Source: Arenibacter hampyeongensis (GTDB lineage Bacteria > Bacteroidota > Bacteroidia > Flavobacteriales > Flavobacteriaceae). Taken from it: 64,000 nt of DNA. Numbering within the stretch: position 1 is the first letter of the stretch; every line of letters begins with the position of its first letter. The DNA is taken from NCBI RefSeq assembly GCF_002909255.1, contig NZ_PIOB01000002.1, positions 496,001 to 560,000 on the forward strand, read 5' to 3'. The translations under genes were made by a program, and so were the position numbers. Below the pieces are notes generated by a model, which saw only the letters and a list, made by a program, of their open reading frames with translations, searched no databases and was not told the origin of the DNA. Positions 1-64,000 of this stretch are shown here, piece after piece.

Positions 1-326
1 CCGATGCAATAGTTTTTCTTGAAGACATTGAAGAAGCCCCCTATCGCATTGATAGGATGTTGACCCAGTTAATGCATGGCAAAACTTTTAATAAGGCTGC
101 TGGATTCGTTTTTGGAGTTTTTAAAGGATGTGACAGCATCCCAGACCCAAAATCTTTTACGTTAAAGGAGGTTATAATGGACCGGATAAAGCCTCTTGGG
201 ATACCCGCGGTTTATGGTATGACTTTTGGCCATATTGAAAACAACTTTACCCTACCTATAGGAATAAAGGCCAAATTGGACACTGATAAAATGACATTGC
301 ATTTATTGGAAAAGGCTGTCGAATAG
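1..326 (+). CDS. LD-carboxypeptidase (S66 family), C-terminal part
   Basis: This is the 3' end of a gene entering from the left edge, with reading frame starting at base 3. The visible residues include EDIEEAPYRIDRMLTQL, typical of peptidase family S66, and FGHIENNFTLPIG, which carries the histidine expected in the family's Ser-Glu-His triad. S66 enzymes are cytoplasmic and remove the terminal D-alanine from recycled muropeptide tetrapeptides. The nucleophile serine lies outside the window. The in-frame ATG at 57 is internal and not a true start. The gene converges on recQ across about 118 bp in which I see no clear terminator. Confidence 0.85.
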   Translation, partial: DAIVFLEDIEEAPYRIDRMLTQLMHGKTFNKAAGFVFGVFKGCDSIPDPKSFTLKEVIMDRIKPLGIPAVYGMTFGHIENNFTLPIGIKAKLDTDKMTLHLLEKAVE

Positions 327-444
327 AAAAAGGTCCAAAACTAGCTTGGCCGATTATTCTTGGGGACATAGAAATTGTCATAAAAGAGCACCACGGCACC
401 TCTTAATGAAGACCACACTTCCCTGATCAAAGAACTGACACCCT

Positions 445-2661
445 TTAATTGGCTACTTCGCTAATAAACTTCAACCTATACAACCTAAGTTCTTCGTCTT
501 CATATTCACCGTCAAATTCCTTTAATGCCACTTCTAGGTCATCGGTTTGGGCCTCTAGGAAATAATCATGGATTTCTTCCTGCTGGTCTTCATCCAACAT
601 CTCATCAATCCAATAGGCTATATTCAATTTGGTTCCACTAAACACAATTTGTTCCATTTCCTTGATCAATTCTTTCAATTCCAATCCTTTGGCGGAAGCA
701 ATGTCATCCAAGGGCAACTTCCTATCCACGTTCTGAATGATGTATAGCTTCAATGATGAATTGGCACCCGTACTTTTTACGATCAAATCGTCCGGTCTCA
801 AAATATTATTATCCTCAACATAGGCGGCAATTAGCTCAATAAAGGGCCTACCGTACTTCTTCGCCTTGCCTTCCCCTACTCCGTAAATATTTACCAATTC
901 ATCCAAGGATATCGGATATTTAAGTGCCATGTCCTCCAAGGAGGGATCCTGAAATACCACAAAAGGAGGCACCCCCAATTTATGGGCTTCTTTTTTTCTT
1001 AAATCCTTTAAAATCTTCAACAAATTATCGTCGGCCACACCGGCAGAGGATTTTGCCGCACTAACTATGGCATCATCGGCCTCCTTATTGTATACATGAT
1101 CCATCGTCATCATAAAGGAGGTAGGGTTCTTTAGGTATTCCTTTCCAGCAGGAGTTACATGAAGAATACCATATTGTTCTATTTCCTTTTTAAGCAGTCC
1201 GGCAACCAGTGCTTGCCGAATCAAAGCCATCCAATATCCCTTATCCCTATCCTTTCCCGTTCCAAAAAATTCCTTCTCATCGGTTTTATGTGAAGATATC
1301 AAGGCGTTAACCTTTCCTATCAATGCCCTGACAATTTCCTTGGATTTAAATTTTTCACTGGTACCCACCACTACATTGATCAATTTAACCACATTGTCTT
1401 TGGCCTCTTGCTTTTCTTTAGGATTTCTGGTATTGTCATCCATTTCGGCACCATCACCGTTAATTTCGTCGAATTCCTCCCCAAAATAATGAAGAATGAA
1501 TTTTCTGCGTGACATTGAGGTTTCTGCATAACCCACAATTTCCTGAAGCAGAGCGTTGCCTATTTCTTGTTCGGCCACAGGCTTTCCAGACATGAATTTT
1601 TCAAGTTTTTCCACATCCTTATACGAGTAAAATGCAAGGCAATGTCCCTCTCCCCCATCTCTTCCGGCCCTTCCAGTCTCTTGATAATAGCTTTCTATGC
1701 TTTTGGGAATATCGTGATGTATAACAAAACGAACATCCGGCTTATCTATACCCATCCCGAAGGCGATGGTCGCCACTACCACATCCACATCTTCCATTAA
1801 AAACATATCCTGATGTTTGGATCTGGTTTTACCATCCAATCCCGCATGGTAAGGTACAGCGCTAACGCCGTTGACTTGCAATACTTGGGCCAACTCCGTT
1901 ACCCTCTTCCTACTTAGACAGTAAATTATACCCGATTTACCAGAATTTTGCTTTACAAAACGAATAATGTCCCCATCAACATTTTGGGTCTTTGGCCTTA
2001 CTTCGTAATAAAGATTTGGTCGATTAAAACTGGCCTTGAATACCTTGGCATCGGTTATACCTAAATTCTTGATAATATCTTCCTGAACTTTGGGAGTGGC
2101 TGTGGCAGTTAGGGCAATTAGAGGAATATTATCACCCAATCTGTTGACAATGGATTTTAGATTGCGATATTCAGGTCTAAAATCGTGTCCCCATTCCGAT
2201 ATGCAGTGTGCCTCATCCACTGCAACGAACGATATTTTCTCGCCTTGTAAAAAATCCACATATTCCTCTTTGGTCAAGGATTCGGGAGCAACGTACAAAA
2301 GCTTGGTCACCCCGCTGCTGACATCCAGTTTCACCTGTCTAATCTCTGTCTTTGTCAATGAAGAGTTTAAAACGTGGGCCACCCCGATCTCACTGGACAC
2401 GTCCCTTATGGCATCAACCTGATTTTTCATTAAGGCTATCAAAGGCGATACCACTATGGCCGTACCTTCCTGCATAAGGGCAGGGAGTTGATAGCAAAGT
2501 GATTTACCGCCACCAGTGGGCATTATTACGAAGGTATTTTTACCTTGTACAATATTCTTAACAACGTTTTCCTGTAAACCTTTAAATTGGGAGAATCCAA
2601 AATATTTCTTTAGGGAGGCATGTAAATCAATCTCATCTATACCCATACCGTACTTCACCAT
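445..2661 (-). CDS. recQ: ATP-dependent DNA helicase RecQ
   Basis: This is a 738-residue superfamily 2 3'-5' DNA helicase for recombination and fork repair. The Walker A motif MPTGGGKSLCY is near residues 47-57, followed by VDEAHCISEWGHDFRP, ALTATATP and the motif VI segment GRAGRDG. A winged-helix (RQC) region follows, then an HRDC-like region near residues 590-660. The four cysteines that bind zinc in E. coli RecQ are not present: the segment reads SMSRRKFILHYFGEEF and then an acidic stretch (GDGAEMDDN). From memory this is seen in other flavobacterial RecQ proteins. The gene is divergent from kdsD, with a perfect palindrome 37 bp upstream of the ATG. Confidence 0.95.
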   Translation of the reverse strand: MVKYGMGIDEIDLHASLKKYFGFSQFKGLQENVVKNIVQGKNTFVIMPTGGGKSLCYQLPALMQEGTAIVVSPLIALMKNQVDAIRDVSSEIGVAHVLNSSLTKTEIRQVKLDVSSGVTKLLYVAPESLTKEEYVDFLQGEKISFVAVDEAHCISEWGHDFRPEYRNLKSIVNRLGDNIPLIALTATATPKVQEDIIKNLGITDAKVFKASFNRPNLYYEVRPKTQNVDGDIIRFVKQNSGKSGIIYCLSRKRVTELAQVLQVNGVSAVPYHAGLDGKTRSKHQDMFLMEDVDVVVATIAFGMGIDKPDVRFVIHHDIPKSIESYYQETGRAGRDGGEGHCLAFYSYKDVEKLEKFMSGKPVAEQEIGNALLQEIVGYAETSMSRRKFILHYFGEEFDEINGDGAEMDDNTRNPKEKQEAKDNVVKLINVVVGTSEKFKSKEIVRALIGKVNALISSHKTDEKEFFGTGKDRDKGYWMALIRQALVAGLLKKEIEQYGILHVTPAGKEYLKNPTSFMMTMDHVYNKEADDAIVSAAKSSAGVADDNLLKILKDLRKKEAHKLGVPPFVVFQDPSLEDMALKYPISLDELVNIYGVGEGKAKKYGRPFIELIAAYVEDNNILRPDDLIVKSTGANSSLKLYIIQNVDRKLPLDDIASAKGLELKELIKEMEQIVFSGTKLNIAYWIDEMLDEDQQEEIHDYFLEAQTDDLEVALKEFDGEYEDEELRLYRLKFISEVAN

Positions 2662-2697
2662 TTTTATTAATATATTATTGACACCAAAGCCAAAAAG

Positions 2698-2720
2698 AAA
2701 TTCCTTAAGTTAAGGAATTT
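2698..2720. promoter_or_regulatory. Perfect 23-bp palindrome upstream of recQ
   Basis: Two 11-bp arms, AAATTCCTTAA and TTAAGGAATTT, flank a single central G in the recQ/kdsD divergent intergenic region. It could be a regulator binding site or a small hairpin in the recQ leader. No U-tract follows in the recQ direction, so a terminator is unlikely. Confidence 0.45.
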
Positions 2721-2856
2721 TTGTCTTTTTAGTAAGTATTTATTGTAAATAAATTTGTTCAAATTTAAAATATACTATAAAATTAAGTTTATGTAATTTT
2801 GTAGAATAAATATAAGACTTTCTTTTAGGAAAATCATCACATAATTTTAAATTACT

Positions 2857-3822
2857 TTGAGCGATACCAAAGCTATATTGGCCATAGCGAAGAAAACCAT
2901 TGAAACTGAGGCCGCGGCAATATCCCATTTAGGCTCCCTCTTAAACGAAGACTTTTCCAATGCTGTGGAATGCATCAGACATTCTAAAGGCAGGGTTATA
3001 ATTTCCGGTATCGGAAAAAGTGCCATCATTGCCTCCAAAATTGTTGCTACCCTAAATTCTACAGGAACCCCATCTATTTTTATGCATGCCGCAGACGCCA
3101 TCCATGGAGATCTTGGCACCATTCAGAAAAACGATGTGGTTATCTGCATTTCCAAAAGTGGAAATACAGCCGAAATTAAAATGCTGGTACCGCTAATCAA
3201 AAGTGGGAACAATAAATTAATAGGGATGACAGGAAACCCTGATTCCTTCTTGGCCAATAATGCGGACCATATATTAAATACCTATGTTGAGAAGGAAGCC
3301 TGCCCCAATAATCTGGCACCTACCACCAGCACAACTGCCCAATTGGTTATAGGCGATGCCCTGGCAATTTGCCTTTTGGAACTAAAAGGGTTCAGCAGTA
3401 AGGACTTTGCAAAATACCACCCGGGTGGTGCTTTGGGCAAGAAACTGTATTTAAGGGTCGGCGATATTTCAAATAATAATCAAATCCCCCAAGTGCTTAC
3501 TACTACCGATGTAAAATCTGTAATCGTTGAGATCTCTGAAAAAATGTTGGGGGCTACAGCGGTATTGGAGAATAATAAAATTGTTGGTATAATTACCGAT
3601 GGGGATATTAGGCGTATGCTCAACAAATTTGACAACATATATGGTTTAACCGCCAAAGATATTATGAGCATAACACCCAAAACCATTGCCGTGGACGTAC
3701 TTGCCGTAAAAGCTTTGGAATTAATGCAGGCTAAAAACATATCACAATTATTGGTTGTTGAAGGGGAAAATTACAAAGGAATAGTACATTTACACAATTT
3801 AATAAAAGAAGGCATACTATAA
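2857..3822 (+). CDS. kdsD: Arabinose-5-phosphate isomerase, KpsF/GutQ family
   Basis: This 321-residue enzyme interconverts ribulose-5-phosphate and arabinose-5-phosphate, the first step to the Kdo sugar of lipopolysaccharide. An N-terminal SIS domain (about residues 35-170) contains GIGKSAIIASK and HAADAIHGDLG. The hallmark KYHPGGALGKKL follows, then two CBS domains (about 205-320). The start is a TTG; no in-frame ATG lies nearby, and the residues after it (SDTKAILAIAKKTIE) match the expected N-terminus. A possible -7 box TAATTTTG sits at 2794-2801. It heads the operon kdsD-tatC-AhpD-like-lptB, which pairs LPS precursor synthesis with LPS export. Confidence 0.92.
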   Translation: MSDTKAILAIAKKTIETEAAAISHLGSLLNEDFSNAVECIRHSKGRVIISGIGKSAIIASKIVATLNSTGTPSIFMHAADAIHGDLGTIQKNDVVICISKSGNTAEIKMLVPLIKSGNNKLIGMTGNPDSFLANNADHILNTYVEKEACPNNLAPTTSTTAQLVIGDALAICLLELKGFSSKDFAKYHPGGALGKKLYLRVGDISNNNQIPQVLTTTDVKSVIVEISEKMLGATAVLENNKIVGIITDGDIRRMLNKFDNIYGLTAKDIMSITPKTIAVDVLAVKALELMQAKNISQLLVVEGENYKGIVHLHNLIKEGIL

Positions 3823-4661
3823 TGGCAAAAAACATTAAGATCCCAAATGAAATGTCGTTCCTGGACCATTTGGAAGAACTAAGATGGCATTTAATACGAT
3901 CAACCCTAGCCATCGTTATTATTGGAGGAATAGCTTTTCTAATGAAAGGCTTTATTTTTGATACAGTCATTTTCGGCCCTATGATGCCAGATTTTCCAAC
4001 TTACCATGTATTTTGTGACTTTTCAAAGATGCTAGGTTTTAGTGAGGCCTTCTGTAATACCGAACCAGAATTTACAGTGCAGAGCAGACAAATGTCCGAA
4101 CAATTTTCCGCACATATTTGGACCTCCATTTGGGCTGGTTTCATCATTGGCTTTCCTTATGTACTATATGAATTGTGGAAATTTATTGCTCCTGGTCTTT
4201 ATGACAATGAGCGCCAGAATGCGCGGGGATTTATCTTTATAGCTTCCTCTCTTTTCTTTATGGGGGTATTGTTTGGATACTATGTGGTAGCCCCTTTGTC
4301 CATTAATTTCCTAGGGAGTTACTCTATAAGTGACACCGTAGTGCGTGAAATAGATTTGGTATCCTATATCTCCACCGTTAGAGCATCAGTGATTGCTTGC
4401 GGTTTAATTTTTGAATTGCCCATTATCATATATTTCTTGACAAAAATAGGTCTGGTTACCCCTGAAATACTACGTAAATACAGAAAAATAGCCCTTGTAG
4501 TAGTACTTATTCTATCTGCTGTAATTACACCACCGGACGTAGCCAGTCAGATCATTGTGGCAGTACCCATTTTAATCCTTTATCAAGTGAGTATCTACAT
4601 CTCCAAGGTTGTATTGAGAAGAGAGGCCAAAAAACAGAAGAAAAATGTCAAATCAAGTTAA
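3822..4661 (+). CDS. tatC: Twin-arginine translocase subunit TatC
   Basis: This 279-residue inner-membrane core of the Tat pathway recognises twin-arginine signal peptides and exports folded proteins. It opens with MSFLDHLEELRWHLIRS, the classic TatC signature, and has about six hydrophobic helices, including GFIIGFPYVLYELWKFIAPGL. The insert between helices 1 and 2 (around residues 50-95) is longer than in E. coli TatC; I believe this is common in Bacteroidota. The ATG overlaps the stop of kdsD by one base, which implies translational coupling. No tatA gene is adjacent. Confidence 0.95.
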   Translation: MAKNIKIPNEMSFLDHLEELRWHLIRSTLAIVIIGGIAFLMKGFIFDTVIFGPMMPDFPTYHVFCDFSKMLGFSEAFCNTEPEFTVQSRQMSEQFSAHIWTSIWAGFIIGFPYVLYELWKFIAPGLYDNERQNARGFIFIASSLFFMGVLFGYYVVAPLSINFLGSYSISDTVVREIDLVSYISTVRASVIACGLIFELPIIIYFLTKIGLVTPEILRKYRKIALVVVLILSAVITPPDVASQIIVAVPILILYQVSIYISKVVLRREAKKQKKNVKSS

Positions 4662-4995
4662 GGAGTTTAATGACTATCGTTCCAAAATGAACGAAAAGTT
4701 ACTCGCTCACAACAATAAGATAATTAAAAGAATTTTCAACCTGGACACCAATGCCTATGCCGCTGGTGCTTTGGATGTAAAGACCAAGGAACTTTTGGGA
4801 CTTGTTGCCTCTGCAGTGCTTCGTTGCGATGATTGTGTTAAATACCATTTGGAAAGCTCGTTCAATGAGGGTGCAAGTAAGGAAGAAGTTATGGAAACTT
4901 TGGGAATAGCCACCCTTGTGGGCGGCACTATAGTAGTACCCCATTTGAGAAGAGCCTATGAATATTGGGAAGAATTGGAAAAACAGGAAGGTTAA
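4645..4995 (+). CDS. Carboxymuconolactone decarboxylase/AhpD-like protein
   Basis: This 116-residue all-alpha protein of the AhpD/CMD superfamily has a CxxC redox pair in RCDDCVKYHLESSF, followed by EVMETLGIATLVGG as in the family. AhpD-like proteins act as small thiol peroxidase partners or disulfide reductants; true decarboxylase activity is unlikely. The start overlaps the end of tatC by 17 bp, so it belongs to the same operon. The substrate is unknown. Confidence 0.85.
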   Translation: MSNQVKEFNDYRSKMNEKLLAHNNKIIKRIFNLDTNAYAAGALDVKTKELLGLVASAVLRCDDCVKYHLESSFNEGASKEEVMETLGIATLVGGTIVVPHLRRAYEYWEELEKQEG

Positions 4996-5033
4996 AAAAA
5001 TTACAATATCTTTTCCCTAACTAATATAAGGCT

Positions 5034-5041
5034 TAGTTTTG
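5034..5041 (+). promoter_or_regulatory. Possible -7 box TAGTTTTG ahead of lptB
   Basis: The octamer matches the Bacteroidota -7 consensus TAnnTTTG; the -33 region is only T-rich. It overlaps the in-frame TTG at 5039, so a transcript from here would begin after that TTG. This favours ATG 5060 as the lptB start. Confidence 0.35.
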
Positions 5042-5059
5042 GAGGATAGCAAAGGTACT

Positions 5060-5800
5060 ATGAAGCTAAGAGCAGATAATATAATGAAGTCCTACCGAGG
5101 GCGACAAGTGGTTAAGGGAATTTCCTTGGAAGTTAACCAAGGAGAGATTGTTGGTTTATTGGGTCCCAATGGTGCCGGAAAAACTACATCGTTCTATATG
5201 ATCGTAGGTTTGATCAAGCCCAATGGCGGCAATATTTATCTGGATAAAATGGAAATCACGCGCTTTCCCATGTACAAAAGAGCGCAAAATGGTATTGGTT
5301 ATTTGGCACAGGAAGCCTCTGTATTTAGGAAATTAAGCATCGAAAAAAATATTCTCAGCGTACTTCAATTGACCAACTTGAGCAAAAAAGAGCAGTTGAT
5401 GAAAATGGAATCGCTTATAGAGGAATTTGGACTGGGCCATATTCGAAAAAACCGGGGCGATCTTTTATCCGGGGGCGAAAGAAGGAGAACTGAAATAGCT
5501 AGAGCCTTGGCCACAGACCCCAAATTTATATTATTGGATGAACCCTTTGCCGGAGTAGACCCCGTTGCCGTTGAGGATATACAAAGAATTGTGGCCCAGC
5601 TTAAAAATAAGAATATTGGTATTTTAATTACAGATCACAACGTACAGGAAACCCTGGCGATTACAGAACGCTCTTATTTAATGTTTGAAGGAGGCATCCT
5701 TAAATCTGGGATTCCCGAAGATTTGGCAGCCGATGAAATGGTCCGAAAAGTGTATTTGGGACAAAATTTTGAACTACGTAAAAAGAAACTGGATTTTTAA
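5060..5800 (+). CDS. lptB: LPS export ABC transporter ATP-binding protein LptB
   Basis: This 246-residue ATPase powers the LptBFG complex that extracts lipopolysaccharide from the inner membrane. It has Walker [10 protein letters not shown], a Q-loop region (YLAQEASVF), signature [16 protein letters not shown], Walker [13 protein letters not shown] and H-loop ITDHN. An upstream in-frame TTG (5039) would add seven residues, but it lies in a -7 promoter-like box and [15 protein letters not shown] is the usual flavobacterial N-terminus, so ATG 5060 is preferred. It is last in the kdsD operon and converges on pssA. Confidence 0.94.
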
Positions 5801-5927
5801 TTTTTTTTGAACCACTTGCAAATCCTTAGTTCTTTATTAGTATTGTATTTCCCTAAACCAACACTACTAATACACCTCTTTCTAAAAATTACTGCAATCA
5901 ACTGCTCCAATGGTAATATTACAGCAC

Positions 5928-6689
5928 TCAAACGGTTTTTGGGACATTTAATTGATTCACCAGGGAACTTATAATGTAGAAGGCAATAATGGCCGGAATA
6001 GCCATAAATTTCATGGTAAGGATAAGCACAAAACTTACCACTATAAAAATATAACGCAATGCGTTATCCTTAAAACCCCAATTTTTAAACTTCAAGGCAA
6101 AAAGGCCAATTCGTGCATTCAGCAAATAGGAACTCAGTAGGGTTGTACCGATCAAAAACCATTTATTGAGGATTATGGTATTTAAAAAATCATTGTTATG
6201 ATATAGCAATATTAGTGGAAAGGAAAGTATCAGCAGGGCATTGGCCGGAGTAGGAAGTCCCACAAATGAGGAAACCTGATTCTCATCCAGATTAAATTTC
6301 GCCAAACGATATGCCGAAGCCAAGGTAATCAGAAAACCAAAAAAAGGAAGCAACGGAATATCAAATGCCGCCCACCTCATTGTTTCTGCTGAATCCAATT
6401 GCAGTCCTATATTCCATCCACCGCTATAAGACATACTCAATAGCTGAAACATTACAATACCAGGCACCAACCCACTGGTAATCATATCGGCTAGGGAATC
6501 CAATTGCAGTCCCAATTCACTCTTTACATCCAATACACGGGCCGCCAATCCATCAAAAAAATCAAAGAATATGCCCAAAAAAACAAAAGCCGCAGCCAAC
6601 TCCAATTTATTCAAAACAGCAAACACAGTGGCCACACAACCACAAAAAACATTTAACAAGGTTATAATATTGGGAATATGGCGTTTCAT
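5928..6689 (-). CDS. pssA: CDP-diacylglycerol-serine O-phosphatidyltransferase
   Basis: This 253-residue integral membrane enzyme makes phosphatidylserine, the precursor of phosphatidylethanolamine. The CDP-alcohol phosphotransferase motif DGx2ARx8Gx3Dx3D is intact in residues about 45-70 (DGLAARVLDVKSELGLQ, then D and D at the expected spacing). Several hydrophobic helices follow. It is a single-gene unit divergent from the DUF4105 gene and convergent with lptB. Confidence 0.93.
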   Translation of the reverse strand: MKRHIPNIITLLNVFCGCVATVFAVLNKLELAAAFVFLGIFFDFFDGLAARVLDVKSELGLQLDSLADMITSGLVPGIVMFQLLSMSYSGGWNIGLQLDSAETMRWAAFDIPLLPFFGFLITLASAYRLAKFNLDENQVSSFVGLPTPANALLILSFPLILLYHNNDFLNTIILNKWFLIGTTLLSSYLLNARIGLFALKFKNWGFKDNALRYIFIVVSFVLILTMKFMAIPAIIAFYIISSLVNQLNVPKTV

Positions 6690-6884
6690 AGTTCTATTTT
6701 TAAATCATTTAATACCAAAATCTGCAGAATTCAGGTAGGTACCGTTGCGTAAAAATACCATTTATTAAAAAATGCTGTTAAAATATATCCTGTTTTTTAT
6801 AATACCCTATACTATGCTACACAAATCCTTTAAATTATTCGATATTTGCGTTGATATTTTCAAAAATTAGTGGCCCTACAGTAT

Positions 6885-8069
6885 ATGCGTATAAAGATTC
6901 TTTTTTTTACCTTTTTTTTAGGCCTAATATCCTTCGGTACTGCACAGCTGAGGGAATTGACCCCTGAAGCCCAAATAAGCGTTTTAACCTGTGGCTCGGG
7001 CAATGACCTATACACCACATTTGGCCATAGTGCAATTAGAATCCAGGATTCCGCACAAGGAATGGACTGGGTATATAATTATGGGACCTTTAATTTTGAT
7101 CCGCCCATGTTTTACATGGAGTTCGCTATGGGCAAATTATACTACTCATTGAGCAAGCAGGACATGCCCAACTTTTTGTACGCCTACGAAATGGAAAACA
7201 GATGGGTAAAAGAACAACTTTTACAGCTTACACCCTTACAAAAAAATGAGCTGTTCCAATTTTTGGAAAACAATTATCGCCCTGAAAACAGGGACTATAA
7301 ATACGATTTCTTTTTTAACAATTGCGCCACCAAAATAGGCGACGTATTGCAAGAAGCACTAGGTGAAAAATTACTGTTCAACGAAGGGCATTTAGAAAAA
7401 AAATACACCTTCAGACAACTGATCCACCAAAACCTAATCGCCAATTCTTGGTCCAGCTTTGGGATAGACCTCGCTTTAGGTTCAGTGATCGACAAGACAG
7501 CCACCGTAAGGCAACATATGTTCTTACCCATTTATGTTATGCAACAATTGGGCAATACTACCTTGGCAGACCATGATCTTGTACTTAGGGAAAGAACCAT
7601 ATTGGATTCCGTAAAACAGAAGGGAAAGGGCTACTTCCTGGCCTCTCCCCTATTTTGGATCTTGGCCTTGCTAGTCTTTGTTCTTGTTATAACTTATATT
7701 GATTACAAAAATCATATTAGGAGCAGGGTCATAGATTCCCTATTATTTTTTATGACTGGTTTAGCCGGAGTTCTATTGGTTTTTCTTTGGTTTTTTACTG
7801 ACCATACGGCCACAGCCAACAACTTTAATATTTTATGGGTATTCCCATTAAATTTAATTGTTGGTTTTATAATTCTTAAAAAGAATAATAATCCGGTGTG
7901 GCTGCCCAAATACCTATTATTTCTATTGGGATTATTGGGCTTGACCCTAATTTTGGGAATATTCAAAATACAGGTGTTCTCCTCTCTAGCCATACCACTT
8001 TGGATTATGCTGGGCGTGAGATATCTTTTTTTATGGAAGTATTTCCAGCAACAAATAAGTTTAAAATAA
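6885..8069 (+). CDS. DUF4105 (Lnb-like) membrane protein
   Basis: This protein of 394 residues has a signal peptide (MRIKILFFTFFLGLISFGTA), a periplasmic domain of about 230 residues with GNDLYTTFGHSAIRI and the motif FFNNCATKIGD, then four or five transmembrane helices. The periplasmic part resembles the DUF4105/lacto-N-biosidase-like N-terminal domain common in Bacteroidota. The conserved His and Cys suggest a hydrolase, which is inference. A GTG at 6870 is in frame, but ATG 6885 places the signal peptide at the N-terminus. It lies 8 bp before the ABC-F gene and is probably co-transcribed with it. Confidence 0.85.
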   Translation: MRIKILFFTFFLGLISFGTAQLRELTPEAQISVLTCGSGNDLYTTFGHSAIRIQDSAQGMDWVYNYGTFNFDPPMFYMEFAMGKLYYSLSKQDMPNFLYAYEMENRWVKEQLLQLTPLQKNELFQFLENNYRPENRDYKYDFFFNNCATKIGDVLQEALGEKLLFNEGHLEKKYTFRQLIHQNLIANSWSSFGIDLALGSVIDKTATVRQHMFLPIYVMQQLGNTTLADHDLVLRERTILDSVKQKGKGYFLASPLFWILALLVFVLVITYIDYKNHIRSRVIDSLLFFMTGLAGVLLVFLWFFTDHTATANNFNILWVFPLNLIVGFIILKKNNNPVWLPKYLLFLLGLLGLTLILGIFKIQVFSSLAIPLWIMLGVRYLFLWKYFQQQISLK

Positions 8070-8077
8070 AACCTTAA

Positions 8078-9958
8078 ATGAACCTACTTACTGTAGAAAA
8101 CATATCCAAATCATTTGGCGAGTTATCACTTTTTTCAAATATATCCTTTGGCATCAATAAAGACCAAAAGATTGCACTTATAGCAAAAAATGGAAGTGGT
8201 AAAACTTCCATCCTAAATATACTTTCGGGAAAGGATGCTTCCGATACTGGCCAAATTAATAGCCGAAAAGGTATTCGAATTTCATTTTTGGAACAAGAAC
8301 CTGAATTAGACCACCTATTGACTATTGAAGAAACAATTTTCGCTTCTGACAACGAGGTACTAAAGGTTATTCAAAACTACGAACACGCTCTTCACAATCC
8401 TGAGGATGAAAACGCCTACCAAAAGGCGTTTGAAGCTATGGAACGTTATGATGCATGGGATTTTGAAACGCAATACAAGCAGATCCTGTTCAAATTAAAA
8501 TTGGAAGATCTTGATGTAAAGGTTGGCCTGCTCTCTGGGGGACAAAAAAAGAGATTGGCTTTGGCAAATGCCCTTATCAATAGACCAGACCTTCTTATTT
8601 TAGATGAACCTACCAACCATTTGGACCTTGAAATGATCGAGTGGCTGGAACAGTATTTCGCAAAGGAAAACATGACCCTGTTCATGGTTACCCATGATCG
8701 CTATTTCCTGGAACGCGTCTGTAATGAAATCATAGAGCTGGACAATGGCCAGCTGTATTCCTATAAGGGCAATTATTCCTATTATTTGGAGAAAAGGGAA
8801 GCGCGTATAGAACAGGAAGTCGTAGAACAGCATAAATCCAAGATTTTATTTAAGAAAGAATTGGATTGGATGCGTAGGCAGCCCAAAGCGCGAACCACAA
8901 AATCCAAGTCGAGAATAGACGATTTTCATACCATTAAGGAAAAGGCCAGTCAACGACGAAAAGAACACGAGGTACAGCTGGAAATTAATATGGAACGAAT
9001 GGGGAGTAAAATTGTTGAGCTCCATAAAATATCCAAATCTTATCCCAATAAACCCATTTTGGATAAATTTGAATATAATTTCCTTAAGGGGGAGCGCATA
9101 GGCATTATTGGAAAAAATGGTACCGGAAAATCTACCTTTTTAAATATATTGAGTGGTGTTGATCAGCCGGACGGTGGCAAGGTGATCATAGGAGAAACCA
9201 TTAAGTTTGGATATTACACCCAAGATGGCATTGCCATAAAGGAAGGACAAAAAGTTATTGATGTCATCCGCGAATTTGGGGATTACATTCCCTTAATGAA
9301 AGGAAAACAAATTTCTGCCCAGCAATTATTGGAACGTTTTCTATTCGACCGTAAAAAGCAGTACGATTTTGTTGAGAAATTAAGCGGGGGGGAGCGTAAG
9401 CGTTTGTATTTATGTACGGTATTGATACAAAATCCGAACTTTCTGATTTTAGATGAACCTACAAACGATTTGGATATAGTTACCCTCAATGTACTGGAAA
9501 GCTTTCTACTCGACTTCCCTGGCTGTCTTTTGGTAGTTTCCCATGATAGGTACTTTATGGATAAAATTGTAGACCACCTTTTTGTTTTTAGGGGGAATGC
9601 CGAAATTGAGGACTTTCCGGGCAACTATTCAGATTTCAGATCATACGAAGACAGTAATGTTCAGGAAAGCAAGGCTATCAAGGAAAAAGCTGTAGAAATA
9701 AAAAATTCCAAAAACACCTGGAAGGCGGAAGAAACAGAAAAAAAACCTTCCTTTTTGGAACAAAAGGAATATAAACAATTGGAAAAGGAAATACAGAAAC
9801 TGGAATCCAAAAAGGAGGAAATCCAGAATAAATTTACGGACAGCGCCCTTTCAGGAGATGAAATCTCCAAATTATCCATTAAGCTAAAAGAAATAACTGA
9901 TTCCATAGAAGAAAAAACGGAACGCTGGTTTGAACTTTCGATGGCCATGGGCGAATAG
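8078..9958 (+). CDS. ABC-F family ATPase (Uup-like)
   Basis: This 626-residue soluble protein has two ABC domains and no membrane segment. Walker A motifs are AKNGSGKTS and GKNGTGKST; signature motifs are LLSGGQKKRLALA and LSGGERKRLYL. A linker arm lies between the domains (about residues 240-320). The C-terminal coiled coil (about 555-626) is the mark of the Uup branch. ABC-F proteins act at the ribosomal E-site or, for Uup, in tolerance to excision of mobile DNA; the exact role here is not fixed. Confidence 0.93.
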   Translation: MNLLTVENISKSFGELSLFSNISFGINKDQKIALIAKNGSGKTSILNILSGKDASDTGQINSRKGIRISFLEQEPELDHLLTIEETIFASDNEVLKVIQNYEHALHNPEDENAYQKAFEAMERYDAWDFETQYKQILFKLKLEDLDVKVGLLSGGQKKRLALANALINRPDLLILDEPTNHLDLEMIEWLEQYFAKENMTLFMVTHDRYFLERVCNEIIELDNGQLYSYKGNYSYYLEKREARIEQEVVEQHKSKILFKKELDWMRRQPKARTTKSKSRIDDFHTIKEKASQRRKEHEVQLEINMERMGSKIVELHKISKSYPNKPILDKFEYNFLKGERIGIIGKNGTGKSTFLNILSGVDQPDGGKVIIGETIKFGYYTQDGIAIKEGQKVIDVIREFGDYIPLMKGKQISAQQLLERFLFDRKKQYDFVEKLSGGERKRLYLCTVLIQNPNFLILDEPTNDLDIVTLNVLESFLLDFPGCLLVVSHDRYFMDKIVDHLFVFRGNAEIEDFPGNYSDFRSYEDSNVQESKAIKEKAVEIKNSKNTWKAEETEKKPSFLEQKEYKQLEKEIQKLESKKEEIQNKFTDSALSGDEISKLSIKLKEITDSIEEKTERWFELSMAMGE

Positions 9959-9980
9959 TTCTTAAAAAATAGAGCGTAAG

Positions 9981-10487
9981 ATGTTTTATCGCCTTTTCTC
10001 ATTTTTAAAATTTCGGATAAGATCAAGCAACCAACATGGGCTACACTCCCCATTTGTATACCGCTATGTTACTAAATGCCTTTATGCTCCTCCTAACTTT
10101 ATAAGCAGCAAATCCCATAATATACTGCTAAAAACTATAGTCCATTTTAAAATAAGCCAGGTGCAATTGGTTCCATTCGAGCCTGCTTTGGAGAAGGAAA
10201 TAACCAACTACTTTAAAACAGTGACGATCGGCAATTCCTCCAGCGAGTTAATATTTATAGGCACCTTGAACAAGGAAACCATTGATCACTATATTGTTCA
10301 AAACGCAGACATTTCCAACGACACCATCGTGTATATAGATAAAATACACAATTCAAGGGAATCTTATAAATTGTGGAGAAGTATAAGAGAATTGGAACAG
10401 GTAAGGGTTACCATAGACCTCTTCTACGGTGGATTGGTATTTTTCCGAAGAGAACAAGTTAAGGAGCATTTTAAGATTCGGATTTAA
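9981..10487 (+). CDS. Shortened methyltransferase-like protein
   Basis: The 168-residue product begins with NQHGLHSPFVYRYVTKCLY and ends with a segment like the C-terminus of a flavobacterial SAM methyltransferase family (DTIVYIDKIHNSRESYKLWR, then VTIDLFYGGLVFFRREQVKEHF). From memory, complete members are about 230-260 residues and carry a GxGxG SAM-binding motif after the N-terminal part. That block is missing here, although the frame is open and the ends fit the family. It is probably an internally deleted, non-catalytic version. It lies 22 bp downstream of the ABC-F gene. Confidence 0.7.
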   Translation: MFYRLFSFLKFRIRSSNQHGLHSPFVYRYVTKCLYAPPNFISSKSHNILLKTIVHFKISQVQLVPFEPALEKEITNYFKTVTIGNSSSELIFIGTLNKETIDHYIVQNADISNDTIVYIDKIHNSRESYKLWRSIRELEQVRVTIDLFYGGLVFFRREQVKEHFKIRI

Positions 10488-10533
10488 ACCCGTATTTTTA
10501 ATGGTCATTACAGGAATTCCAAAAATCTGATCA

Positions 10534-10683
10534 ATGGACTACATCATTTACATTGTGTTTGCCGTTCTTGGGGTGATTTTCTTGGTGACCCAAGGATTTA
10601 CCAGGCGAAAATCCAGGGACATGAAATCGAGAAAATTCATGGAGGACTACAAGAACGAGAAAAGAAGTAAATCAAAAAAATAA
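10534..10683 (+). CDS. 49-residue single-helix membrane peptide
   Basis: This short frame encodes an N-terminal hydrophobic helix (DYIIYIVFAVLGVIFLV) followed by a strongly basic tail of about 30 residues rich in Lys and Arg. That gives an N-out, C-in small membrane protein. It sits 46 bp after the methyltransferase-like gene and upstream of the cobalamin adenosyltransferase. I have no named family for it; the clean helix and basic tail support it being real. Confidence 0.6.
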   Translation: MDYIIYIVFAVLGVIFLVTQGFTRRKSRDMKSRKFMEDYKNEKRSKSKK

Positions 10684-10808
10684 GTATTGTATAATTATCA
10701 TTGCCGGAAAGCGATTTATGCTAAACAGCGATTAGAATTGATTCAATAGACTACCGTACGTAGTTACCGAGAATCAAAATTCCCTTAAATTAACAAACAC
10801 CAACCCAC

Positions 10809-11387
10809 ATGAAAATATATACCAAAACAGGTGATGACGGCACAACAGGTCTGTTTGGAGGTACTAGGGTACCCAAGCATCATATACGGATAGAAAGTTA
10901 TGGCACCTTGGACGAGCTCAATTCCTGGATCGGATTGATTAGGGACCAAGATTTAGCAGATTCGTCCAAGAAAATATTGATAAAAATACAGGAGAAATTG
11001 TTTACTATAGGAGCCTTATTGGCCATTGACCCCAAGAAGGAAAATCTTAAAAATGGCAAAGACCGATTGAATATCCCAAAAATTGGCATTGAGGATTTAA
11101 ATCTGTTGGAAAAGGAAATAGACAAAATGGAAATGAACTTGCCACCCATGACCCACTTCATTCTACCTGGTGGGCATACAACCGTGTCATATTGTCACAT
11201 TGCCAGGACCATTTGCCGTAGGTCGGAGCGTCTGGTCTCCCAATTGAACGATTTCGAAGCTGTGGATCCCACCTTATTGTCCTATATAAACAGACTTTCC
11301 GATTTCCTATTTGTATTGGCACGAAAATTGTCCCATGATATACAAGCCGAGGAAATAAAGTGGATTCCAGAGAAACAGGACAAATAA
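10809..11387 (+). CDS. Cob(I)yrinic acid a,c-diamide adenosyltransferase (PduO type)
   Basis: This 192-residue enzyme transfers the 5'-deoxyadenosyl group of ATP to cob(I)alamin. The N-terminal ATP-binding motif TKTGDDGTTGLFGG, then SYGTLDELNSWIGL and the helix RTICRRSERLVSQL, define the PduO family. The length is normal. No cobalamin synthesis gene is nearby, so it probably serves salvaged B12. Confidence 0.94.
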   Translation: MKIYTKTGDDGTTGLFGGTRVPKHHIRIESYGTLDELNSWIGLIRDQDLADSSKKILIKIQEKLFTIGALLAIDPKKENLKNGKDRLNIPKIGIEDLNLLEKEIDKMEMNLPPMTHFILPGGHTTVSYCHIARTICRRSERLVSQLNDFEAVDPTLLSYINRLSDFLFVLARKLSHDIQAEEIKWIPEKQDK

Positions 11388-11464
11388 ATTCGTTAATTCT
11401 TCGTTATCAGATTACTAAAGCGATAAAATTCTAAATGATTAAGATGAATTTTATGCAAAAAAAC

Positions 11465-11494
11465 TTGGTAGTCTCAGTTTAAAAATTACTTTTG
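11465..11494 (+). promoter_or_regulatory. Bacteroidota promoter for the DUF2795 gene
   Basis: TTG at 11465-11467, a 19-base spacer and TACTTTTG at 11487-11494 match the primary sigma factor consensus of Bacteroidota (TTG, about 19 bp, TAnnTTTG). Transcription should start near 11500, about 20 bases before the ATG at 11521. It is the cleanest promoter in the window. Confidence 0.6.
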
Positions 11495-11520
11495 CAAAAT
11501 ATTAAAAATAAATAATTACG

Positions 11521-11745
11521 ATGTATTGGACATTAGAATTAGCATCCTATCTAAGTGATGCGCCCTGGCCCGCAACAAAAGACGAATTGATAGATTACTC
11601 AATCAGAACCGGTGCTCCTTTGGAGGTTGTAGAAAATCTGCAATCCATGGAGGAAGAAGGTGGGGAAATTTATGAATCAATTGAAGAGATTTGGCCGGAC
11701 TACCCTACAGAAGAAGACTATCTTTGGAACGAGGACGAGTATTAA
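11521..11745 (+). CDS. DUF2795 domain-containing protein
   Basis: This small acidic protein of 74 residues (MYWTLELASYLSDAPWPATK) matches DUF2795. Conserved aromatic and acidic residues run through the C-terminal half (EEIWPDYPTEEDYLW). The function is unknown. It is a single-gene transcript, with a near-perfect promoter 27 bases upstream and a strong intrinsic terminator downstream, directly before secA. Confidence 0.88.
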   Translation: MYWTLELASYLSDAPWPATKDELIDYSIRTGAPLEVVENLQSMEEEGGEIYESIEEIWPDYPTEEDYLWNEDEY

Positions 11746-11766
11746 AATATTAACGGAATTACAACA

Positions 11767-11794
11767 AAAAAGTCTCATATGAGGCTTTTTTTTT
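11767..11794 (+). terminator. Intrinsic terminator after the DUF2795 gene
   Basis: A hairpin with arms AAAAAGTCTCAT and ATGAGGCTTTTT (one G-U pair) is followed by a T-tract to 11794. It ends the short DUF2795 transcript before secA. Confidence 0.75.
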
Positions 11795-11919
11795 ACGTAA
11801 TTTTGATGTTGGAATATCTTTTATCCAAAAGATAACATTGCACGTGCCAACATAAGAAAATTGTGTACACACATAGTAAAGGGCTTTAGCGAAGCCTTTC
11901 ATTAATAACAGAAAACATT

Positions 11920-14900
11920 ATGAGTTTTTTAAATTCGATATTAAAGGTATTTGTAGGGGATAAATCAAAGAAAGATGTCAAGGACCTTCAACCTTTAGTC
12001 AATCAAATAAAATCTTTCGAAGCCGCCTTGGAAAAATTAAGCCACGATGAACTTCGCGAAAAAACAATTCTCTTCAAAAATAAGATAAAGGAAGACTGCA
12101 AAGAGATCAATGAGCAAATAGACAAGTTGCTTAAGGAAGTAAAGGAATCTGCGGACATAGACAAGAACGAGGATATATATGCGGATATAGACAAACTAAA
12201 AGAAGAGATTTATTCCATTTCTGAAAAGACCTTAACGGAAATGTTGCCCGAGGCCTTCGCGGTAGTCAAGGAAACTGCAAAACGATTTACAAATAATGAA
12301 ACACTAACGGTAAAGGCTTCTGAGTACGATAGATTGCTGTCTGGTTCAAAAGATTATGTTACCCTCAACGGCGACCAAGCCATCTGGAGAAATTCATGGG
12401 ATGCTGCCGGGAAGCAAGTTACCTGGGATATGGTGCATTACGATGTGCAATTAATTGGCGGTATAGCCCTGCACCAAGGTAAGATTGCAGAAATGCATAC
12501 AGGAGAAGGTAAAACCTTGGTGGCTACCCTCCCATTGTATTTAAATGCACTAACCGGAAATGGGGCACATTTGGTTACGGTAAACGACTACTTGGCAAAA
12601 AGGGATAGTGCCTGGATGGCTCCTATTTTTGAGTTCCACGGACTTTCAGTAGAATGTATCGACAAACACCAACCTAATTCTGATGGACGAAGGGCGGCTT
12701 ATAACTCAGATATTACCTACGGTACCAATAATGAATTTGGCTTTGATTATCTTAGGGATAACATGGCACATACCCCTAGCGATCTGGTTCAAAGACCACA
12801 CAATTACGCTATAGTGGATGAGGTGGATTCGGTTCTTGTGGATGATGCCCGTACCCCCTTGATAATTTCAGGTCCAGTACCTGAAGGGGATCGTCATGAA
12901 TTTAATGAGCTTAAACCAAAGGTAGGCGATATTGTCAACCTTCAACGAGCCTATTTAACGGGTGTTTTGGCAGAGTCGAAAAAACTAATTGCCGAAGGAG
13001 ATACTAAAGAAGGCGGTTTCCTATTGCTCAGAGTTCATAGAGGCCTTCCTAAAAACAAGGCTTTGATCAAGTTTCTGAGTGAAGAAGGGGTAAAACAATT
13101 ACTGCAAAAGACCGAGAACTTCTATATGCAGGACAACAACCGTGAAATGCCGAAGGTAGATGAAGAACTTTGGTTTGTTATCGATGAAAAAAATAATCAG
13201 ATAGAACTTACCGAAAAGGGAGTGGAATATCTTTCGGGGGATGGCGAGAAGGACTTTTTTGTAATGCCGGATATTGGTAATGAAATAGCCAAAATTGAAA
13301 ATCAAGAGCTTGAGATAAACAAAGAAGCGGAATTAAAGGAGGAATTGTTCAAGGATTTTGCCATAAAAAGCGAACGCATCCATACCATGAATCAGCTTTT
13401 AAAAGCTTATACCCTTTTCGAAAAAGATGTGGAGTATGTGGTTATGGAAAACAAGGTAATGATCGTGGATGAACAAACTGGCCGTATTATGGACGGTCGT
13501 CGTTATTCAGACGGACTGCACCAAGCCATTGAAGCCAAGGAGAATGTAAAGATCGAGGCAATGACCCAGACCTTTGCCACTGTAACCCTTCAGAACTATT
13601 TTAGGATGTACAGCAAACTGGCGGGGATGACAGGTACCGCGGTAACCGAAGCAGGTGAATTTTGGGAAATTTATAAATTGGATGTAATGGAAATTCCTAC
13701 CAATAGGCCCATTGCCCGAGACGACAGACAGGATTTGATCTATAAAACCAAACGCGAAAAGTACAATGCCATAATAGAGGAGGTAACCAAAATTTCACAG
13801 TCCGGTAGACCGGTACTTATTGGTACAACCTCTGTAGAAATTTCTGAATTGCTTTCCCGTATGTTGACCATTAGAAAAGTACCACATAACGTACTTAACG
13901 CAAAATTGCACAAAAAGGAAGCGGACATCGTTGCCGAAGCAGGTAATGCGGGAATAGTAACCATCGCCACGAACATGGCAGGTCGTGGTACAGATATTAA
14001 ATTAAGTACGGAGGTAAAAAAAGCTGGAGGTTTGGCTATCGTAGGTACAGAACGACACGATTCCAGAAGGGTAGACAGACAGCTTAGAGGTCGATCAGGA
14101 CGTCAAGGAGACCCAGGAAGCTCTCAATTCTACGTTTCCTTGGAAGATAACCTAATGCGATTATTTGGATCGGACAGGGTAGCCAAAATGATGGATAAAA
14201 TGGGCTTGGAAGAAGGCGAGGTAATTCAGCATTCCATGATGACCAAATCTATAGAACGGGCGCAGAAAAAAGTTGAGGAAAACAATTTTGGTGTGCGTAA
14301 AAGATTATTGGAATATGATGATGTAATGAACGCCCAAAGGGAAGTGGTCTATAAAAGAAGACGCCATGCCCTACAGGGAGAGCGTTTAAAAGTAGATATT
14401 GCCAACATGATCTATGACACCTGTGAGGTAATTGCGGATACCAACAAGGCTGCCAGTGACTATAAAAACTTTGAATTCGAACTTATAAAATATTTCTCCA
14501 TTACTTCTCCTGTTAGCGAAAACGAATTTGCAAGAATGGGTGTTCAGGAAATGGCAAATGTTATTTATAAAACTGCCTATACCCATTATAAGAACAAAAT
14601 GGAGCGCAACGCTGCCACGGCGTTTCCAGTAATCAAAAATGTGTATGAGGACAATGCCAATAAGTTTGAAAGAATCGTAGTGCCATTTACAGATGGTATA
14701 AAATCCTTGAATGTGGTAACCAATCTTCAGGATGCTTATGAAAGTAATGGAAAACAATTGATAACGGATTTTGAAAAGAATATTTCCCTTGCCATTATCG
14801 ACGATTCATGGAAAACACATTTGCGTAAAATGGACGAGTTAAAACAATCCGTTCAATTGGCCGTACATGAACAAAAGGATCCTTTATTAATTTACAAATT

Positions 14901-15279
14901 CGAAGCCTTTGAACTCTTCAAAGGAATGATCGAAAAGGTAAACAAAGAAATTGTTGCCTTTTTATTCAAAGGGGAGCTACCTAATCAAAGCCCAGAAATT
15001 CAAGAGGCTAGAAATATTCGTAGACCCAAGGAAAATTTGAAGACCTCTAAGGAAGAAATCCCAAACAGTGATGAAATGTCCGCCCGAAGCAGGGCCGTAG
15101 GCCAAAACCAAGGTGGACGGCCGCAGGTAACAGAAACTATTGTAAGGGAAAAAGCCAAAATAGGTAGAAACGAAAGGGTAACCATTAAGAACGTAATGTC
15201 CGGCGAAAGCAAGACCTTAAAATATAAACAAGCAGAGCCATTATTGGGCAAAGGAGATTGGGTGATCATAGAAGAATAA
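11920..15279 (+). CDS. secA: Preprotein translocase ATPase SecA
   Basis: This 1119-residue motor pushes preproteins through SecYEG. Visible are Walker A MHTGEGKTLVATL, Walker B-like VDEVDSVLVDDARTPLIISG, the helicase motif TNMAGRGTDIKL, and RQLRGRSGRQGDPGSS. Bacteroidota-type insertions make it longer than E. coli SecA (901). It lacks the C-terminal SecB/lipid-binding zinc motif (CxCxSGxxxxCHG) and ends instead in KQAEPLLGKGDWVIIEE. It is a monocistronic gene with a strong terminator. Confidence 0.97.
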   Translation: MSFLNSILKVFVGDKSKKDVKDLQPLVNQIKSFEAALEKLSHDELREKTILFKNKIKEDCKEINEQIDKLLKEVKESADIDKNEDIYADIDKLKEEIYSISEKTLTEMLPEAFAVVKETAKRFTNNETLTVKASEYDRLLSGSKDYVTLNGDQAIWRNSWDAAGKQVTWDMVHYDVQLIGGIALHQGKIAEMHTGEGKTLVATLPLYLNALTGNGAHLVTVNDYLAKRDSAWMAPIFEFHGLSVECIDKHQPNSDGRRAAYNSDITYGTNNEFGFDYLRDNMAHTPSDLVQRPHNYAIVDEVDSVLVDDARTPLIISGPVPEGDRHEFNELKPKVGDIVNLQRAYLTGVLAESKKLIAEGDTKEGGFLLLRVHRGLPKNKALIKFLSEEGVKQLLQKTENFYMQDNNREMPKVDEELWFVIDEKNNQIELTEKGVEYLSGDGEKDFFVMPDIGNEIAKIENQELEINKEAELKEELFKDFAIKSERIHTMNQLLKAYTLFEKDVEYVVMENKVMIVDEQTGRIMDGRRYSDGLHQAIEAKENVKIEAMTQTFATVTLQNYFRMYSKLAGMTGTAVTEAGEFWEIYKLDVMEIPTNRPIARDDRQDLIYKTKREKYNAIIEEVTKISQSGRPVLIGTTSVEISELLSRMLTIRKVPHNVLNAKLHKKEADIVAEAGNAGIVTIATNMAGRGTDIKLSTEVKKAGGLAIVGTERHDSRRVDRQLRGRSGRQGDPGSSQFYVSLEDNLMRLFGSDRVAKMMDKMGLEEGEVIQHSMMTKSIERAQKKVEENNFGVRKRLLEYDDVMNAQREVVYKRRRHALQGERLKVDIANMIYDTCEVIADTNKAASDYKNFEFELIKYFSITSPVSENEFARMGVQEMANVIYKTAYTHYKNKMERNAATAFPVIKNVYEDNANKFERIVVPFTDGIKSLNVVTNLQDAYESNGKQLITDFEKNISLAIIDDSWKTHLRKMDELKQSVQLAVHEQKDPLLIYKFEAFELFKGMIEKVNKEIVAFLFKGELPNQSPEIQEARNIRRPKENLKTSKEEIPNSDEMSARSRAVGQNQGGRPQVTETIVREKAKIGRNERVTIKNVMSGESKTLKYKQAEPLLGKGDWVIIEE

Positions 15280-15320
15280 GAAACCCCCTACTCTATACAA
15301 AAGTAGCTCGCTACACTATA

Positions 15321-15355
15321 AAAAAAGCGACGGCCTAAGGGGTCGTCGCTTTTTT
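15321..15355 (+). terminator. Intrinsic terminator after secA
   Basis: The arms GCGACGGCC and GGTCGTCGC (one G-T pair) extend by A/T pairs on both sides around a TAAG-containing loop and end in a T-run. This is a strong rho-independent terminator. Confidence 0.85.
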
Positions 15356-15586
15356 ATTGTCCAAATTTTAATATATTTATAATAAAACCAATGCTTTTTC
15401 CTACGTTAAGGTTAATTGTGCAAGTATGATAGACTTGGGAATTTTGGACGAAAGTTTAGCTGTCGGGTATACAAGTAACTTATTGGGGAGAATCACATAA
15501 ATGTATTGTTTTAACTTTAAAATTCATCATGCTTTAATTCAAACGATTATCTTTACCTTCAGAATACAACCATTAACCAATTTTTA
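15356..15586. other. AT-rich intergenic stretch before the sensor kinase gene
   Basis: With the secA terminator this makes 307 bp without a gene. I see no convincing ORF. TATCTTTA at about 15548-15555 is a one-mismatch -7 box that could serve the kinase gene. Confidence 0.4.
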
Positions 15587-16795
15587 ATGCAAATACCCGA
15601 TCAGGATCAGTACCGACTACAGGACAAAATCCGCTTAACCTTAAGGGTCAACTATATCTCCTCTGTCCTCTCCATTGTTTTTGGTATTGTCTGCATATAT
15701 TTTCTCAAAATCACCCAAATAATTCCGACTACTTTTATTGCTTTCGGTGTTCTTAATTTAGTCAATACTGTTTTGTTCCACAAACATAAAACACTAACAG
15801 TAACCTATAATCTTACTTCAGTAATGGCCTTGGCTGCCTCTGTCATTATTACGATATACAGTGGAGGCATTAACAGTCCATTTATTTTTGTGCTGGCCTT
15901 GGTGGTATTTGCCGGTTATATCAGCACAAAGGTTTACGGGAGGGTATATTTAAACTTAAACCTTCTCATTATTATCCTAATTTATTCACAGAGTGTAGCT
16001 GAATTTAATTTTACAGAAAACATGGTCCCTGTTGCAAGCAAAAACATGTTTGCCCTTTTTAGTATTCTTTTCTCTGTTTACCTCTTGGGCGGTGTCATTG
16101 GTAAAAACCTCCTAAAGGCACATAACGAACTACACAAAATCAGAACCGAAAATGAGGCTCGTATTAAGGAGAAAGACACACTTTTAAAAGAAATACACCA
16201 TAGGGTCAAGAACAATCTACAGACGGTATCCAGCTTACTTAGCCTTCAATCCAGAAGTATAGAAGAGCCTAGAATTAAAACTTTGATAAAAAGCAGTCAA
16301 AACAGGGTGATTTCCATGGCCATGGTACATGAAATGTTGTATATGCGACATGATCTGTCAAAAATTGAATATAAGTCCTATGTAGAGGAATTAAGTGATT
16401 ATTTGTTGCGATCCTTTAAGGGCACCGACAACAATATAAGCTTGAGCATAAAAATTCCAGATGTGAAACTGGGGATAGATACAGCTATACCTTTAGGTCT
16501 ATTAATCAATGAGGTAATCACCAATGCCCTCAAGTATGGGATAAAGGATAATGATGAAGGCGAAATTCACATTGAACTTCTAAAATCCAGCAGTAAGGAT
16601 TACATTCTTTATATTGGTGACGATGGTGAAGGCTTTCCAGAGAACATAAGCCATAAGAACACCAAGTCCTTAGGCCTAAAACTTATTCATAATCTGGCCC
16701 GACAGTTAAAAGGGTCCATAAATAGGGATTTGTCGAAAAAAGGCACAAACTACATTGTGAAATTTTCCGATATACAGCATACATTTAAGACCTAA
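15587..16795 (+). CDS. Sensor histidine kinase (HisKA_2 type), orphan
   Basis: The 402-residue protein has about six N-terminal transmembrane helices (residues 20-180), a short coiled linker, a HisKA_2 phosphoacceptor domain (KEIHHRVKNNLQTVSSLLSLQ, with the phospho-His in the HHRVKNN block) and a HATPase_c domain with the N-box LINEVITNALKYG and G-box DDGEGFP. HisKA_2 kinases usually signal through a separate response regulator; none is adjacent. The membrane part has no extracellular sensor domain, so it may sense a membrane or intracellular cue. Confidence 0.9.
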   Translation: MQIPDQDQYRLQDKIRLTLRVNYISSVLSIVFGIVCIYFLKITQIIPTTFIAFGVLNLVNTVLFHKHKTLTVTYNLTSVMALAASVIITIYSGGINSPFIFVLALVVFAGYISTKVYGRVYLNLNLLIIILIYSQSVAEFNFTENMVPVASKNMFALFSILFSVYLLGGVIGKNLLKAHNELHKIRTENEARIKEKDTLLKEIHHRVKNNLQTVSSLLSLQSRSIEEPRIKTLIKSSQNRVISMAMVHEMLYMRHDLSKIEYKSYVEELSDYLLRSFKGTDNNISLSIKIPDVKLGIDTAIPLGLLINEVITNALKYGIKDNDEGEIHIELLKSSSKDYILYIGDDGEGFPENISHKNTKSLGLKLIHNLARQLKGSINRDLSKKGTNYIVKFSDIQHTFKT

Positions 16796-16902
16796 GCTTT
16801 ACAGTGGAATCTCTCCAGATTCTTGATAGAACCCTTTTTCGATTTTCCAAAAATTTTAGAATCGATATTATTTCCTTATAAATTAGGTCAGGGCAAGATG
16901 CC

Positions 16903-17022
16903 TTATAACCTTTCCTGTTCCATAGGTACTTTTAATGGACGAAGAACGCCTTTGGTTTTCGGAAAAACAATGATATAACTAAGACAAAGGAATACGGGAA
17001 CTAAAAGAGCAAATAACATCAT
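16903..17022 (-). CDS. 39-residue one-helix peptide, cassette copy 1
   Basis: The peptide starts with MM and a hydrophobic helix (LFALLVPVFLCLSYIIVF), followed by PKTKG and a short charged tail. It is clearly related to the 38-residue frame at 22054-22170 (shared ALLVP, C, L, Y, VFPK at the same positions). Both lie just downstream of a copy of the 74-79 residue secreted protein on the same strand, here 52 bp after its stop. This repeated context, more than the length, argues that it is a real gene. The function is unknown. Confidence 0.55.
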   Translation of the reverse strand: MMLFALLVPVFLCLSYIIVFPKTKGVLRPLKVPMEQERL

Positions 17023-17074
17023 AGTGGTCCAATTTAGTACTACATATTTGTAGCAGCCGGTTAATAATTGAGTA

Positions 17075-17299
17075 TTAAGCCAATTTAGCTTTGTTTAATT
17101 TGGTAGTGAAAGACAATTCCTTGGTTACCCTAGAGTTTTTGAACATATACAAACGGGCAACACTGTTTTCATTTTTCACGGTAACTTCTGTAACGATACT
17201 CATGGTAACGATCTCAACTTTTTCTACCTTATTACCCTTTTGAGCTTGAGCAGCCAGGCCGATAAAAAGAACAAAGATTAAAGTTAATATGGTTTTCAT
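17075..17299 (-). CDS. Small secreted protein, cassette copy 1 (74 aa)
   Basis: A signal peptide (MKTILTLIFVLFIGLAAQAQ, cleavage after AQA) is followed by a mature chain of about 54 residues ending in VARLYMFKNSRVTKELSF and TTKLNKAKLA. Two more copies lie at 22192-22431 and 26111-26350. This copy is the most diverged: it is five residues shorter in the variable middle (residues 20-48), while both ends are nearly invariant. The mature part is basic and has no cysteines. I know no named family. The conserved C-terminal block suggests a binding function. Confidence 0.75.
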   Translation of the reverse strand: MKTILTLIFVLFIGLAAQAQKGNKVEKVEIVTMSIVTEVTVKNENSVARLYMFKNSRVTKELSFTTKLNKAKLA

Positions 17300-17300
17300 G

Positions 17301-17335
17301 ACTTGCGTTTTGTTATATATATAACTTGGGCAAGT
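17301..17335 (-). promoter_or_regulatory. Leader stem-loop, cassette copy 1
   Basis: In the transcript sense ACTTGC pairs with GCAAGT, which ends one base before the ATG. Inside is the perfect palindrome GTTATATATATAAC (17312-17325). The same arrangement occurs at all three cassette copies, so the structure could hide the ribosome-binding region or be a -7/operator element. Confidence 0.5.
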
Positions 17336-17397
17336 GTATTTTTATAGGTTATGATTCGTTGAAAAACAAGGTTTCTCGTTGAGCTGAAAAATGTCTG

Positions 17398-17427
17398 TTG
17401 AAGTGTAAAAAAATGCCGATAAACGCA
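17398..17427 (-). promoter_or_regulatory. LytTR-like direct repeat, cassette copy 1
   Basis: On the minus strand the sites TGCGTTTAT (17427-17419) and ACACTTCAA (17406-17398) are separated by 12 bp. LytTR-family regulators bind direct repeats of [TA][AC][CA]GTTN[AG][TG] at 12-13 bp spacing. The upstream site matches in 8 of 9 positions, the downstream one more weakly. It lies about 100-130 bp before the start codon. Confidence 0.4.
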
Positions 17428-17648
17428 ACTGGGCCCATAATCCCTTTAGCGATAAAACAAGTATTTAATCGTTTATCACTAACTGCCAATCCCAATAATC
17501 CATATGTTTCTGAGTCAATTGGAGCAAATACGAACTTTGAAAAACATATTATGCATGAACTGTCCTCTACAGGTTACAATATGTATTGCCCTACTATTAC
17601 CAATCCACCCCACTCAATTTAAAAAAATGTTAAAATATTCCATTATAC

Positions 17649-17664
17649 CTAAACGATTGTTTAG
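17649..17664. promoter_or_regulatory. TetR-type operator ahead of its own gene
   Basis: CTAAAC-GATT-GTTTAG is a perfect inverted repeat 23 bp before the regulator start. It overlaps a -7-like box TAGTTTTG (17662-17669), as expected for autorepression. The same core recurs at 18269-18288. Confidence 0.7.
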
Positions 17665-17686
17665 TTTTGTTCCGTAGTTAGGAATT

Positions 17687-18250
17687 ATGGCAAGAAAGAA
17701 GGCATACTTAGAAGAAGAGGTTATTGAAAAAGCCATGCTTTTATTTTGGCGTAAAGGCTACGAATCCACCTCCATGCAAATGCTTGAACAAGAAATGGGC
17801 ATTAACAAGTTTTCCATCTATTCCAGTTTTGGAAGTAAGCATGGTGTTTTTTTGGAAAGCCTAAAAAGCTACAAAAAAAAGGTTAATGGAATTTTTGAAA
17901 AATTTAAAAACTCAACCAATGGTGTTGAGGGCATTAAGGAATTTTTTTATGAATCCATAAATATATGTCATCAAGATGGAAATCAAAAAGGTTGTTTAAT
18001 AAGCAATACTTATAATGAGTTTTCAGAAACTGAAGATGAATTGGTAAAAGGTGAGATGACTTCTTTCATGGACAATCTTAAAACACTCTTGATAGCTAAA
18101 TTGAGTATGGATGGGACTAAAGATGAAAAGACCATAATGAAACAAGCCAATTTTTTATTATTGGCCAAACACGGTTTAGCTACTGCCTCCAGAGTTAATA
18201 GCCCCCAAGAAATTGAAGACTATATTGAAATAACCTTTAAAAATCTTTAA
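17687..18250 (+). CDS. TetR/AcrR family transcriptional regulator
   Basis: This 187-residue regulator has an N-terminal helix-turn-helix (KAMLLFWRKGYESTSMQMLEQEMGI, then NKFSIYSSFGSKHGVFLE) and a ligand-binding C-terminal domain of the type seen in repressors of electrophile and peroxide detoxification genes. Identical palindromes lie upstream of it and upstream of the AhpD-like gene at 18325, so both are probably its targets. The inducer is unknown; the neighbours suggest a reactive aromatic or thiol-stress compound. Confidence 0.9.
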   Translation: MARKKAYLEEEVIEKAMLLFWRKGYESTSMQMLEQEMGINKFSIYSSFGSKHGVFLESLKSYKKKVNGIFEKFKNSTNGVEGIKEFFYESINICHQDGNQKGCLISNTYNEFSETEDELVKGEMTSFMDNLKTLLIAKLSMDGTKDEKTIMKQANFLLLAKHGLATASRVNSPQEIEDYIEITFKNL

Positions 18251-18268
18251 ACATTTTTTTTAATCAAT

Positions 18269-18288
18269 AACTAAACGATTGTTTAGTT
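18269..18288. promoter_or_regulatory. TetR-type operator ahead of the AhpD-like gene
   Basis: AACTAAAC-GATT-GTTTAGTT is a perfect 8+8 inverted repeat, sharing its 16-bp core with the site at 17649. It lies 37 bp before the ATG at 18325. Confidence 0.7.
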
Positions 18289-18324
18289 ATTTTACAACAA
18301 GTGCAACAATTAAAATTTGAAATT

Positions 18325-18888
18325 ATGACAACATTAAAAGTGTACAACATGGAATCTGCTCCTGAAGCCAGCAAACCATTATTGAAAAAATCCCAAAAAG
18401 CTTACGGTATGATACCTGGACTACACGGTGTATTGGCTGGAGCTCCAGAAGTGCTGGATGCTTATCAAAAACTCCATGAATTATTTGTAAACACATCTTT
18501 TAACGAAGAGGAATTAACCGTAGTGTGGCAATCCATAAACGTTGAACACGCATGCCACTATTGTGTACCTGCACATACAGGAATAGCAAGAATGATGAAG
18601 GTAGATAATAGTATAACCGAAGCATTACGTAACGAAACAGCACTTGAAAACACAAAATTAGAGGCTTTACGCACCATGACATTAACAATAGTTCGCAATC
18701 GAGGAAACGTAACTCAAGAAAACTTGGAAACATTCTATGCAGCAGGGTACGAACAAAGACACGTTTTGGAAATTATATTGGGTTTATCACAAAAAGTGAT
18801 CAGTAACTATACGAACCATATTGCAAATACAACAATAGATCCCGCTTTCAAGAGTTTTGAATGGAAAAAAGAGACTGTTGGGATATAA
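18325..18888 (+). CDS. Carboxymuconolactone decarboxylase family (AhpD-like) protein
   Basis: This 187-residue AhpD/CMD-fold protein carries the redox motif HACHYCVPAHTG near residues 71-82, with the CxxC pair and conserved His. Such proteins are peroxidase-like or disulfide reductants induced under electrophile stress. A GTG at 18301 is in frame, but ATG 18325 gives the normal N-terminus (MTTLKVYNMESAPEASK). A TetR operator lies directly upstream and a hairpin follows. Confidence 0.9.
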   Translation: MTTLKVYNMESAPEASKPLLKKSQKAYGMIPGLHGVLAGAPEVLDAYQKLHELFVNTSFNEEELTVVWQSINVEHACHYCVPAHTGIARMMKVDNSITEALRNETALENTKLEALRTMTLTIVRNRGNVTQENLETFYAAGYEQRHVLEIILGLSQKVISNYTNHIANTTIDPAFKSFEWKKETVGI

Positions 18889-18909
18889 GACCATGTATTC
18901 ATAGCTCCA

Positions 18910-18934
18910 AGCCTTCCGTTTAATCGGAAGGTTT
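18910..18934 (+). terminator. Possible terminator after the AhpD-like gene
   Basis: CCTTCCG and CGGAAGG pair around TTTAAT. The T-stretch that follows is short and broken (TTTATATAT), so termination may be partial. Confidence 0.5.
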
Positions 18935-18992
18935 ATATATTACGAAAGAATAGATTTAATAATTTCAATTAGTTTATGAAATTTAAACATAC

Positions 18993-19298
18993 ATGATTAA
19001 ATTAACAGCAACATATTCGAATACCAAGGATTTAAAATTCGCTAAAAAATATTATACCACTAAACATGGTCAGTTACTTTCATTGCTTTTGGCCGATGCG
19101 GTAAAGGCCTCCGATATGAATTTAGGACTTAGCGGAGCCAGTCCTGAGCAGCGTGCAACATATGTAGTCTTTGCCAACCTTACTTTAGAATCCTTGGCGT
19201 TATTTCAACAGTCCTTTGGAGCATATGCCGAAAAGATCCTGGCCGATCTACCCAATTTCACAAAGGTAAGGCCAGTAGTTCAAATTAGTGAGGTTTAA
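18993..19298 (+). CDS. EthD family protein
   Basis: This 101-residue ferredoxin-like alpha/beta barrel protein matches EthD: MIKLTATYSN, then KFAKKYYTTKHGQLL with the conserved histidine, and a C-terminal KVRPVVQISEV. EthD proteins accompany oxidative degradation genes and are sometimes reductases or isomerases. It sits between the AhpD-like and FrnE-like genes, consistent with a detoxification set. The substrate is unknown. Confidence 0.85.
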   Translation: MIKLTATYSNTKDLKFAKKYYTTKHGQLLSLLLADAVKASDMNLGLSGASPEQRATYVVFANLTLESLALFQQSFGAYAEKILADLPNFTKVRPVVQISEV

Positions 19299-19385
19299 TA
19301 AATCTGAACTATTATTGCAATGGAAAAGGAGTTTAAATTTGGATTTTCCCAATATAATATAGATTACACATTAAAGAATAGAATT

Positions 19386-20033
19386 ATGGTCGATAAAATT
19401 AAACTGGATATTGTATCCGATATAGTCTGCCCATGGTGTACCATAGGTTATAAACGTCTGGAAAAAGCAATTGCCGAATTAGGAATAGAAGATAGAATAG
19501 AGTTGGAATGGCAGCCTTTTGAACTAAATCCAAATATGCCAAAAGAGGGTCAGAACGTACAGGAACATCTTACAGAAAAATATGGTTCTGGTTTGGAAGA
19601 CCAAAAGCGTTCACAGGAATATATGGCCGAGGCAGGGGCAGAACTGGGATTTACCTTCGATTACTTTGATAAAATGAAGATAGTAAACACCAGGGATGCG
19701 CATATTTTATTAGAATACGCAAAGGAAAACAACAAACAGACCGAACTAAAAATGCGTCTTGTAGCCGCTTTTTTTAGCGAACGAAAAGATGTTTCCAACA
19801 GGGACGTACTTCTTCAAGAACTAGAAGTAGTGGGGCTTAATGCGGACGAGGCCATAGTTAGACTGGATAGTGACGATGCCCGTAATCAGGTGCAGTCAAA
19901 AGAAACCTACTGGCAAGGTCTTGGGGTTTCCTCGGTACCTACAATGGTATTCAATAAGAAAAGTGCACTTACCGGAGCTCAACCCGTTGATGTCTACAAA
20001 CAAGTGTTAACAGAGTTGCTTGAAGAAAGGTAA
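19386..20033 (+). CDS. DsbA family oxidoreductase (FrnE-like)
   Basis: This 215-residue cytoplasmic thioredoxin-fold protein of the FrnE/2-hydroxychromene-2-carboxylate isomerase group has SDIVCPWCTIGYKRLEKAI with the CPWC redox motif, and the cis-proline loop GVSSVPTMVF. No signal peptide is present. An in-frame ATG at 19320 would add 22 residues without family similarity, so 19386 is preferred. It probably takes part in thiol or electrophile stress together with the AhpD-like and EthD proteins. Confidence 0.88.
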   Translation: MVDKIKLDIVSDIVCPWCTIGYKRLEKAIAELGIEDRIELEWQPFELNPNMPKEGQNVQEHLTEKYGSGLEDQKRSQEYMAEAGAELGFTFDYFDKMKIVNTRDAHILLEYAKENNKQTELKMRLVAAFFSERKDVSNRDVLLQELEVVGLNADEAIVRLDSDDARNQVQSKETYWQGLGVSSVPTMVFNKKSALTGAQPVDVYKQVLTELLEER

Positions 20034-20072
20034 ATACCAATGGCAATTGGGTAATAACCATAAAAAAACTAT

Positions 20073-21314
20073 ATGAAAAGAGTAGTGATTACAGGACTGG
20101 GAGCCTTGACTCCAATTGGAAATTCGGTTGATGAATTTTGGGAAAGTGCCATAAAAGGCAAAAATGGATTCTCAAAAATCACTAAGTTCGATTCTTCTTT
20201 GTTTAAAACGACCTTCGCCGGTGAATTAAAGAATTTCGCCCCCGAGAAATATCTTGATCGTAACGAAATAAAAAGGAGTGATCCCTTTACCCAGTATGCA
20301 CTCTGTTCCGTAACAGAAGCTTTCGGTGATAGTGGTTTAAACTTGGATACAATTTCCCCTTTTGATATTGGAGTAATTTGGGGAACTGGTCAGGGCGGTA
20401 TGAAAACCTTTGAGGATGAAGTGAAGAATTATACCCAGGGTGGTATGAATCCTCGCTTCAATCCCTTTTTTATACCCAAACTTCTTGCTAATATGGCCTC
20501 GGGAATGATTGCCATGAAATTTGGATTAATGGGAATTAATTATACAGCGGTTTCGGCCTGTGCATCTTCAAGTTCTGCCATTATGGATGCATTTAACTAT
20601 ATTCGATTAAACAAGGCCAAAGTTATGGTTACAGGGGGTTCGGAAGCTCCTATAACCGAGGCCTCTATTGGTGGCTTCAGCGCTATGAAGGCTTTGTCTA
20701 CCAGAAATGATGATCCTCAAGGGGCGTCAAGACCATTTGATGAAGATCGGGACGGATTTGTTATGGGCGAAGGAGCCGGCGCCTTGATTCTAGAAGAATT
20801 TGAACATGCCAAAAAACGCGGTGCAAAAATTTACGCCGAAATAGTAGGAGCCGCTATGACCGATGATGCCTACCACATTTCAGCCACACATCCGGAAGGT
20901 ATCGGTGCTATAAAAGCTATGCAATTGGCTATGCAGGAAGCAAAACTTAATTCGGGAGAGATCAATTATTTAAACACCCACACTACCTCTACCCCTGTTG
21001 GTGACTTAAGTGAAATAAAGGCTGTGGCAAAAACCTTCAACAACGAGTTTAACAACCTGAAAATAAGTGCTACAAAATCCATGACCGGGCATTTATTGGG
21101 TGCGGCAGGTGCAATAGAAGCAATTTTATCCATAAAGGCGATTCAATACAATATAATACCACCAACTATTAACACCACAAAGATCGATTCCAGTATTCCC
21201 GCATCCATGCCTATAGTACTTCAGGAGGCCATTGAACATCCTGTAAATGTGGCCATGAGCAACACCTTTGGATTTGGCGGGCACAATGCCACTACTATTT
21301 TTAAAAAAAATTAG
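20073..21314 (+). CDS. fabF: Beta-ketoacyl-ACP synthase II (FabF-like)
   Basis: The 413-residue elongating ketosynthase begins MKRVVITGLGALTPIGNS. Active residues are Cys in VSACASSSS, His in NTHTTSTPVGD (Thr replaces the usual Gly) and His in KSMTGHLLGAAGA. It stands alone, without ACP, FabG or FabZ neighbours, 39 bp after the FrnE-like gene and far from the pigment cluster. It may be a second FabF for a special acyl chain or for stress adaptation of membrane lipids. Confidence 0.9.
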   Translation: MKRVVITGLGALTPIGNSVDEFWESAIKGKNGFSKITKFDSSLFKTTFAGELKNFAPEKYLDRNEIKRSDPFTQYALCSVTEAFGDSGLNLDTISPFDIGVIWGTGQGGMKTFEDEVKNYTQGGMNPRFNPFFIPKLLANMASGMIAMKFGLMGINYTAVSACASSSSAIMDAFNYIRLNKAKVMVTGGSEAPITEASIGGFSAMKALSTRNDDPQGASRPFDEDRDGFVMGEGAGALILEEFEHAKKRGAKIYAEIVGAAMTDDAYHISATHPEGIGAIKAMQLAMQEAKLNSGEINYLNTHTTSTPVGDLSEIKAVAKTFNNEFNNLKISATKSMTGHLLGAAGAIEAILSIKAIQYNIIPPTINTTKIDSSIPASMPIVLQEAIEHPVNVAMSNTFGFGGHNATTIFKKN

Positions 21315-21776
21315 AACCTGCTTTTGTGCAATCATAGCAACCGATTTAAAGACATTTTGAGAAATTGGAATTGAGTAATAATAGGTGATTTTGTAAAAAG
21401 GCTGCCATGCAAGGAAAAAAACTATGCAGCCAGATGGCACATAATTTATTGCAGGACATGCCCTCATCACCACTATGATGGTGGCACTCTATGTACATTT
21501 CCATCCCAATATATTTGCAGGAGTTTTGCTTTTTAAGGTAAACCTCCTTACTTAACGCTATTCTAACTAATATTGACTTTTATTAATCTATCCTCATTTA
21601 AAAAACACAGATAAATAAAGACCTCGAATAACAGAAGGGCTCAAAATCCCCGATACTAGTTTGAAGCTTTTTCATTAACTTGTAACCTCAGCCTACTATT
21701 TAGATAAAACTAAGTGTTAACAGGAACCATCTCCGAGACAGTGGCCTTCTGGATAAACTTATCTTAAACAATCGAT
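21315..21776. other. 462-bp intergenic stretch
   Basis: It lies between fabF and the DUF1059-like gene. Apart from the possible broken small gene at 21407-21555, I see no convincing ORF, terminator or promoter. The minus-strand frame across 21126-21473 overlaps fabF and is not a gene. Confidence 0.4.
21407..21555 (+). pseudogene. Possible frameshifted small-protein remnant
   Basis: From ATG 21407 the frame reads MQGKKLCSQMAHNLLQDMP and soon stops. Shifting by one base continues with LITTMMVALYVHFHPNIF and a short hydrophobic end, with a stop at 21553-21555. Joined, they give a coherent peptide of about 50 residues with one hydrophobic segment. I do not recognise a family. The frameshift reading is inference from composition only. 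Confidence 0.25.
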
Positions 21777-22016
21777 ATGAAAACAATGACATGTAAACAA
21801 TTGGGAGGTGCCTGTAACATGCAATTTCACGCCAATACGTTTGAAGAAATGGCAGAACAAAGCAAAAAGCATGGCATGCAAATGTTTCAGGCCGGCGACA
21901 AAGAGCACATGGCGGCCATGAATAAAATGCAGGAACTCATGAAATCAAAAGATGCCATGACCAAATGGTTCGAAAACAAAAAAAAGGAATTTGAAACGCT
22001 CCCGGACAAATTATAA
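21777..22016 (+). CDS. DUF1059-like small protein
   Basis: This 79-residue soluble protein begins MKTMTCKQLGGACNMQFHA and continues with an amphipathic His/Met-rich helix (HGMQMFQAGDKEHMAAMNKM). The N-terminal CxQLGG.C pattern and length fit DUF1059-type proteins. Function is unknown; the Cys, His and Met residues could bind a metal, which is speculation. Confidence 0.75.
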   Translation: MKTMTCKQLGGACNMQFHANTFEEMAEQSKKHGMQMFQAGDKEHMAAMNKMQELMKSKDAMTKWFENKKKEFETLPDKL

Positions 22017-22053
22017 ATCTTAAACGATTGAATATAACCTATGTGAGTTGGAA

Positions 22054-22170
22054 TTATTTGTCCAGATTCACCCGCTTGTTCAAAGCGCTTGTATTTTCAG
22101 TTGGTTTGGGAAAGACTACCATATAATTCAGACAGATGCAAATGGGGACTAGAAGTGCAATTAATATCAA
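22054..22170 (-). CDS. 38-residue one-helix peptide, cassette copy 2
   Basis: From TTG 22170 the frame gives a hydrophobic helix (ILIALLVPICICLNYMVVF), then PKPTENTS and a basic tail. It aligns without gaps through the helix with the copy 1 peptide at 16903-17022, and its TTG falls exactly where copy 1 has its first ATG. It lies 21 bp downstream of the copy 2 secreted protein on the same strand. Confidence 0.5.
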   Translation of the reverse strand: MILIALLVPICICLNYMVVFPKPTENTSALNKRVNLDK

Positions 22171-22191
22171 AGTGTTTTGTTTTATTAAGTA

Positions 22192-22431
22192 TTAAGTCAA
22201 TTTAGCTTTATTCAATTTGGTAGTGAAAGACAATTCTTTGATTACCTTAGAATTTTTGAACATGTACAAACGGGCAACAGCGTTGTTACCTTTAAAAGCA
22301 ACTTCTTGTTTTGCCGTAGCAGTTACAATACTCATGGTAACAGTTTCAACCTTAACTTCGGCAGCATCGTTTTGAGCTTGTGCAGCTACTCCGATAAAAA
22401 GAACAAAGATTAAAGTTAAAATGGTTTTCAT
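22192..22431 (-). CDS. Small secreted protein, cassette copy 2 (79 aa)
   Basis: Signal peptide MKTILTLIFVLFIGVAAQAQ, then a mature chain of about 59 residues. It differs from copy 3 at only two residues (Ile for Thr in NSKVIKEL, and the last residue Thr for Ala). The DNA is also nearly identical to copy 3, including synonymous positions, so duplication or gene conversion was recent. A GTTATATATATAAC palindrome and a GCAAGT stem lie immediately upstream. No family is recognised. Confidence 0.78.
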   Translation of the reverse strand: MKTILTLIFVLFIGVAAQAQNDAAEVKVETVTMSIVTATAKQEVAFKGNNAVARLYMFKNSKVIKELSFTTKLNKAKLT

Positions 22432-22432
22432 G

Positions 22433-22467
22433 ACTTGCGTTTTGTTATATATATAACTGAGGCAAGT
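22433..22467 (-). promoter_or_regulatory. Leader stem-loop, cassette copy 2
   Basis: In transcript sense ACTTGC and GCAAGT pair around GTTATATATATAAC (22444-22457). The stem ends one base before the ATG. Confidence 0.5.
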
Positions 22468-22756
22468 GTATTTTTACAGGTTCTGATTCGACGAAAAACA
22501 CTGATTCTCGTTAAGCGGAGAAAATCCTGATAAAGTGCAAAAAAATCCCGATGAACGTAACGGGCGTCAAAACCACTTTAGCGTCAAAAAATTGCATTTC
22601 ATCGATCTTTGCGAGTGTTTACTTACCACTTCAGCTCCTCCAATTAATAATCTTCTACACTTAAAATAAAAAAATGATAAAATACTTCAGTCCTGCTTAG
22701 AAGATAATTCCCGATATTTATATCTATTAATCGTCATTTAAAAATGAAATACCCCA
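22468..22756. other. Rest of the intergenic region upstream of cassette copy 2
   Basis: Together with the stem-loop this is 325 bp without a gene. It contains the conserved leader to 22606, followed by about 60 bp of fading similarity to the region upstream of copy 3. No ORF is supported. Confidence 0.4.
22530..22559 (-). promoter_or_regulatory. LytTR-like direct repeat, cassette copy 2
   Basis: The minus-strand site TACGTTCAT (22559-22551) matches the LytTR half-site consensus [TA][AC][CA]GTTN[AG][TG] in all nine positions. A weaker site GCACTTTAT (22538-22530) follows at the canonical 12-bp spacing. Confidence 0.5.
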
Positions 22757-23404
22757 TTGGACCGCTATAAGGAAACATTCGAGACTTGGAACAAAATAGC
22801 ATCCTTATACCAAGACAAGTTTATGGACCTGGACTTGTACGATAAAAGTTATGATCTTATTTGTAAATCGATATCAACAAAAAATGCCCGAATTTTGGAC
22901 ATAGGTTGTGGTCCAGGAAACATTACGAGATATCTTTTATCCAAAAGGCCCGACTTTAACATACTGGGGATAGACGTTGCGCCAAATATGATAAAACTAG
23001 CCGAAAAGAACAATCCAACTGCCACATTCAAGATTTTGGACTGCAGACAGATCCGCGAACTAAACACCCTATACGATGGAATAGTCTGTGGTTTTTGCCT
23101 GCCCTTTCTTTCACCGGCAGATTGTACTCAATTAATTGCCGATTCCCAAAGATTGTTATCGAACAATGGATTACTCTATTTAAGTTTTGTAGAGGGTGAC
23201 CCCAATAAATCGGACTTTAAAGTGGGTAGCAATGGAGACAGGGTCTATTTCCATTTCCACAAATTGGACACATTAAAAAAAAATCTTACTCTATATTCAT
23301 TTGAAGAACCTGAGGTTTACTACATAAATTACGAGGGAACGGCCTCCCCAATAGAGAAACATACGGTCCTCATAAGTAGAAAAAATCCACACCAAAGGGA
23401 CTAA
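22757..23404 (+). CDS. Class I SAM-dependent methyltransferase
   Basis: This 215-residue Rossmann-fold methyltransferase has motif I ILDIGCGPGNITRYLL near residues 46-61 and the acidic GIDVAPNMIKLA. The substrate is unknown. The start is a TTG, because an in-frame stop lies only four codons upstream and the sequence from TTG (MDRYKETFETWNKIASLY) looks like a complete N-terminus. It lies 75 bp before arsR and is not ArsM, since it is too short and lacks that family's cysteine set. Confidence 0.85.
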   Translation: MDRYKETFETWNKIASLYQDKFMDLDLYDKSYDLICKSISTKNARILDIGCGPGNITRYLLSKRPDFNILGIDVAPNMIKLAEKNNPTATFKILDCRQIRELNTLYDGIVCGFCLPFLSPADCTQLIADSQRLLSNNGLLYLSFVEGDPNKSDFKVGSNGDRVYFHFHKLDTLKKNLTLYSFEEPEVYYINYEGTASPIEKHTVLISRKNPHQRD

Positions 23405-23446
23405 TTAAAAGAAAAAAGTAAAAATCATTGGTTAGAATAAATATTC

Positions 23447-23462
23447 ATCGTAATATTGCGAT
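23447..23462. promoter_or_regulatory. Probable ArsR operator
   Basis: ATCGTAATATTGCGAT is a near-perfect inverted repeat (14 of 16 positions symmetric), 17 bp before the arsR ATG. ArsR/SmtB regulators bind such AT-rich palindromes. A partial copy (ATCGCAATAA) lies in the gap after arsR near 23838. Confidence 0.6.
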
Positions 23463-23479
23463 ATACAAATTAAAGAATT

Positions 23480-23812
23480 ATGGGGTTAGCTAAAACAGAA
23501 ATATTTTCAGATCAACAAAACCAAATTGCCATTTTTGCCAAAGCTTTTGGGCATCCGGCCCGAGTGGCTATTCTACAGCATCTTTTTAAAATAGATACCT
23601 GTGTATGTGGTGATCTTGTGAATGAAATTGGATTGGCCCAACCTACCATTTCACAACATTTAAAAGAATTGAAACTCTTGGGACTCATCAAGGGTAGTGT
23701 TGAGGGAACCAGCGTCTGCTATTGTATAAACACTGAAAAATGGCTGGAAATGAAAGAGATTATAAAACAATTTCTAAATCTGGACATAACCAAACTCGGA
23801 GATTGCTGCTAA
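23480..23812 (+). CDS. arsR: ArsR/SmtB family metalloregulator
   Basis: This 110-residue winged-helix repressor has FGHPARVAILQHL, the metal-binding motif CVCGDLV, recognition helix AQPTISQHLKELKLLGLI, and a C-terminal Cys pair. It should release DNA on binding As(III) or Sb(III). A palindromic operator lies directly upstream. It heads the operon arsR, DUF6428, LMW phosphatase-type arsC and acr3. Confidence 0.92.
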   Translation: MGLAKTEIFSDQQNQIAIFAKAFGHPARVAILQHLFKIDTCVCGDLVNEIGLAQPTISQHLKELKLLGLIKGSVEGTSVCYCINTEKWLEMKEIIKQFLNLDITKLGDCC

Positions 23813-23859
23813 AAAATTTGAATTCATTAATCGCATAATCGCAATAAACATATAACAAA

Positions 23860-24333
23860 ATGAAACTATCACAAGTAAAAACAATTTTAGGAACTTTGGA
23901 TACCATTGCATTCCAATTGCCAAATGGTAAACTAGTGCCCAATCATTTTCACGTTACTGAAGTAGGTAAAATCACCAAGAACTTTATAGACTGTGGCGGA
24001 ACGGTTCGTAAAGAGGAAGTTGTAAATTTTCAGTTATGGGATTCCATTGACTATGACCACCGACTACATCCAGAGAAATTGGTCCATATCATAGAACTAT
24101 CGGAAAAGGTATTGGAAATTGGAGATTTGGAAATTGAAGTAGAATACCAAGGAGAAACCATTCAAAAATTTGGATTGGACTTTGACGGCACCAACTTTCT
24201 TTTGGCCACCAGGCATACAGATTGTTTGGCCAAGGACAACTGTGGGATTCCGACAGAAAAACCAAGAATAAAATTATCCCAATTACAAGAGACTTCGGCA
24301 GATAGTTGCACTCCCAACTCCGGATGCTGTTAA
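23860..24333 (+). CDS. DUF6428 family protein in the arsenic operon
   Basis: This 157-residue protein (MKLSQVKTILGTLDTIAFQLP, with the motif NHFHVTEVGKITKNFIDCGG) matches DUF6428, which in Bacteroidota occurs in arsenic operons. Several cysteines cluster at the C-terminus (DCLAKDNCGIP, then DSCTPNSGCC) and could bind arsenite. The function is not established. It is 47 bp from arsR and 30 bp from the phosphatase gene. Confidence 0.85.
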   Translation: MKLSQVKTILGTLDTIAFQLPNGKLVPNHFHVTEVGKITKNFIDCGGTVRKEEVVNFQLWDSIDYDHRLHPEKLVHIIELSEKVLEIGDLEIEVEYQGETIQKFGLDFDGTNFLLATRHTDCLAKDNCGIPTEKPRIKLSQLQETSADSCTPNSGCC

Positions 24334-24363
24334 ACCATATAACCGCACTATAAATCTTATACA

Positions 24364-24996
24364 ATGACACCCGTAAAAACTAAGATCTTTGACCAAATAG
24401 ATCAGGCTATCGCTAAACTAAGTATTGATAATATAAGCGAGGAACGTAAAGAAATTTTGCAGCCCCTTGCCGAATATATACAGGCCAAAACAGATACCCA
24501 AGAACTCATAAGAATTAATTTTATTTGCACCCATAACTCCAGAAGGAGTCACTTATCCCAAGTTTGGGGGCAAACAATGGCGTTCTATTTTAACGTAAAG
24601 AATGTACAGTGCTACTCGGGCGGAACAGAATCCACTGCCTTATTTCCAATGGTGGCAGAAACCCTAAAAAATACTGGATTCCAAATAGAAACAATTTCGG
24701 AAGGGAAAAATCCTATTTACAGCATAAAATATGCCGAGAATGAACCCGCCGTAATCGGTTTTTCAAAGAAGTTGGATGCTGACTTTAACCCTAAATCGGA
24801 ATTTGCAGCGGTTATGACCTGTTCACAGGCCGATGGGGGTTGTCCGTTCATAGCTGGTGCCGAAAAGCGTATCCCAATAACTTTTGAGGATCCTAAGGTG
24901 TATGACAATACCCCGCAGCAGACTGAAAAATATCGGGAAAGAAGCCTTCAAATTGCAACAGAATTACGATACGTATTTGCCCAAATAAAATCATAA
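24364..24996 (+). CDS. arsC: Low-molecular-weight phosphatase-type arsenate reductase
   Basis: This 210-residue protein has a helical N-terminal extension and an LMW-phosphatase fold. The catalytic loop FICTHNSRRSHLSQ has the C(x5)R signature and FEDPKVYD is the general acid loop. In this operon it most likely reduces arsenate to arsenite using thiols. Such proteins are often called protein-tyrosine-phosphatase, and a phosphatase role is not excluded. It lies 3 bp before acr3. Confidence 0.85.
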   Translation: MTPVKTKIFDQIDQAIAKLSIDNISEERKEILQPLAEYIQAKTDTQELIRINFICTHNSRRSHLSQVWGQTMAFYFNVKNVQCYSGGTESTALFPMVAETLKNTGFQIETISEGKNPIYSIKYAENEPAVIGFSKKLDADFNPKSEFAAVMTCSQADGGCPFIAGAEKRIPITFEDPKVYDNTPQQTEKYRERSLQIATELRYVFAQIKS

Positions 24997-24999
24997 TTT

Positions 25000-26052
25000 A
25001 TGGCCCAAATCAAAAAATTAAGCTTCCTGGACAGTTATCTTACCTTATGGATTTTTTTGGCAATGGCTTTGGGCGTTGGTATAGGCTATTTTGTACCTGC
25101 CTTTCCCAAAATCATCGATGGTTTTAGTAGTGGAGCAACCAACATACCCATTGCCATTGGACTCATCCTAATGATGTATCCCCCTTTGGCAAAGGTAGAC
25201 TACTCACTTTTGCCCAAGGTTTTTAAAAACACCAAGATTTTATCCATTTCCCTAATACTGAATTGGATTGTTGGACCAATTTTAATGTTTGCCCTGGCCA
25301 TTACTTTTCTAAGGGACTATCCGGAATATATGGTTGGATTAATCCTAATTGGTTTGGCACGATGCATTGCCATGGTACTTGTTTGGAACGACCTAGCGGA
25401 AGGAAACAGCGAGTACGGTGCCGGTCTGGTAGCCCTGAACAGCATTTTTCAGGTATTTGCCTACAGTTTTTATGCCTGGATCTTTATAACTATACTTCCA
25501 CCTTATTTCGGATTTGACGGTGCCATCGTAGATATTTCTATTGCCACCATTGCGGAAAGTGTAGCCATTTATTTGGGAATACCGTTTGCATTGGGATTTT
25601 TAAGTAGATTGATTTTGGTGCAGCTAAAAGGGGAAGAATGGTACTCCAACACATTTATCCCGTACATATCGCCCATAACTTTGATTGCGCTTTTGTTTAC
25701 GATAGTAGTCATGTTTTCCTTAAAAGGCGAATTGATAGTGGAGATACCAATGGACGTATTAATTATAGCAGTTCCCTTGTTGATCTATTTTACACTGATG
25801 TTTATCATAGGTTTTTTCCTTACCAGAGCCATGGGAGCGGAATACGACAAAACGGCTTCCGTTGCATTTACGGCTGCAGGAAACAATTTTGAATTGGCCA
25901 TAGCGGTAGCCATTGCTGTTTTTGGTTTGGATTCTGGTCAGGCATTTGCCGGAGTCATTGGGCCCTTAGTGGAAGTACCTGCCTTAATTCTATTGGTACG
26001 CGTAGCCTTTGGGTTACGTAAAAAATATTATCCAATGGCCAAAGTTCAATAG
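25000..26052 (+). CDS. acr3: ACR3 family arsenite efflux transporter
   Basis: This 350-residue integral membrane protein has about ten helices. ACR3 features are the [11 protein letters not shown] segment, the helix with [16 protein letters not shown] (conserved Cys) and [20 protein letters not shown]. It exports arsenite from the cytoplasm and completes the arsenic operon. Cassette copy 3 begins 58 bp downstream on the opposite strand, and no terminator separates the two. Confidence 0.94.
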
Positions 26053-26110
26053 AGGCACCAAAGGTTTGGGAAATTCTGTATTTAATTGCTAATGATGCTT
26101 AGGCTGAAGA

Positions 26111-26350
26111 TTAAGCCAATTTCGCTTTATTCAATTTGGTAGTGAAAGACAATTCTTTGGTTACCTTAGAATTTTTGAACATGTACAAACGGGCAACAGC
26201 GTTGTTACCTTTAAAAGCAACTTCTTGTTTTGCCGTAGCAGTTACAATACTCATGGTAACAGTTTCAACCTTAACTTCGGCAGCATCGTTTTGAGCTTGT
26301 GCAGCTACTCCGATAAAAAGAACAAAGATTAAAGTTAAAATGGTTTTCAT
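26111..26350 (-). CDS. Small secreted protein, cassette copy 3 (79 aa)
   Basis: Signal peptide and mature chain are as in copy 2, with two substitutions. Unlike copies 1 and 2, no intact one-helix peptide follows; the 58 bp between its stop and acr3 hold only a short match (TTTCCCAAACC) to the copy 2 peptide gene, possibly a remnant. The neighbouring arsenic operon converges on it. Confidence 0.78.
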   Translation of the reverse strand: MKTILTLIFVLFIGVAAQAQNDAAEVKVETVTMSIVTATAKQEVAFKGNNAVARLYMFKNSKVTKELSFTTKLNKAKLA

Positions 26351-26351
26351 G

Positions 26352-26386
26352 ACTTGCGTTTTGTTATATATATAACTGGGACAAGT
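26352..26386 (-). promoter_or_regulatory. Leader stem-loop, cassette copy 3
   Basis: The outer arm is ACTTGT here, which still pairs with GCAAGT through a G-U pair in the transcript, so the structure is kept despite the change. The inner GTTATATATATAAC is unchanged. Confidence 0.5.
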
Positions 26387-26773
26387 GTATTTTTCTAGGT
26401 TCTGTTTCGACGAAAAGCACTGTTTCTCGTTAAGCGGAGAAAATCCGGATAAAGTGCAAAAAAATCTCGACGAACGTAACGGGCTCCAAAATCACTTTGA
26501 CGATAAAAAATTGCATTTCATCGATTGACGTAAGTATATACTTACAGTTCCAAGTGCTCCCATTTTTAATTATAGGCCTTTAAAATAAGAAATTGATCTT
26601 ATTCGGTAATCCAAAATTGGAGTATATCACCCTTCCTTTTGTCCAATATTCGGAATTTTATAATTATTTGGGTTTAACATTGCCGCCCAATTTCTAGGAC
26701 TATGAAAAGTGAATTAGGCCGATCCGCAGTTGGATATATTTTAAAAGTATTTTTTCATTCTTACTTTTGTAAT
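26387..26773. other. Intergenic region between cassette copy 3 and a methyltransferase gene
   Basis: It contains the conserved leader to 26525, then about 250 bp without a convincing gene. The open frame that extends the methyltransferase to 26702 is judged to be upstream read-through. Confidence 0.4.
26449..26478 (-). promoter_or_regulatory. LytTR-like direct repeat, cassette copy 3
   Basis: The minus-strand site TACGTTCGT (26478-26470) fits the LytTR half-site consensus in all nine positions. GCACTTTAT (26457-26449) follows after 12 bp, as in copy 2. Confidence 0.5.
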
Positions 26774-27535
26774 ATGAAAAAAGCCATGGACCGTTTTTCC
26801 ATTCAATCAAAAACTTATAAAGACTTTAGGCCAAGCTACCCAGAGGCTTTGTATAAGTATATATATTCCTTCTGTGATGCCATGCATAGTTGTTGGGACT
26901 GTGGCACAGGTAACGGCCAGGTGGCGGCGGTGCTATCCAAATCCTTCGATCAGGTTTTTGCCACCGACATAAGCCAGCAACAAATAAAAAATGCCATTCT
27001 TAAACCAAACATACAGTATAGTGTTCAAAGAGCCGAACGGACTACATTTCCAGAACAGTATTTTGATTTGATCACAGTGGCCCAAGCTGCACATTGGTTT
27101 GATCTTCCCAGCTTCAATATGGAAGTTAACCGAGTCTTAAGGCCCAATGGTATTATCGCTATTTGGGGCTATGGACTTCTAAAAATAAATCCAGAAATAG
27201 ATGCCCTTGTGAATCATTTTTATCAACACATCATAGGGACATATTGGGACAAGGAAAGGGGTCACATAGATAACAACTACAGTACCATACTATTTAATTT
27301 TAATGAAGTGGACATCAAGGAAAACTTTAAAATAGAAGCCAAATGGACAATTGACCAGTTAAAGGGTTATTTTAATTCCTGGTCAAGTGTACAAAATTAT
27401 AAAGACAAGAATAAAGGCGACAATCCTGTAGAACAACTTATCATGGATTTAGCTCCTATATGGAATACAACAAGGCAACAAATAACTTTCCCCATCTTTA
27501 TACGCATGGGCACCCTAAAAAGTAATCAAATTTGA
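26774..27535 (+). CDS. Class I SAM-dependent methyltransferase
   Basis: This 253-residue methyltransferase has motif I SCWDCGTGNGQVAAVL, FATDISQQQI and the segment VAQAAHWFDLPSF, typical of the family related to trans-aconitate or UbiE-like methyltransferases. The substrate is unknown. An upstream in-frame ATG at 26702 adds 24 residues without similarity; ATG 26774 gives MKKAMDRFSIQSKTYKDFRP, the usual start. Confidence 0.85.
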   Translation: MKKAMDRFSIQSKTYKDFRPSYPEALYKYIYSFCDAMHSCWDCGTGNGQVAAVLSKSFDQVFATDISQQQIKNAILKPNIQYSVQRAERTTFPEQYFDLITVAQAAHWFDLPSFNMEVNRVLRPNGIIAIWGYGLLKINPEIDALVNHFYQHIIGTYWDKERGHIDNNYSTILFNFNEVDIKENFKIEAKWTIDQLKGYFNSWSSVQNYKDKNKGDNPVEQLIMDLAPIWNTTRQQITFPIFIRMGTLKSNQI

Positions 27536-27606
27536 ATATTGCTTTTTTATAATTGCCTGTAATAAGTAAACCGTCCACCATTATTCAGTTTATCCAACCA
27601 TAGATA

Positions 27607-28815
27607 CTAAACGGAAGCCATAACCATCCTTCTTCTCATCAACATCAAAATACCAAGTGAAATACATCCACAAACCGAAAACCCCACAAAAAGTGGAAGT
27701 GTTGTTCCATGAATAAAACTACCCACATATGTTGCTATGGGTATGGCAATCATTGTAGATATAAATCCGGTAATGGCAGCCCCTATTCCGGCTATGTGGC
27801 CGATAGGCTCCATTGCAATGGCCCTAAGGTTTCCAAATATAAAACCTATTGTAAAAAATTGCAGGGCCAGGAAGGTAATCAACACAGACAAACTCGGATT
27901 TTGGGCGTTCCAGAACAAGGCTACATAGACAATTGAATTTGTACAAAACAATGTTAAAGCAATCCAAGCCAATCTTCTCATTCCCAATTTAACCACCAAG
28001 GTACCATTTAGCAAGGTGGACAATCCTACAGAAATAGCCAATCCGGCAAAAATATAGGGGAAATTGTCAGCCAATCCATACTGAACTTCAAATATTTCCT
28101 GTGCCGCGCTCAAATACACCATAAAAGCTCCTGTAATTAATCCAGACACTATTGTAAAAGCCATGGTTTCGCGGTGAAGAATCAATTCTCTAAATCCATT
28201 TGCGAAAACCTGACTGGAAAATTTAATCTTATATTCCGGTTTTAAGGTTTCGGGTTGCCTTCTCCAAAACCAGACTCCCACCATTATAGTTGCAATCAAT
28301 TGCATGTAAAAAATGGCCTCCCAACCGTAATGATCCAGGAAAAACTTTCCCAAAGCGGGGGCTACAATGGGCACCAAAATAAAAAATGCCGTAACGAAGG
28401 ACATGATCTTTGCCATATAATCTCCCTTATAGGAATCCCTTATCATGGATATACTAATGGTCCTAGGAGCTGAAAGTCCTATCCCTTGTAGTATTCTGCC
28501 AAATATCATCCATTCCAAAGAAGGAGCAAGAACGCATATAACGCTGGCCACACTAAATACTATAAAGCCAATATAGACAATTGGTTTCCTGCCAAAACTA
28601 TCCGACAAAGGCCCAAAAACCAATTGACCCAAGCCCAAGCCCAAAAAAATCATAGTGATAAACTTCTGATTTTCGGTAGGATCCAAGCTATGGATATCTA
28701 CCCCAATTGTGGACATTGCCGGCAAAAGGGCATCAATGGCCAAGGCTACAATGGACATTAAGGACGCCATTATGGCAACAAATTCGAACTGTGGTCGCTG
28801 CTGATTTTTTTGCAT
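27607..28815 (-). CDS. Bcr/CflA family multidrug efflux MFS transporter
   Basis: This 402-residue transporter has 12 predicted helices. MFS motif A reads GPLSDSFGRKPIVYIGF after helix 2, and GRILQGIGLSAPRTISISMIRD is the motif of drug:proton antiporters of the Bcr/CflA group. It probably exports small toxic compounds. It is a single gene converging on the methyltransferase. Confidence 0.9.
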   Translation of the reverse strand: MQKNQQRPQFEFVAIMASLMSIVALAIDALLPAMSTIGVDIHSLDPTENQKFITMIFLGLGLGQLVFGPLSDSFGRKPIVYIGFIVFSVASVICVLAPSLEWMIFGRILQGIGLSAPRTISISMIRDSYKGDYMAKIMSFVTAFFILVPIVAPALGKFFLDHYGWEAIFYMQLIATIMVGVWFWRRQPETLKPEYKIKFSSQVFANGFRELILHRETMAFTIVSGLITGAFMVYLSAAQEIFEVQYGLADNFPYIFAGLAISVGLSTLLNGTLVVKLGMRRLAWIALTLFCTNSIVYVALFWNAQNPSLSVLITFLALQFFTIGFIFGNLRAIAMEPIGHIAGIGAAITGFISTMIAIPIATYVGSFIHGTTLPLFVGFSVCGCISLGILMLMRRRMVMASV

Positions 28816-29054
28816 TCGGCAAAATTAAACATATGGAATAAGATTAGCCCACTTATTACAGGAAATATCCAAACCATAACATTTTATAAAATTATACAAT
28901 GCATTGACCCTTCGCCAATTATAAAATCATTTAACCATATTATCAGAACCCAATTCGTGATTATACTTACTATTAACGAAAAATTAATTTCAAGGCAGCC
29001 TTCCTAAAGTATAATTCTTATACTTTTGAAGGTATAACCACTAATTATTTATTT

Positions 29055-29663
29055 ATGAAAATTTATTTAATCATTGCTCTAGTATTTTTGTCAACCTTAT
29101 TCTGTTTTGGCCAAAAGCTAAAAGTAAAACAAGGAGATTTTAATTTTATCAAGGGTCAGAAGGAAATAAACGTAGAATTTGTCTATGACAATATGAAACT
29201 GTTGAAGAAGAATCTTTCAAATGACGAATACGTAAAAGAGCATTCTGCAGAATTGGAAGACAAAACACGTGGAAAAGGTACATCTTGGGAAAAAAGCTGG
29301 TATGCGAGTAGGGAATTGATCTATGCCCCAAAATTTTTGGAATTAATGAATAGATACCTCTATGAGGACCACAATGTTTTCTTTAACGAGAATTTATCAG
29401 AGGCCCAATATACCCTTATTGTGGAAACGGTATGGGTTTATCCAGGTTGGGATGCCGGTGTCATGAAGCAACCGGCAAAGGTTAGCACCTTATTAAAGTT
29501 CGTTGAAACCAATAATAAAGCTAATATATTGTTGGAGGTTTCCAGTGAAAATGCACCTGGAGACCAATGGGGAAGTTCATTTAGTAATGAAGATCGATTG
29601 GGCGAAGGTTATGCCAAAACCGGAAAATCATTTGCTAAATTAATTCTGAAAAAAGGATTCTAG
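29055..29663 (+). CDS. Secreted protein of unknown function
   Basis: This 202-residue protein has a signal peptide (MKIYLIIALVFLSTLFCFGQ) and a mature alpha/beta domain with no catalytic motif that I recognise. Notable segments are DKTRGKGTSWEKSWYASR and VETVWVYPGWDAGVMKQPAK. Its sequence features suggest a family confined to Flavobacteriia. It ends at a bidirectional terminator shared with the halogenase-like gene. Confidence 0.7.
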   Translation: MKIYLIIALVFLSTLFCFGQKLKVKQGDFNFIKGQKEINVEFVYDNMKLLKKNLSNDEYVKEHSAELEDKTRGKGTSWEKSWYASRELIYAPKFLELMNRYLYEDHNVFFNENLSEAQYTLIVETVWVYPGWDAGVMKQPAKVSTLLKFVETNNKANILLEVSSENAPGDQWGSSFSNEDRLGEGYAKTGKSFAKLILKKGF

Positions 29664-29685
29664 GCCAACCTTTAAGGAGTGCTAC

Positions 29686-29718
29686 AAAAAAGTGAATGAC
29701 AATATCATTCACTTTTTT
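29686..29718. terminator. Bidirectional terminator at the cluster's left edge
   Basis: The 14-bp perfect arms AAAAAAGTGAATGA and TCATTCACTTTTTT around CAATA work in both directions. The minus-strand gene's stop codon lies inside the hairpin. Confidence 0.85.
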
Positions 29719-30949
29719 GTTTTTCAAGTTCAATAATATGTGCTACCGTTCTTATAAGTCTATTGTGCTTTGTTACAAAGGGATTGGTCTTATCCCAAAC
29801 ATAACCCGCCAAAACAGAACAAATTTGACTTTTTACTTCAGGATTTTCTGGTTGGTGGAAAAATAAGGTCTGTAGATTACCGCTATACCACTCCTTAACA
29901 TAGGAAGAAAATACGTTTACCCCTTCCTTAATATAATCGGAATATTCTGTCTCCCAATCTACTGGTTCTTCATTAAGCTTCTTGGCAATCAGTTTTGCTC
30001 CCAACAAGGCCGATTCCGTAGCAAAAGTTACTCCAGAAGAAAAAACAGGGTCCAAAAATTCGGCACTATTGCCTGTTAGGACATACCCTTTTCCATAAAG
30101 TTGTTTTACCGATTTGGAATAGTTCTTTATCAAAACAGGTTCAAACAAATATTTCACTCCTTTAAAACGTTCATAATAATAGGTGGACAATTCCAACAAT
30201 TGAGTCAATTTTTCGGCATTACTTCCTTCAAAGGATTCTAAAAATTCAGTAGGACCTACATAACCAATACTTGTTTTTCCATTTGAAAATGGAATGACCC
30301 ATAACCAAACCTCGGTCTCCACCACATCAAAAGTAATTAGGGTTCCTTCCCTACCCTCTGGGCGATTTACATCCACTACATGGGTAAAAATAGAAGAATG
30401 ATTGGGCAGTACAGAGGGCTTGTCGAGATCCAACAATCTTGGCAATACCCTCCCATATCCACTGGAATCTATAATATATTTGGCTTTAACCTGGTATGGT
30501 ACACCGTTTTCATCCTTTATGGTGGTCACCGATTCCCCATTTTCTTCTATTGAAACATCCACAACCTCATGTCCAAAGGAGACATCCGCTCCCTTCTTGG
30601 TCAACTCATCTACCAATACCTTGTCAAAATCCGCTCGCGGCACTTGCCATGTCCAATCCCAACCTTCAGTATGTTTCTTACTAAAATCAAATTCACAAAT
30701 TTTATCCCCTTTTATAAATCGGGCTCCAAACTTTTTTTCAAAACCAAAGGCATTCAATCCTTCCAATAGTCCCACTTCTTCAAAATGATCCATACATCGC
30801 GGCAAAAGACTTTCTCCAATTACAAACCTCGGGAAAACACTTTTTTCAACCACCTGGACCTTAATTCCCTGATTGTGTAAATAAGCCGCTGCAACGCAAC
30901 CAGACGGCCCTGCACCTATTACTAAGACTTCGACAAAACGCTGATTCAT
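29705..30949 (-). CDS. Flavin-dependent halogenase-like oxidoreductase
   Basis: This 414-residue FAD enzyme has an N-terminal GAGPSGCVAAAYL and FVIGESLLPRC motif, the halogenase-type signature WLWVIP (WxWxIP) near residue 216, and GNSAEFLDPVFSSGV. The WxWxIP motif marks the tryptophan-halogenase superfamily, but some members hydroxylate instead. It is the only leftward gene at this end of the pigment cluster, divergent from the tyrosine ammonia-lyase gene, and probably chlorinates or hydroxylates a phenolic ring of the flexirubin-type product. Confidence 0.85.
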   Translation of the reverse strand: MNQRFVEVLVIGAGPSGCVAAAYLHNQGIKVQVVEKSVFPRFVIGESLLPRCMDHFEEVGLLEGLNAFGFEKKFGARFIKGDKICEFDFSKKHTEGWDWTWQVPRADFDKVLVDELTKKGADVSFGHEVVDVSIEENGESVTTIKDENGVPYQVKAKYIIDSSGYGRVLPRLLDLDKPSVLPNHSSIFTHVVDVNRPEGREGTLITFDVVETEVWLWVIPFSNGKTSIGYVGPTEFLESFEGSNAEKLTQLLELSTYYYERFKGVKYLFEPVLIKNYSKSVKQLYGKGYVLTGNSAEFLDPVFSSGVTFATESALLGAKLIAKKLNEEPVDWETEYSDYIKEGVNVFSSYVKEWYSGNLQTLFFHQPENPEVKSQICSVLAGYVWDKTNPFVTKHNRLIRTVAHIIELEKQKSE

Positions 30950-30980
30950 TATTTTTAAAATATTGATTGGTTAAATATCA

Positions 30981-30988
30981 TACATTTG
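30981..30988 (+). promoter_or_regulatory. Possible -7 box ahead of the ammonia-lyase gene
   Basis: TACATTTG fits TAnnTTTG and lies 66 bp before ATG 31055; the -33 element is not clear. The nearby in-frame TTG at 30986 lies inside this box, which supports the ATG start and a main promoter for the rightward cluster here. Confidence 0.35.
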
Positions 30989-31054
30989 CAATCCAAAATA
31001 ACTATTTTTATTAATTGTTATTCAATTTACTTTTTAAATATTGAATTTATATAC

Positions 31055-32611
31055 ATGTTGACTCTTAAAGGAAAGTTGGGAATAGAAGATTTCTATCAAA
31101 TAATTTTTAAGGAAGAATCTATTCTAATTAATAAAGACGTTTTAGCAACCGTTGAAAACAGTTTTAATTTTTTAAGCCAATTCTCCCAAAACAAAATTAT
31201 TTACGGTGTAAATACAGGTTTTGGACCAATGGCACAGTACAAGATAAAAGATTCCGACCGTATTCAATTACAGTACAATCTAATAAGGAGTCACGCTTCA
31301 GGGACAGGCAATTTAATCCCTACCAAATACGTGAAGGCCGCCATGTTGGCGAGATTAAACACCTTGAGCCTAGGCCATTCAGGGGTGCATATTTCAGTAA
31401 TCGAGTTAATGACTTCCCTCATCAATAAGAATATTACCCCTATAATTTTTGAGCATGGTGGTGTTGGGGCCAGTGGGGATTTAGTCCAATTGGCTCATAT
31501 TGCCCTAGTTCTTATTGGGGAAGGTGAAGTTTTTTACGAAGGAGAAAGAAGACCTACAGAGGAAGTTTTTAAAATTGAAAACCTAAAGCCCATTACCGTT
31601 TCCTTAAGAGAGGGCTTGGCGCTTATCAATGGCACATCTGTAATGACCGGAATCGGCCTGATCAATACCATTAATACCAGAAAATTACTGGATTGGATGA
31701 TATGCTGTTCTTCTGCCATCAATGAAATTGTAGAGGCCTATGATGATCATTTATCATTGGAGCTTAATCAATCCAAGAAACATAAAGGTCAACAGCAGAT
31801 TGCCAAATCCATGAGAAATCATTTAAAGGATAGTACGCTTACCCGAAAAAGGGAGCACCATTTGTACAACGGCAATAATGAAGTGTCAATTTTTGAAGAA
31901 AAGGTTCAGGAATACTATTCCTTGAGATGCGTACCACAGATTTTAGGGCCAGTCCTTGACACTTTGAACAACGTGGAAAAAATCCTTATCGAAGAGGTCA
32001 ATTCCGCCAACGATAATCCCATTGTGGATGTTGAAAAAGGACATGTCTACCACGGAGGAAATTTTCATGGAGATTACGTTTCCCTTGAAATGGACAAGCT
32101 AAAATTAATTGTCACCAAAATGAGCATGCTCGCTGAAAGACAATTAAACTACCTATTAAACCCCAATCTTAATAATATTCTTCCCCCATTTGTAAATCTT
32201 GGTCAACTTGGTTTAAATTTTGGAATGCAGGGTGTACAGTTTACCGCTACCTCTACCACTGCGGAAAACCAAATGTTGTCCAATTCCATGTACGTGCATA
32301 GTATCCCGAACAACAACGACAATCAGGATATTGTTAGTATGGGTACCAATGCTGCCAACATTACCAAAAAAGTCATTGAAAATACTTTTGAAGTCATTGC
32401 CATTGAGACTATAACCATAGTACAGGCGATTGAGTATCTTAAGGTGCAGGATAAAGTATCATCGAGAACAAGAAAATTGTACGACGATATTAGAAATTTG
32501 GTTCCTGTAATTTCCGACAAAGACGTTCCCATGTATCCTTATGTAAATAGTGTTAAAAGCTTTATTCAGAACGTTGAAGTAGAAACTTACGCTTGTAAGC
32601 AACTTAATTAA
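31055..32611 (+). CDS. Tyrosine ammonia-lyase (HAL/PAL/TAL family)
   Basis: This 518-residue MIO enzyme has the autocatalytic Ala-Ser-Gly at residues about 139-141 in HGGVGASGDLVQLAHIALV, preceded by YGVNTGFGPMA. The selectivity segment LQYNLIRSHASGTG and overall sequence closely recall the Flavobacterium johnsoniae tyrosine ammonia-lyase as I remember it. It deaminates tyrosine to 4-coumarate, the starter of the flexirubin aryl polyene. An upstream TTG (30986) is rejected because it falls in a -7 box. Confidence 0.9.
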   Translation: MLTLKGKLGIEDFYQIIFKEESILINKDVLATVENSFNFLSQFSQNKIIYGVNTGFGPMAQYKIKDSDRIQLQYNLIRSHASGTGNLIPTKYVKAAMLARLNTLSLGHSGVHISVIELMTSLINKNITPIIFEHGGVGASGDLVQLAHIALVLIGEGEVFYEGERRPTEEVFKIENLKPITVSLREGLALINGTSVMTGIGLINTINTRKLLDWMICCSSAINEIVEAYDDHLSLELNQSKKHKGQQQIAKSMRNHLKDSTLTRKREHHLYNGNNEVSIFEEKVQEYYSLRCVPQILGPVLDTLNNVEKILIEEVNSANDNPIVDVEKGHVYHGGNFHGDYVSLEMDKLKLIVTKMSMLAERQLNYLLNPNLNNILPPFVNLGQLGLNFGMQGVQFTATSTTAENQMLSNSMYVHSIPNNNDNQDIVSMGTNAANITKKVIENTFEVIAIETITIVQAIEYLKVQDKVSSRTRKLYDDIRNLVPVISDKDVPMYPYVNSVKSFIQNVEVETYACKQLN

Positions 32612-32743
32612 AATTTTGAGTTAGAGAAGTTATATATGTAAAATAATCGCTAAATTAATAGTGGTCTAGGATTATTTTAAACTTACCAAGTCCTAGCTTG
32701 GCAATTAATGATATTGAACGTTTTAATTTAAAAAAAATCTCAG

Positions 32744-33880
32744 ATGAAAACAAAAATTACATTTTCAGTTGCACTTTTTTTAATGTTCGGCAATTTTTAT
32801 GCCCAGGAATATGCACTAGTTAGGGAAAATGGCATGTTTGGGTATATTAACACCTCTGGCGAGTATGCGATTAAGCCACAATTTAAGAAAGCGGACAACT
32901 TTACCAATGAGCGCGCGGCTGCATCAACGGGCGACAAATGGGGTTATATAAATACTGCAGGGGAATGGGCAATTCAACCTGAATACGAACATGTAAAGGA
33001 ATTTAATTCCGGGCTGGCCTTGGTAAACAAAGGCGATCAATGGAACTATATCAATGTTTCGGGTGAAGTGGTGGAAACGCCGGTTTCTGATAAATATTAC
33101 GATTTTGACAACGGGGTAGCTTTTTTTAAAAGTGGTGAAAAGATAGGTCTTCTGGGCACAGATGGAAAACTGATAGCGGAACCGGATTTTGATGAAATAA
33201 AACCCTTTATAGATGGATATGCCAAGGCTCGAAAAGGTGAACTTTGGGGTATGATCAACCAAAAGGGCGAGATTTATATCCCCATTGAAAACCAGGAAAT
33301 TGGTGATTATAATAGTAAAGGGGTCTGGGTAAAAAAACAGGAATCTTTTGGTATAGTTTCCAATGGCAGCTTTAAACAGGTAAAAAATGCCGATAAGATT
33401 TGGGAATTCACGGACAAATCCGATCTAACATACGCCAGGAGCAATAAATTAATGGGCTTCATCAACAACCAGGGAGAGTGGATCATTGCTCCTACTTATG
33501 AAAAAGCAAGGGATTTTAGCCAAGGGTTGGCACCGGTCTTTATGAACAAAAACTGGGGATACATCAACGAGAAAGGAGAAAAGGTCATAGAATTCAGCTT
33601 TAAGGATGCAGAAGTTTTTTCGGCCAACGGATTAGCTCCTGCAAAAGATAAGAAATGGGGTTTTATAGATAAGAGTGGAAAGTGGGTAATTCAACCTGAA
33701 TATGATATCACGGCAGGCTTATCATTTTCCATCTTTAAAAAGAATTTGGAAAAGGGGTTCATTAACGGACTCGCCAGAGTAAAATACAACAAAGAATGGG
33801 GATTTTTAAATGCTAAAGGAGAAGTTCTAGGCAATAAATGGTACGAGAATGCCGAGATATTCGATGACGTAAAGAATTAA
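32744..33880 (+). CDS. Secreted WG-repeat protein
   Basis: This 378-residue protein has a signal peptide (MKTKITFSVALFLMFGNFYA) and about eight WG/KWG-type repeats (such as GYINTSGEYAIKPQFKKAD and KWGFIDKSGKWVIQPEY). WG repeats form beta-rich, non-enzymatic scaffolds. It interrupts the otherwise biosynthetic run between the ammonia-lyase and FabG genes and may be an unrelated insertion or an envelope partner. Confidence 0.85.
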   Translation: MKTKITFSVALFLMFGNFYAQEYALVRENGMFGYINTSGEYAIKPQFKKADNFTNERAAASTGDKWGYINTAGEWAIQPEYEHVKEFNSGLALVNKGDQWNYINVSGEVVETPVSDKYYDFDNGVAFFKSGEKIGLLGTDGKLIAEPDFDEIKPFIDGYAKARKGELWGMINQKGEIYIPIENQEIGDYNSKGVWVKKQESFGIVSNGSFKQVKNADKIWEFTDKSDLTYARSNKLMGFINNQGEWIIAPTYEKARDFSQGLAPVFMNKNWGYINEKGEKVIEFSFKDAEVFSANGLAPAKDKKWGFIDKSGKWVIQPEYDITAGLSFSIFKKNLEKGFINGLARVKYNKEWGFLNAKGEVLGNKWYENAEIFDDVKN

Positions 33881-33898
33881 ATCACACTAATTAGATAA

Positions 33899-34642
33899 AT
33901 GAGCGAAAAAAAGAAATTTGCACTGGTAACCGGAGGATCAAGAGGAATTGGAAAAGCCATATGCCTACAGCTAGCACTAGATACCGAGTATAAGATTCTT
34001 ATTAATTACCAGTCCAATGAATCCGCAGCACAGGAAACCTTAAATGAAATAGAAAAAACCGGAGGGAGTGCGGAACTTATACAATTTAATGTTGGCGATT
34101 CGGAAGATGTAAAAGGTAAATTGGATAAATGGCATGAGGACAACAAGGAGGCTATTATAGAAGTAATTGTAAACAATGCCGGTATTACCAAAGACGGCCT
34201 GTTCATGTGGATGAAACCAGAAGAATGGAACAATGTCATCAACACAAGTCTAAATGGTTTTTTCAATGTCACCAATTATTTGATCCAAAAATTATTGGTG
34301 CATAAATACGGGAGGATCATTAATATGGTTTCCGTATCAGGCCTTAAAGGGACTCCTGGGCAAACCAATTATTCCGCTGCAAAAGGGGGGATAATAGCGG
34401 CTACCAAAGCCTTGGCTCAGGAAATAGCAAAAAGAAACATTACGGTCAATGCCGTGGCACCAGGTTTTATAAGTACAGATATGACGGGCGAATTGGATGA
34501 GAAAGAGCTTAAAAAAATGATCCCTCTGAACCGCTTTGGCAAAGCAGAGGAAGTGGCCCATTTAGTTTCATTTTTGGCATCTAAAAAAGCATCTTATATT
34601 ACGGGGGAGGTCATTAATATTAACGGAGGAATTTATTCTTAA
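33899..34642 (+). CDS. 3-oxoacyl-ACP reductase (FabG-like)
   Basis: This 247-residue short-chain dehydrogenase has the NADPH motif TGGSRGIGKAI, NNAG, catalytic Ser in SVSGLKGTPGQ and YSAAKGG (Tyr and Lys), and C-terminal YITGEVININGG. It should reduce the beta-keto group in each polyene elongation cycle. It is followed 16 bp later by the first ketosynthase of the cluster. Confidence 0.88.
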   Translation: MSEKKKFALVTGGSRGIGKAICLQLALDTEYKILINYQSNESAAQETLNEIEKTGGSAELIQFNVGDSEDVKGKLDKWHEDNKEAIIEVIVNNAGITKDGLFMWMKPEEWNNVINTSLNGFFNVTNYLIQKLLVHKYGRIINMVSVSGLKGTPGQTNYSAAKGGIIAATKALAQEIAKRNITVNAVAPGFISTDMTGELDEKELKKMIPLNRFGKAEEVAHLVSFLASKKASYITGEVININGGIYS

Positions 34643-34658
34643 AATAGAACGAGGAAAG

Positions 34659-35882
34659 ATGAGCAGGGTGGTAATTACAGGTATGGGAATATATTCTTGT
34701 TTGGGCAAAAACCTGGATGAAGTCAAAGAGTCTCTGTACAATGGAAAGTCAGGAATTGTTTTTGATGAAAAGAGAAAGGAATTTGGATATCGTTCCTGTT
34801 TAACTGGAATGGTGGAAGAACCAGACCTTAAGGATCTATTGTCCAGAAGACAACGCTTAAGTATGGGGGAGGAAGGTGCATACGCATACGTGGCTACATT
34901 GGAGGCTCTAAAAAATGCAGGATTAACCCAAGAATATATTGACCAAAATGAAGTAGGTGTACTATATGGAAACGATAGTACGGCTAAATCCGTGGTAGAA
35001 TCCATAGATAAATTAAGGGAGAAAAAAGATACAACTTTGGTTGGTTCAGGTGCCATATTTAAGGCCATGAATTCGTCTGTTACAATGAACCTTTCCACCA
35101 TTTTCAAATTAAGAGGCATCAATTTCACAGTTAGTGCAGCTTGCGCAAGCGGATCACATGCCATTGGCATAGCCTATCAATTGATCAAGAGTGGACTTCA
35201 AGATTGTATTATATGTGGCGGCACCCAAGAAATCAATGAATTGGCAATGGGCAGTTTTGATGGCCTTGGCGTATTTTCGGTCAACGATGTTAAGCCAGAG
35301 ACCGCCTCACGCCCCTTTGACCAAAGTAGGGACGGACTTGTCCCAAGTGGTGGTGCAGCATCACTTATAGTTGAAAGCTATGAATCCGCTAAAAAAAGGA
35401 ATGCTCCTATTTTAGGCGAAATTATAGGGTACGGATTTTCCTCCAACGGAGACCATATCTCTACACCAAATGTAGATGGCCCAACAATAGCTATGAAAAA
35501 AGCCATTGACCAAGCCAATATTAAACCCAGTGAAATAGATTATGTAAATGCCCATGCCACATCTACTCCGGTAGGTGATTCCAATGAAGCTAAGGCCATA
35601 TTTGCTGTATTTGGAAAAGAAGGCCCCTGTGTTAGTTCTACAAAATCCATGACAGGACACGAATGTTGGATGGCAGGTGCCAGTGAAATTGTCTATTCCA
35701 TGTTAATGATGGAGCATTCCTTTATTGCTCCCAATATAAATCTTGAAAACCCTGACGCGGATGCCGCCAAATTAAATCTGGTAAGAAAAACACTGGATAA
35801 AAAAATTGATGTATTTTTGTCGAATTCTTTTGGATTTGGAGGTACAAATTCAGCATTGCTAATAAAAAAAGTGAAAGATTAA
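34659..35882 (+). CDS. Beta-ketoacyl-ACP synthase, flexirubin cluster (KS 1)
   Basis: This 407-residue FabF-type ketosynthase has the full triad: Cys in SAACASGSHAI, His in NAHATSTPVGD and His in STKSMTGHECWMAGA. It is coupled to the ACP gene 2 bp downstream and to FabG upstream, so together they form a minimal elongation module. Confidence 0.88.
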   Translation: MSRVVITGMGIYSCLGKNLDEVKESLYNGKSGIVFDEKRKEFGYRSCLTGMVEEPDLKDLLSRRQRLSMGEEGAYAYVATLEALKNAGLTQEYIDQNEVGVLYGNDSTAKSVVESIDKLREKKDTTLVGSGAIFKAMNSSVTMNLSTIFKLRGINFTVSAACASGSHAIGIAYQLIKSGLQDCIICGGTQEINELAMGSFDGLGVFSVNDVKPETASRPFDQSRDGLVPSGGAASLIVESYESAKKRNAPILGEIIGYGFSSNGDHISTPNVDGPTIAMKKAIDQANIKPSEIDYVNAHATSTPVGDSNEAKAIFAVFGKEGPCVSSTKSMTGHECWMAGASEIVYSMLMMEHSFIAPNINLENPDADAAKLNLVRKTLDKKIDVFLSNSFGFGGTNSALLIKKVKD

Positions 35883-35884
35883 AA

Positions 35885-36127
35885 ATGAATAAAGAAGTAA
35901 TTATTGATAAAATAAACAACTTTCTTATAGATGAATTTGAAGTTGATGCAGATGATATTACCCCATTGGCCAATTTAAAGAAAACACTTGAATTGGACAG
36001 CTTGGATTTTGTTGATTTAGTAGTGGCCATCGAATCAAACTTTAGTGTGAAATTGATGGGAGAAGATTTCATAAATGTAATTACATTACAAGATTTTTAC
36101 GACCTTATTGAGCAAAAATTAAACTAA
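35885..36127 (+). CDS. Acyl carrier protein (first in cluster)
   Basis: This acidic 80-residue helical protein has the phosphopantetheine attachment motif LELDSLDFVDL (Ser39). It carries growing acyl or aryl-polyene chains for the adjacent ketosynthase and FabG. Confidence 0.9.
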   Translation: MNKEVIIDKINNFLIDEFEVDADDITPLANLKKTLELDSLDFVDLVVAIESNFSVKLMGEDFINVITLQDFYDLIEQKLN

Positions 36128-36170
36128 AATATAGTCGCAAAACTGGTATATTCCTTTAAAACCTTGCGTA

Positions 36171-37064
36171 TTGGATAAGCAAATATCAAATCAATGGAAA
36201 GGAAAGTCCAGGGGTTCTGTTTTAGGATATAAGATTTTTGTATTTTGTATAAAAAGGCTAGGGTTGAGATCCGCCTATTTTATACTTTATTTTGTGGCGT
36301 TCTATTTTTGTTTTTTTGCGGCCTCAAGTACTAGGGCAAGCTATTATTACTTCAACAAAAGACTTAAATACAGTACCTTAAAAAGTATTTTTGCCATTTA
36401 CAAAAGCTACTATGTATTTGGGCAGACCATTTTGGACAAAGTGGCCATTTCTTCGGGACTTAGAAATAAGTTTACCTATCATTTTGATGGAATAGAAAAT
36501 TTGAACCAAACCTTGGCAAATAAAAAAGGGGGGATATTGATCAGTGCCCATTTGGGAAACTTCGAAATAGCCGAATTTTTCCTGGACGAATTGGAAGGAA
36601 ATGCTACAATTAATCTATTGACAACAGATGTGGAGCACAAGGCCATAAAGGAATACCTTGATCAGTATATTAAAAAATCCAAAACCAAATTTATTATCCT
36701 TAAGGAAGATCTTTCCCACATCTTCGAAATGAATGCCGCTTTGGCCAAAAATGAAATTATTTGCATGACCGGGGATAGATATGCTACATCGGCCAAGTTA
36801 ATGTCCGCAACTATTTTAGGTGAAAAGGCACAATTTCCATCAGGTCCTTTTTTATTGGGATCTAGATTAAACGTGCCGGTCCTTTTTGTATATGTAATGA
36901 AGGAGACCAACAAGCACTATCATCTTTACGCTAGAAAAGCAAACTTTAAGAAGCGCGATGCCCAAGGATTATTGGCCAATTATATTGAAAGTATGGAATG
37001 GATCATAAAACAATATCCATTCCAGTGGTTTAACTATTTTGATTTTTGGAATTCAAAAAACTAA
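36171..37064 (+). CDS. LpxL/LpxM-like lysophospholipid acyltransferase
   Basis: This 297-residue inner-membrane acyltransferase of the lipid A late-acyltransferase family has one N-terminal helix and the HxxxxE active motif in SAHLGNFEIAEFFL, then FPSGPFLLGSRLNVPV. It starts at TTG 36171. In flexirubin clusters such enzymes are candidates to transfer the polyene acyl chain from ACP to the resorcinol hydroxyl, forming the ester; this role is inference. Confidence 0.82.
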   Translation: MDKQISNQWKGKSRGSVLGYKIFVFCIKRLGLRSAYFILYFVAFYFCFFAASSTRASYYYFNKRLKYSTLKSIFAIYKSYYVFGQTILDKVAISSGLRNKFTYHFDGIENLNQTLANKKGGILISAHLGNFEIAEFFLDELEGNATINLLTTDVEHKAIKEYLDQYIKKSKTKFIILKEDLSHIFEMNAALAKNEIICMTGDRYATSAKLMSATILGEKAQFPSGPFLLGSRLNVPVLFVYVMKETNKHYHLYARKANFKKRDAQGLLANYIESMEWIIKQYPFQWFNYFDFWNSKN

Positions 37065-37232
37065 GGTAGTTAAGACCTAAATTTTAGATCCAATATTTAG
37101 ATTTAAATTAAACCCGGGCCTAAACAAATAAAAGCAAAATATAGATTATATTCAAAGTCCAGGAAATAGTCCTTTGGCTTTTGGTCAAGTGGCAATCCTG
37201 ACGGCATTAATAAAAAGAGTAATAGATTACCC

Positions 37233-38159
37233 ATGAAAGAAGTTCTTATAATTTATTATTCCCAATCCGGGCAATTATTGGATATTGTACAAAATTTAGC
37301 ATCTTCCCTAGACAGCGAAAAGGTCAACATCACCTATTACAGGATACATCCCGAAAACGATTATAAATTTCCTTGGAAACAGGATGAGTTCTATGATGCG
37401 TTTCCTGAATCCTTTTTGCAGATACCCTGTAAACTTCATCCTCCAAAGTCAGATATACTTGAAAAGAAATATGACCTCGTAATTCTAGGATACCAGGTCT
37501 GGTACTTAACTCCTTCCATACCAATAAACTCCTTTCTAAAATCCGATTATGCAAAAAAAATCCTTGACAAAACACCTGTAGTTACGTTAATAGCATGCAG
37601 GAATATGTGGTTAATGGCACAGGAAAAAATGAAACGTTTGCTAGTTGCATGCAATGCACAACTGGTGGGTAATATAGCCTTAGTGGACCGCCATATAAAT
37701 CATATCAGCGTAATAACCATAGTACATTGGATGTTAGGAGGGAAAAAAACCAAATATTTGGGGATTTTCCCAAAACCAGGGGTGTCCGACGAGGATATTA
37801 AATCCTCTAAAAAATTTGGTAATCCTATCAACAAATCATTAATAAGCAATGATTATACCAACTTACAGAACGATTTATTAAAGTTGGATGCAGTTAAGGT
37901 AAAACCCTTGTTGATCCAGACCGATATAAGGGGGAATGTTTTATTTACCAAATGGGCCAACCTCATAATTAAGAAAGGACCTACAGGTAATCCGAAACGG
38001 AAAAAATTACTGGTATTGTTCAAATATTATTTGTTATTTGCAATCTGGGCGATAGCTCCAATAGTTTTTATTGTATTTTTGGCGACTTACATTCCCAGGT
38101 ACAGTAAAATTAAAAGGGATAAAGCATACTATTCATCCGTTAGTTTAAAGAACAATTAA
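37233..38159 (+). CDS. darA: Dialkylresorcinol condensing enzyme DarA
   Basis: This 308-residue protein has a flavodoxin-like N-terminus (MKEVLIIYYSQSGQLLDIVQNL) that could bind FMN, and a C-terminal membrane helix (AIWAIAPIVFIVFLATYIP). It matches DarA, which with DarB makes 2,5-dialkylresorcinols; DarA is thought to act in the oxidation of the cyclohexanedione to the aromatic ring. Its stop overlaps the darB start by one base. Confidence 0.88.
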   Translation: MKEVLIIYYSQSGQLLDIVQNLASSLDSEKVNITYYRIHPENDYKFPWKQDEFYDAFPESFLQIPCKLHPPKSDILEKKYDLVILGYQVWYLTPSIPINSFLKSDYAKKILDKTPVVTLIACRNMWLMAQEKMKRLLVACNAQLVGNIALVDRHINHISVITIVHWMLGGKKTKYLGIFPKPGVSDEDIKSSKKFGNPINKSLISNDYTNLQNDLLKLDAVKVKPLLIQTDIRGNVLFTKWANLIIKKGPTGNPKRKKLLVLFKYYLLFAIWAIAPIVFIVFLATYIPRYSKIKRDKAYYSSVSLKNN

Positions 38160-39289
38160 TGAAAGACGTTTATATTACCAGAATAGCCAAGTTCTTACCA
38201 AATAATCCTATTGACAATGAACAAATGGAGGAGAAATTGGGTGTCATTAATGGTAAGAACTCTAAAGCTAGACGAATCGTCTTACGCAACAATCAAATTA
38301 AGACCAGATATTACGCTATAGACGATCATGGCAACATTACCCATAATAATGCCCAACTGACCAAAGAGGCCATTGAGCTTTTATGTGACGACACTTTTAC
38401 AACCAAGGATATTGAACTTCTTTCTTGTGGCACTAGTAGTCCCGACCAAATTTTGCCATCACATGCTTCAATGGTTCACGGCTTTTTGAAAAATGTAAAT
38501 TTAGAGGTAAATTCCCCTTCAGGAGCCTGCTGCTCTGGAATGAATGCCTTAAAATATGGCTTCTTGGCCATTAAGGCTGGGCAAGTATCCAATGCAGTAT
38601 GCACCGGATCTGAAAGAACCTCGACTTGGATGAAATCGGATATTTTTGAAAATGAGGTGGAACACTTAAAAGAGCTGGAAGACAACCCTATATTGGCCTT
38701 TAATAAGGAATTTTTGCGTTGGATGCTATCCGATGGATCTGGAGCTGTATTGCTGGAAAGTGAGCCAAAGGGCGCAGCACTAAAAATTGAGTGGATGGAA
38801 GGATATTCCTATGCACATGAAATGGAAACATGTATGTATGCCGGTGCCGATAAATTGGAAAATGGCCATTTAAAACCTTGGAGCGAATACCCCGCTTCGG
38901 AATGGGCAAAGAAATCCCTTTTTGCCATGAAACAGGACGTTAAATTATTGGGTGAAAACATATTGGGAAAAGGTGTCGATAGTCTCAAATTGGCCATGGA
39001 AAAACACCAAATCACAACGGCCGATTTTGACTATTATTTGCCCCATATCTCCTCATATTACTTTAAGGAAAATTTATACGAGGAATTAAAACGACAAGGA
39101 GTAGAAGTGCCTTGGGAGAAATGGTTCATGAATTTGACCAAGGTAGGCAATGTTGGTGCAGCTTCAATTTTTGTAATGTTAGAGGAATTGGTAAGCTCCG
39201 GAAAACTAAAAAAAGGCGATAAAATATTGTTACACGTACCGGAAAGCGCTAGGTTTTCCTACGCATATGCATACCTAACGGTCTCTTAA
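38159..39289 (+). CDS. darB: Dialkylresorcinol ketosynthase DarB (KAS III type)
   Basis: This 376-residue ketosynthase III-fold enzyme has the Cys-His-Asn triad in SPSGACCSGMNAL, YLPHISSYYF and GNVGAASIFV. DarB condenses a beta-ketoacyl and an unsaturated acyl chain and cyclises them to the 1,3-cyclohexanedione that becomes the dialkylresorcinol half of flexirubins. It overlaps darA by one base and abuts the dehydratase gene. Confidence 0.9.
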   Translation: MKDVYITRIAKFLPNNPIDNEQMEEKLGVINGKNSKARRIVLRNNQIKTRYYAIDDHGNITHNNAQLTKEAIELLCDDTFTTKDIELLSCGTSSPDQILPSHASMVHGFLKNVNLEVNSPSGACCSGMNALKYGFLAIKAGQVSNAVCTGSERTSTWMKSDIFENEVEHLKELEDNPILAFNKEFLRWMLSDGSGAVLLESEPKGAALKIEWMEGYSYAHEMETCMYAGADKLENGHLKPWSEYPASEWAKKSLFAMKQDVKLLGENILGKGVDSLKLAMEKHQITTADFDYYLPHISSYYFKENLYEELKRQGVEVPWEKWFMNLTKVGNVGAASIFVMLEELVSSGKLKKGDKILLHVPESARFSYAYAYLTVS

Positions 39290-39727
39290 ATGAACCTATT
39301 AAAACAAACGATAATCGATAGAGGGTTAATTGAAAATCTTATTCCCCAAAAGGCACCCTTTATTATGGTAGATAAGCTCTTTCACTATTCCTGCGAAAAA
39401 GTAATTACTGGTTTTACCCCACCCAGGACAAATTTGTTTGTGGACAATAATAGATTTATGGCTGCCGGACTTATTGAACACATGGCACAGTCCGTTGCCC
39501 TTCATACTGGATACCAATATTTTCTAAGAAATGAGCAGGCCCCAACAGGCTATATCGGAGCCATTAAATTGGCCGAAATACTGGAATTGCCAAACCCAGA
39601 TCAGGAACTTGTTACAACGGTCACAATTCTACATGAAATTATGGGTGTTACATTAGTACAGATCCAAGTTACCTGCAATGACAAAATTATAGCAAACAGT
39701 GAAATGAAAACCGTATTGGCAAACTAA
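39290..39727 (+). CDS. Hotdog-fold dehydratase, first of a tandem pair
   Basis: This 145-residue hotdog protein resembles FabZ/ApeP dehydratases: LIPQKAPFIMVDKL at the N-terminus and GLIEHMAQSVALHTGY carrying the acidic catalytic residue. The usual GHFPxxP motif with the catalytic His is absent (the position reads VDNNRFMAAG). It starts directly after the darB stop. Confidence 0.8.
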   Translation: MNLLKQTIIDRGLIENLIPQKAPFIMVDKLFHYSCEKVITGFTPPRTNLFVDNNRFMAAGLIEHMAQSVALHTGYQYFLRNEQAPTGYIGAIKLAEILELPNPDQELVTTVTILHEIMGVTLVQIQVTCNDKIIANSEMKTVLAN

Positions 39728-40183
39728 TTGAATACAACACCTTCACATATAGATATACATAAGTTTTTGCCCCACAGAGCACCTATGCTCATGGTCACAA
39801 AAATAATTAACCTAGATAAGGAAAGGGTGACTACCGAATTTAAAGTTACCGAAGATTGTATCTTTGTAAAAAACAATAGGTTTACAGAATCGGGGATTAT
39901 TGAAAATGCGGCCCAATCATGTTCCGCAATAGTTGGCCAGGATTTTTTTGCCGCGGATGACCTTGAAGGGGAAGGCAATAGCGTTATTGGTTATATAAGC
40001 GGTATTAAAAAGGCCAACATTCTTTTATTACCCAAGCTGGGGGACACCCTAATAACCAAAGCCAAACTAGTATCCAATTACAGTTCGGGAAATTTTAGCA
40101 TTTGCACTATGGATTGCAAAATTTATACAGACGAAGTATTAGTGGCAGATTGTATTTTAAATTTTCTTATTCAGGAAGTTTAA
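39728..40183 (+). CDS. Hotdog-fold dehydratase, second of a tandem pair
   Basis: The 151-residue hotdog protein opens with FLPHRAPMLMVTKI and has GIIENAAQSCSAIVGQ. Like its neighbour it keeps the Glu but reads VKNNRF where FabZ has its His motif. TTG 39728 immediately follows the previous stop; no ATG would keep the LPHR segment. The two adjacent, related but diverged subunits suggest a heterodimer, as reported for aryl polyene ApeI/ApeP enzymes. Confidence 0.78.
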   Translation: MNTTPSHIDIHKFLPHRAPMLMVTKIINLDKERVTTEFKVTEDCIFVKNNRFTESGIIENAAQSCSAIVGQDFFAADDLEGEGNSVIGYISGIKKANILLLPKLGDTLITKAKLVSNYSSGNFSICTMDCKIYTDEVLVADCILNFLIQEV

Positions 40184-40268
40184 GTTGATGTATCGATCAA
40201 ATAGAAAATTGTAAAAATTACTTTGTAAGCCAATAATTTTAGGCCTATAAATTATAAAGACCTAGGGG

Positions 40269-40670
40269 ATGAAAAAAAATGAGGTACCACAGGACAAAAG
40301 CAATCTAGAGTCGGCCAATTTCAAGGAACTGTGTTATGCCGTTGATGAAAATGGGGAATACACCACTGAATTAAGTACCGGGTGGGACCCAAAGACCATT
40401 GCGTTGAACAATGCAATCGAAGCTATAAATGAGCGCATTTCCGATTCAAAACAACGGGTAAAAGATCAAAAAGTGAGCCCCTTGGAATACTATATGGAAC
40501 TCCATAAAATGGACCTCCCAATCCTAGCTAGTTATGTTGGGATCTGGAAGTGGAGGGTTAAAAGACATTTTCGACCTGCCATATTTAAAAAACTAAATAA
40601 AAAAACATTGCAAAAATATGCTGAAGTCTTCGATATCACGATCGATGAGCTACAACGCACCGACCTCTAA
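40269..40670 (+). CDS. Conserved cluster protein of unknown function (133 aa)
   Basis: This soluble, charged protein (133 residues) has two recognisable parts: an N-terminal half with ENGEYTTELSTGWDPKTIAL and a basic C-terminal half (GIWKWRVKRHFRP, then KKTLQKYAEVFDITIDEL) resembling a small helical DNA- or protein-binding domain. It is 3 bp before the BtrH-like gene and probably works with it. I know no family name. Confidence 0.7.
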   Translation: MKKNEVPQDKSNLESANFKELCYAVDENGEYTTELSTGWDPKTIALNNAIEAINERISDSKQRVKDQKVSPLEYYMELHKMDLPILASYVGIWKWRVKRHFRPAIFKKLNKKTLQKYAEVFDITIDELQRTDL

Positions 40671-40673
40671 ACA

Positions 40674-41675
40674 ATGGAAATAGATTTTAAACACAAGCAA
40701 GCCGCACATTGCGAAAATGGTGTAGTAGCCAACCTAATGACACATAATGGATTTACGGTAAGTGAACCTATGGTCTTTGGAATAGGATCTGGGCTTTTGT
40801 TCAGCTATATCCCTTTTTTAAAAGTAAATCATGCACCTGTAGTTTCATACAGGGCAATGCCCGGAATTATCTTTACAAGATTTGCCAAACGTGTAGGAAT
40901 TAAAATTAAGCGCGAAAAATTTAGTAATGCTCAAACAGCTAAGACCAGATTGGATGAAAACTTGGAAAGAAACAATCCGGTAGGACTGCAGGTTGGCGTT
41001 TTTAACCTACCCTACTTTCCCGATGAATATCGCTTTCATTTTAACGCCCACAACATGGTCGTCTACGGCAAAAGGGATGGTATTTATTTAATAAGTGACC
41101 CCGTAATGGAAACCGTTACCTCACTTACCGAAAAAGAACTGGAAAAAGTAAGATTTGCAAAAGGAACCTTTGCCCCCAAGGGACACATATACTACCCTAC
41201 CGCCTTCCCTAAAAAGCTAAAGCTTGAAGAAGCAATCATCAAAGGTATAAAGCACACCTGTAGGGATATGCTGGCGCCGGTCCCAATTGTTGGGGTAAAA
41301 GGAATACGGAAAATTGCCAAACTAATTCGTAAATGGCCAAAGTCCAAAGGAATTAAAACCGCCAATCATTATTTGGGACAAATAGTACGTATGCAGGAAG
41401 AAATAGGCACCGGAGGTGGCGGGTTTCGATATATTTACGCTGCATTTTTGCAAGAAGCCGGGAAATTACTTGAAAATAATAAACTTTTGGAGCTTTCCAA
41501 AGAAATGACCTTGATCGGAGACCAATGGCGCGATTTTGCTGTGGAGGCATCGCGTATATACAAAAATAGAAGCAATTCAGGAGCTGTAGACCATTACGAC
41601 CATGTGGCTACACTTCTGGAAAACCTTGCCAACAAAGAGGAAGTATTTTTCAAAAAACTAAAAAAGGCTATATAA
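40674..41675 (+). CDS. BtrH-like acyltransferase/cysteine peptidase-fold protein
   Basis: This 333-residue protein has a BtrH N-terminal domain: AAHCENGVVANLM with the catalytic Cys, NAHNMVVYG with the His and YLISDP with the Asp. In butirosin biosynthesis BtrH transfers an acyl group from ACP. Here it could move an aryl-polyene or fatty acyl chain, or cut an amide. The C-terminal half is helical. It lies 3 bp after the 133-residue gene and 7 bp before the ABC transporter. Confidence 0.78.
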   Translation: MEIDFKHKQAAHCENGVVANLMTHNGFTVSEPMVFGIGSGLLFSYIPFLKVNHAPVVSYRAMPGIIFTRFAKRVGIKIKREKFSNAQTAKTRLDENLERNNPVGLQVGVFNLPYFPDEYRFHFNAHNMVVYGKRDGIYLISDPVMETVTSLTEKELEKVRFAKGTFAPKGHIYYPTAFPKKLKLEEAIIKGIKHTCRDMLAPVPIVGVKGIRKIAKLIRKWPKSKGIKTANHYLGQIVRMQEEIGTGGGGFRYIYAAFLQEAGKLLENNKLLELSKEMTLIGDQWRDFAVEASRIYKNRSNSGAVDHYDHVATLLENLANKEEVFFKKLKKAI

Positions 41676-41682
41676 GGTAACA

Positions 41683-42426
41683 ATGATCCTAATATCCCAA
41701 CTCTCCAAAAAATATAAAAATGCCGAAGAATATTCGGTATTGGACCTTAACCTAAAGATAAACGAGGGTGAGATTTATGGGCTTTTAGGACCAAACGGGG
41801 CAGGGAAAACAACACTAATTTCCATGTTAAGTTCCTTGATAAAACCCACAGCGGGCCATTTTTCCATTAATGGATTTACCTATCAAAAGAATGGAAACCA
41901 ACTTAGACAACTAATTGGCATCGTACCCCAGGAATATGCGCTCTACCCTACCCTAACCGCTTATGAAAATTTGTATTACCTAGGTAGTATGTATGGTCTA
42001 AAGGGGGAGCAATTAAAAGAAAAGATCAATTTTCATTTGGAGGTTTTGGGTCTTGAGAAATTTTCACGCAAAAAATTGGACACCTTTTCTGGCGGAATGA
42101 AACGCCGTATTAACTTAATTGCCAGTATCCTACATGATCCCAAGGTTTTATTCTTGGACGAACCCACAGTTGGTGTGGACGTACAATCCAAAAATGTAAT
42201 AATAGATCATCTAAAAAAATTGAACACCCTTGGCACCACAATTGTTTACACATCCCATCATTTGAACGAAGCAGAACAATTTTGTACCAAGGTGGCTATA
42301 ATAGACCACGGAAAGATTATTGTGGAAGGGGCTCCTAAAGATCTCATTTCCCGGTACCCGGAATCACATAATCTTGAAGATGTTTTTTTGACCCTAACCG
42401 GAAAAGCCCTAAGAGACCATGCATAA
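41683..42426 (+). CDS. ABC transporter ATP-binding protein (ABC-2 exporter)
   Basis: This 247-residue ATPase has Walker [10 protein letters not shown], signature FSGGMKRRINLIASIL, Walker B VLFLDEPTVGVD and H-loop TSHHLNEAEQ, as in drug and lipid exporters of the DrrA class. It overlaps the permease gene by 8 bp. It probably supplies energy for moving the pigment or an intermediate across the inner membrane. Confidence 0.9.
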   Translation: MILISQLSKKYKNAEEYSVLDLNLKINEGEIYGLLGPNGAGKTTLISMLSSLIKPTAGHFSINGFTYQKNGNQLRQLIGIVPQEYALYPTLTAYENLYYLGSMYGLKGEQLKEKINFHLEVLGLEKFSRKKLDTFSGGMKRRINLIASILHDPKVLFLDEPTVGVDVQSKNVIIDHLKKLNTLGTTIVYTSHHLNEAEQFCTKVAIIDHGKIIVEGAPKDLISRYPESHNLEDVFLTLTGKALRDHA

Positions 42427-43687
42427 ACTATGGGCCTCCACATATAAGGAATTACTGCTCCTATCCAGAGATCTTGGGGGGTTGGCCATCTTATTTGTGA
42501 TGCCATTGATATTGGTCGTCACCATCACCTTAATCCAGGACAGTACCTTTAGGTCCATCAATGACAACAAAATACCCATCCTTTGGGTAGATTATGATAA
42601 AGGGGAGGTTTCCAAAAATATTTACGATGGTCTGGCCGAGTCCAATTCCTTTAATATTATTGGGAAAGAAACAGACAATGAAGCCAAAGAACTTGTGTTC
42701 AAGGGAAAGTACCAATTGGCTATTGTAATTCCACCCAACCTTAGTTCGGAACTGGAAAAAAAAGTAAATTTAAATGTGGAAGGGTTGCTGTCCAAATTTG
42801 GTTTGGACGAAGATATGCCGGAGTCAGAAAAGATGGATTTGAAAAAAAAGGAGGTGATACTTTACTTTGACCCAGCAACCCAGATGGCCTTTAAAAATTC
42901 CATAAAGAATGGGATAGACAAGATGATCTTTAAAATAGAGACCCAGACTATTTACAAGGCCTTTCAATCCCAAATTACAGATGATGAAACCGAAGCAATA
43001 TTTGATACCGAAAGTTTTATCACCTTTAAAGAAATAACTCCTAGAATTGGGGAAAATGAAATAATTCCCAATTCTGTGCAACACAATGTACCGGCCTGGA
43101 CATTATTCGCCATATTTTTTATCATTGTCCCCTTGTCCATCAATATGGTCAAGGAAAAAAGCCAAGGCACCTTTGTTCGCTTAAGGACCAATCCTGTTTC
43201 TTATTTAACCGTATTGGGAGGAAAAACCTTGGTTTACCTGTCCGTATGTCTTATTCAATTTGGACTTATGTTGGGGATAGGGGTTTATCTTTTCCCAATC
43301 CTAGGTCTTCCAAGCCTCGATGTTTCAGGGAAAATACCACAATTGTTCCTAGTCGCTATTTTTGCAGGACTTGCGGCCATTGGACTTGGTTTGCTTTTGG
43401 GAACGGTAGCAAAGACCCAAGAGCAATCCGCTCCCTTCGGAGCCACTTTTGTAGTTATATTGGCTGCTTTGGGAGGTGTTTGGGTTCCTGTCTTTATTAT
43501 GCCTAAGTTTATGCAGACATTATCAAATTTATCTCCCATGAATTGGGGATTAAATGCCTTTTATGATGTTTTTTTAAGAGATGTGGGCATAATTGATCTT
43601 GTACCTGAACTAAGCTTATTATTTTTATTCTTTGTCGTAACCACCGCAATTTCTATTTTTTATAATGAAAGAAAAAATGCTGTCTAA
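42419..43687 (+). CDS. ABC-2 type transporter permease
   Basis: This 422-residue permease has one N-terminal helix, a large periplasmic domain (about residues 45-220) and five C-terminal helices (WTLFAIFFIIVPLSINMV; GLAAIGLGLLLGTVAKTQEQ). It pairs with the ATPase gene it overlaps. Its 3' end overlaps the thioesterase gene by 23 bp. Confidence 0.9.
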   Translation: MHKLWASTYKELLLLSRDLGGLAILFVMPLILVVTITLIQDSTFRSINDNKIPILWVDYDKGEVSKNIYDGLAESNSFNIIGKETDNEAKELVFKGKYQLAIVIPPNLSSELEKKVNLNVEGLLSKFGLDEDMPESEKMDLKKKEVILYFDPATQMAFKNSIKNGIDKMIFKIETQTIYKAFQSQITDDETEAIFDTESFITFKEITPRIGENEIIPNSVQHNVPAWTLFAIFFIIVPLSINMVKEKSQGTFVRLRTNPVSYLTVLGGKTLVYLSVCLIQFGLMLGIGVYLFPILGLPSLDVSGKIPQLFLVAIFAGLAAIGLGLLLGTVAKTQEQSAPFGATFVVILAALGGVWVPVFIMPKFMQTLSNLSPMNWGLNAFYDVFLRDVGIIDLVPELSLLFLFFVVTTAISIFYNERKNAV

Positions 43688-44114
43688 TAACAAATCGGAA
43701 ATTAGCTTTACCAGTGAAATTAGGGTTCGCTTTGCGGAAACAGACCCTTTGGGCATTGTATGGCATGGAAATTATATCCAATATTTTGAGGACGGCAGGG
43801 AGGCCTTTGGTCGCCATCATGGAATTTCTTATCTCGATCAAAAAGCAGCGGGCTATTCCACCCCCATTGTTAAATCCCGCTGTGAGCACAAACTTCCTTT
43901 GCGCTATGGTGATGTTGCCACTATTAAAACCATTTTTGTAGATTCCCCAGCCGCAAAAATGATATTTAAATACGAAATCTACGATCCTCAAAATAAATTG
44001 GTATGCACTGGGGAAACGGTACAGGTTTTTGTGGAAGACGAAGGCGGATTATACCTGACAATGCCTGCATTTTTTCTGGAATGGAAACTTAAAGTTGGAT
44101 TATTGAATGAATAA
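43665..44114 (+). CDS. 4HBT/YbgC-type acyl thioesterase
   Basis: This 149-residue hotdog thioesterase has the active segment FAETDPLGIVWHGNYIQYFEDG, with the catalytic Asp in TDPLGIVWHGNY. It may release acyl chains from ACP or edit misloaded chains. It overlaps the permease by 23 bp and the next ketosynthase by 8 bp; ATG 43677 is an alternative start four residues in. Confidence 0.87.
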   Translation: MKEKMLSNNKSEISFTSEIRVRFAETDPLGIVWHGNYIQYFEDGREAFGRHHGISYLDQKAAGYSTPIVKSRCEHKLPLRYGDVATIKTIFVDSPAAKMIFKYEIYDPQNKLVCTGETVQVFVEDEGGLYLTMPAFFLEWKLKVGLLNE

Positions 44115-45255
44115 GATCTATCTCTCATATAACAATATTGTTTCATCCTTGGGGTTCAATAGTCCAACCGTAGTCGAAAATATCCGTAAGGGGGTTTCGG
44201 GGATCACATTAATTGAGGATGAAAACTTATTCCCTACCCCTTTTTACGCTTCAGTTATCAATTCCAATTTAATAAAAGAGGCCTTTGAATCATTGGGGTC
44301 CAATGATGATTATACGCGCTTGGAGCAAATAATGATTATTTCCTTGGACAAAACACTTAAAGAATCCGGGGTAAAATTAACAGATAGGGTTGGCTTAATA
44401 TTATCCACTACCAAAGGAAATATAGATACCTTGGACCCAAAGCACCCTATGCCCCCGGAAAGAGCCTATTTGGGAACTTTAGGACATATTGTCAAAAACT
44501 ATTTTGGATTTACCACTGAACCTATTGTGCTTTCCAATGCCTGTGTTTCAGGAGTATTGGCCGTTTCAATTGCTAAGAGGTTTATTGCCCAGGGGACATT
44601 TGATCAAGTTTTTATTATTGCTAGTGATGTGGTTTCCAATTTTATTCTTTCCGGTTTTAATTCCTTCCAAGCCATGAGTTCCTTACCCTGCAAACCCTAT
44701 TGCAAGCAAAGGTCCGGAATTAATATTGGGGAAGTGGCCGTCAGTGTACTGGTTAGCAAAGATCATGACAATTTAGTGCCTGAGGCCGTAGAGGTATTGG
44801 GCGAAGCCTCCTGTAATGACGCCAATCATATTTCCGGCCCCTCTAGAACCGGGGAAGGGCTATATCGCAGCATTCAATCAGCCTTTAAAGAAGCAAAGGT
44901 AGGCCCTCAGGACATGGATTATATATCTGCCCATGGCACCGCAACCACTTTCAATGATGAAATGGAGGCAATAGCCTTGAACAGATTAGGTCTGGATACC
45001 GTTCCATTAAATAGTCTTAAAGGTTATTTTGGACATACACTGGGAGGGTCCGGTCTTTTGGAAACCATTATTGGCATGCATTCCCTTTATCACAGTACCC
45101 TGTATTCCTCTTTGGGGTTTACTGAGTTGGGAGTATCCCAGCCCATCAACGTTATTACAGAAACTACCACCAAGAATTTAGATTACTTTTTAAAGACTGC
45201 CTCCGGTTTTGGGGGCTGCAATACTGCTGCCGTATTTAAAAAAGTACAATCATGA
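44107..45255 (+). CDS. Beta-ketoacyl synthase, flexirubin cluster (KS 2)
   Basis: This 382-residue ketosynthase has active residues Cys in LSNACVSGVLAV, His in SAHGTATTFNDE and His in LKGYFGHTLGGSG. It is followed, with 4-bp overlaps, by the truncated ketosynthase-like gene and ACP 2. It probably extends the aryl polyene. Confidence 0.87.
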   Translation: MNKIYLSYNNIVSSLGFNSPTVVENIRKGVSGITLIEDENLFPTPFYASVINSNLIKEAFESLGSNDDYTRLEQIMIISLDKTLKESGVKLTDRVGLILSTTKGNIDTLDPKHPMPPERAYLGTLGHIVKNYFGFTTEPIVLSNACVSGVLAVSIAKRFIAQGTFDQVFIIASDVVSNFILSGFNSFQAMSSLPCKPYCKQRSGINIGEVAVSVLVSKDHDNLVPEAVEVLGEASCNDANHISGPSRTGEGLYRSIQSAFKEAKVGPQDMDYISAHGTATTFNDEMEAIALNRLGLDTVPLNSLKGYFGHTLGGSGLLETIIGMHSLYHSTLYSSLGFTELGVSQPINVITETTTKNLDYFLKTASGFGGCNTAAVFKKVQS

Positions 45256-45875
45256 AAGTCGAACAACTTAAAATAAAGGAATATTGCAGTATTTTCAACA
45301 ACAAGGTAATGTTGAACGAGCAGTTGATCTTTGAAAACCAGGAGACCGATTTTAGCTCGTTTATAAAACTGGCCTATAAAAAGTTGGATACCAACTATCC
45401 AAAGTTTTTTAAAATGGACGACCTGAGTAAACTTGGTTTTTTGGCTGCTGATATTTTACTCAAACCAATATCCTCAGATTCAGAAAGACCAAAGAATATT
45501 GCCTTGGCATTTTCCAATAGTGCGTCTAGTCTGGAAACAGATAGGAAGCACCAAAATTCTATAGTTGACAAAGAGAACTATTTCCCGAGTCCCGCCATTT
45601 TCGTCTATACCTTGCCCAATATATGCCTTGGAGAGATTAGTATTAGACACAAGCTATATTCTGAAAATAGTTTTTTTATCTTTAACCACTTTAATGCGGG
45701 ATATCTGTATGACTATGCAACATGTTTGATTAAAACTGGAAAAGCGGATGAAGTATTGTGCGGATGGATAAACCGTGACGCAGATGACTACGAAGCATTT
45801 TTATATTTAGTTTCTACTGAAGGAAGCATTGCACATAATAAAGAAGAAATAATAAAATTGTACACAAGAAAATGA
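45252..45875 (+). CDS. Short ketosynthase-like protein without catalytic Cys
   Basis: This 207-residue protein looks like the N-terminal half of a ketosynthase: SRLGFLAADILL-like segment (KLGFLAADILLKP), FPSPAIFVYTLPNICLGEISIRH and KTGKADEVLCGWI. The position of the catalytic Cys reads IFNHFNAGYL, and the C-terminal His-containing half is absent. It probably serves as a structural or chain-length partner for KS 2 or as an ACP docking subunit. 4-bp overlaps on both sides show tight coupling. Confidence 0.75.
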   Translation: MKVEQLKIKEYCSIFNNKVMLNEQLIFENQETDFSSFIKLAYKKLDTNYPKFFKMDDLSKLGFLAADILLKPISSDSERPKNIALAFSNSASSLETDRKHQNSIVDKENYFPSPAIFVYTLPNICLGEISIRHKLYSENSFFIFNHFNAGYLYDYATCLIKTGKADEVLCGWINRDADDYEAFLYLVSTEGSIAHNKEEIIKLYTRK

Positions 45876-46129
45876 GCGATTTAAAACAAGAACTAAAGGA
45901 AAAAATTATAACCCAATTAAACTTGGAGGATATTGCAATTGATGAAATTGCAGATAACGATTCTTTGTTTGGTGACGGCCTGGGTCTGGATTCCATTGAT
46001 GCATTGGAACTCATAGTAATGTTGGATAAGGATTATGGAATTAAACTTACCGACCCCAAAGAGGGTAAAAAAATATTTGAGTCCATTGAAGTTATGGCAA
46101 ATTATATTACCAAGCATCGTACTAAATGA
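45872..46129 (+). CDS. Acyl carrier protein (second in cluster)
   Basis: This 85-residue ACP has the attachment motif GLGLDSIDALELIVML (Ser41). It overlaps the short ketosynthase-like gene by 4 bp. It is distinct from ACP 1 at 35885, so polyene and fatty chains may use separate carriers. Confidence 0.9.
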   Translation: MSDLKQELKEKIITQLNLEDIAIDEIADNDSLFGDGLGLDSIDALELIVMLDKDYGIKLTDPKEGKKIFESIEVMANYITKHRTK

Positions 46130-46227
46130 TTAAGTTGTTTTAACCATATGAAACCTAGGTGTTCATTCACTTATTAAAGAAAATGGTTACATCCAAAGAA
46201 ATCTAGACCCTAAAATATAATAATTAC

Positions 46228-47430
46228 ATGTCCAAAGGAGTAGCTATAACGGGAATGGGAATAATATCTGCCATTGGAAACAATGTGGCCGAAAATTACC
46301 GTTCACTTATAGATGGCAGAACTGGAATTTCCCAAATTTCCAAAATAAACACTCTTCACAAGAACAGTATTATGGTAGGTGAAATTGAATTCACCAACGG
46401 TGAATTAGAAGCAAAATTGGGATTAAGCGCTCCAAACAATTACTCCAGAACCGCCTTATTGGGGGCTATAGCAGCCAAGGAAGCTATTGCCAATGCCAAA
46501 ATAACCGACATAAAAGCCCACAGAACAGGTCTTATTTCCTCCACCAGTGTAGGAGGCATGGATATGACGGAAAAATATTATTACGATTACTTGGAAAGTG
46601 AGGACAATAGGCGATATATAGAAGGACACCACGCTGGGGATTCTACGGAAAAGATAGCGGAACAATTGGGCATAGATCAGAGTTTGGTCACTACCATAAG
46701 TACAGCTTGTTCCTCAGCTGCGAATGCGATAATGTTTGGGGCCAGGTTAATAAAAACAGGACAATTGGATAGGGTAATTGTTGGAGGGACCGATTGTTTG
46801 TCCAAATTCACCATTAACGGTTTTAAAACCTTAATGATCTTGTCCGATACTCATAATACACCTTTTGACGAAAATAGAAAAGGCCTTAATTTAGGGGAAG
46901 CGGCCGCTTATTTAGTACTGGAATCGGAAATGCTGGTGAAAAAAGAAAAGAAAAAAGTATTGGGATATGTGGCAGGATATGGCAATGCCAATGATGCGTT
47001 TCACCAAACTGCATCTTCCGAAAATGGTGATGGCGCAACCCTATCTATGGAGAAAGCGCTTACCGTTGCAGGACTGGAACCTAAGGACATTGATTATATA
47101 AATGCCCATGGGACCGCCACTGGAAACAACGACTTGTCCGAAGGTCGTGCCATTATCCGTGTTTTTGGGGAAGAAGTTCCCGAATTCAGTTCAACAAAAG
47201 CCTATACCGGACATACCTTGGCCGCGGCAGGGGCAATAGAAGCTGTATATGCGATACTATCGCTCCAAAACAACATTATTTATCCCAATTTGAATTTTAA
47301 AACTCCAATGAAAGAGTTTGCCCTAATCCCTCAAACTAAGTTAAAAGAAAAAGTATTGAACGTCGTTCTTTCCAATTCCCTAGGGTTTGGTGGAAATTGT
47401 TCCACACTTATTTTTTCAAAACGGCCCTAA
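46228..47430 (+). CDS. Beta-ketoacyl synthase, flexirubin cluster (KS 3)
   Basis: This 400-residue ketosynthase has an intact triad: Cys in ISTACSSAANAIM, His in NAHGTATGNNDL and His in STKAYTGHTLAAAGA. It is followed by the catalytically dead partner at 47509, giving a KS/chain-length-factor pair as in aryl polyene and type II polyketide systems. Confidence 0.88.
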   Translation: MSKGVAITGMGIISAIGNNVAENYRSLIDGRTGISQISKINTLHKNSIMVGEIEFTNGELEAKLGLSAPNNYSRTALLGAIAAKEAIANAKITDIKAHRTGLISSTSVGGMDMTEKYYYDYLESEDNRRYIEGHHAGDSTEKIAEQLGIDQSLVTTISTACSSAANAIMFGARLIKTGQLDRVIVGGTDCLSKFTINGFKTLMILSDTHNTPFDENRKGLNLGEAAAYLVLESEMLVKKEKKKVLGYVAGYGNANDAFHQTASSENGDGATLSMEKALTVAGLEPKDIDYINAHGTATGNNDLSEGRAIIRVFGEEVPEFSSTKAYTGHTLAAAGAIEAVYAILSLQNNIIYPNLNFKTPMKEFALIPQTKLKEKVLNVVLSNSLGFGGNCSTLIFSKRP

Positions 47431-47508
47431 AAGGGAATTGTTATATTTACATTTAGACCACTCGATCTTTTTAGATATTATAATATAAATCGGCATTTTC
47501 AACCAAGA

Positions 47509-48573
47509 ATGGAAAAAGTTTTTATTAACAGTATCGGTTCCATATCTACCCAAAGAACATTTGATAACAATGATTTTTTGGAGGAAATTACCACCTATGA
47601 AGACAATATTATTCCTGCAATAGAACCCAACTATAAGGATTTTATCCCGCCAGCGGCTGCAAGGAGAATGGCTAAGGGAATAAAAATGGGCGTAGTTGCT
47701 GCCAAAATAGCTATGGAGGAAGCCAAACTATTGAATGTAGATGCCATTATTACCGGAACAGGAATGGGATGTGTTCGGGATTCTGAAAAATTTGTCACAG
47801 CCATTTTGGACAACAATGAGCAGTTTCTTACCCCTACCTCCTTTATACAGTCTACCCACAATACGGTTGCGGGTCAAATAGCCCTGGGTATCGGGTGTAA
47901 AGGATATAATTTTACCTATGTCCATAGCAGCATATCTTTTGAATCCGCCCTTATAGATGCCTTAATGCAATTGAAGTTAAAGGAAGCGAAGAACATACTT
48001 GTAGGTGGTGTTGATGAATCGGGTGAACACACCAATGCCATTCACGAACTAATACGGCATATAAAACCTGAAAAAATTAACACTAACAAGCTGTTGCAGT
48101 CCAACACCGAAGGAGCTGTTTTTGGGGAGGGAGCCAATTTTTTTGTATTGTCCAACAACAAACAAAATTCCAGCTATGCCCAGTTATTGGATGTAAAAAC
48201 CTTTAATACCCTACCTAAATCAGAGCTGACGACCAATCTAGTGGAATTTTTAAATAACAATAATCTTTCCGCAGACGATATAGATGTCTTGATTAGTGGA
48301 AATAATGGAGACGTAAACTTCGACAATTATTATTTGGAACTCACTGAAGGGCCTTTTAAAAACACCCAACAGGTTTATTACAAACATCTTAGTGGAGAAT
48401 TCAACACGGCATCCTCTTTCGGATTTTGGTTGGGTGCCAAAATTCTTAAAACTCAGTACCTACCAAGTGAGATTAGCCTGAACACTATTAAATCCAAAGG
48501 GTTTGGAATTGTTTTACTGTACAATCAATACAGGGGTAAAAACCATAGTTTCACCCTTCTGCGCCAATGTTGA
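47509..48573 (+). CDS. Ketosynthase-like chain-length-factor-type protein
   Basis: This 354-residue thiolase-fold protein related to KS has Ser in place of the catalytic Cys (YVHSSISFESAL), no HGT motif (ISGNNGDVNFDN) and no GH in the third motif (KHLSGEFNTASSFG). It should not condense on its own and probably pairs with KS 3 to set chain length. It overlaps the deacetylase gene by 7 bp. Confidence 0.82.
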   Translation: MEKVFINSIGSISTQRTFDNNDFLEEITTYEDNIIPAIEPNYKDFIPPAAARRMAKGIKMGVVAAKIAMEEAKLLNVDAIITGTGMGCVRDSEKFVTAILDNNEQFLTPTSFIQSTHNTVAGQIALGIGCKGYNFTYVHSSISFESALIDALMQLKLKEAKNILVGGVDESGEHTNAIHELIRHIKPEKINTNKLLQSNTEGAVFGEGANFFVLSNNKQNSSYAQLLDVKTFNTLPKSELTTNLVEFLNNNNLSADDIDVLISGNNGDVNFDNYYLELTEGPFKNTQQVYYKHLSGEFNTASSFGFWLGAKILKTQYLPSEISLNTIKSKGFGIVLLYNQYRGKNHSFTLLRQC

Positions 48574-49343
48574 AGTTTCCAGTTATAAATGGCCTTTTTA
48601 CCTTCGCTTTTGCCGCCCTGCTTATATTGGATTTTTTTTGGGCCATTAGGTGGTGGGCATATGGACCAATAGTCATAATTTGGGCGACTCTTACAATTAT
48701 TGGCTCCTTCCATATCCGTTGGAATTATCATCTACCAGCCCTTCATTTCAATAAGGAAATCCAAATGAATTGGGTTGCCATTACCTTTGATGACGGTCCC
48801 CATCCCGATTTTACACCAAAAATATTGGAGCTGTTACAAAAATATAATGCAAAGGCATCCTTTTTTTGTGTGGGTCAGCTTGTAGGACAGTATGGTAGCG
48901 TTGCAAAGGATATCATTGAAAGAGGTCATACCATAGGGAACCACACTTATACACATTCCAATGGCTTTGGATTCTTAAGCACGAATAAAGTATTGTTGGA
49001 ACTTCAGAAAACCAATGAAACTATACATGAACTAACGGGGCTCAATACAAAATTATATAGACCCGCCTTTGGGGTAACAAACCCTAATATAAATAGAGCA
49101 GTAAAAAAAATGAACCTTGAAACAATTGGCTGGAGCATTCGATCTTTGGACACCACCAAAAGATCAAAAAAGGCCATTCTGGAACGTGTTACCAGCAAAT
49201 TAAAGAAAGGCGACATCATCCTACTTCATGACACAAGTGAAAAAACAGTTGAAGTATTGGAACAGTTATTGCTATTTTTACATCAGAACAATATGCAATC
49301 GGTTTCTGTAGACCAATTGCTAGATATTGAAGCCTATGCGTAA
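48567..49343 (+). CDS. Polysaccharide deacetylase (NodB) family protein
   Basis: This 258-residue protein has two N-terminal membrane helices and a NodB domain: TFDDGPHPDFTPKI (metal and base Asp), HTIGNHTYTHSNG (HxxxH), LYRPAFGV and DIILLHDT. The substrate in a pigment cluster is unclear: it may deacylate an intermediate or an envelope glycan. It overlaps the LolA-like gene by 17 bp. Confidence 0.87.
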   Translation: MLKFPVINGLFTFAFAALLILDFFWAIRWWAYGPIVIIWATLTIIGSFHIRWNYHLPALHFNKEIQMNWVAITFDDGPHPDFTPKILELLQKYNAKASFFCVGQLVGQYGSVAKDIIERGHTIGNHTYTHSNGFGFLSTNKVLLELQKTNETIHELTGLNTKLYRPAFGVTNPNINRAVKKMNLETIGWSIRSLDTTKRSKKAILERVTSKLKKGDIILLHDTSEKTVEVLEQLLLFLHQNNMQSVSVDQLLDIEAYA

Positions 49344-49965
49344 CGTACTATTTCTAATTGTCCTATTTGGCCATGTTTCCACTTTAATAGCCCAGGAAAG
49401 CAACATGGATAATACAGAAATTGCTAGGTTTAAGACCATGATCAATGGAACTTCAAAGGCAACGAACACTATCCAAAGTAATTTTACACAATATAAGCAC
49501 CTGGATTTTTTATCCAGTGATATCATATCACAGGGAAAAATGGCGTTTAAAGCTCCAAACATGGTAAAATGGGAGTATATAAAACCATTCGAATACAGTG
49601 TTATTTTCAAGGACGATAAATTATCAATAAACGATTCCGGAACCAAAAGCAATGTGGACCTGGGAAATAGTGCTCTTTTCAAAAAACTTAATGAACTTAT
49701 CATCAATAGTGTAAAAGGCAACCTGTTCCAAGATTCGGATTTTAGCATGGATTACTTTAAAAGCCCAGATTATTATAAGGTCATCTTCATCCCTAGGGAC
49801 GAGAAAATAAAAAGCTATATCGCCTCTTTTATTTTATTTTTCGAGAAGGAAAATGCCAATGTCCTAGAGGTTAAAATGGTAGAACCATCAAAGGATTTCA
49901 CTAGAATAGTCTTTACTGACCGACTGATCAACAAACCATTGGACAATGAAGTATTTACTAACTAG
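49327..49965 (+). CDS. LolA-like outer-membrane lipoprotein carrier protein
   Basis: This 212-residue protein has a signal peptide (MKPMRNVLFLIVLFGHVSTLIA) and a LolA fold: TNTIQSNFTQYKHLDFLSSD, then GKMAFKAPNMVKWEYIKPFEY. It is a periplasmic carrier for hydrophobic molecules. Placed within a pigment cluster, a LolA paralogue could ferry the flexirubin-type lipid through the periplasm instead of lipoproteins. Confidence 0.85.
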   Translation: MKPMRNVLFLIVLFGHVSTLIAQESNMDNTEIARFKTMINGTSKATNTIQSNFTQYKHLDFLSSDIISQGKMAFKAPNMVKWEYIKPFEYSVIFKDDKLSINDSGTKSNVDLGNSALFKKLNELIINSVKGNLFQDSDFSMDYFKSPDYYKVIFIPRDEKIKSYIASFILFFEKENANVLEVKMVEPSKDFTRIVFTDRLINKPLDNEVFTN

Positions 49966-50554
49966 CTTAACAGCATTGTTATTGGCTTGTGCTTCCTATC
50001 CAAAAAAGAATAATTTAGAAAGGAAAATTGGGGTAACCCCCACCATATCCAATCCTTATTTTTCCGATATGGCCAAGGATTATGTCTATAAGGCTAAAAT
50101 AAATTTTGTTACGAAATCCTTTGGCGGAATTTTTGTAGTAAAAAAACTTGGCGAAGAGCACCATAGGGTAGTCTTTACAACAGAAATGGGTAATAAGATA
50201 TTTGATTTTTCGTTTAACAAAAACGAATTCAAAATTAATTTTATTCTAGATGAAATGAATAAAAAGATTCTCATTGATCTTCTTAAACGGGACTTTCATG
50301 TTTTGACCAATGAAAATCCCAAAATTTTGAACCAATACGAAAAACCTGGGGATACCATTTTCCTGGAGACCCAGATAAAGAATAACACTTACTTTTACCT
50401 TACAGCAGACCAGCAATTGCATCAAATACTGGAATCTCGAGGGAGAAAAGAAAAATCGGACTATATTTTTACAGAAGTAGAAAACAATCATGCCAGGAAA
50501 ATTAATATTAGGCATAAAAACATTAAGTTAACTATTGATTTAAAAGCGATTTAA
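49946..50554 (+). CDS. Lipoprotein of unknown function
   Basis: This 202-residue protein has a lipobox (LTALLLAC, Cys15) followed by ASYPKKNN, so it is an outer-membrane-type lipoprotein. The mature part is beta-rich. It overlaps the LolA-like gene by 20 bp and precedes a beta-barrel gene by 2 bp, which suggests a LolA-lipoprotein-barrel placement system, somewhat like LolA/LolB. Confidence 0.75.
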   Translation: MKYLLTSLTALLLACASYPKKNNLERKIGVTPTISNPYFSDMAKDYVYKAKINFVTKSFGGIFVVKKLGEEHHRVVFTTEMGNKIFDFSFNKNEFKINFILDEMNKKILIDLLKRDFHVLTNENPKILNQYEKPGDTIFLETQIKNNTYFYLTADQQLHQILESRGRKEKSDYIFTEVENNHARKINIRHKNIKLTIDLKAI

Positions 50555-50556
50555 AG

Positions 50557-51150
50557 ATGAATAAACTACTCTTATTAAGCCTTTTCTTCATTATTTCCTC
50601 CAGCGTATTTGCCCAAAGTAAATCCCAATTAGGCATAAGAATGGGAGCAAACAGTGCTAGGGTACTAAATTCGGAACTGGACACCAAAACGGGAATATAT
50701 GCGGGATTATTTTTAGCTGTCCGTTTTTCGGATAGTTATACGATGCAACCAGAAATTGCCTATTCCAATCAGGGAGGTAATGCCAGCTTCAGAAATGGGG
50801 AAGACTTAAATATAAATTATGTATCCATTGGTCTGGCCAATAAATTTTTTGTAAGTAAGAATCAGGGGTTCCACCTTAATTTAGGTCCGAGTCTAGACAT
50901 TAATTTTGATGATAATTTCATCAATCTAATAAATGACAATGGCGATAATCTAGAAATTACTCCTATAGACATAGCCGTGTTCGGAGGAATTGGATATGAG
51001 TTTGATTTTGGTTTGGCATTGGAATTGAGGTTTAAGCAAGGATTGATCGATCTGGATTTCAATGACTCTGGGGAGTATGGAGGCAATTCTGAGGAAAATC
51101 AATTAAACAGGGTCATCCAAATTGGGCTGGCCTATAAATTTAATATGTAA
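50557..51150 (+). CDS. Outer-membrane beta-barrel protein
   Basis: This 197-residue protein has a signal peptide (MNKLLLLSLFFIISSSVFAQ) and amphipathic strands with the C-terminal aromatic ending IQIGLAYKFNM, typical of small porin-like barrels in Bacteroidota. It probably anchors or exposes a component at the cell surface. Confidence 0.8.
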   Translation: MNKLLLLSLFFIISSSVFAQSKSQLGIRMGANSARVLNSELDTKTGIYAGLFLAVRFSDSYTMQPEIAYSNQGGNASFRNGEDLNINYVSIGLANKFFVSKNQGFHLNLGPSLDINFDDNFINLINDNGDNLEITPIDIAVFGGIGYEFDFGLALELRFKQGLIDLDFNDSGEYGGNSEENQLNRVIQIGLAYKFNM

Positions 51151-51155
51151 CCTAA

Positions 51156-51524
51156 ATGTTAATACAAGGACTATATACAACCGAAGCTTTTAATAAAAGC
51201 GAAGAAGGCTTATCCGCCCAAATCAAATTAAATCCCAAGCACGAAATATTTAAAGGCCATTTTCCAGGAAAGCCTATTATGCCGGGGGTTTGTATGATAC
51301 AAATCATAAAGGAACTAACAGAAAGGAGTCTTGGAAAGGATTTGTTTCTATCCGTAGCCTCCAATGTGAAGTTTATGGCGATTATTAATCCGGAAACCGA
51401 CCCATTACTTATTATAGACATCCACATTTCCGAATTGGACGGTTTACTAAAAATAAAAAGTACTACCACCTTTGGGGAAACAGTTGCCCTTAAACTTAGT
51501 GCAACCTTTAAAAGTATGGCCTAA
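51156..51524 (+). CDS. FabZ-like hotdog dehydratase
   Basis: This 122-residue hotdog protein has the catalytic His motif KGHFPGKPIMPGVCMIQ near residues 32-48. The usual acidic residue after PGV is Gln here (MIQ instead of IxE), so activity is uncertain. It complements the tandem pair at 39290-40183, which keeps Glu but lacks His. It abuts the next gene with no gap. Confidence 0.78.
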   Translation: MLIQGLYTTEAFNKSEEGLSAQIKLNPKHEIFKGHFPGKPIMPGVCMIQIIKELTERSLGKDLFLSVASNVKFMAIINPETDPLLIIDIHISELDGLLKIKSTTTFGETVALKLSATFKSMA

Positions 51525-52013
51525 ATGAAATACCTTTGTTTTCTCTCATTACTGATGTCCTCGTCGTTTTTCACTCCCGATCTTGCCCAGATACGAAAGG
51601 ATTTTAAATTGGCCACCAATAACCGTGAATCAGCCCTTGCCTTAAGGGATAAATTAGAGCCTATAACCAAGGAGGACAACAAACTTCTGGTAGCCTACAA
51701 AGGTGCGGTTATGGCATTATCGGCAAAATACACCAAGGAAAATGTAGAAAGAAAAAACCTCTTTAAAAACGGCGTAACATTATTGGAGTACGCGGTATCG
51801 CAAAAACCCGACAATATAGAAATAAGGTGTCTTAGATTAAGTATTCAGGAAAATTCTCCCAAGTTTCTGAAATATAAATCCAACATTCAAGAGGACAGGA
51901 CATTCATTTTAAACCACTACGAAAAGACCAATTCACAAGCGGTCAAGGATTTTGTTAGTTCGTTTATATTACAATCAACAGAATTTAATACTGAAGAAAA
52001 GCAACGGTTTTAA
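51525..52013 (+). CDS. Secreted helical protein of unknown function
   Basis: This 162-residue protein has a signal peptide (MKYLCFLSLLMSSSFFTPDLA) and a mainly alpha-helical mature domain that looks like one or two TPR-type hairpins (ALALRDKLEPITKEDNKLLVAY; NGVTLLEYAVSQKPDNIEI). It begins at the stop of the dehydratase gene. I recognise no named family. Confidence 0.7.
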   Translation: MKYLCFLSLLMSSSFFTPDLAQIRKDFKLATNNRESALALRDKLEPITKEDNKLLVAYKGAVMALSAKYTKENVERKNLFKNGVTLLEYAVSQKPDNIEIRCLRLSIQENSPKFLKYKSNIQEDRTFILNHYEKTNSQAVKDFVSSFILQSTEFNTEEKQRF

Positions 52014-52026
52014 CTATAGTAATTCC

Positions 52027-52034
52027 TATTTTTG
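52027..52034 (+). promoter_or_regulatory. Possible -7 box within the cluster
   Basis: TATTTTTG fits TAnnTTTG in the 108-bp gap before the glycosyltransferase gene; no good -33 element is seen. It may be an internal promoter for the second half of the cluster. Confidence 0.3.
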
Positions 52035-52121
52035 CGAACCATATCTTGTTTTTTCCTTTAAGGAAGAACAACCAAATTGCAAAAAACCGTGTCGCAACAA
52101 ACCACATCCACAACTGAAGCT

Positions 52122-53291
52122 ATGGATCAGCTAAAATGCTGTGTGGTCATACCTACATTCAACAATCACAAAACCCTAAAAAAAGTTATTGAAGGGGTGT
52201 TGCAATACACCAATGATATTATAGTCGTAAATGATGGGTCAACGGATAACACTTCCGATATTTTAACTCATTTCTCCCAAATTCACACTATTCCTCTAGC
52301 TCAAAACAAAGGCAAGGGATTCGCCTTGAGAAAAGGTTTTGAGTTGGCCTTGGAACTAGGTTTTCAATTTGCAATCACAATAGATTCCGATGGTCAGCAC
52401 TTTCCGGATGACATCCCCATACTTATTGACAGCTTAGACAAAGAAACGTCTAAAAACGTTCTTTATATTGGGGCTAGAAATATGGGGCAAAAAGACGTGC
52501 CTAAAAAAAGTAGTTTTGGCAACAAATTTTCCAATTTTTGGTTTTGGGTAGAAACTGGGATAAGACTACAGGATACCCAATCCGGTTATAGACTTTATCC
52601 CATAAAGGCCCTAAAGGATATCAAGTTCTTTACTAGAAAATTTGAGTTTGAAATTGAGGCCATTGTCAAGGCGGCATGGAACGGAATACAAGTGAAGAAT
52701 ATTCCGGTAAAAGTAACCTATGATGTTACGGAAAGGGTATCCCATTTTAGGCCATTTATAGATTTTTCTCGAATTAGCCTGTTAAATACCTATTTGGTAA
52801 TACTCACATTTCTTTATATTTTTCCACGTGATATAATCGAAAAAATAAAAAAAAAAGGAATTAAAAGGTTCTTCTATGAAGACTTTCTAGGCAGTAATGA
52901 TTCCCATGAAAAAAAAGCAATTTCAATAGCATTGGGAGTCTTTATTGGATTATCCCCTCTTTGGGGATTCCAAACCCTGATAGTTATTTTCTTGGCAGTA
53001 CTATTTAAACTGAACAAGACCATTGCCTTTGCCTTTTCCAACGTAAGCTTCCCTCCTTTTATACCTTTTGTACTATTTATTAGCCTTAAAATAGGGCATT
53101 GGGTCTTGGGCACCGAATTTGATTTCACTTTTGAGGAAGCTGGAGCAAATTTCGAAGTAATAAAACATTTAAAATCCTATATAATCGGAAGCATAACCCT
53201 TTCCTTTGTTGGAGCTTTAACCACAGGAATCTGTGGATATATTATATTGAACATTTTTGACAGAAAAAAAATTGCACTTAAAAATGGGTAG
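52122..53291 (+). CDS. Family 2 glycosyltransferase fused to DUF2062
   Basis: This 389-residue protein has an N-terminal GT2 domain (CVVIPTFNNHKTLKKVIEG, IVVNDGSTDNT, ITIDSDGQH) and a C-terminal membrane DUF2062 domain (IALGVFIGLSPLWGFQT). It resembles dolichol-phosphate-mannose-type synthases and may glycosylate a lipid. ATG 52122 is chosen; a TTG at 52077 would add 15 polar residues. It overlaps the MMPL gene by 8 bp. Confidence 0.85.
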   Translation: MDQLKCCVVIPTFNNHKTLKKVIEGVLQYTNDIIVVNDGSTDNTSDILTHFSQIHTIPLAQNKGKGFALRKGFELALELGFQFAITIDSDGQHFPDDIPILIDSLDKETSKNVLYIGARNMGQKDVPKKSSFGNKFSNFWFWVETGIRLQDTQSGYRLYPIKALKDIKFFTRKFEFEIEAIVKAAWNGIQVKNIPVKVTYDVTERVSHFRPFIDFSRISLLNTYLVILTFLYIFPRDIIEKIKKKGIKRFFYEDFLGSNDSHEKKAISIALGVFIGLSPLWGFQTLIVIFLAVLFKLNKTIAFAFSNVSFPPFIPFVLFISLKIGHWVLGTEFDFTFEEAGANFEVIKHLKSYIIGSITLSFVGALTTGICGYIILNIFDRKKIALKNG

Positions 53292-56200
53292 TTTTTTGTA
53301 TACGTTTTATGAATATGTTGCCAAAAGAAAGCTGACTAGCGTCATTGGCCTAGTAGTCCTTTTTTTAATCCTTATATTTTTTGCTTTCAAAATTGAATTC
53401 GAAGAGGACATTACCAAGCTCATACCCAATAATAGCAAGACTGAAGAAGTTCAAAAAGTATTAAAATCAGTAAATTTTTCGGATAAGATCATCGTCAATA
53501 TTGTTAGACAACCAGGGTCAACCATTGAAGAATTAACTGGGTATGCAACTGTATTCCTTGATAGTATATCCAAAAAATCTTCTTCACATATAAAGAAAAT
53601 CCAAGGCAAGATAGATGATAGTGACCTCGGCAACACCATGAGTTTTGTCTATGAAAATGCTCCCTTGTTCTTGGATAAGGAAGACTATAATGTTATTTCA
53701 AAAAAACTAGAAAAGGACAGTATTTCCGAAATCACAAAAAAGAACTACAGAACATTAATTTCCCCATCAGGAATTGTTGCCAAGGAAATGATCCTAAAAG
53801 ACCCCCTCGGAATTTCCTTTATAGCCCTAAAAAAATTAAGGCAACTGGGAATCGGAGAGCAATTTACCCTTAAAGACGGCTTTCTCCTGAGTAAGGACCT
53901 ACAGAATATATTACTTTTTATTACTCCGGTCCACCCTTCCAGTGAGACCGTGGAAAATACCAAATTCGTAGCCGATCTATATGAAACCCAGGAAGAGCTT
54001 GACCATTTGTTTAAGGACAAAGTAAAAAGTGAATACTTTGGTGCCACTTTAATAGCGGTCGCCAATGCAAAACAGATAAAAAAAGATATTCAATTAACGG
54101 TCAGTATAGCACTATCCATCTTAATTGGCATCCTGATTCTATTTTATAGAAAAATAACCATTCCCATTATACTCTTTGCCCCTACCCTTTTCGGTGCCGT
54201 ATTATCCGTAGCAGTACTTTATTGGACCAGAGGGAAGATTTCTGCCATTTCCCTAGGTATAGGCTCGGTGCTTCTTGGCGTTACTTTGGACTATTCATTA
54301 CATATCCTAACCCAAATAAGAAATAATCCGTCCATTAAAACACTTTATTCGGATGTGTCCAAGCCCGTTATTATGAGCAGTATTACCACTGCCTTAGCCT
54401 TTTTATGTCTACTTTTCCTGGACTCTCAAGCGCTACAGGACCTTGGCATTTTTGCTGCCGTAAGCGTAATTGGCTCCTGTATTTTCGCCCTACTATTTAT
54501 ACCCCACGTTTATCGGAATAATGATAAAATTAAAATTAGGAACACCCTTTTAGATAAAATAGCTTCCTACAATTTTCATAAAAACAAATGGGGCATTGTG
54601 GTTCTTGTAGGCTTGTTGACCGCCAGTATCTTTTTTCACGATAAAGTAATATTCAATAAGGATATTTCCAAACTCAACTATGAACCTACCGCCCTATTGC
54701 AAGCTAGGGAAAGACTGGATGCACTTACCAATATGTCCTCCAAATCTATTTATTTGGCCATATATGGGGAAGATAGCGAAGTGGCGTTTCAAACCAACGA
54801 TACCATTTACCAAGAATTGATCCGCTTAAAGAACAACGGAGAAATTCTTAGTTTTGGATCTATTGGCACCTTAGTTCTTTCACAGCAAAAACAGCAAGAA
54901 AAAATTGCCCTTTGGAAGGATTTTTGGGATGCTGAAACTATTGCAAATACAAAAGAAAATCTTGTAGAAAGCAGCGCACAATTGGGATTTAAGCCAAACT
55001 CTTTTGATAAATTCTATTCCTTTCTCAACAAGGATTTCAACTTGCTGAACGTTTTGGATTACAGTAGTGCCGCAGCTTTACCTATTGACGACTACATTGT
55101 TACCAATAATGGTTTTACAACTATTACATCACTGATGAAATTAAAGGAGGGAAACGGAGAAAGGATAAAGCAAATTTTTAAAGGCTACCCCAAAACCCTG
55201 GTAATAGATAGACAAGAAATGAATGAGATGTTTTTAGGCAATCTCAAAAATGATTTCAATAAGCTAATTGGTTACTCATTGGGAATAGTAGTCTTGATCC
55301 TGTTCCTGTTTTTTAGGAGTTTTTCCCTCGTCTTGGTAACCAGTATTCCTATTTTATTGACCTGGTGGTTGACCATTGGCATTATGGGTATGTTTAATAT
55401 AGAATTCAACATCTTTAATATCATCATCTCCACCTTTATCTTTGGGTTGGGAATAGATTACAGTATATTCATAACCACAGGGCTGCTTAAGGAATACGGA
55501 AAAGGAGAAAAAGTTCTTACTACACATAGAACCTCGATTCTACTATCCGCCATAACCACCATTTTGGGTATTGGCGTGCTTATTTTTGCAAAACACCCAG
55601 CTTTACATTCCATTAGCCTGGTATCTCTCATTGGAATCCTATCGGCTGTTTTTGTTGCCTTTACCCTTCAGCCATTATTGTTTTTACTCTTTATTGGGAG
55701 TAAGGAAAAACGCCCTATTAGCCTGCGATTACTAATTCATTCCGTCCTTTCATTTGGTTATTATGGTTCCGGCGGACTATTGTTGTCTATATGGAGTGTT
55801 ACCTTTATGAAAATACTGCCCTTTAACAAAAAGTTTAAAATGAAATGGTTTCATAGAACGATTTCAAAATTCATGAAATCGGTCCTGTACACCAATCCCT
55901 TTGTACGCAAAAAAATCATCAACTTATCGGGAGAAGATTTTAGCAAACCAGCTATTATTATAGCAAACCACACCTCATTTTTAGATATATTGGCTGTTGG
56001 CATGTTACATCCAAAGATTATTTATTTGGTGAACGACTGGGTGTACAAATCTCCAATTTTTGGAAAAGCCGTACAATTGGCCGGATTTTATCCCGTGTCC
56101 GAAGGAATTGAAAACGGCTTGGAACATTTAAAAAACAAGGTAGCTCAAGGATACTCTTTAATGGCATTCCCAGAGGGCACAAGGTCCAAAACCAATAAAA

Positions 56201-56985
56201 TAAGACGATTCCATAAAGGGGCCTTTTATTTGGCGGAACAGTTTAACATGGATATTGTTCCGGTTTTAATACATGGAAATTCTGAAGTGCTCCCTAAAGG
56301 AAGTTTTGTGATAAAAAACGGCAGTATCACTGTAAAGATTTTAGATAGAATTGCGCCGGAAGACGATGACTACGGTAAAACATACCGTGAGCGCAATAAA
56401 AATATTGCTGCACATTTTAGGTCCGAATTTCAGAAACTCAGAAATGAAATGGAAGGGGATTCCTATTTTTTAAGGACAATTCTTGAGGATTACAGGTACA
56501 AGGGGGATTCCATTTACAATACGGTAAGCAAAGATTTAAAAAATAACTCCAAAATATATTCTGAAATCTCAAGATATATTGCATCTTCAGATACCATAGT
56601 TCATCTTTCAAAAGGATACGGACAGCTAGATTTTCTATTATCTTTAAATGCCGTTGATCGCAAAATTTTTACTTACTTAATGGATGAGGAGGTCAGACCT
56701 ATTGTAAGAAACAGTTTTATTGCCCAGCAAATAGCAAAATTAACCGTGGTAGAATCAATTAATGAGGCGGTGGAACATCCTGCGGATATAATGATTATCG
56801 ATTTAGAAATAAAAGATCTTGAAATGCTAGATCATATAATAAAAAACAATATTAGATTACTGATTTTAATAAAAGACGGTATAAAATTGCCTTCGAAAAT
56901 TATGAAGGCAAGTGGTTTTAAAACTGTTTTGGAATATGAAAACCTTATTATCTTTGAAAGGATAAAGGATCAAGATAACCTTTAG
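53284..56985 (+). CDS. MMPL transporter fused to PlsC acyltransferase and methyltransferase-like domain
   Basis: This 1233-residue protein has three parts. Residues 1 to about 830 are an RND/MMPL transporter, with helix 1 near 16-38, helix groups near 275-420 and 655-810, and two periplasmic domains. A PlsC-type acyltransferase follows, with NHTSFLD near 895 and FPEGTRSKT near 961. The last 130 residues resemble a degenerate SAM-methyltransferase fold, HLSKGYGQLDFLL (near 1104) replacing a GCGYG motif. It could acylate a resorcinol or lipid and then export it. An upstream TTG (53257) is less likely than ATG 53284. Confidence 0.88.
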   Translation: MGSFLYTFYEYVAKRKLTSVIGLVVLFLILIFFAFKIEFEEDITKLIPNNSKTEEVQKVLKSVNFSDKIIVNIVRQPGSTIEELTGYATVFLDSISKKSSSHIKKIQGKIDDSDLGNTMSFVYENAPLFLDKEDYNVISKKLEKDSISEITKKNYRTLISPSGIVAKEMILKDPLGISFIALKKLRQLGIGEQFTLKDGFLLSKDLQNILLFITPVHPSSETVENTKFVADLYETQEELDHLFKDKVKSEYFGATLIAVANAKQIKKDIQLTVSIALSILIGILILFYRKITIPIILFAPTLFGAVLSVAVLYWTRGKISAISLGIGSVLLGVTLDYSLHILTQIRNNPSIKTLYSDVSKPVIMSSITTALAFLCLLFLDSQALQDLGIFAAVSVIGSCIFALLFIPHVYRNNDKIKIRNTLLDKIASYNFHKNKWGIVVLVGLLTASIFFHDKVIFNKDISKLNYEPTALLQARERLDALTNMSSKSIYLAIYGEDSEVAFQTNDTIYQELIRLKNNGEILSFGSIGTLVLSQQKQQEKIALWKDFWDAETIANTKENLVESSAQLGFKPNSFDKFYSFLNKDFNLLNVLDYSSAAALPIDDYIVTNNGFTTITSLMKLKEGNGERIKQIFKGYPKTLVIDRQEMNEMFLGNLKNDFNKLIGYSLGIVVLILFLFFRSFSLVLVTSIPILLTWWLTIGIMGMFNIEFNIFNIIISTFIFGLGIDYSIFITTGLLKEYGKGEKVLTTHRTSILLSAITTILGIGVLIFAKHPALHSISLVSLIGILSAVFVAFTLQPLLFLLFIGSKEKRPISLRLLIHSVLSFGYYGSGGLLLSIWSVTFMKILPFNKKFKMKWFHRTISKFMKSVLYTNPFVRKKIINLSGEDFSKPAIIIANHTSFLDILAVGMLHPKIIYLVNDWVYKSPIFGKAVQLAGFYPVSEGIENGLEHLKNKVAQGYSLMAFPEGTRSKTNKIRRFHKGAFYLAEQFNMDIVPVLIHGNSEVLPKGSFVIKNGSITVKILDRIAPEDDDYGKTYRERNKNIAAHFRSEFQKLRNEMEGDSYFLRTILEDYRYKGDSIYNTVSKDLKNNSKIYSEISRYIASSDTIVHLSKGYGQLDFLLSLNAVDRKIFTYLMDEEVRPIVRNSFIAQQIAKLTVVESINEAVEHPADIMIIDLEIKDLEMLDHIIKNNIRLLILIKDGIKLPSKIMKASGFKTVLEYENLIIFERIKDQDNL

Positions 56986-57110
56986 GTATAAGGATCCAAA
57001 AATATCCTTGCCATTCAACATGGAAGGATAATAATTATAGTACAGTTAGGCAATACATACCTAAACACTTTATTGAGTATTGGTTTTGGTAATTGCAAAG
57101 AATTCAGCAT

Positions 57111-58646
57111 ATGAAAGAACATTACGATATTGTAATTGTCGGAAGCGGATTAGGGGGATTGGTTTCTGCCTTAATTATGGCCAAGGAAGGTTATAGTGTC
57201 TGTGTTTTGGAAAAAAACAATCAATTTGGGGGCAACCTACAAACCTTTGTCCGGGATAAAACCATTTTTGATACAGGTGTACATTATATTGGCGGACTTT
57301 CAGAGGGCCAAAACCTAAACCAGTATTTTACATATTTGGGTATAATGGATCAATTAAAACTCAAAAAACTGGATGATGATGGCTTTGACATCGTAACGTT
57401 TGACGGGGATCCAAAAGAGTACAAACACGCTCAAGGGTATGAGCGTTTTGAAAACAGTTTGATAGCACAGTTTCCAGAAGAGGAAAAAGCCATAAAAATT
57501 TATAGTGATAAGCTAAGGGATACCTGTTCCAAGTTTCCTTTGTACAATTTAAACAAAGGCAAGCCTTCCTATGAGAGTGATGAAGTATTTAAATTAAATG
57601 CCAAAATTTATATCAATTCCCTTACAGATAATAAAAAGCTACAGGCAGTTTTTGCAGGAACCAATTTTCTTTATGCCGGTGATGGGGAACGCTCACCATT
57701 CTATGTTCACGCGCTTTCCGTTAATTCCTATATAGAAAGTGCTTACCGATGTGTAAACGGGGGAAGTCAGATCACCAAGGTACTTATTAGACAAATAAAA
57801 AAATATGGAGGCGACACCTACAAACATCATGAAGTATCCAAATTCCATGTAAAGAATGGGGAAGTTACTTCGGTTGAAACTAAAAATGGAAAGCAAATAA
57901 ATGGCGATATCTTTATATCCAATGTTGAACCTAAGCTTACCCTAAAAATGGTAGGTGAGGAAAACTTTAGAAAATCCTATACCAATAGGATCAATAAGAT
58001 AGAAAGTATTATTTCCGCCTTTAGTCTATACATTGTCTTAAAACCTAATTCATTTAAATACCACAATAAGAATTTTTATCATTTCAAATATGAAGATCGT
58101 GTTTGGGATGCCCAAGATTACACCCAAGAAAGTTGGCCTGAAGGATATATGGTCTCTATGGGTATTAATAAAAAAGATGATGGTTGGGGAGATAGTTTAA
58201 TAGCTATGACCTATATGAATTTTAATGAGGTTAAACACTGGCAAAATACATTTAACACAGTTGCCTCTAAAAATGATAGAGGACAGACTTATGAGGAGTT
58301 CAAGAATTACAAGACAGAAATTTTTATTGCGGAATTGGAGAAAAAGTTCCCAAACCTACGTGATTGCATTCAAACCGTTTATGCCTCCACGCCACTATCC
58401 TATAGGGATTATATTGGATCACATAATGGATCCATGTATGGCTATGTCAAGGACGTAAACAATCCTCTTCATTCATTTGTCTCTCCCAGAACAAAAATAA
58501 AAAACCTTTTATTTACCGGTCAAAGTTTAAATATGCACGGAATATTAGGAGTAACGATAGGAGCAATTATTACCTGTTCCGAATTGCTTGGAAAAGACTA
58601 TTTACTGGAAAAAATTTTGGAGGTCAATAAAACTCAAGAGGTGTAA
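57111..58646 (+). CDS. CrtI/phytoene desaturase-like FAD oxidoreductase
   Basis: This 511-residue flavoprotein has a Rossmann FAD motif IVGSGLGGLVSALIMAKEG and FGGNLQTF, and a C-terminal FAD contact region (LLFTGQSLNMHGILGVTIGA). It belongs to the carotenoid desaturase/retinol saturase superfamily and probably desaturates or isomerises the polyene. ATG 57111 is preferred over TTG 57093. Confidence 0.86.
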   Translation: MKEHYDIVIVGSGLGGLVSALIMAKEGYSVCVLEKNNQFGGNLQTFVRDKTIFDTGVHYIGGLSEGQNLNQYFTYLGIMDQLKLKKLDDDGFDIVTFDGDPKEYKHAQGYERFENSLIAQFPEEEKAIKIYSDKLRDTCSKFPLYNLNKGKPSYESDEVFKLNAKIYINSLTDNKKLQAVFAGTNFLYAGDGERSPFYVHALSVNSYIESAYRCVNGGSQITKVLIRQIKKYGGDTYKHHEVSKFHVKNGEVTSVETKNGKQINGDIFISNVEPKLTLKMVGEENFRKSYTNRINKIESIISAFSLYIVLKPNSFKYHNKNFYHFKYEDRVWDAQDYTQESWPEGYMVSMGINKKDDGWGDSLIAMTYMNFNEVKHWQNTFNTVASKNDRGQTYEEFKNYKTEIFIAELEKKFPNLRDCIQTVYASTPLSYRDYIGSHNGSMYGYVKDVNNPLHSFVSPRTKIKNLLFTGQSLNMHGILGVTIGAIITCSELLGKDYLLEKILEVNKTQEV

Positions 58647-58656
58647 AAATTTTAAT

Positions 58657-59529
58657 ATGGGACAAATTAAAACGATTCCGATTACCAGGGTAAGCAATAT
58701 TAGTAAAGAGGATTTTATTAATAAATTTTATAAAACCCAACGTCCCGTTTTAATTGAAAACCTCACTAATGATTGGCCGGCCCGTAAATATTGGAATATA
58801 GAGTATATTCAGGAACGGGCGGGAGACCAGATTGTTCCACTGTACAATAATGAACCTACCAAAGGGAAACAAAACTCTGCCGCCCCAGCAATGGAAATGA
58901 AACTGTACGACTACCTTGAAATCCTTAAAAAACAACCTACGGACCTTCGTATATTTTTTTATAACATTCTGGATAAAATGCCGGAATTAATTAAGGATAT
59001 AAGGTACCCCGATATAGGTTTAAAATTTTTCAAACGCCTTCCGGTCATGTTTTTCGGTGGCAAAGGTTCGGTAGTGCTGCCCCACTATGACATGGATTTA
59101 TCAGACCTACTTCACTTTCATTTTCACGGTCACAAAAGTGTACTTTTGTTTCCCCCGAACCAGACCAAGTACCTGTACAAGGTACCCTTTTCAGTACACA
59201 ATTTGGAATCCATAAACATGGACGAACCAGATTTTGAAACCTATCCCGCCTTAAAAAAGGCAGAAGGACTATATATTGAAATGAAGCACGGAGATGCCTT
59301 GTATATGCCAAGCGGATACTGGCACTATATTAAATATTTGGATGGTGGCTTCTCCATTACCTTAAGGGCATTGCCCAAACGCCCCATATTGTTGTCCAAA
59401 ATGTTTGGGAATCTATTTTTTATGAGACCATTTGAAAATACTATGCGAAAACTATGGGGGCAAAAATGGGTAGATCTTAAAGAGAAAAGGATGTTATTAA
59501 AAACCAATAAAAAGTTGAAAAAACAATAA
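58657..59529 (+). CDS. JmjC/cupin-like domain protein
   Basis: This 290-residue protein has a cupin_8/JmjC fold: RPVLIENLTNDWPARKYW, the Fe-binding HxD in VLPHYDMDLSDL, FHGHKSVLLFPP and a C-terminal His in PSGYWHYIKYLDGG. It is probably a 2-oxoglutarate Fe(II) dioxygenase acting as hydroxylase. An earlier in-frame ATG (58588) overlaps the desaturase gene by 59 bp and adds unrelated residues. Confidence 0.82.
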   Translation: MGQIKTIPITRVSNISKEDFINKFYKTQRPVLIENLTNDWPARKYWNIEYIQERAGDQIVPLYNNEPTKGKQNSAAPAMEMKLYDYLEILKKQPTDLRIFFYNILDKMPELIKDIRYPDIGLKFFKRLPVMFFGGKGSVVLPHYDMDLSDLLHFHFHGHKSVLLFPPNQTKYLYKVPFSVHNLESINMDEPDFETYPALKKAEGLYIEMKHGDALYMPSGYWHYIKYLDGGFSITLRALPKRPILLSKMFGNLFFMRPFENTMRKLWGQKWVDLKEKRMLLKTNKKLKKQ

Positions 59530-59542
59530 TTAGGTATTTAGG

Positions 59543-61213
59543 ATGCACCGGATAAAATGGATTTTATGTCTTTCTGCCCTACTTGGCCTTTTGGGCTCTT
59601 GTGGAATTACGAAATCCCTTAAGGACAGGCCCAATATAAGTACCTACAGTCCCAAAATTCCAGAAATAACAAAAACATCCGATACTTCCTTCATTTATTC
59701 CAATAACCACTTGACCAAAAACAAACAAGGCCTATGGGAACTCTATGTATCTGGAGACCCCTTGCAAAGGGGGTTAATTACAGGAGCACTTACAGAAGAG
59801 CTATTTCAGCACCAGGAGGCAATATTTTTATCCAAGGTAAAACAATTGGTGCCTTCTAAGACAAAAAGGTACTTTCTGAAAAAATTCCTGGCCTGGTACA
59901 ATAGGAAAATGCATAAGAACATTCCTGAGGAAATTAAGGTAGAAATTTTGGGACTATCCAAATACGCCTCTGACGACTTTGACTACATAGCGGAACCCTA
60001 TTCGAGGGTACTTTACCTTCATGGTGCCCATGATATTGGCCATGCCTTACAAGATTTGGCCCTTGTAGGATGTTCGTCCTTTGCAGCCTGGGGCGATAAA
60101 TCTGAAGATGGGAGTTTGATCATTGGTAGGAATTTTGACTTTTATGCGGGGGATGATTTTGCCAAAAACAAAATAATTTCATTTGTAGACCCTACCGAAG
60201 GCCATAAATTTATGTCCGTGACATGGGGCGGGATGATGGGAGTGGTCTCCGGAATGAACGAGCATGGATTAACAGTTACGATCAACGCTGGAAAGTCTAA
60301 AATTCCAATGGTGGCCAAAACACCCATCAGTATCGTTACCAGAGAAATTTTACAATATGCAGCTACCCTGGAGGAGGCCGTGGCCATTGCCAAAAAACGC
60401 CAAGTTTTTGTTTCGGAATCTATTCTAGTGGGCAGTGCCAGAGACAAAAAAGCCTTAGTAATCGAAGTCTCACCACATAATTTTGGAGTATATGAGGTTC
60501 CCAATTCCAATCAATTGATCTGCTCCAACCACTTTCAAAGTGAGGCCTATGCAGAAGATAAAAACAACAAAAAACATATTTTCGAAAGTCATTCCAACTA
60601 CAGATATGAGCGTTTGGAAGAACTCTTGGGAAACCACGAAAAAATAACTCCCAAAATTGCAGTGGACATACTTAGAAACAAAGAAGGTCTTAGGGATTTG
60701 GATATTGGTTATGGCAATGAAAAGGCATTGAACCAGTTATTGGCGCATCACGGAATTGTATTTAAACCAGAACAAGGTTTGGTTTGGATTTCTTCAAATC
60801 CCTACCAATTGGGAGAATTTGTAGCCTATGACTTAAACAAAATTTTCAAGGACAGTTTAAATCACAGGACCAAAACTACCCTTTCCATCGCTGATCAAAA
60901 CATTGAAAAAGATAGTTTCCTGTATACCGAAGCGTATCAAAACTATGAGGAGTACAGGTCAATGCACGACCAAATTAAGGAAGCAGTGGAAGACGAAAAA
61001 CACTTAACTCCTGAATTCCTAGAAGAATTTAAAACATTGAATCCTGAATATTGGGAAACCCACTATTGGGCAGGACGCTATTATTACAATAGAAAATATT
61101 ACTTAGCTGCCTTGAATGCTTTTAAGGAGGCAAGTACAAAAGAAATCACTACAGTTCCCAAGGAAGCTATGGTACATTCGTATATTCGAAGATTAAAACG
61201 TAAATTAAAATAA
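59543..61213 (+). CDS. C45 family autoproteolytic acyltransferase, lipoprotein
   Basis: This 556-residue protein has a lipobox (LLGSC, Cys20) and the acyl-CoA:6-aminopenicillanic acid acyltransferase fold. The expected autoprocessing and catalytic Cys is in LVGCSSFAAWGDKSEDG, followed by GRNFDF and GMNEHGLTVTINAG. Members hydrolyse or transfer acyl groups in the envelope. Sitting next to the aryl-CoA ligase in a cluster whose product is an ester, it is a candidate for a final acyl transfer outside the inner membrane. Its last base overlaps the ligase start. Confidence 0.85.
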   Translation: MHRIKWILCLSALLGLLGSCGITKSLKDRPNISTYSPKIPEITKTSDTSFIYSNNHLTKNKQGLWELYVSGDPLQRGLITGALTEELFQHQEAIFLSKVKQLVPSKTKRYFLKKFLAWYNRKMHKNIPEEIKVEILGLSKYASDDFDYIAEPYSRVLYLHGAHDIGHALQDLALVGCSSFAAWGDKSEDGSLIIGRNFDFYAGDDFAKNKIISFVDPTEGHKFMSVTWGGMMGVVSGMNEHGLTVTINAGKSKIPMVAKTPISIVTREILQYAATLEEAVAIAKKRQVFVSESILVGSARDKKALVIEVSPHNFGVYEVPNSNQLICSNHFQSEAYAEDKNNKKHIFESHSNYRYERLEELLGNHEKITPKIAVDILRNKEGLRDLDIGYGNEKALNQLLAHHGIVFKPEQGLVWISSNPYQLGEFVAYDLNKIFKDSLNHRTKTTLSIADQNIEKDSFLYTEAYQNYEEYRSMHDQIKEAVEDEKHLTPEFLEEFKTLNPEYWETHYWAGRYYYNRKYYLAALNAFKEASTKEITTVPKEAMVHSYIRRLKRKLK

Positions 61214-62502
61214 TGATTCCTGATATAGAAAAAGCAACCGAGGAAGAAATACAACTGTTACAAGAACAGCGTTTACGGGAATTAATTTACTATACTACCC
61301 AAAATTCGGCCTATTATAAAAGAATTTTTAAAGAAAATAATCTAGAGGCCAGCGATATACATACCTTGGCAGACTTGACCAAACTACCCACGACTTCCAA
61401 AGAAGACCTTCAAAAATATAATGATGATTTTTTGTGCGTAGATAGAAACAAGATTATTGACTACGTAACTACTTCTGGCACATTGGGCGAACCTGTCACA
61501 TTTGCGCTAACAGACAATGACCTGAACCGATTGGCCTATAACGAGGCCATTTCCTTTGACTGTGCCGGTGTTACGGCAGACGATATTCTGCAATTAACAA
61601 CCACTATAGACAGACGATTTATGGCGGGATTGGCTTATTTTCTGGGAGCTAGGGAGCTGGGGGCGGGAATTATTCGAGTAGGCGCCGGTATTCCCGAGCT
61701 TCAATGGGATTCTATCATTAAATTTAAACCAACCTACCTCATTGTTGTCCCGTCATTTTTATTGAAATTAATAGAATATGCGCATCAGCATGGAATAGAT
61801 CCGAACAAAGCTGGGGTAAAAGGCGCCATTTGTATTGGGGAATCTCTGAGAAATGAAGACTTTTCATTGAACACCCTCGCTGCCAAAATAAAGAAAGATT
61901 GGAACATCCCCCTTTATTCCACCTATGCCTCCACAGAAATGAGCACTGCCTTTACCGAATGCAAGGCCCAACAAGGTGGCCACCATCATCCGGAATTGAT
62001 CATCATTGAAATTTTGGACGATGAAGAAAAACCTGTTCCAGATGGCATGCCGGGAGAACTGACCATTACAACCTTAGGTGTTGAAGGCATGCCTTTACTG
62101 AGATTTAAAACTGGAGATATTGTTAAAGCACATACCTCCAAATGCTCCTGTGAAAGAAATACCCAACGCCTAGGCCCCGTCATTGGCAGAAAAAAACAAA
62201 TGATAAAGTACAAGGGTACCACACTGTATCCCCCAGCAATGTACAACGTACTCAATTATTTTAATGAAATAGAAGCCTTTGTAATCGAAATTGCCCATAA
62301 CGATATAGGAACAGATGAAATTTGTATTAAAATAGCCACTCCGAATCCTACAGATGCATTATTACAAACAATCAAAGATCACTTTCGGGCAAAGTTAAGG
62401 GTACTCCCTAAAATTGAATTCCATGATTTTACAACCCTTCAGGAATTGAGATTTCCCAAAATGAGTAGAAAACCAGTTATGGTAATAGACCATCGACTTT
62501 AA
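61213..62502 (+). CDS. PaaK-like aryl-CoA/AMP ligase
   Basis: This 429-residue adenylating enzyme of the phenylacetate-CoA ligase family has P-loop DYVTTSGTLGEPVTF, STYASTEMSTAF, FKTGDIVK and SCERNTQRLGPVIGR, and a C-terminal ligase subdomain. It most likely activates 4-coumarate from the ammonia-lyase so it can be loaded onto an ACP as starter. It ends the cluster; the next gene begins 224 bp later with its own leader. Confidence 0.85.
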   Translation: MIPDIEKATEEEIQLLQEQRLRELIYYTTQNSAYYKRIFKENNLEASDIHTLADLTKLPTTSKEDLQKYNDDFLCVDRNKIIDYVTTSGTLGEPVTFALTDNDLNRLAYNEAISFDCAGVTADDILQLTTTIDRRFMAGLAYFLGARELGAGIIRVGAGIPELQWDSIIKFKPTYLIVVPSFLLKLIEYAHQHGIDPNKAGVKGAICIGESLRNEDFSLNTLAAKIKKDWNIPLYSTYASTEMSTAFTECKAQQGGHHHPELIIIEILDDEEKPVPDGMPGELTITTLGVEGMPLLRFKTGDIVKAHTSKCSCERNTQRLGPVIGRKKQMIKYKGTTLYPPAMYNVLNYFNEIEAFVIEIAHNDIGTDEICIKIATPNPTDALLQTIKDHFRAKLRVLPKIEFHDFTTLQELRFPKMSRKPVMVIDHRL

Positions 62503-62688
62503 TTTTGAAGCCTAGACTTGGCTCATCCGAAACATTAAATTTGTAACTCTTACGCTAATTTCTTACATTATAAAGCCATACAGCCAATATTCCGATCCTT
62601 TAACCATTTTCAACCTTTGTACCTAGTTTATTTTGGGTTTGGCCAACGAAACTAATAGTCAAATTTATTATTGCATTAAAATTGGTAT

Positions 62689-62696
62689 TACATTTG
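62689..62696 (+). promoter_or_regulatory. Possible -7 box for the last gene
   Basis: TACATTTG fits TAnnTTTG 30 bp before ATG 62727; the -33 element is poorly placed (TTG at 62671 with a 15-base gap). It supports separate transcription of the last gene. Confidence 0.35.
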
Positions 62697-62726
62697 ATTA
62701 ATCATTGGCAATTCCAGTGTATCACT

Positions 62727-64000
62727 ATGAAAAAACAAATATTTATCTGCATTCTACTATTTTGTATTCCCTTTATGGGAATAGGCCAAAAATTGGGCAA
62801 TCAGGAAATAAAAGATTTAATCGACTCCTATAAGAAGGACATCCGAGGGCCCTATAAGGAAATTCGCTGGTTCTGCACGGATGGCAGTATACGCCAGCCC
62901 AAAGACCCATGTCCGGATAATATTGGCCCAGGGGTTCAGCACGCCACCTATAAAAACTCGATAACCGATCTTGGAAAGAGCAACCACCTCTTCTTTGGGC
63001 AAATTTTAGCCTATACGAGCAAAGAGGAATTTTGGGATTTAGATCATAATAACTCCAGACTTAAGCAGTATCAAGTGGACAAGTATTTAAGAGCTGTTGA
63101 TAACGGCTGGATTCTACAAAAGGGTCAGTTTTATCGCGGTGCCCTACAAGCGGAGGACGAAGAGGCCTGGGGCGTGGATTTTTATAAATGGCTATTATCA
63201 AACACCGAAAATTTAACCAAAAACTTTTTTCTCATTCGACAGTCCTTAAAGGATATTCCACATAATGGTGATGATAATCTGTCCCAAATTATCAGGAGCG
63301 ATTCCAAGGTAATATCAGATTTAATCCCAGAATTTATGGACTTAAGGGTTAAGATCCATAGTCAACCCGATGCTGGGGATATTAATAGCGTTATGGACTT
63401 TAAAGTTAAAAATAGCAACAAGCTATCTAACGAAAATAAAGCCAAAATTGATGCTTTGGTGTCCACCATGGCCAATTTCTACAAACCAATAGATATTGCG
63501 CAGATACAAAAAAACACACCTCTTGTCAAGGATAGTCCCATCGGGGTTTCAATAAAAACCTTTGCGACAAGCTACAGCGGTGAACAAAATGCCGCAGTGC
63601 TTATTCCGGCTACGGCCGAGTTGCTTTTAGATATAAGAAAGGCCGTTTTAATGGAAGAAAATGCTGTAGCCCGTCTTCAGTTATTGGAAGCCTCTTTAAA
63701 ATTGGAAGAAATAATATTCAAAAATTCTCCCCAATGGCAGCCAGTTGACCTAAACGGGTTGTTGGATAAAGTATGCTATTTGGGTATGGCCAATGCAGGG
63801 GCAGGTTATATAGAACTTGCGGAATGGGAACAACTTAATTTATCCGTTAAAGGGTCCAACACAAGCTCCATGTCCCTTGGGCAACTTACCACAGTATTGG
63901 AAAATGCACGTAGGGAAGTGGAATGGAGTTCTTCCATGGTAAAGGCAAATTATCAGGAAATCGTAGATATATTTACTGCTTTTGAACCAAAGGCCTACGG
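62727..64000 (+). CDS. Secreted PEP synthase-like protein, N-terminal part
   Basis: The gene is open to the right edge (424 complete codons). A signal peptide (MKKQIFICILLFCIPFMGIGQ) is followed by RGPYKEIRWFCTDGSI, SRLKQYQVDKYLRAVDNGWI and FYRGALQAEDEEAWG. I recall these features from the N-terminal domain of Bacteroidota proteins annotated as PEP/pyruvate-binding or phosphoenolpyruvate synthase. The signal peptide places it in the periplasm, odd for a PEP synthase. The catalytic part is beyond the window, so the assignment is tentative. Confidence 0.6.
   Translation, partial: MKKQIFICILLFCIPFMGIGQKLGNQEIKDLIDSYKKDIRGPYKEIRWFCTDGSIRQPKDPCPDNIGPGVQHATYKNSITDLGKSNHLFFGQILAYTSKEEFWDLDHNNSRLKQYQVDKYLRAVDNGWILQKGQFYRGALQAEDEEAWGVDFYKWLLSNTENLTKNFFLIRQSLKDIPHNGDDNLSQIIRSDSKVISDLIPEFMDLRVKIHSQPDAGDINSVMDFKVKNSNKLSNENKAKIDALVSTMANFYKPIDIAQIQKNTPLVKDSPIGVSIKTFATSYSGEQNAAVLIPATAELLLDIRKAVLMEENAVARLQLLEASLKLEEIIFKNSPQWQPVDLNGLLDKVCYLGMANAGAGYIELAEWEQLNLSVKGSNTSSMSLGQLTTVLENARREVEWSSSMVKANYQEIVDIFTAFEPKAY

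Follow-up and report, generated by a model that had tools for sequence, protein, structure and literature searches.

A repeated family of small, probably exported peptides in Arenibacter, each encoded behind a conserved six-site upstream array

Three minus-strand genes for one family of small signal-peptide proteins lie within the 64,000-nucleotide stretch of Arenibacter hampyeongensis DNA analyzed here (the window), each behind a conserved upstream block. Copy 1 (17075-17299) encodes 74 residues made up of a signal peptide, a short middle segment and a C-terminal motif, SVARLYMFKNSRVTKELSFTTKLNKAKLA; copies 2 (22192-22431) and 3 (26111-26350) encode 79 residues each. We read the family as a co-regulated, dosage-amplified, exported cationic peptide that may act at the envelope, an account of regulator, expression and function to which we give close to even confidence. 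The features on which it rests are the family itself, the site array, the linkage of gene to operator, purifying selection, homogenization of some copies and phage carriage, all read from sequence. The original prediction placed the three ORFs at exactly these coordinates, and its view of them as a paralogous, putatively secreted peptide family with a conserved upstream element is supported.

A three-way alignment of copies 1-3 gave conserved coding ends around a variable middle, as had been proposed, and about 165 nt 5' of the ATG with almost no indels (one gap column). The window has no other direct-repeat family of 300 nt. Two residues distinguish copy 2 from copy 3, and copy 1 is 81% identical to the other window copies with five middle residues missing. 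Protein searches of the Arenibacter genome found five copies (E ≤ 2.5e-26), the next match having an E value of 0.82; given the genome-wide E values, chance is excluded as the source of the repeated gene and leader. The two additional copies, which the original prediction did not include, are identical and in tandem on another contig. To judge from comparisons of within-species sister copies (c2/c3 99/91, c4/c5 100/97), some copies are homogenized within species. No genome gave more than nine peptide matches. Purifying selection acts on the family, as read from pN/pS values of 0.20 for the signal peptide, 0.37 for the middle and 0.16 for the C-terminus (555 non-independent pairs). For the last 29 residues the net charge is +6, +6 and +8 in the three types that the own genome contains. 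The signal sequence is Sec-type as judged by eye. An AlphaFold model of the peptide (92 sequences) had a pLDDT of 59.8 and a pTM of 0.23, in line with a chain that is unfolded by itself, although a thin alignment can also lower pLDDT; the peptide alignment held 92 of 96 mature peptides.

The statement that no described family could be recognized stood: no Pfam or NCBIfam family fits the peptide, PDB sequences gave no match, and the 92 mature peptides had no Pfam or NCBIfam match to a type IX secretion (T9SS) C-terminal sorting domain. In literature titles and abstracts we recognized no description of the family, and the motif letters used as a query returned nothing. The family appears to be previously undescribed in the libraries searched, which hold no curated function for its motif.

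Peptide genes were present in all 18 genomes of the genus (own genome included). Strong matches (E ≤ 1e-10) were found in 70 of 397 genomes and 41 of 237 genera (hand count), and a looser tally at E ≤ 0.01 gave 196 of 397 genomes. The E ≤ 1e-10 counts were used for distribution because a motif-only profile run on 38 chosen genomes gave strong matches in only two, the own genome (five) and G089 (four). The gene order of the locus recurs across genera as a composite: MsrA, peptides, TesA/YbbA/YbbP, peptides, a HisKA_2 kinase and SecA. In the window the anchor of this order is the plus-strand SecA gene (11920-15279; named by recognizing its sequence, without a family search), and the HisKA_2 sensor kinase gene (15587-16795, plus strand) is convergent with copy 1. 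The kinase cluster also lies near peptide genes in the Zobellia, Pseudozobellia, Kriegella and Aurantibacter loci. The proposed dispersal within one accessory region was not borne out, given the presence in 18 of 18 genus genomes, the synteny across genera and the location of two of the five copies elsewhere. A mobile or accessory cassette was ruled out by the same genus-wide presence and synteny and by the lack of a plasmid match to the cassette. A cargo island was also considered, as neighbors tend to lie on the opposite strand, but no recombination sites were found. Opposite-strand neighbors were counted in 31 of 43 neighbor families upstream vs 158 of 567 in the control and in 33 of 44 downstream vs 176 of 585 (neither control was de-duplicated).

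Within the upstream block lie six sites resembling TTTATCGA, the first two (A and B) inverted and C to F direct, at steps of 19-21 nt except for 33 nt from B to C. Neither this internal array nor the hairpin close to the ATG figured in the original prediction. In the window the putative operator/promoter regions, all on the minus strand, span 17300-17481 for copy 1 (sites A 17463-17471, C 17417-17426, D 17397-17405 and F 17355-17364; hairpin about 17301-17335), 22432-22613 for copy 2 (A 22596-22604, D 22529-22537, F 22487-22496; hairpin about 22433-22467) and 26351-26532 for copy 3 (A 26515-26523, D 26448-26456, F 26406-26415; hairpin about 26352-26386). Among 52 non-redundant leaders (168 distinct members minus similar, short or low-scoring ones) the A-B step was 20 nt in 46 and 21 in 6, B-C was 33 in 47 and 32 in 5, C-D was 21 in 51, D-E was 19 in all 52, and E-F was 21 or 20 in 51. 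The leader alignment combined 48 of these with the three window leaders; L124:52-187, L034, L052:1265-1400 and L130 were left out as poorly fitting or truncated.

In its own genome the leader model gave five matches (E < 1e-21), one before each of the five peptide copies, and the next match (E 5e-5) was antisense on one of those leaders. Weak leader matches beside ordinary genes in the own genome were judged to be chance. Leader and gene occur together, as had been proposed for testing: the same 12 of 100 genomes have strong leader (best E ≤ 1e-16) and peptide (E ≤ 1e-10) matches; the model was built partly from genomes searched, so strong matches there are partly by construction, but absence elsewhere is not. 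Six of nine further leader matches precede a signal-peptide ORF, the C-terminal motif being lost or diverged in two of the six, and three (L195, L201 and L202) have no ORF behind them. Most of the upstream block reads as a candidate operator, with an architecture given by the site spacing. The conservation claimed for a regulatory leader is real, although the block is mostly operator/promoter and the term RNA leader would apply only to the short hairpin before the ATG.

Scored against the LytTR consensus, sites C (46 of 52), D (43 of 52) and B (35 of 52) reached at least 7 of 9 positions, vs about 29% of mononucleotide shuffles, which sites A (16 of 52), E (12 of 52) and F (8 of 52) did not exceed. 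LytTR-type binding is therefore predicted to fit three of the six sites, with an AraC-type protein as the alternative. The 21-nt step suits AraC-type proteins too. In LytTR-regulated promoters the repeats end about 10 bp before a -35/-33 box. A -7-like TAnnTT[TA] element near -27 was present in 14 of 52 leaders, where it overlaps the proximal hairpin, and was absent from window-type leaders. The genome has 21 LytTR genes, none of them in the window; no regulator gene was tied to the peptide family and none was recognized among neighboring genes. In published LytTR sites, 9-bp repeats are separated by spacers of 11-13 bp (PMC6193735). LytTR-controlled promoters (AgrA, HdrR/BrsR; Bacteroides LRS-like operons) resemble the present block in having short direct repeats with a period of about 21 nt upstream of the promoter, and several drive bacteriocin or peptide genes (PMC6193735, PMC4227749). 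Unlike those promoters, which have one pair, the present array has six sites in two orientations, no linked LytTR gene was found, and sites A, E and F are off consensus.

The same array design (A and B inverted; C and D direct, 21 nt) precedes PKD/SprB-repeat genes in other Flavobacteriaceae, resembling SprB-type gliding adhesin operons, although those encode large adhesin-like proteins behind a long 5' region and here the products are small peptides. The strict PKD/SprB-repeat (class-2) pattern occurred in 10 of 149 genomes and was absent from the own genome and the other 11 strong-leader genomes; 10 of 11 class-2 proteins were searched against Pfam. We take the shared design as a link to the cell surface. 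In marine Flavobacteriaceae, gliding-type adhesins may share one testable cis-regulatory code with small exported peptides.

In the mechanism we propose, each unit would consist of a gene that stands alone on its strand and encodes a small exported peptide. A LytTR-type response regulator would bind the six-site array cooperatively, with its sites spaced by roughly two turns of the helix and by three from B to C, and recruit RNA polymerase at a predicted core promoter. The hairpin before the ATG, if transcribed, could stabilize the message. All copies would fire together, summing to a high dose. Cleavage by signal peptidase I would leave a mature form of about 55-60 residues that is probably unfolded alone and whose strongly basic C-terminus (RLYxxKNSxVxKxLSFxTKxNKAKLA) may act at the envelope or on the cell surface. 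A single-span mini-protein is encoded as well in some units.

The C-terminal motif was also found in three phage types, two with a signal peptide and one contig without; the latter is hard to reconcile with a role confined to the envelope. In one phage form the motif gene is preceded by a 21-nt repeat pair like that of the host. The leader model gave no match on six phage stretches, where only two-repeat patterns were seen, none of them in L211; that of contig L206 was picked after sequence inspection. The 66-residue homologue of L206 matches phrog_26162 (function not assigned; E 1.6e-5), unlike the host and Colly_1 peptides, which had no match at E ≤ 0.01. In phage Colly_1 a 57-residue ORF, hydrophobic over part of its length, overlaps the peptide gene.

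The hairpin just 5' of the ATG, in the last 42 nt of the leader, raises the alternative that the block acts chiefly at the RNA level, as a structured 5' leader governing translation or stability. The last 42 nt had a mean folding z of -2.07 against dinucleotide shuffles (25 of 52 below -2), vs -0.29 for two neighboring blocks (4 and 5 of 52). In type-I leaders (12, 11 distinct) three of 12 pairs change on both sides, in one sequence each, a result reached by 2 of 500 shuffles; the count was restricted to type I because type-II hairpins aligned too poorly. Conservation also extends into synonymous sites of signal-peptide codons. However, the site array gave no predicted pairs on 51 sequences (a weak test, since column-shuffled controls elsewhere also gave none) and folds no better than surrounding sequence. 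Moreover, the two strands had similar folding z values (-1.48 and -1.37 for 30 leaders; window leaders likewise), unbroken stems were only modestly enriched (28 of 52 vs 20 and 22) and no Rfam match fell within 16500-27000. We disfavor the RNA leader as the main explanation and consider it very improbable. A role of the peptides as pheromones or in cell-cell signaling, with sensing by the neighboring HisKA_2 kinase and feedback on the array, would suit a multicopy, operator-controlled and presumably secreted product, and the kinase cluster occurs in 15 of 73 loci compared. In the other 58 the stretch compared contains no kinase of this kind, some copies are homogenized within species, and the C-terminus is the most constrained segment and nearly identical between genera, leaving little specificity variation, and we consider signaling quite unlikely.

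A second mini-gene, absent from the original prediction, follows copies 1 and 2. On the minus strand at 16903-17022, 52 nt past the copy 1 stop, is a 39-residue single-span mini-protein with a VFPKTKGVLRPLKV motif, and its 38-residue homologue follows copy 2 (22054-22170, minus strand, TTG start). Such 36-48 residue single-span proteins are added in some units. Their placement (26 of 28 begin 16-74 nt after a peptide stop), their pN/pS of 0.41 (94 pairs), the basic C-terminal 29 residues and the overlapping Colly_1 ORF would fit a bacteriocin-like toxin, a cationic exported peptide with a single-span immunity protein. Class II bacteriocin and immunity pairs likewise consist of a small, cationic, exported peptide and a small membrane protein; here the latter is present in some units. 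Unlike them, the present peptide has a Sec-type signal (by eye), is conserved in all 18 genus genomes rather than diversifying and has no family match. In addition, a two-sequence profile restricted to ATG starts detected a mini-ORF behind 26 of 163 peptide genes, which is a minimum, with none detected behind most copies, and an adjacent immunity gene is not a constant feature; we regard a toxin as decidedly unlikely. A further alternative is anti-phage action or superinfection exclusion, in which the host peptide would block entry and phages carrying it would keep rivals out. Roles of this type are known for small exported proteins of phages, and homologues occur in three phage kinds, two with signal peptides. 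Against this, PADLOC gave no match among eight host and phage proteins, the loci are conserved rather than spread by mobility and one phage form lacks the signal peptide, which leaves exclusion unlikely.

Returning to the envelope peptide, the repeated operator-linked genes and phage carriage suggest an unrecognized peptide acting at the cell surface. We extend this, tentatively and with low confidence, to a Flavobacteriaceae envelope-peptide module with the SprB-like-adhesin operator design that at least three phage lineages have acquired. The surface programme of the infected host would then switch on the phage copy, since at least one phage form has the host-like 21-nt operator pair upstream, and the envelope would be remodeled to counter rival phages or to aid release. 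The motif has been kept by hosts and several phages without a curated function in the libraries searched, and peptide function is testable, since the hosts Maribacter, Zobellia and Arenibacter are in culture and the phages Molly and Colly have been isolated.

Minus-strand ORFs at 17075-17299 (copy 1, 74 residues), 22192-22431 (copy 2, 79 residues) and 26111-26350 (copy 3, 79 residues) sit where the original prediction had placed them and belong to the window's only direct-repeat family of 300 nt. The Arenibacter genome has five copies, the other two (copies 4 and 5) being tandem genes on another contig that adjoin msrA and match each other exactly in protein sequence. The conserved ends and variable middle noted for these proteins were borne out: a near-invariant signal peptide and a basic C-terminal motif flank a middle that varies between copies. 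Purifying selection was strongest on the C-terminus and the signal peptide, and the synonymous sites of signal-peptide codons 6, 7 and 9-14 are almost fixed across genera (codon 8 is mixed), CTT accounting for 134 of 137 leucine codons and GTT for 126 of 128 valine codons. AlphaFold gave the mature peptide a single short helix (mean pLDDT 59.8, pTM 0.23), and no relative was found among solved structures at a convincing E-value (the best was 0.033). The genes represent a real, widespread and apparently undescribed family encoding a putatively exported peptide, with an unusual operator array.

The family was present in all 18 genomes of the genus (own genome counted) and in one of 22 others, which belongs to a different genus of the same family, Flavobacteriaceae; it was absent from the 15 genomes of that subset that represent other families of the order. 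A profile search of 397 Flavobacteriaceae genomes gave 196 positives at E<=0.01. When 38 chosen genomes were searched with the motif alone, strong matches came solely from the own genome and one other surveyed genome (G089), so the weak profile matches mostly reflect signal-peptide likeness. At E<=1e-10, 70 of the 397 genomes and 41 of 237 genera (hand count) were positive. An order-level draw gave 10 positives in 296 at E<=1e-6, all from Flavobacteriaceae, and a plasmid search gave no match to the peptide family.

Whether leader and gene always occur together had been posed as a check. In the own genome a sequence-only model of the leader array gave five strong matches, one upstream of every family member, and across 100 genomes the 12 strong for the leader were the 12 strong for the peptide, G089 being intermediate for both. 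Eleven further stretches were examined: nine checked for ORFs, one with the leader at a contig end, and that of G089, which has one peptide ORF. Among the nine, six have a signal-peptide ORF behind the leader and three have none.

From 168 distinct leaders, 52 non-redundant members were kept. All share six related sites at nearly constant distances, A and B reversed and C, D, E and F forward, and a 51-row alignment has nine columns without any change. No base pairing was predicted in the array. Published LytTR sites consist of repeated 9-bp units separated by 11-13 bp, and they often lie some 10 bp upstream of the -35 box (PMC6193735). Sites B, C and D are closer to the LytTR consensus than are shuffles, whereas A, E and F are not; the alternative is that an AraC-type protein, instead of a LytTR protein, binds the array. 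In the mechanism we propose, an activator would drive expression of the peptide genes, multiple copies would amplify peptide dosage and the basic peptide would act at the envelope.

Compared with shuffles, the final 42 nt ahead of the ATG fold more stably (mean z -2.07, versus -0.29 for two neighbouring blocks), although a simple stem count gave only modest enrichment (28 of 52 versus 20 and 22). In Arenibacter-like leaders a GTTAT/ATAAC stem is nested within an outer CTTGC/GCAAG stem, and each window copy has one hairpin or palindrome directly before its ATG (17301-17335, 22433-22467 and 26352-26386). When 11 distinct leaders of this type are aligned, three base pairs differ in both partners, each in a single sequence. 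Other genera have GCGTTTTATATATATAAAACGC-like forms, the arms of which are altered yet complementary. A TAnnTT[TA] element near -27, found in 14 of the 52 leaders and overlapping the hairpin, is a possible -7 box.

Weaker, partial leader matches, which may mark a wider regulon, were found repeatedly in genomes lacking strong peptide matches. Behind 11 of these lie eight long ORFs (377-433 aa seen, extending beyond the stretch) and three of 149-167 aa; When ten of them were compared with Pfam, five had PKD domains and three had SprB repeats, one of the three falling below the cut-off. A strict pattern written for these arrays, a second operator class, matched 10 of 149 genomes, the own genome not among them. 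Stretches L174-L178, L181-L185 and L187 of other Flavobacteriaceae carry arrays of the same design before PKD/SprB-repeat adhesin-like genes, and most have a conserved 5' region after the array, in which ATGACCCCAAATC... leads into an inverted repeat and CCCTC. The conserved region may hold a short leader ORF.

Joining the overlapping partial orders of named loci gave the composite order MsrA, peptides, TesA/YbbA/YbbP, peptides, HisKA_2 kinase, Gfo/Idh, kinase and SecA, which no single stretch examined contains in full; most genes were assigned by Pfam, and SecA was named from the look of its sequence. The Arenibacter locus is divided: the window has SecA, kinase and copy 1, and the other contig carries MsrA together with copies 4 and 5. 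Most genes flanking the peptide genes lie on the other strand, so each peptide gene forms a unit of its own. In the tree, copies 2 and 3 and copies 4 and 5 are each sisters within the species, as are pairs in four other species, and copy 1 groups with copies from three other species having the same TetR neighbour cluster; the remaining pairs show no clear grouping or are not paired within species. Between copies 2 and 3 (23480-26052) is an arsenic-type cluster, its members being what we take to be ArsR-like and ACR3-like proteins; the same ORF clusters occur in ten other Arenibacter loci. A single-span ORF of 36-48 aa, under purifying selection, was detected behind 26 of 163 peptide genes (a lower bound), and 26 of 28 such ORFs sit 16-74 nt 3' of the peptide stop. 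It is present behind copies 1 and 2, and none was seen downstream of copy 3.

Eight records of Maribacter phages, covering Colly_1 and Molly_1 to _5, matched the peptide (40% identity, E 3e-4). PADLOC gave no match for 8 host and phage proteins, nor did the full leader model match six phage stretches. In contig L211 the encoded form is 37 aa long, lacks a signal peptide and lies upstream of ORFs that we take to be packaging-type; the contig has no 21-nt-type repeat pair like those of Colly_1 and contig L206. The latter encodes a 66-aa homologue preceded by TTTATCG-N14-TTCATCG and then TATATTTG; the former pattern, picked after inspection of the sequence, occurred in 0 of 200 shuffles. The Colly_1 peptide (65 aa) has the signal peptide and motif, and its gene is overlapped by a 57-aa ORF containing a hydrophobic stretch. 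Pairs of CCGTTYAACGTTT, 21 nt apart, precede the peptide gene and a matrixin gene and occur at one further place in Colly_1 (a control pattern gave 1 match), so they may represent a promoter type that belongs to the phage itself. The direct-repeat pairs of the matrixin metalloprotease gene and Colly1_186 are at L203 3299-3332 and MT732450 120500-120533, and in the pair about 280 nt before Colly1_186 one repeat copy is mismatched.
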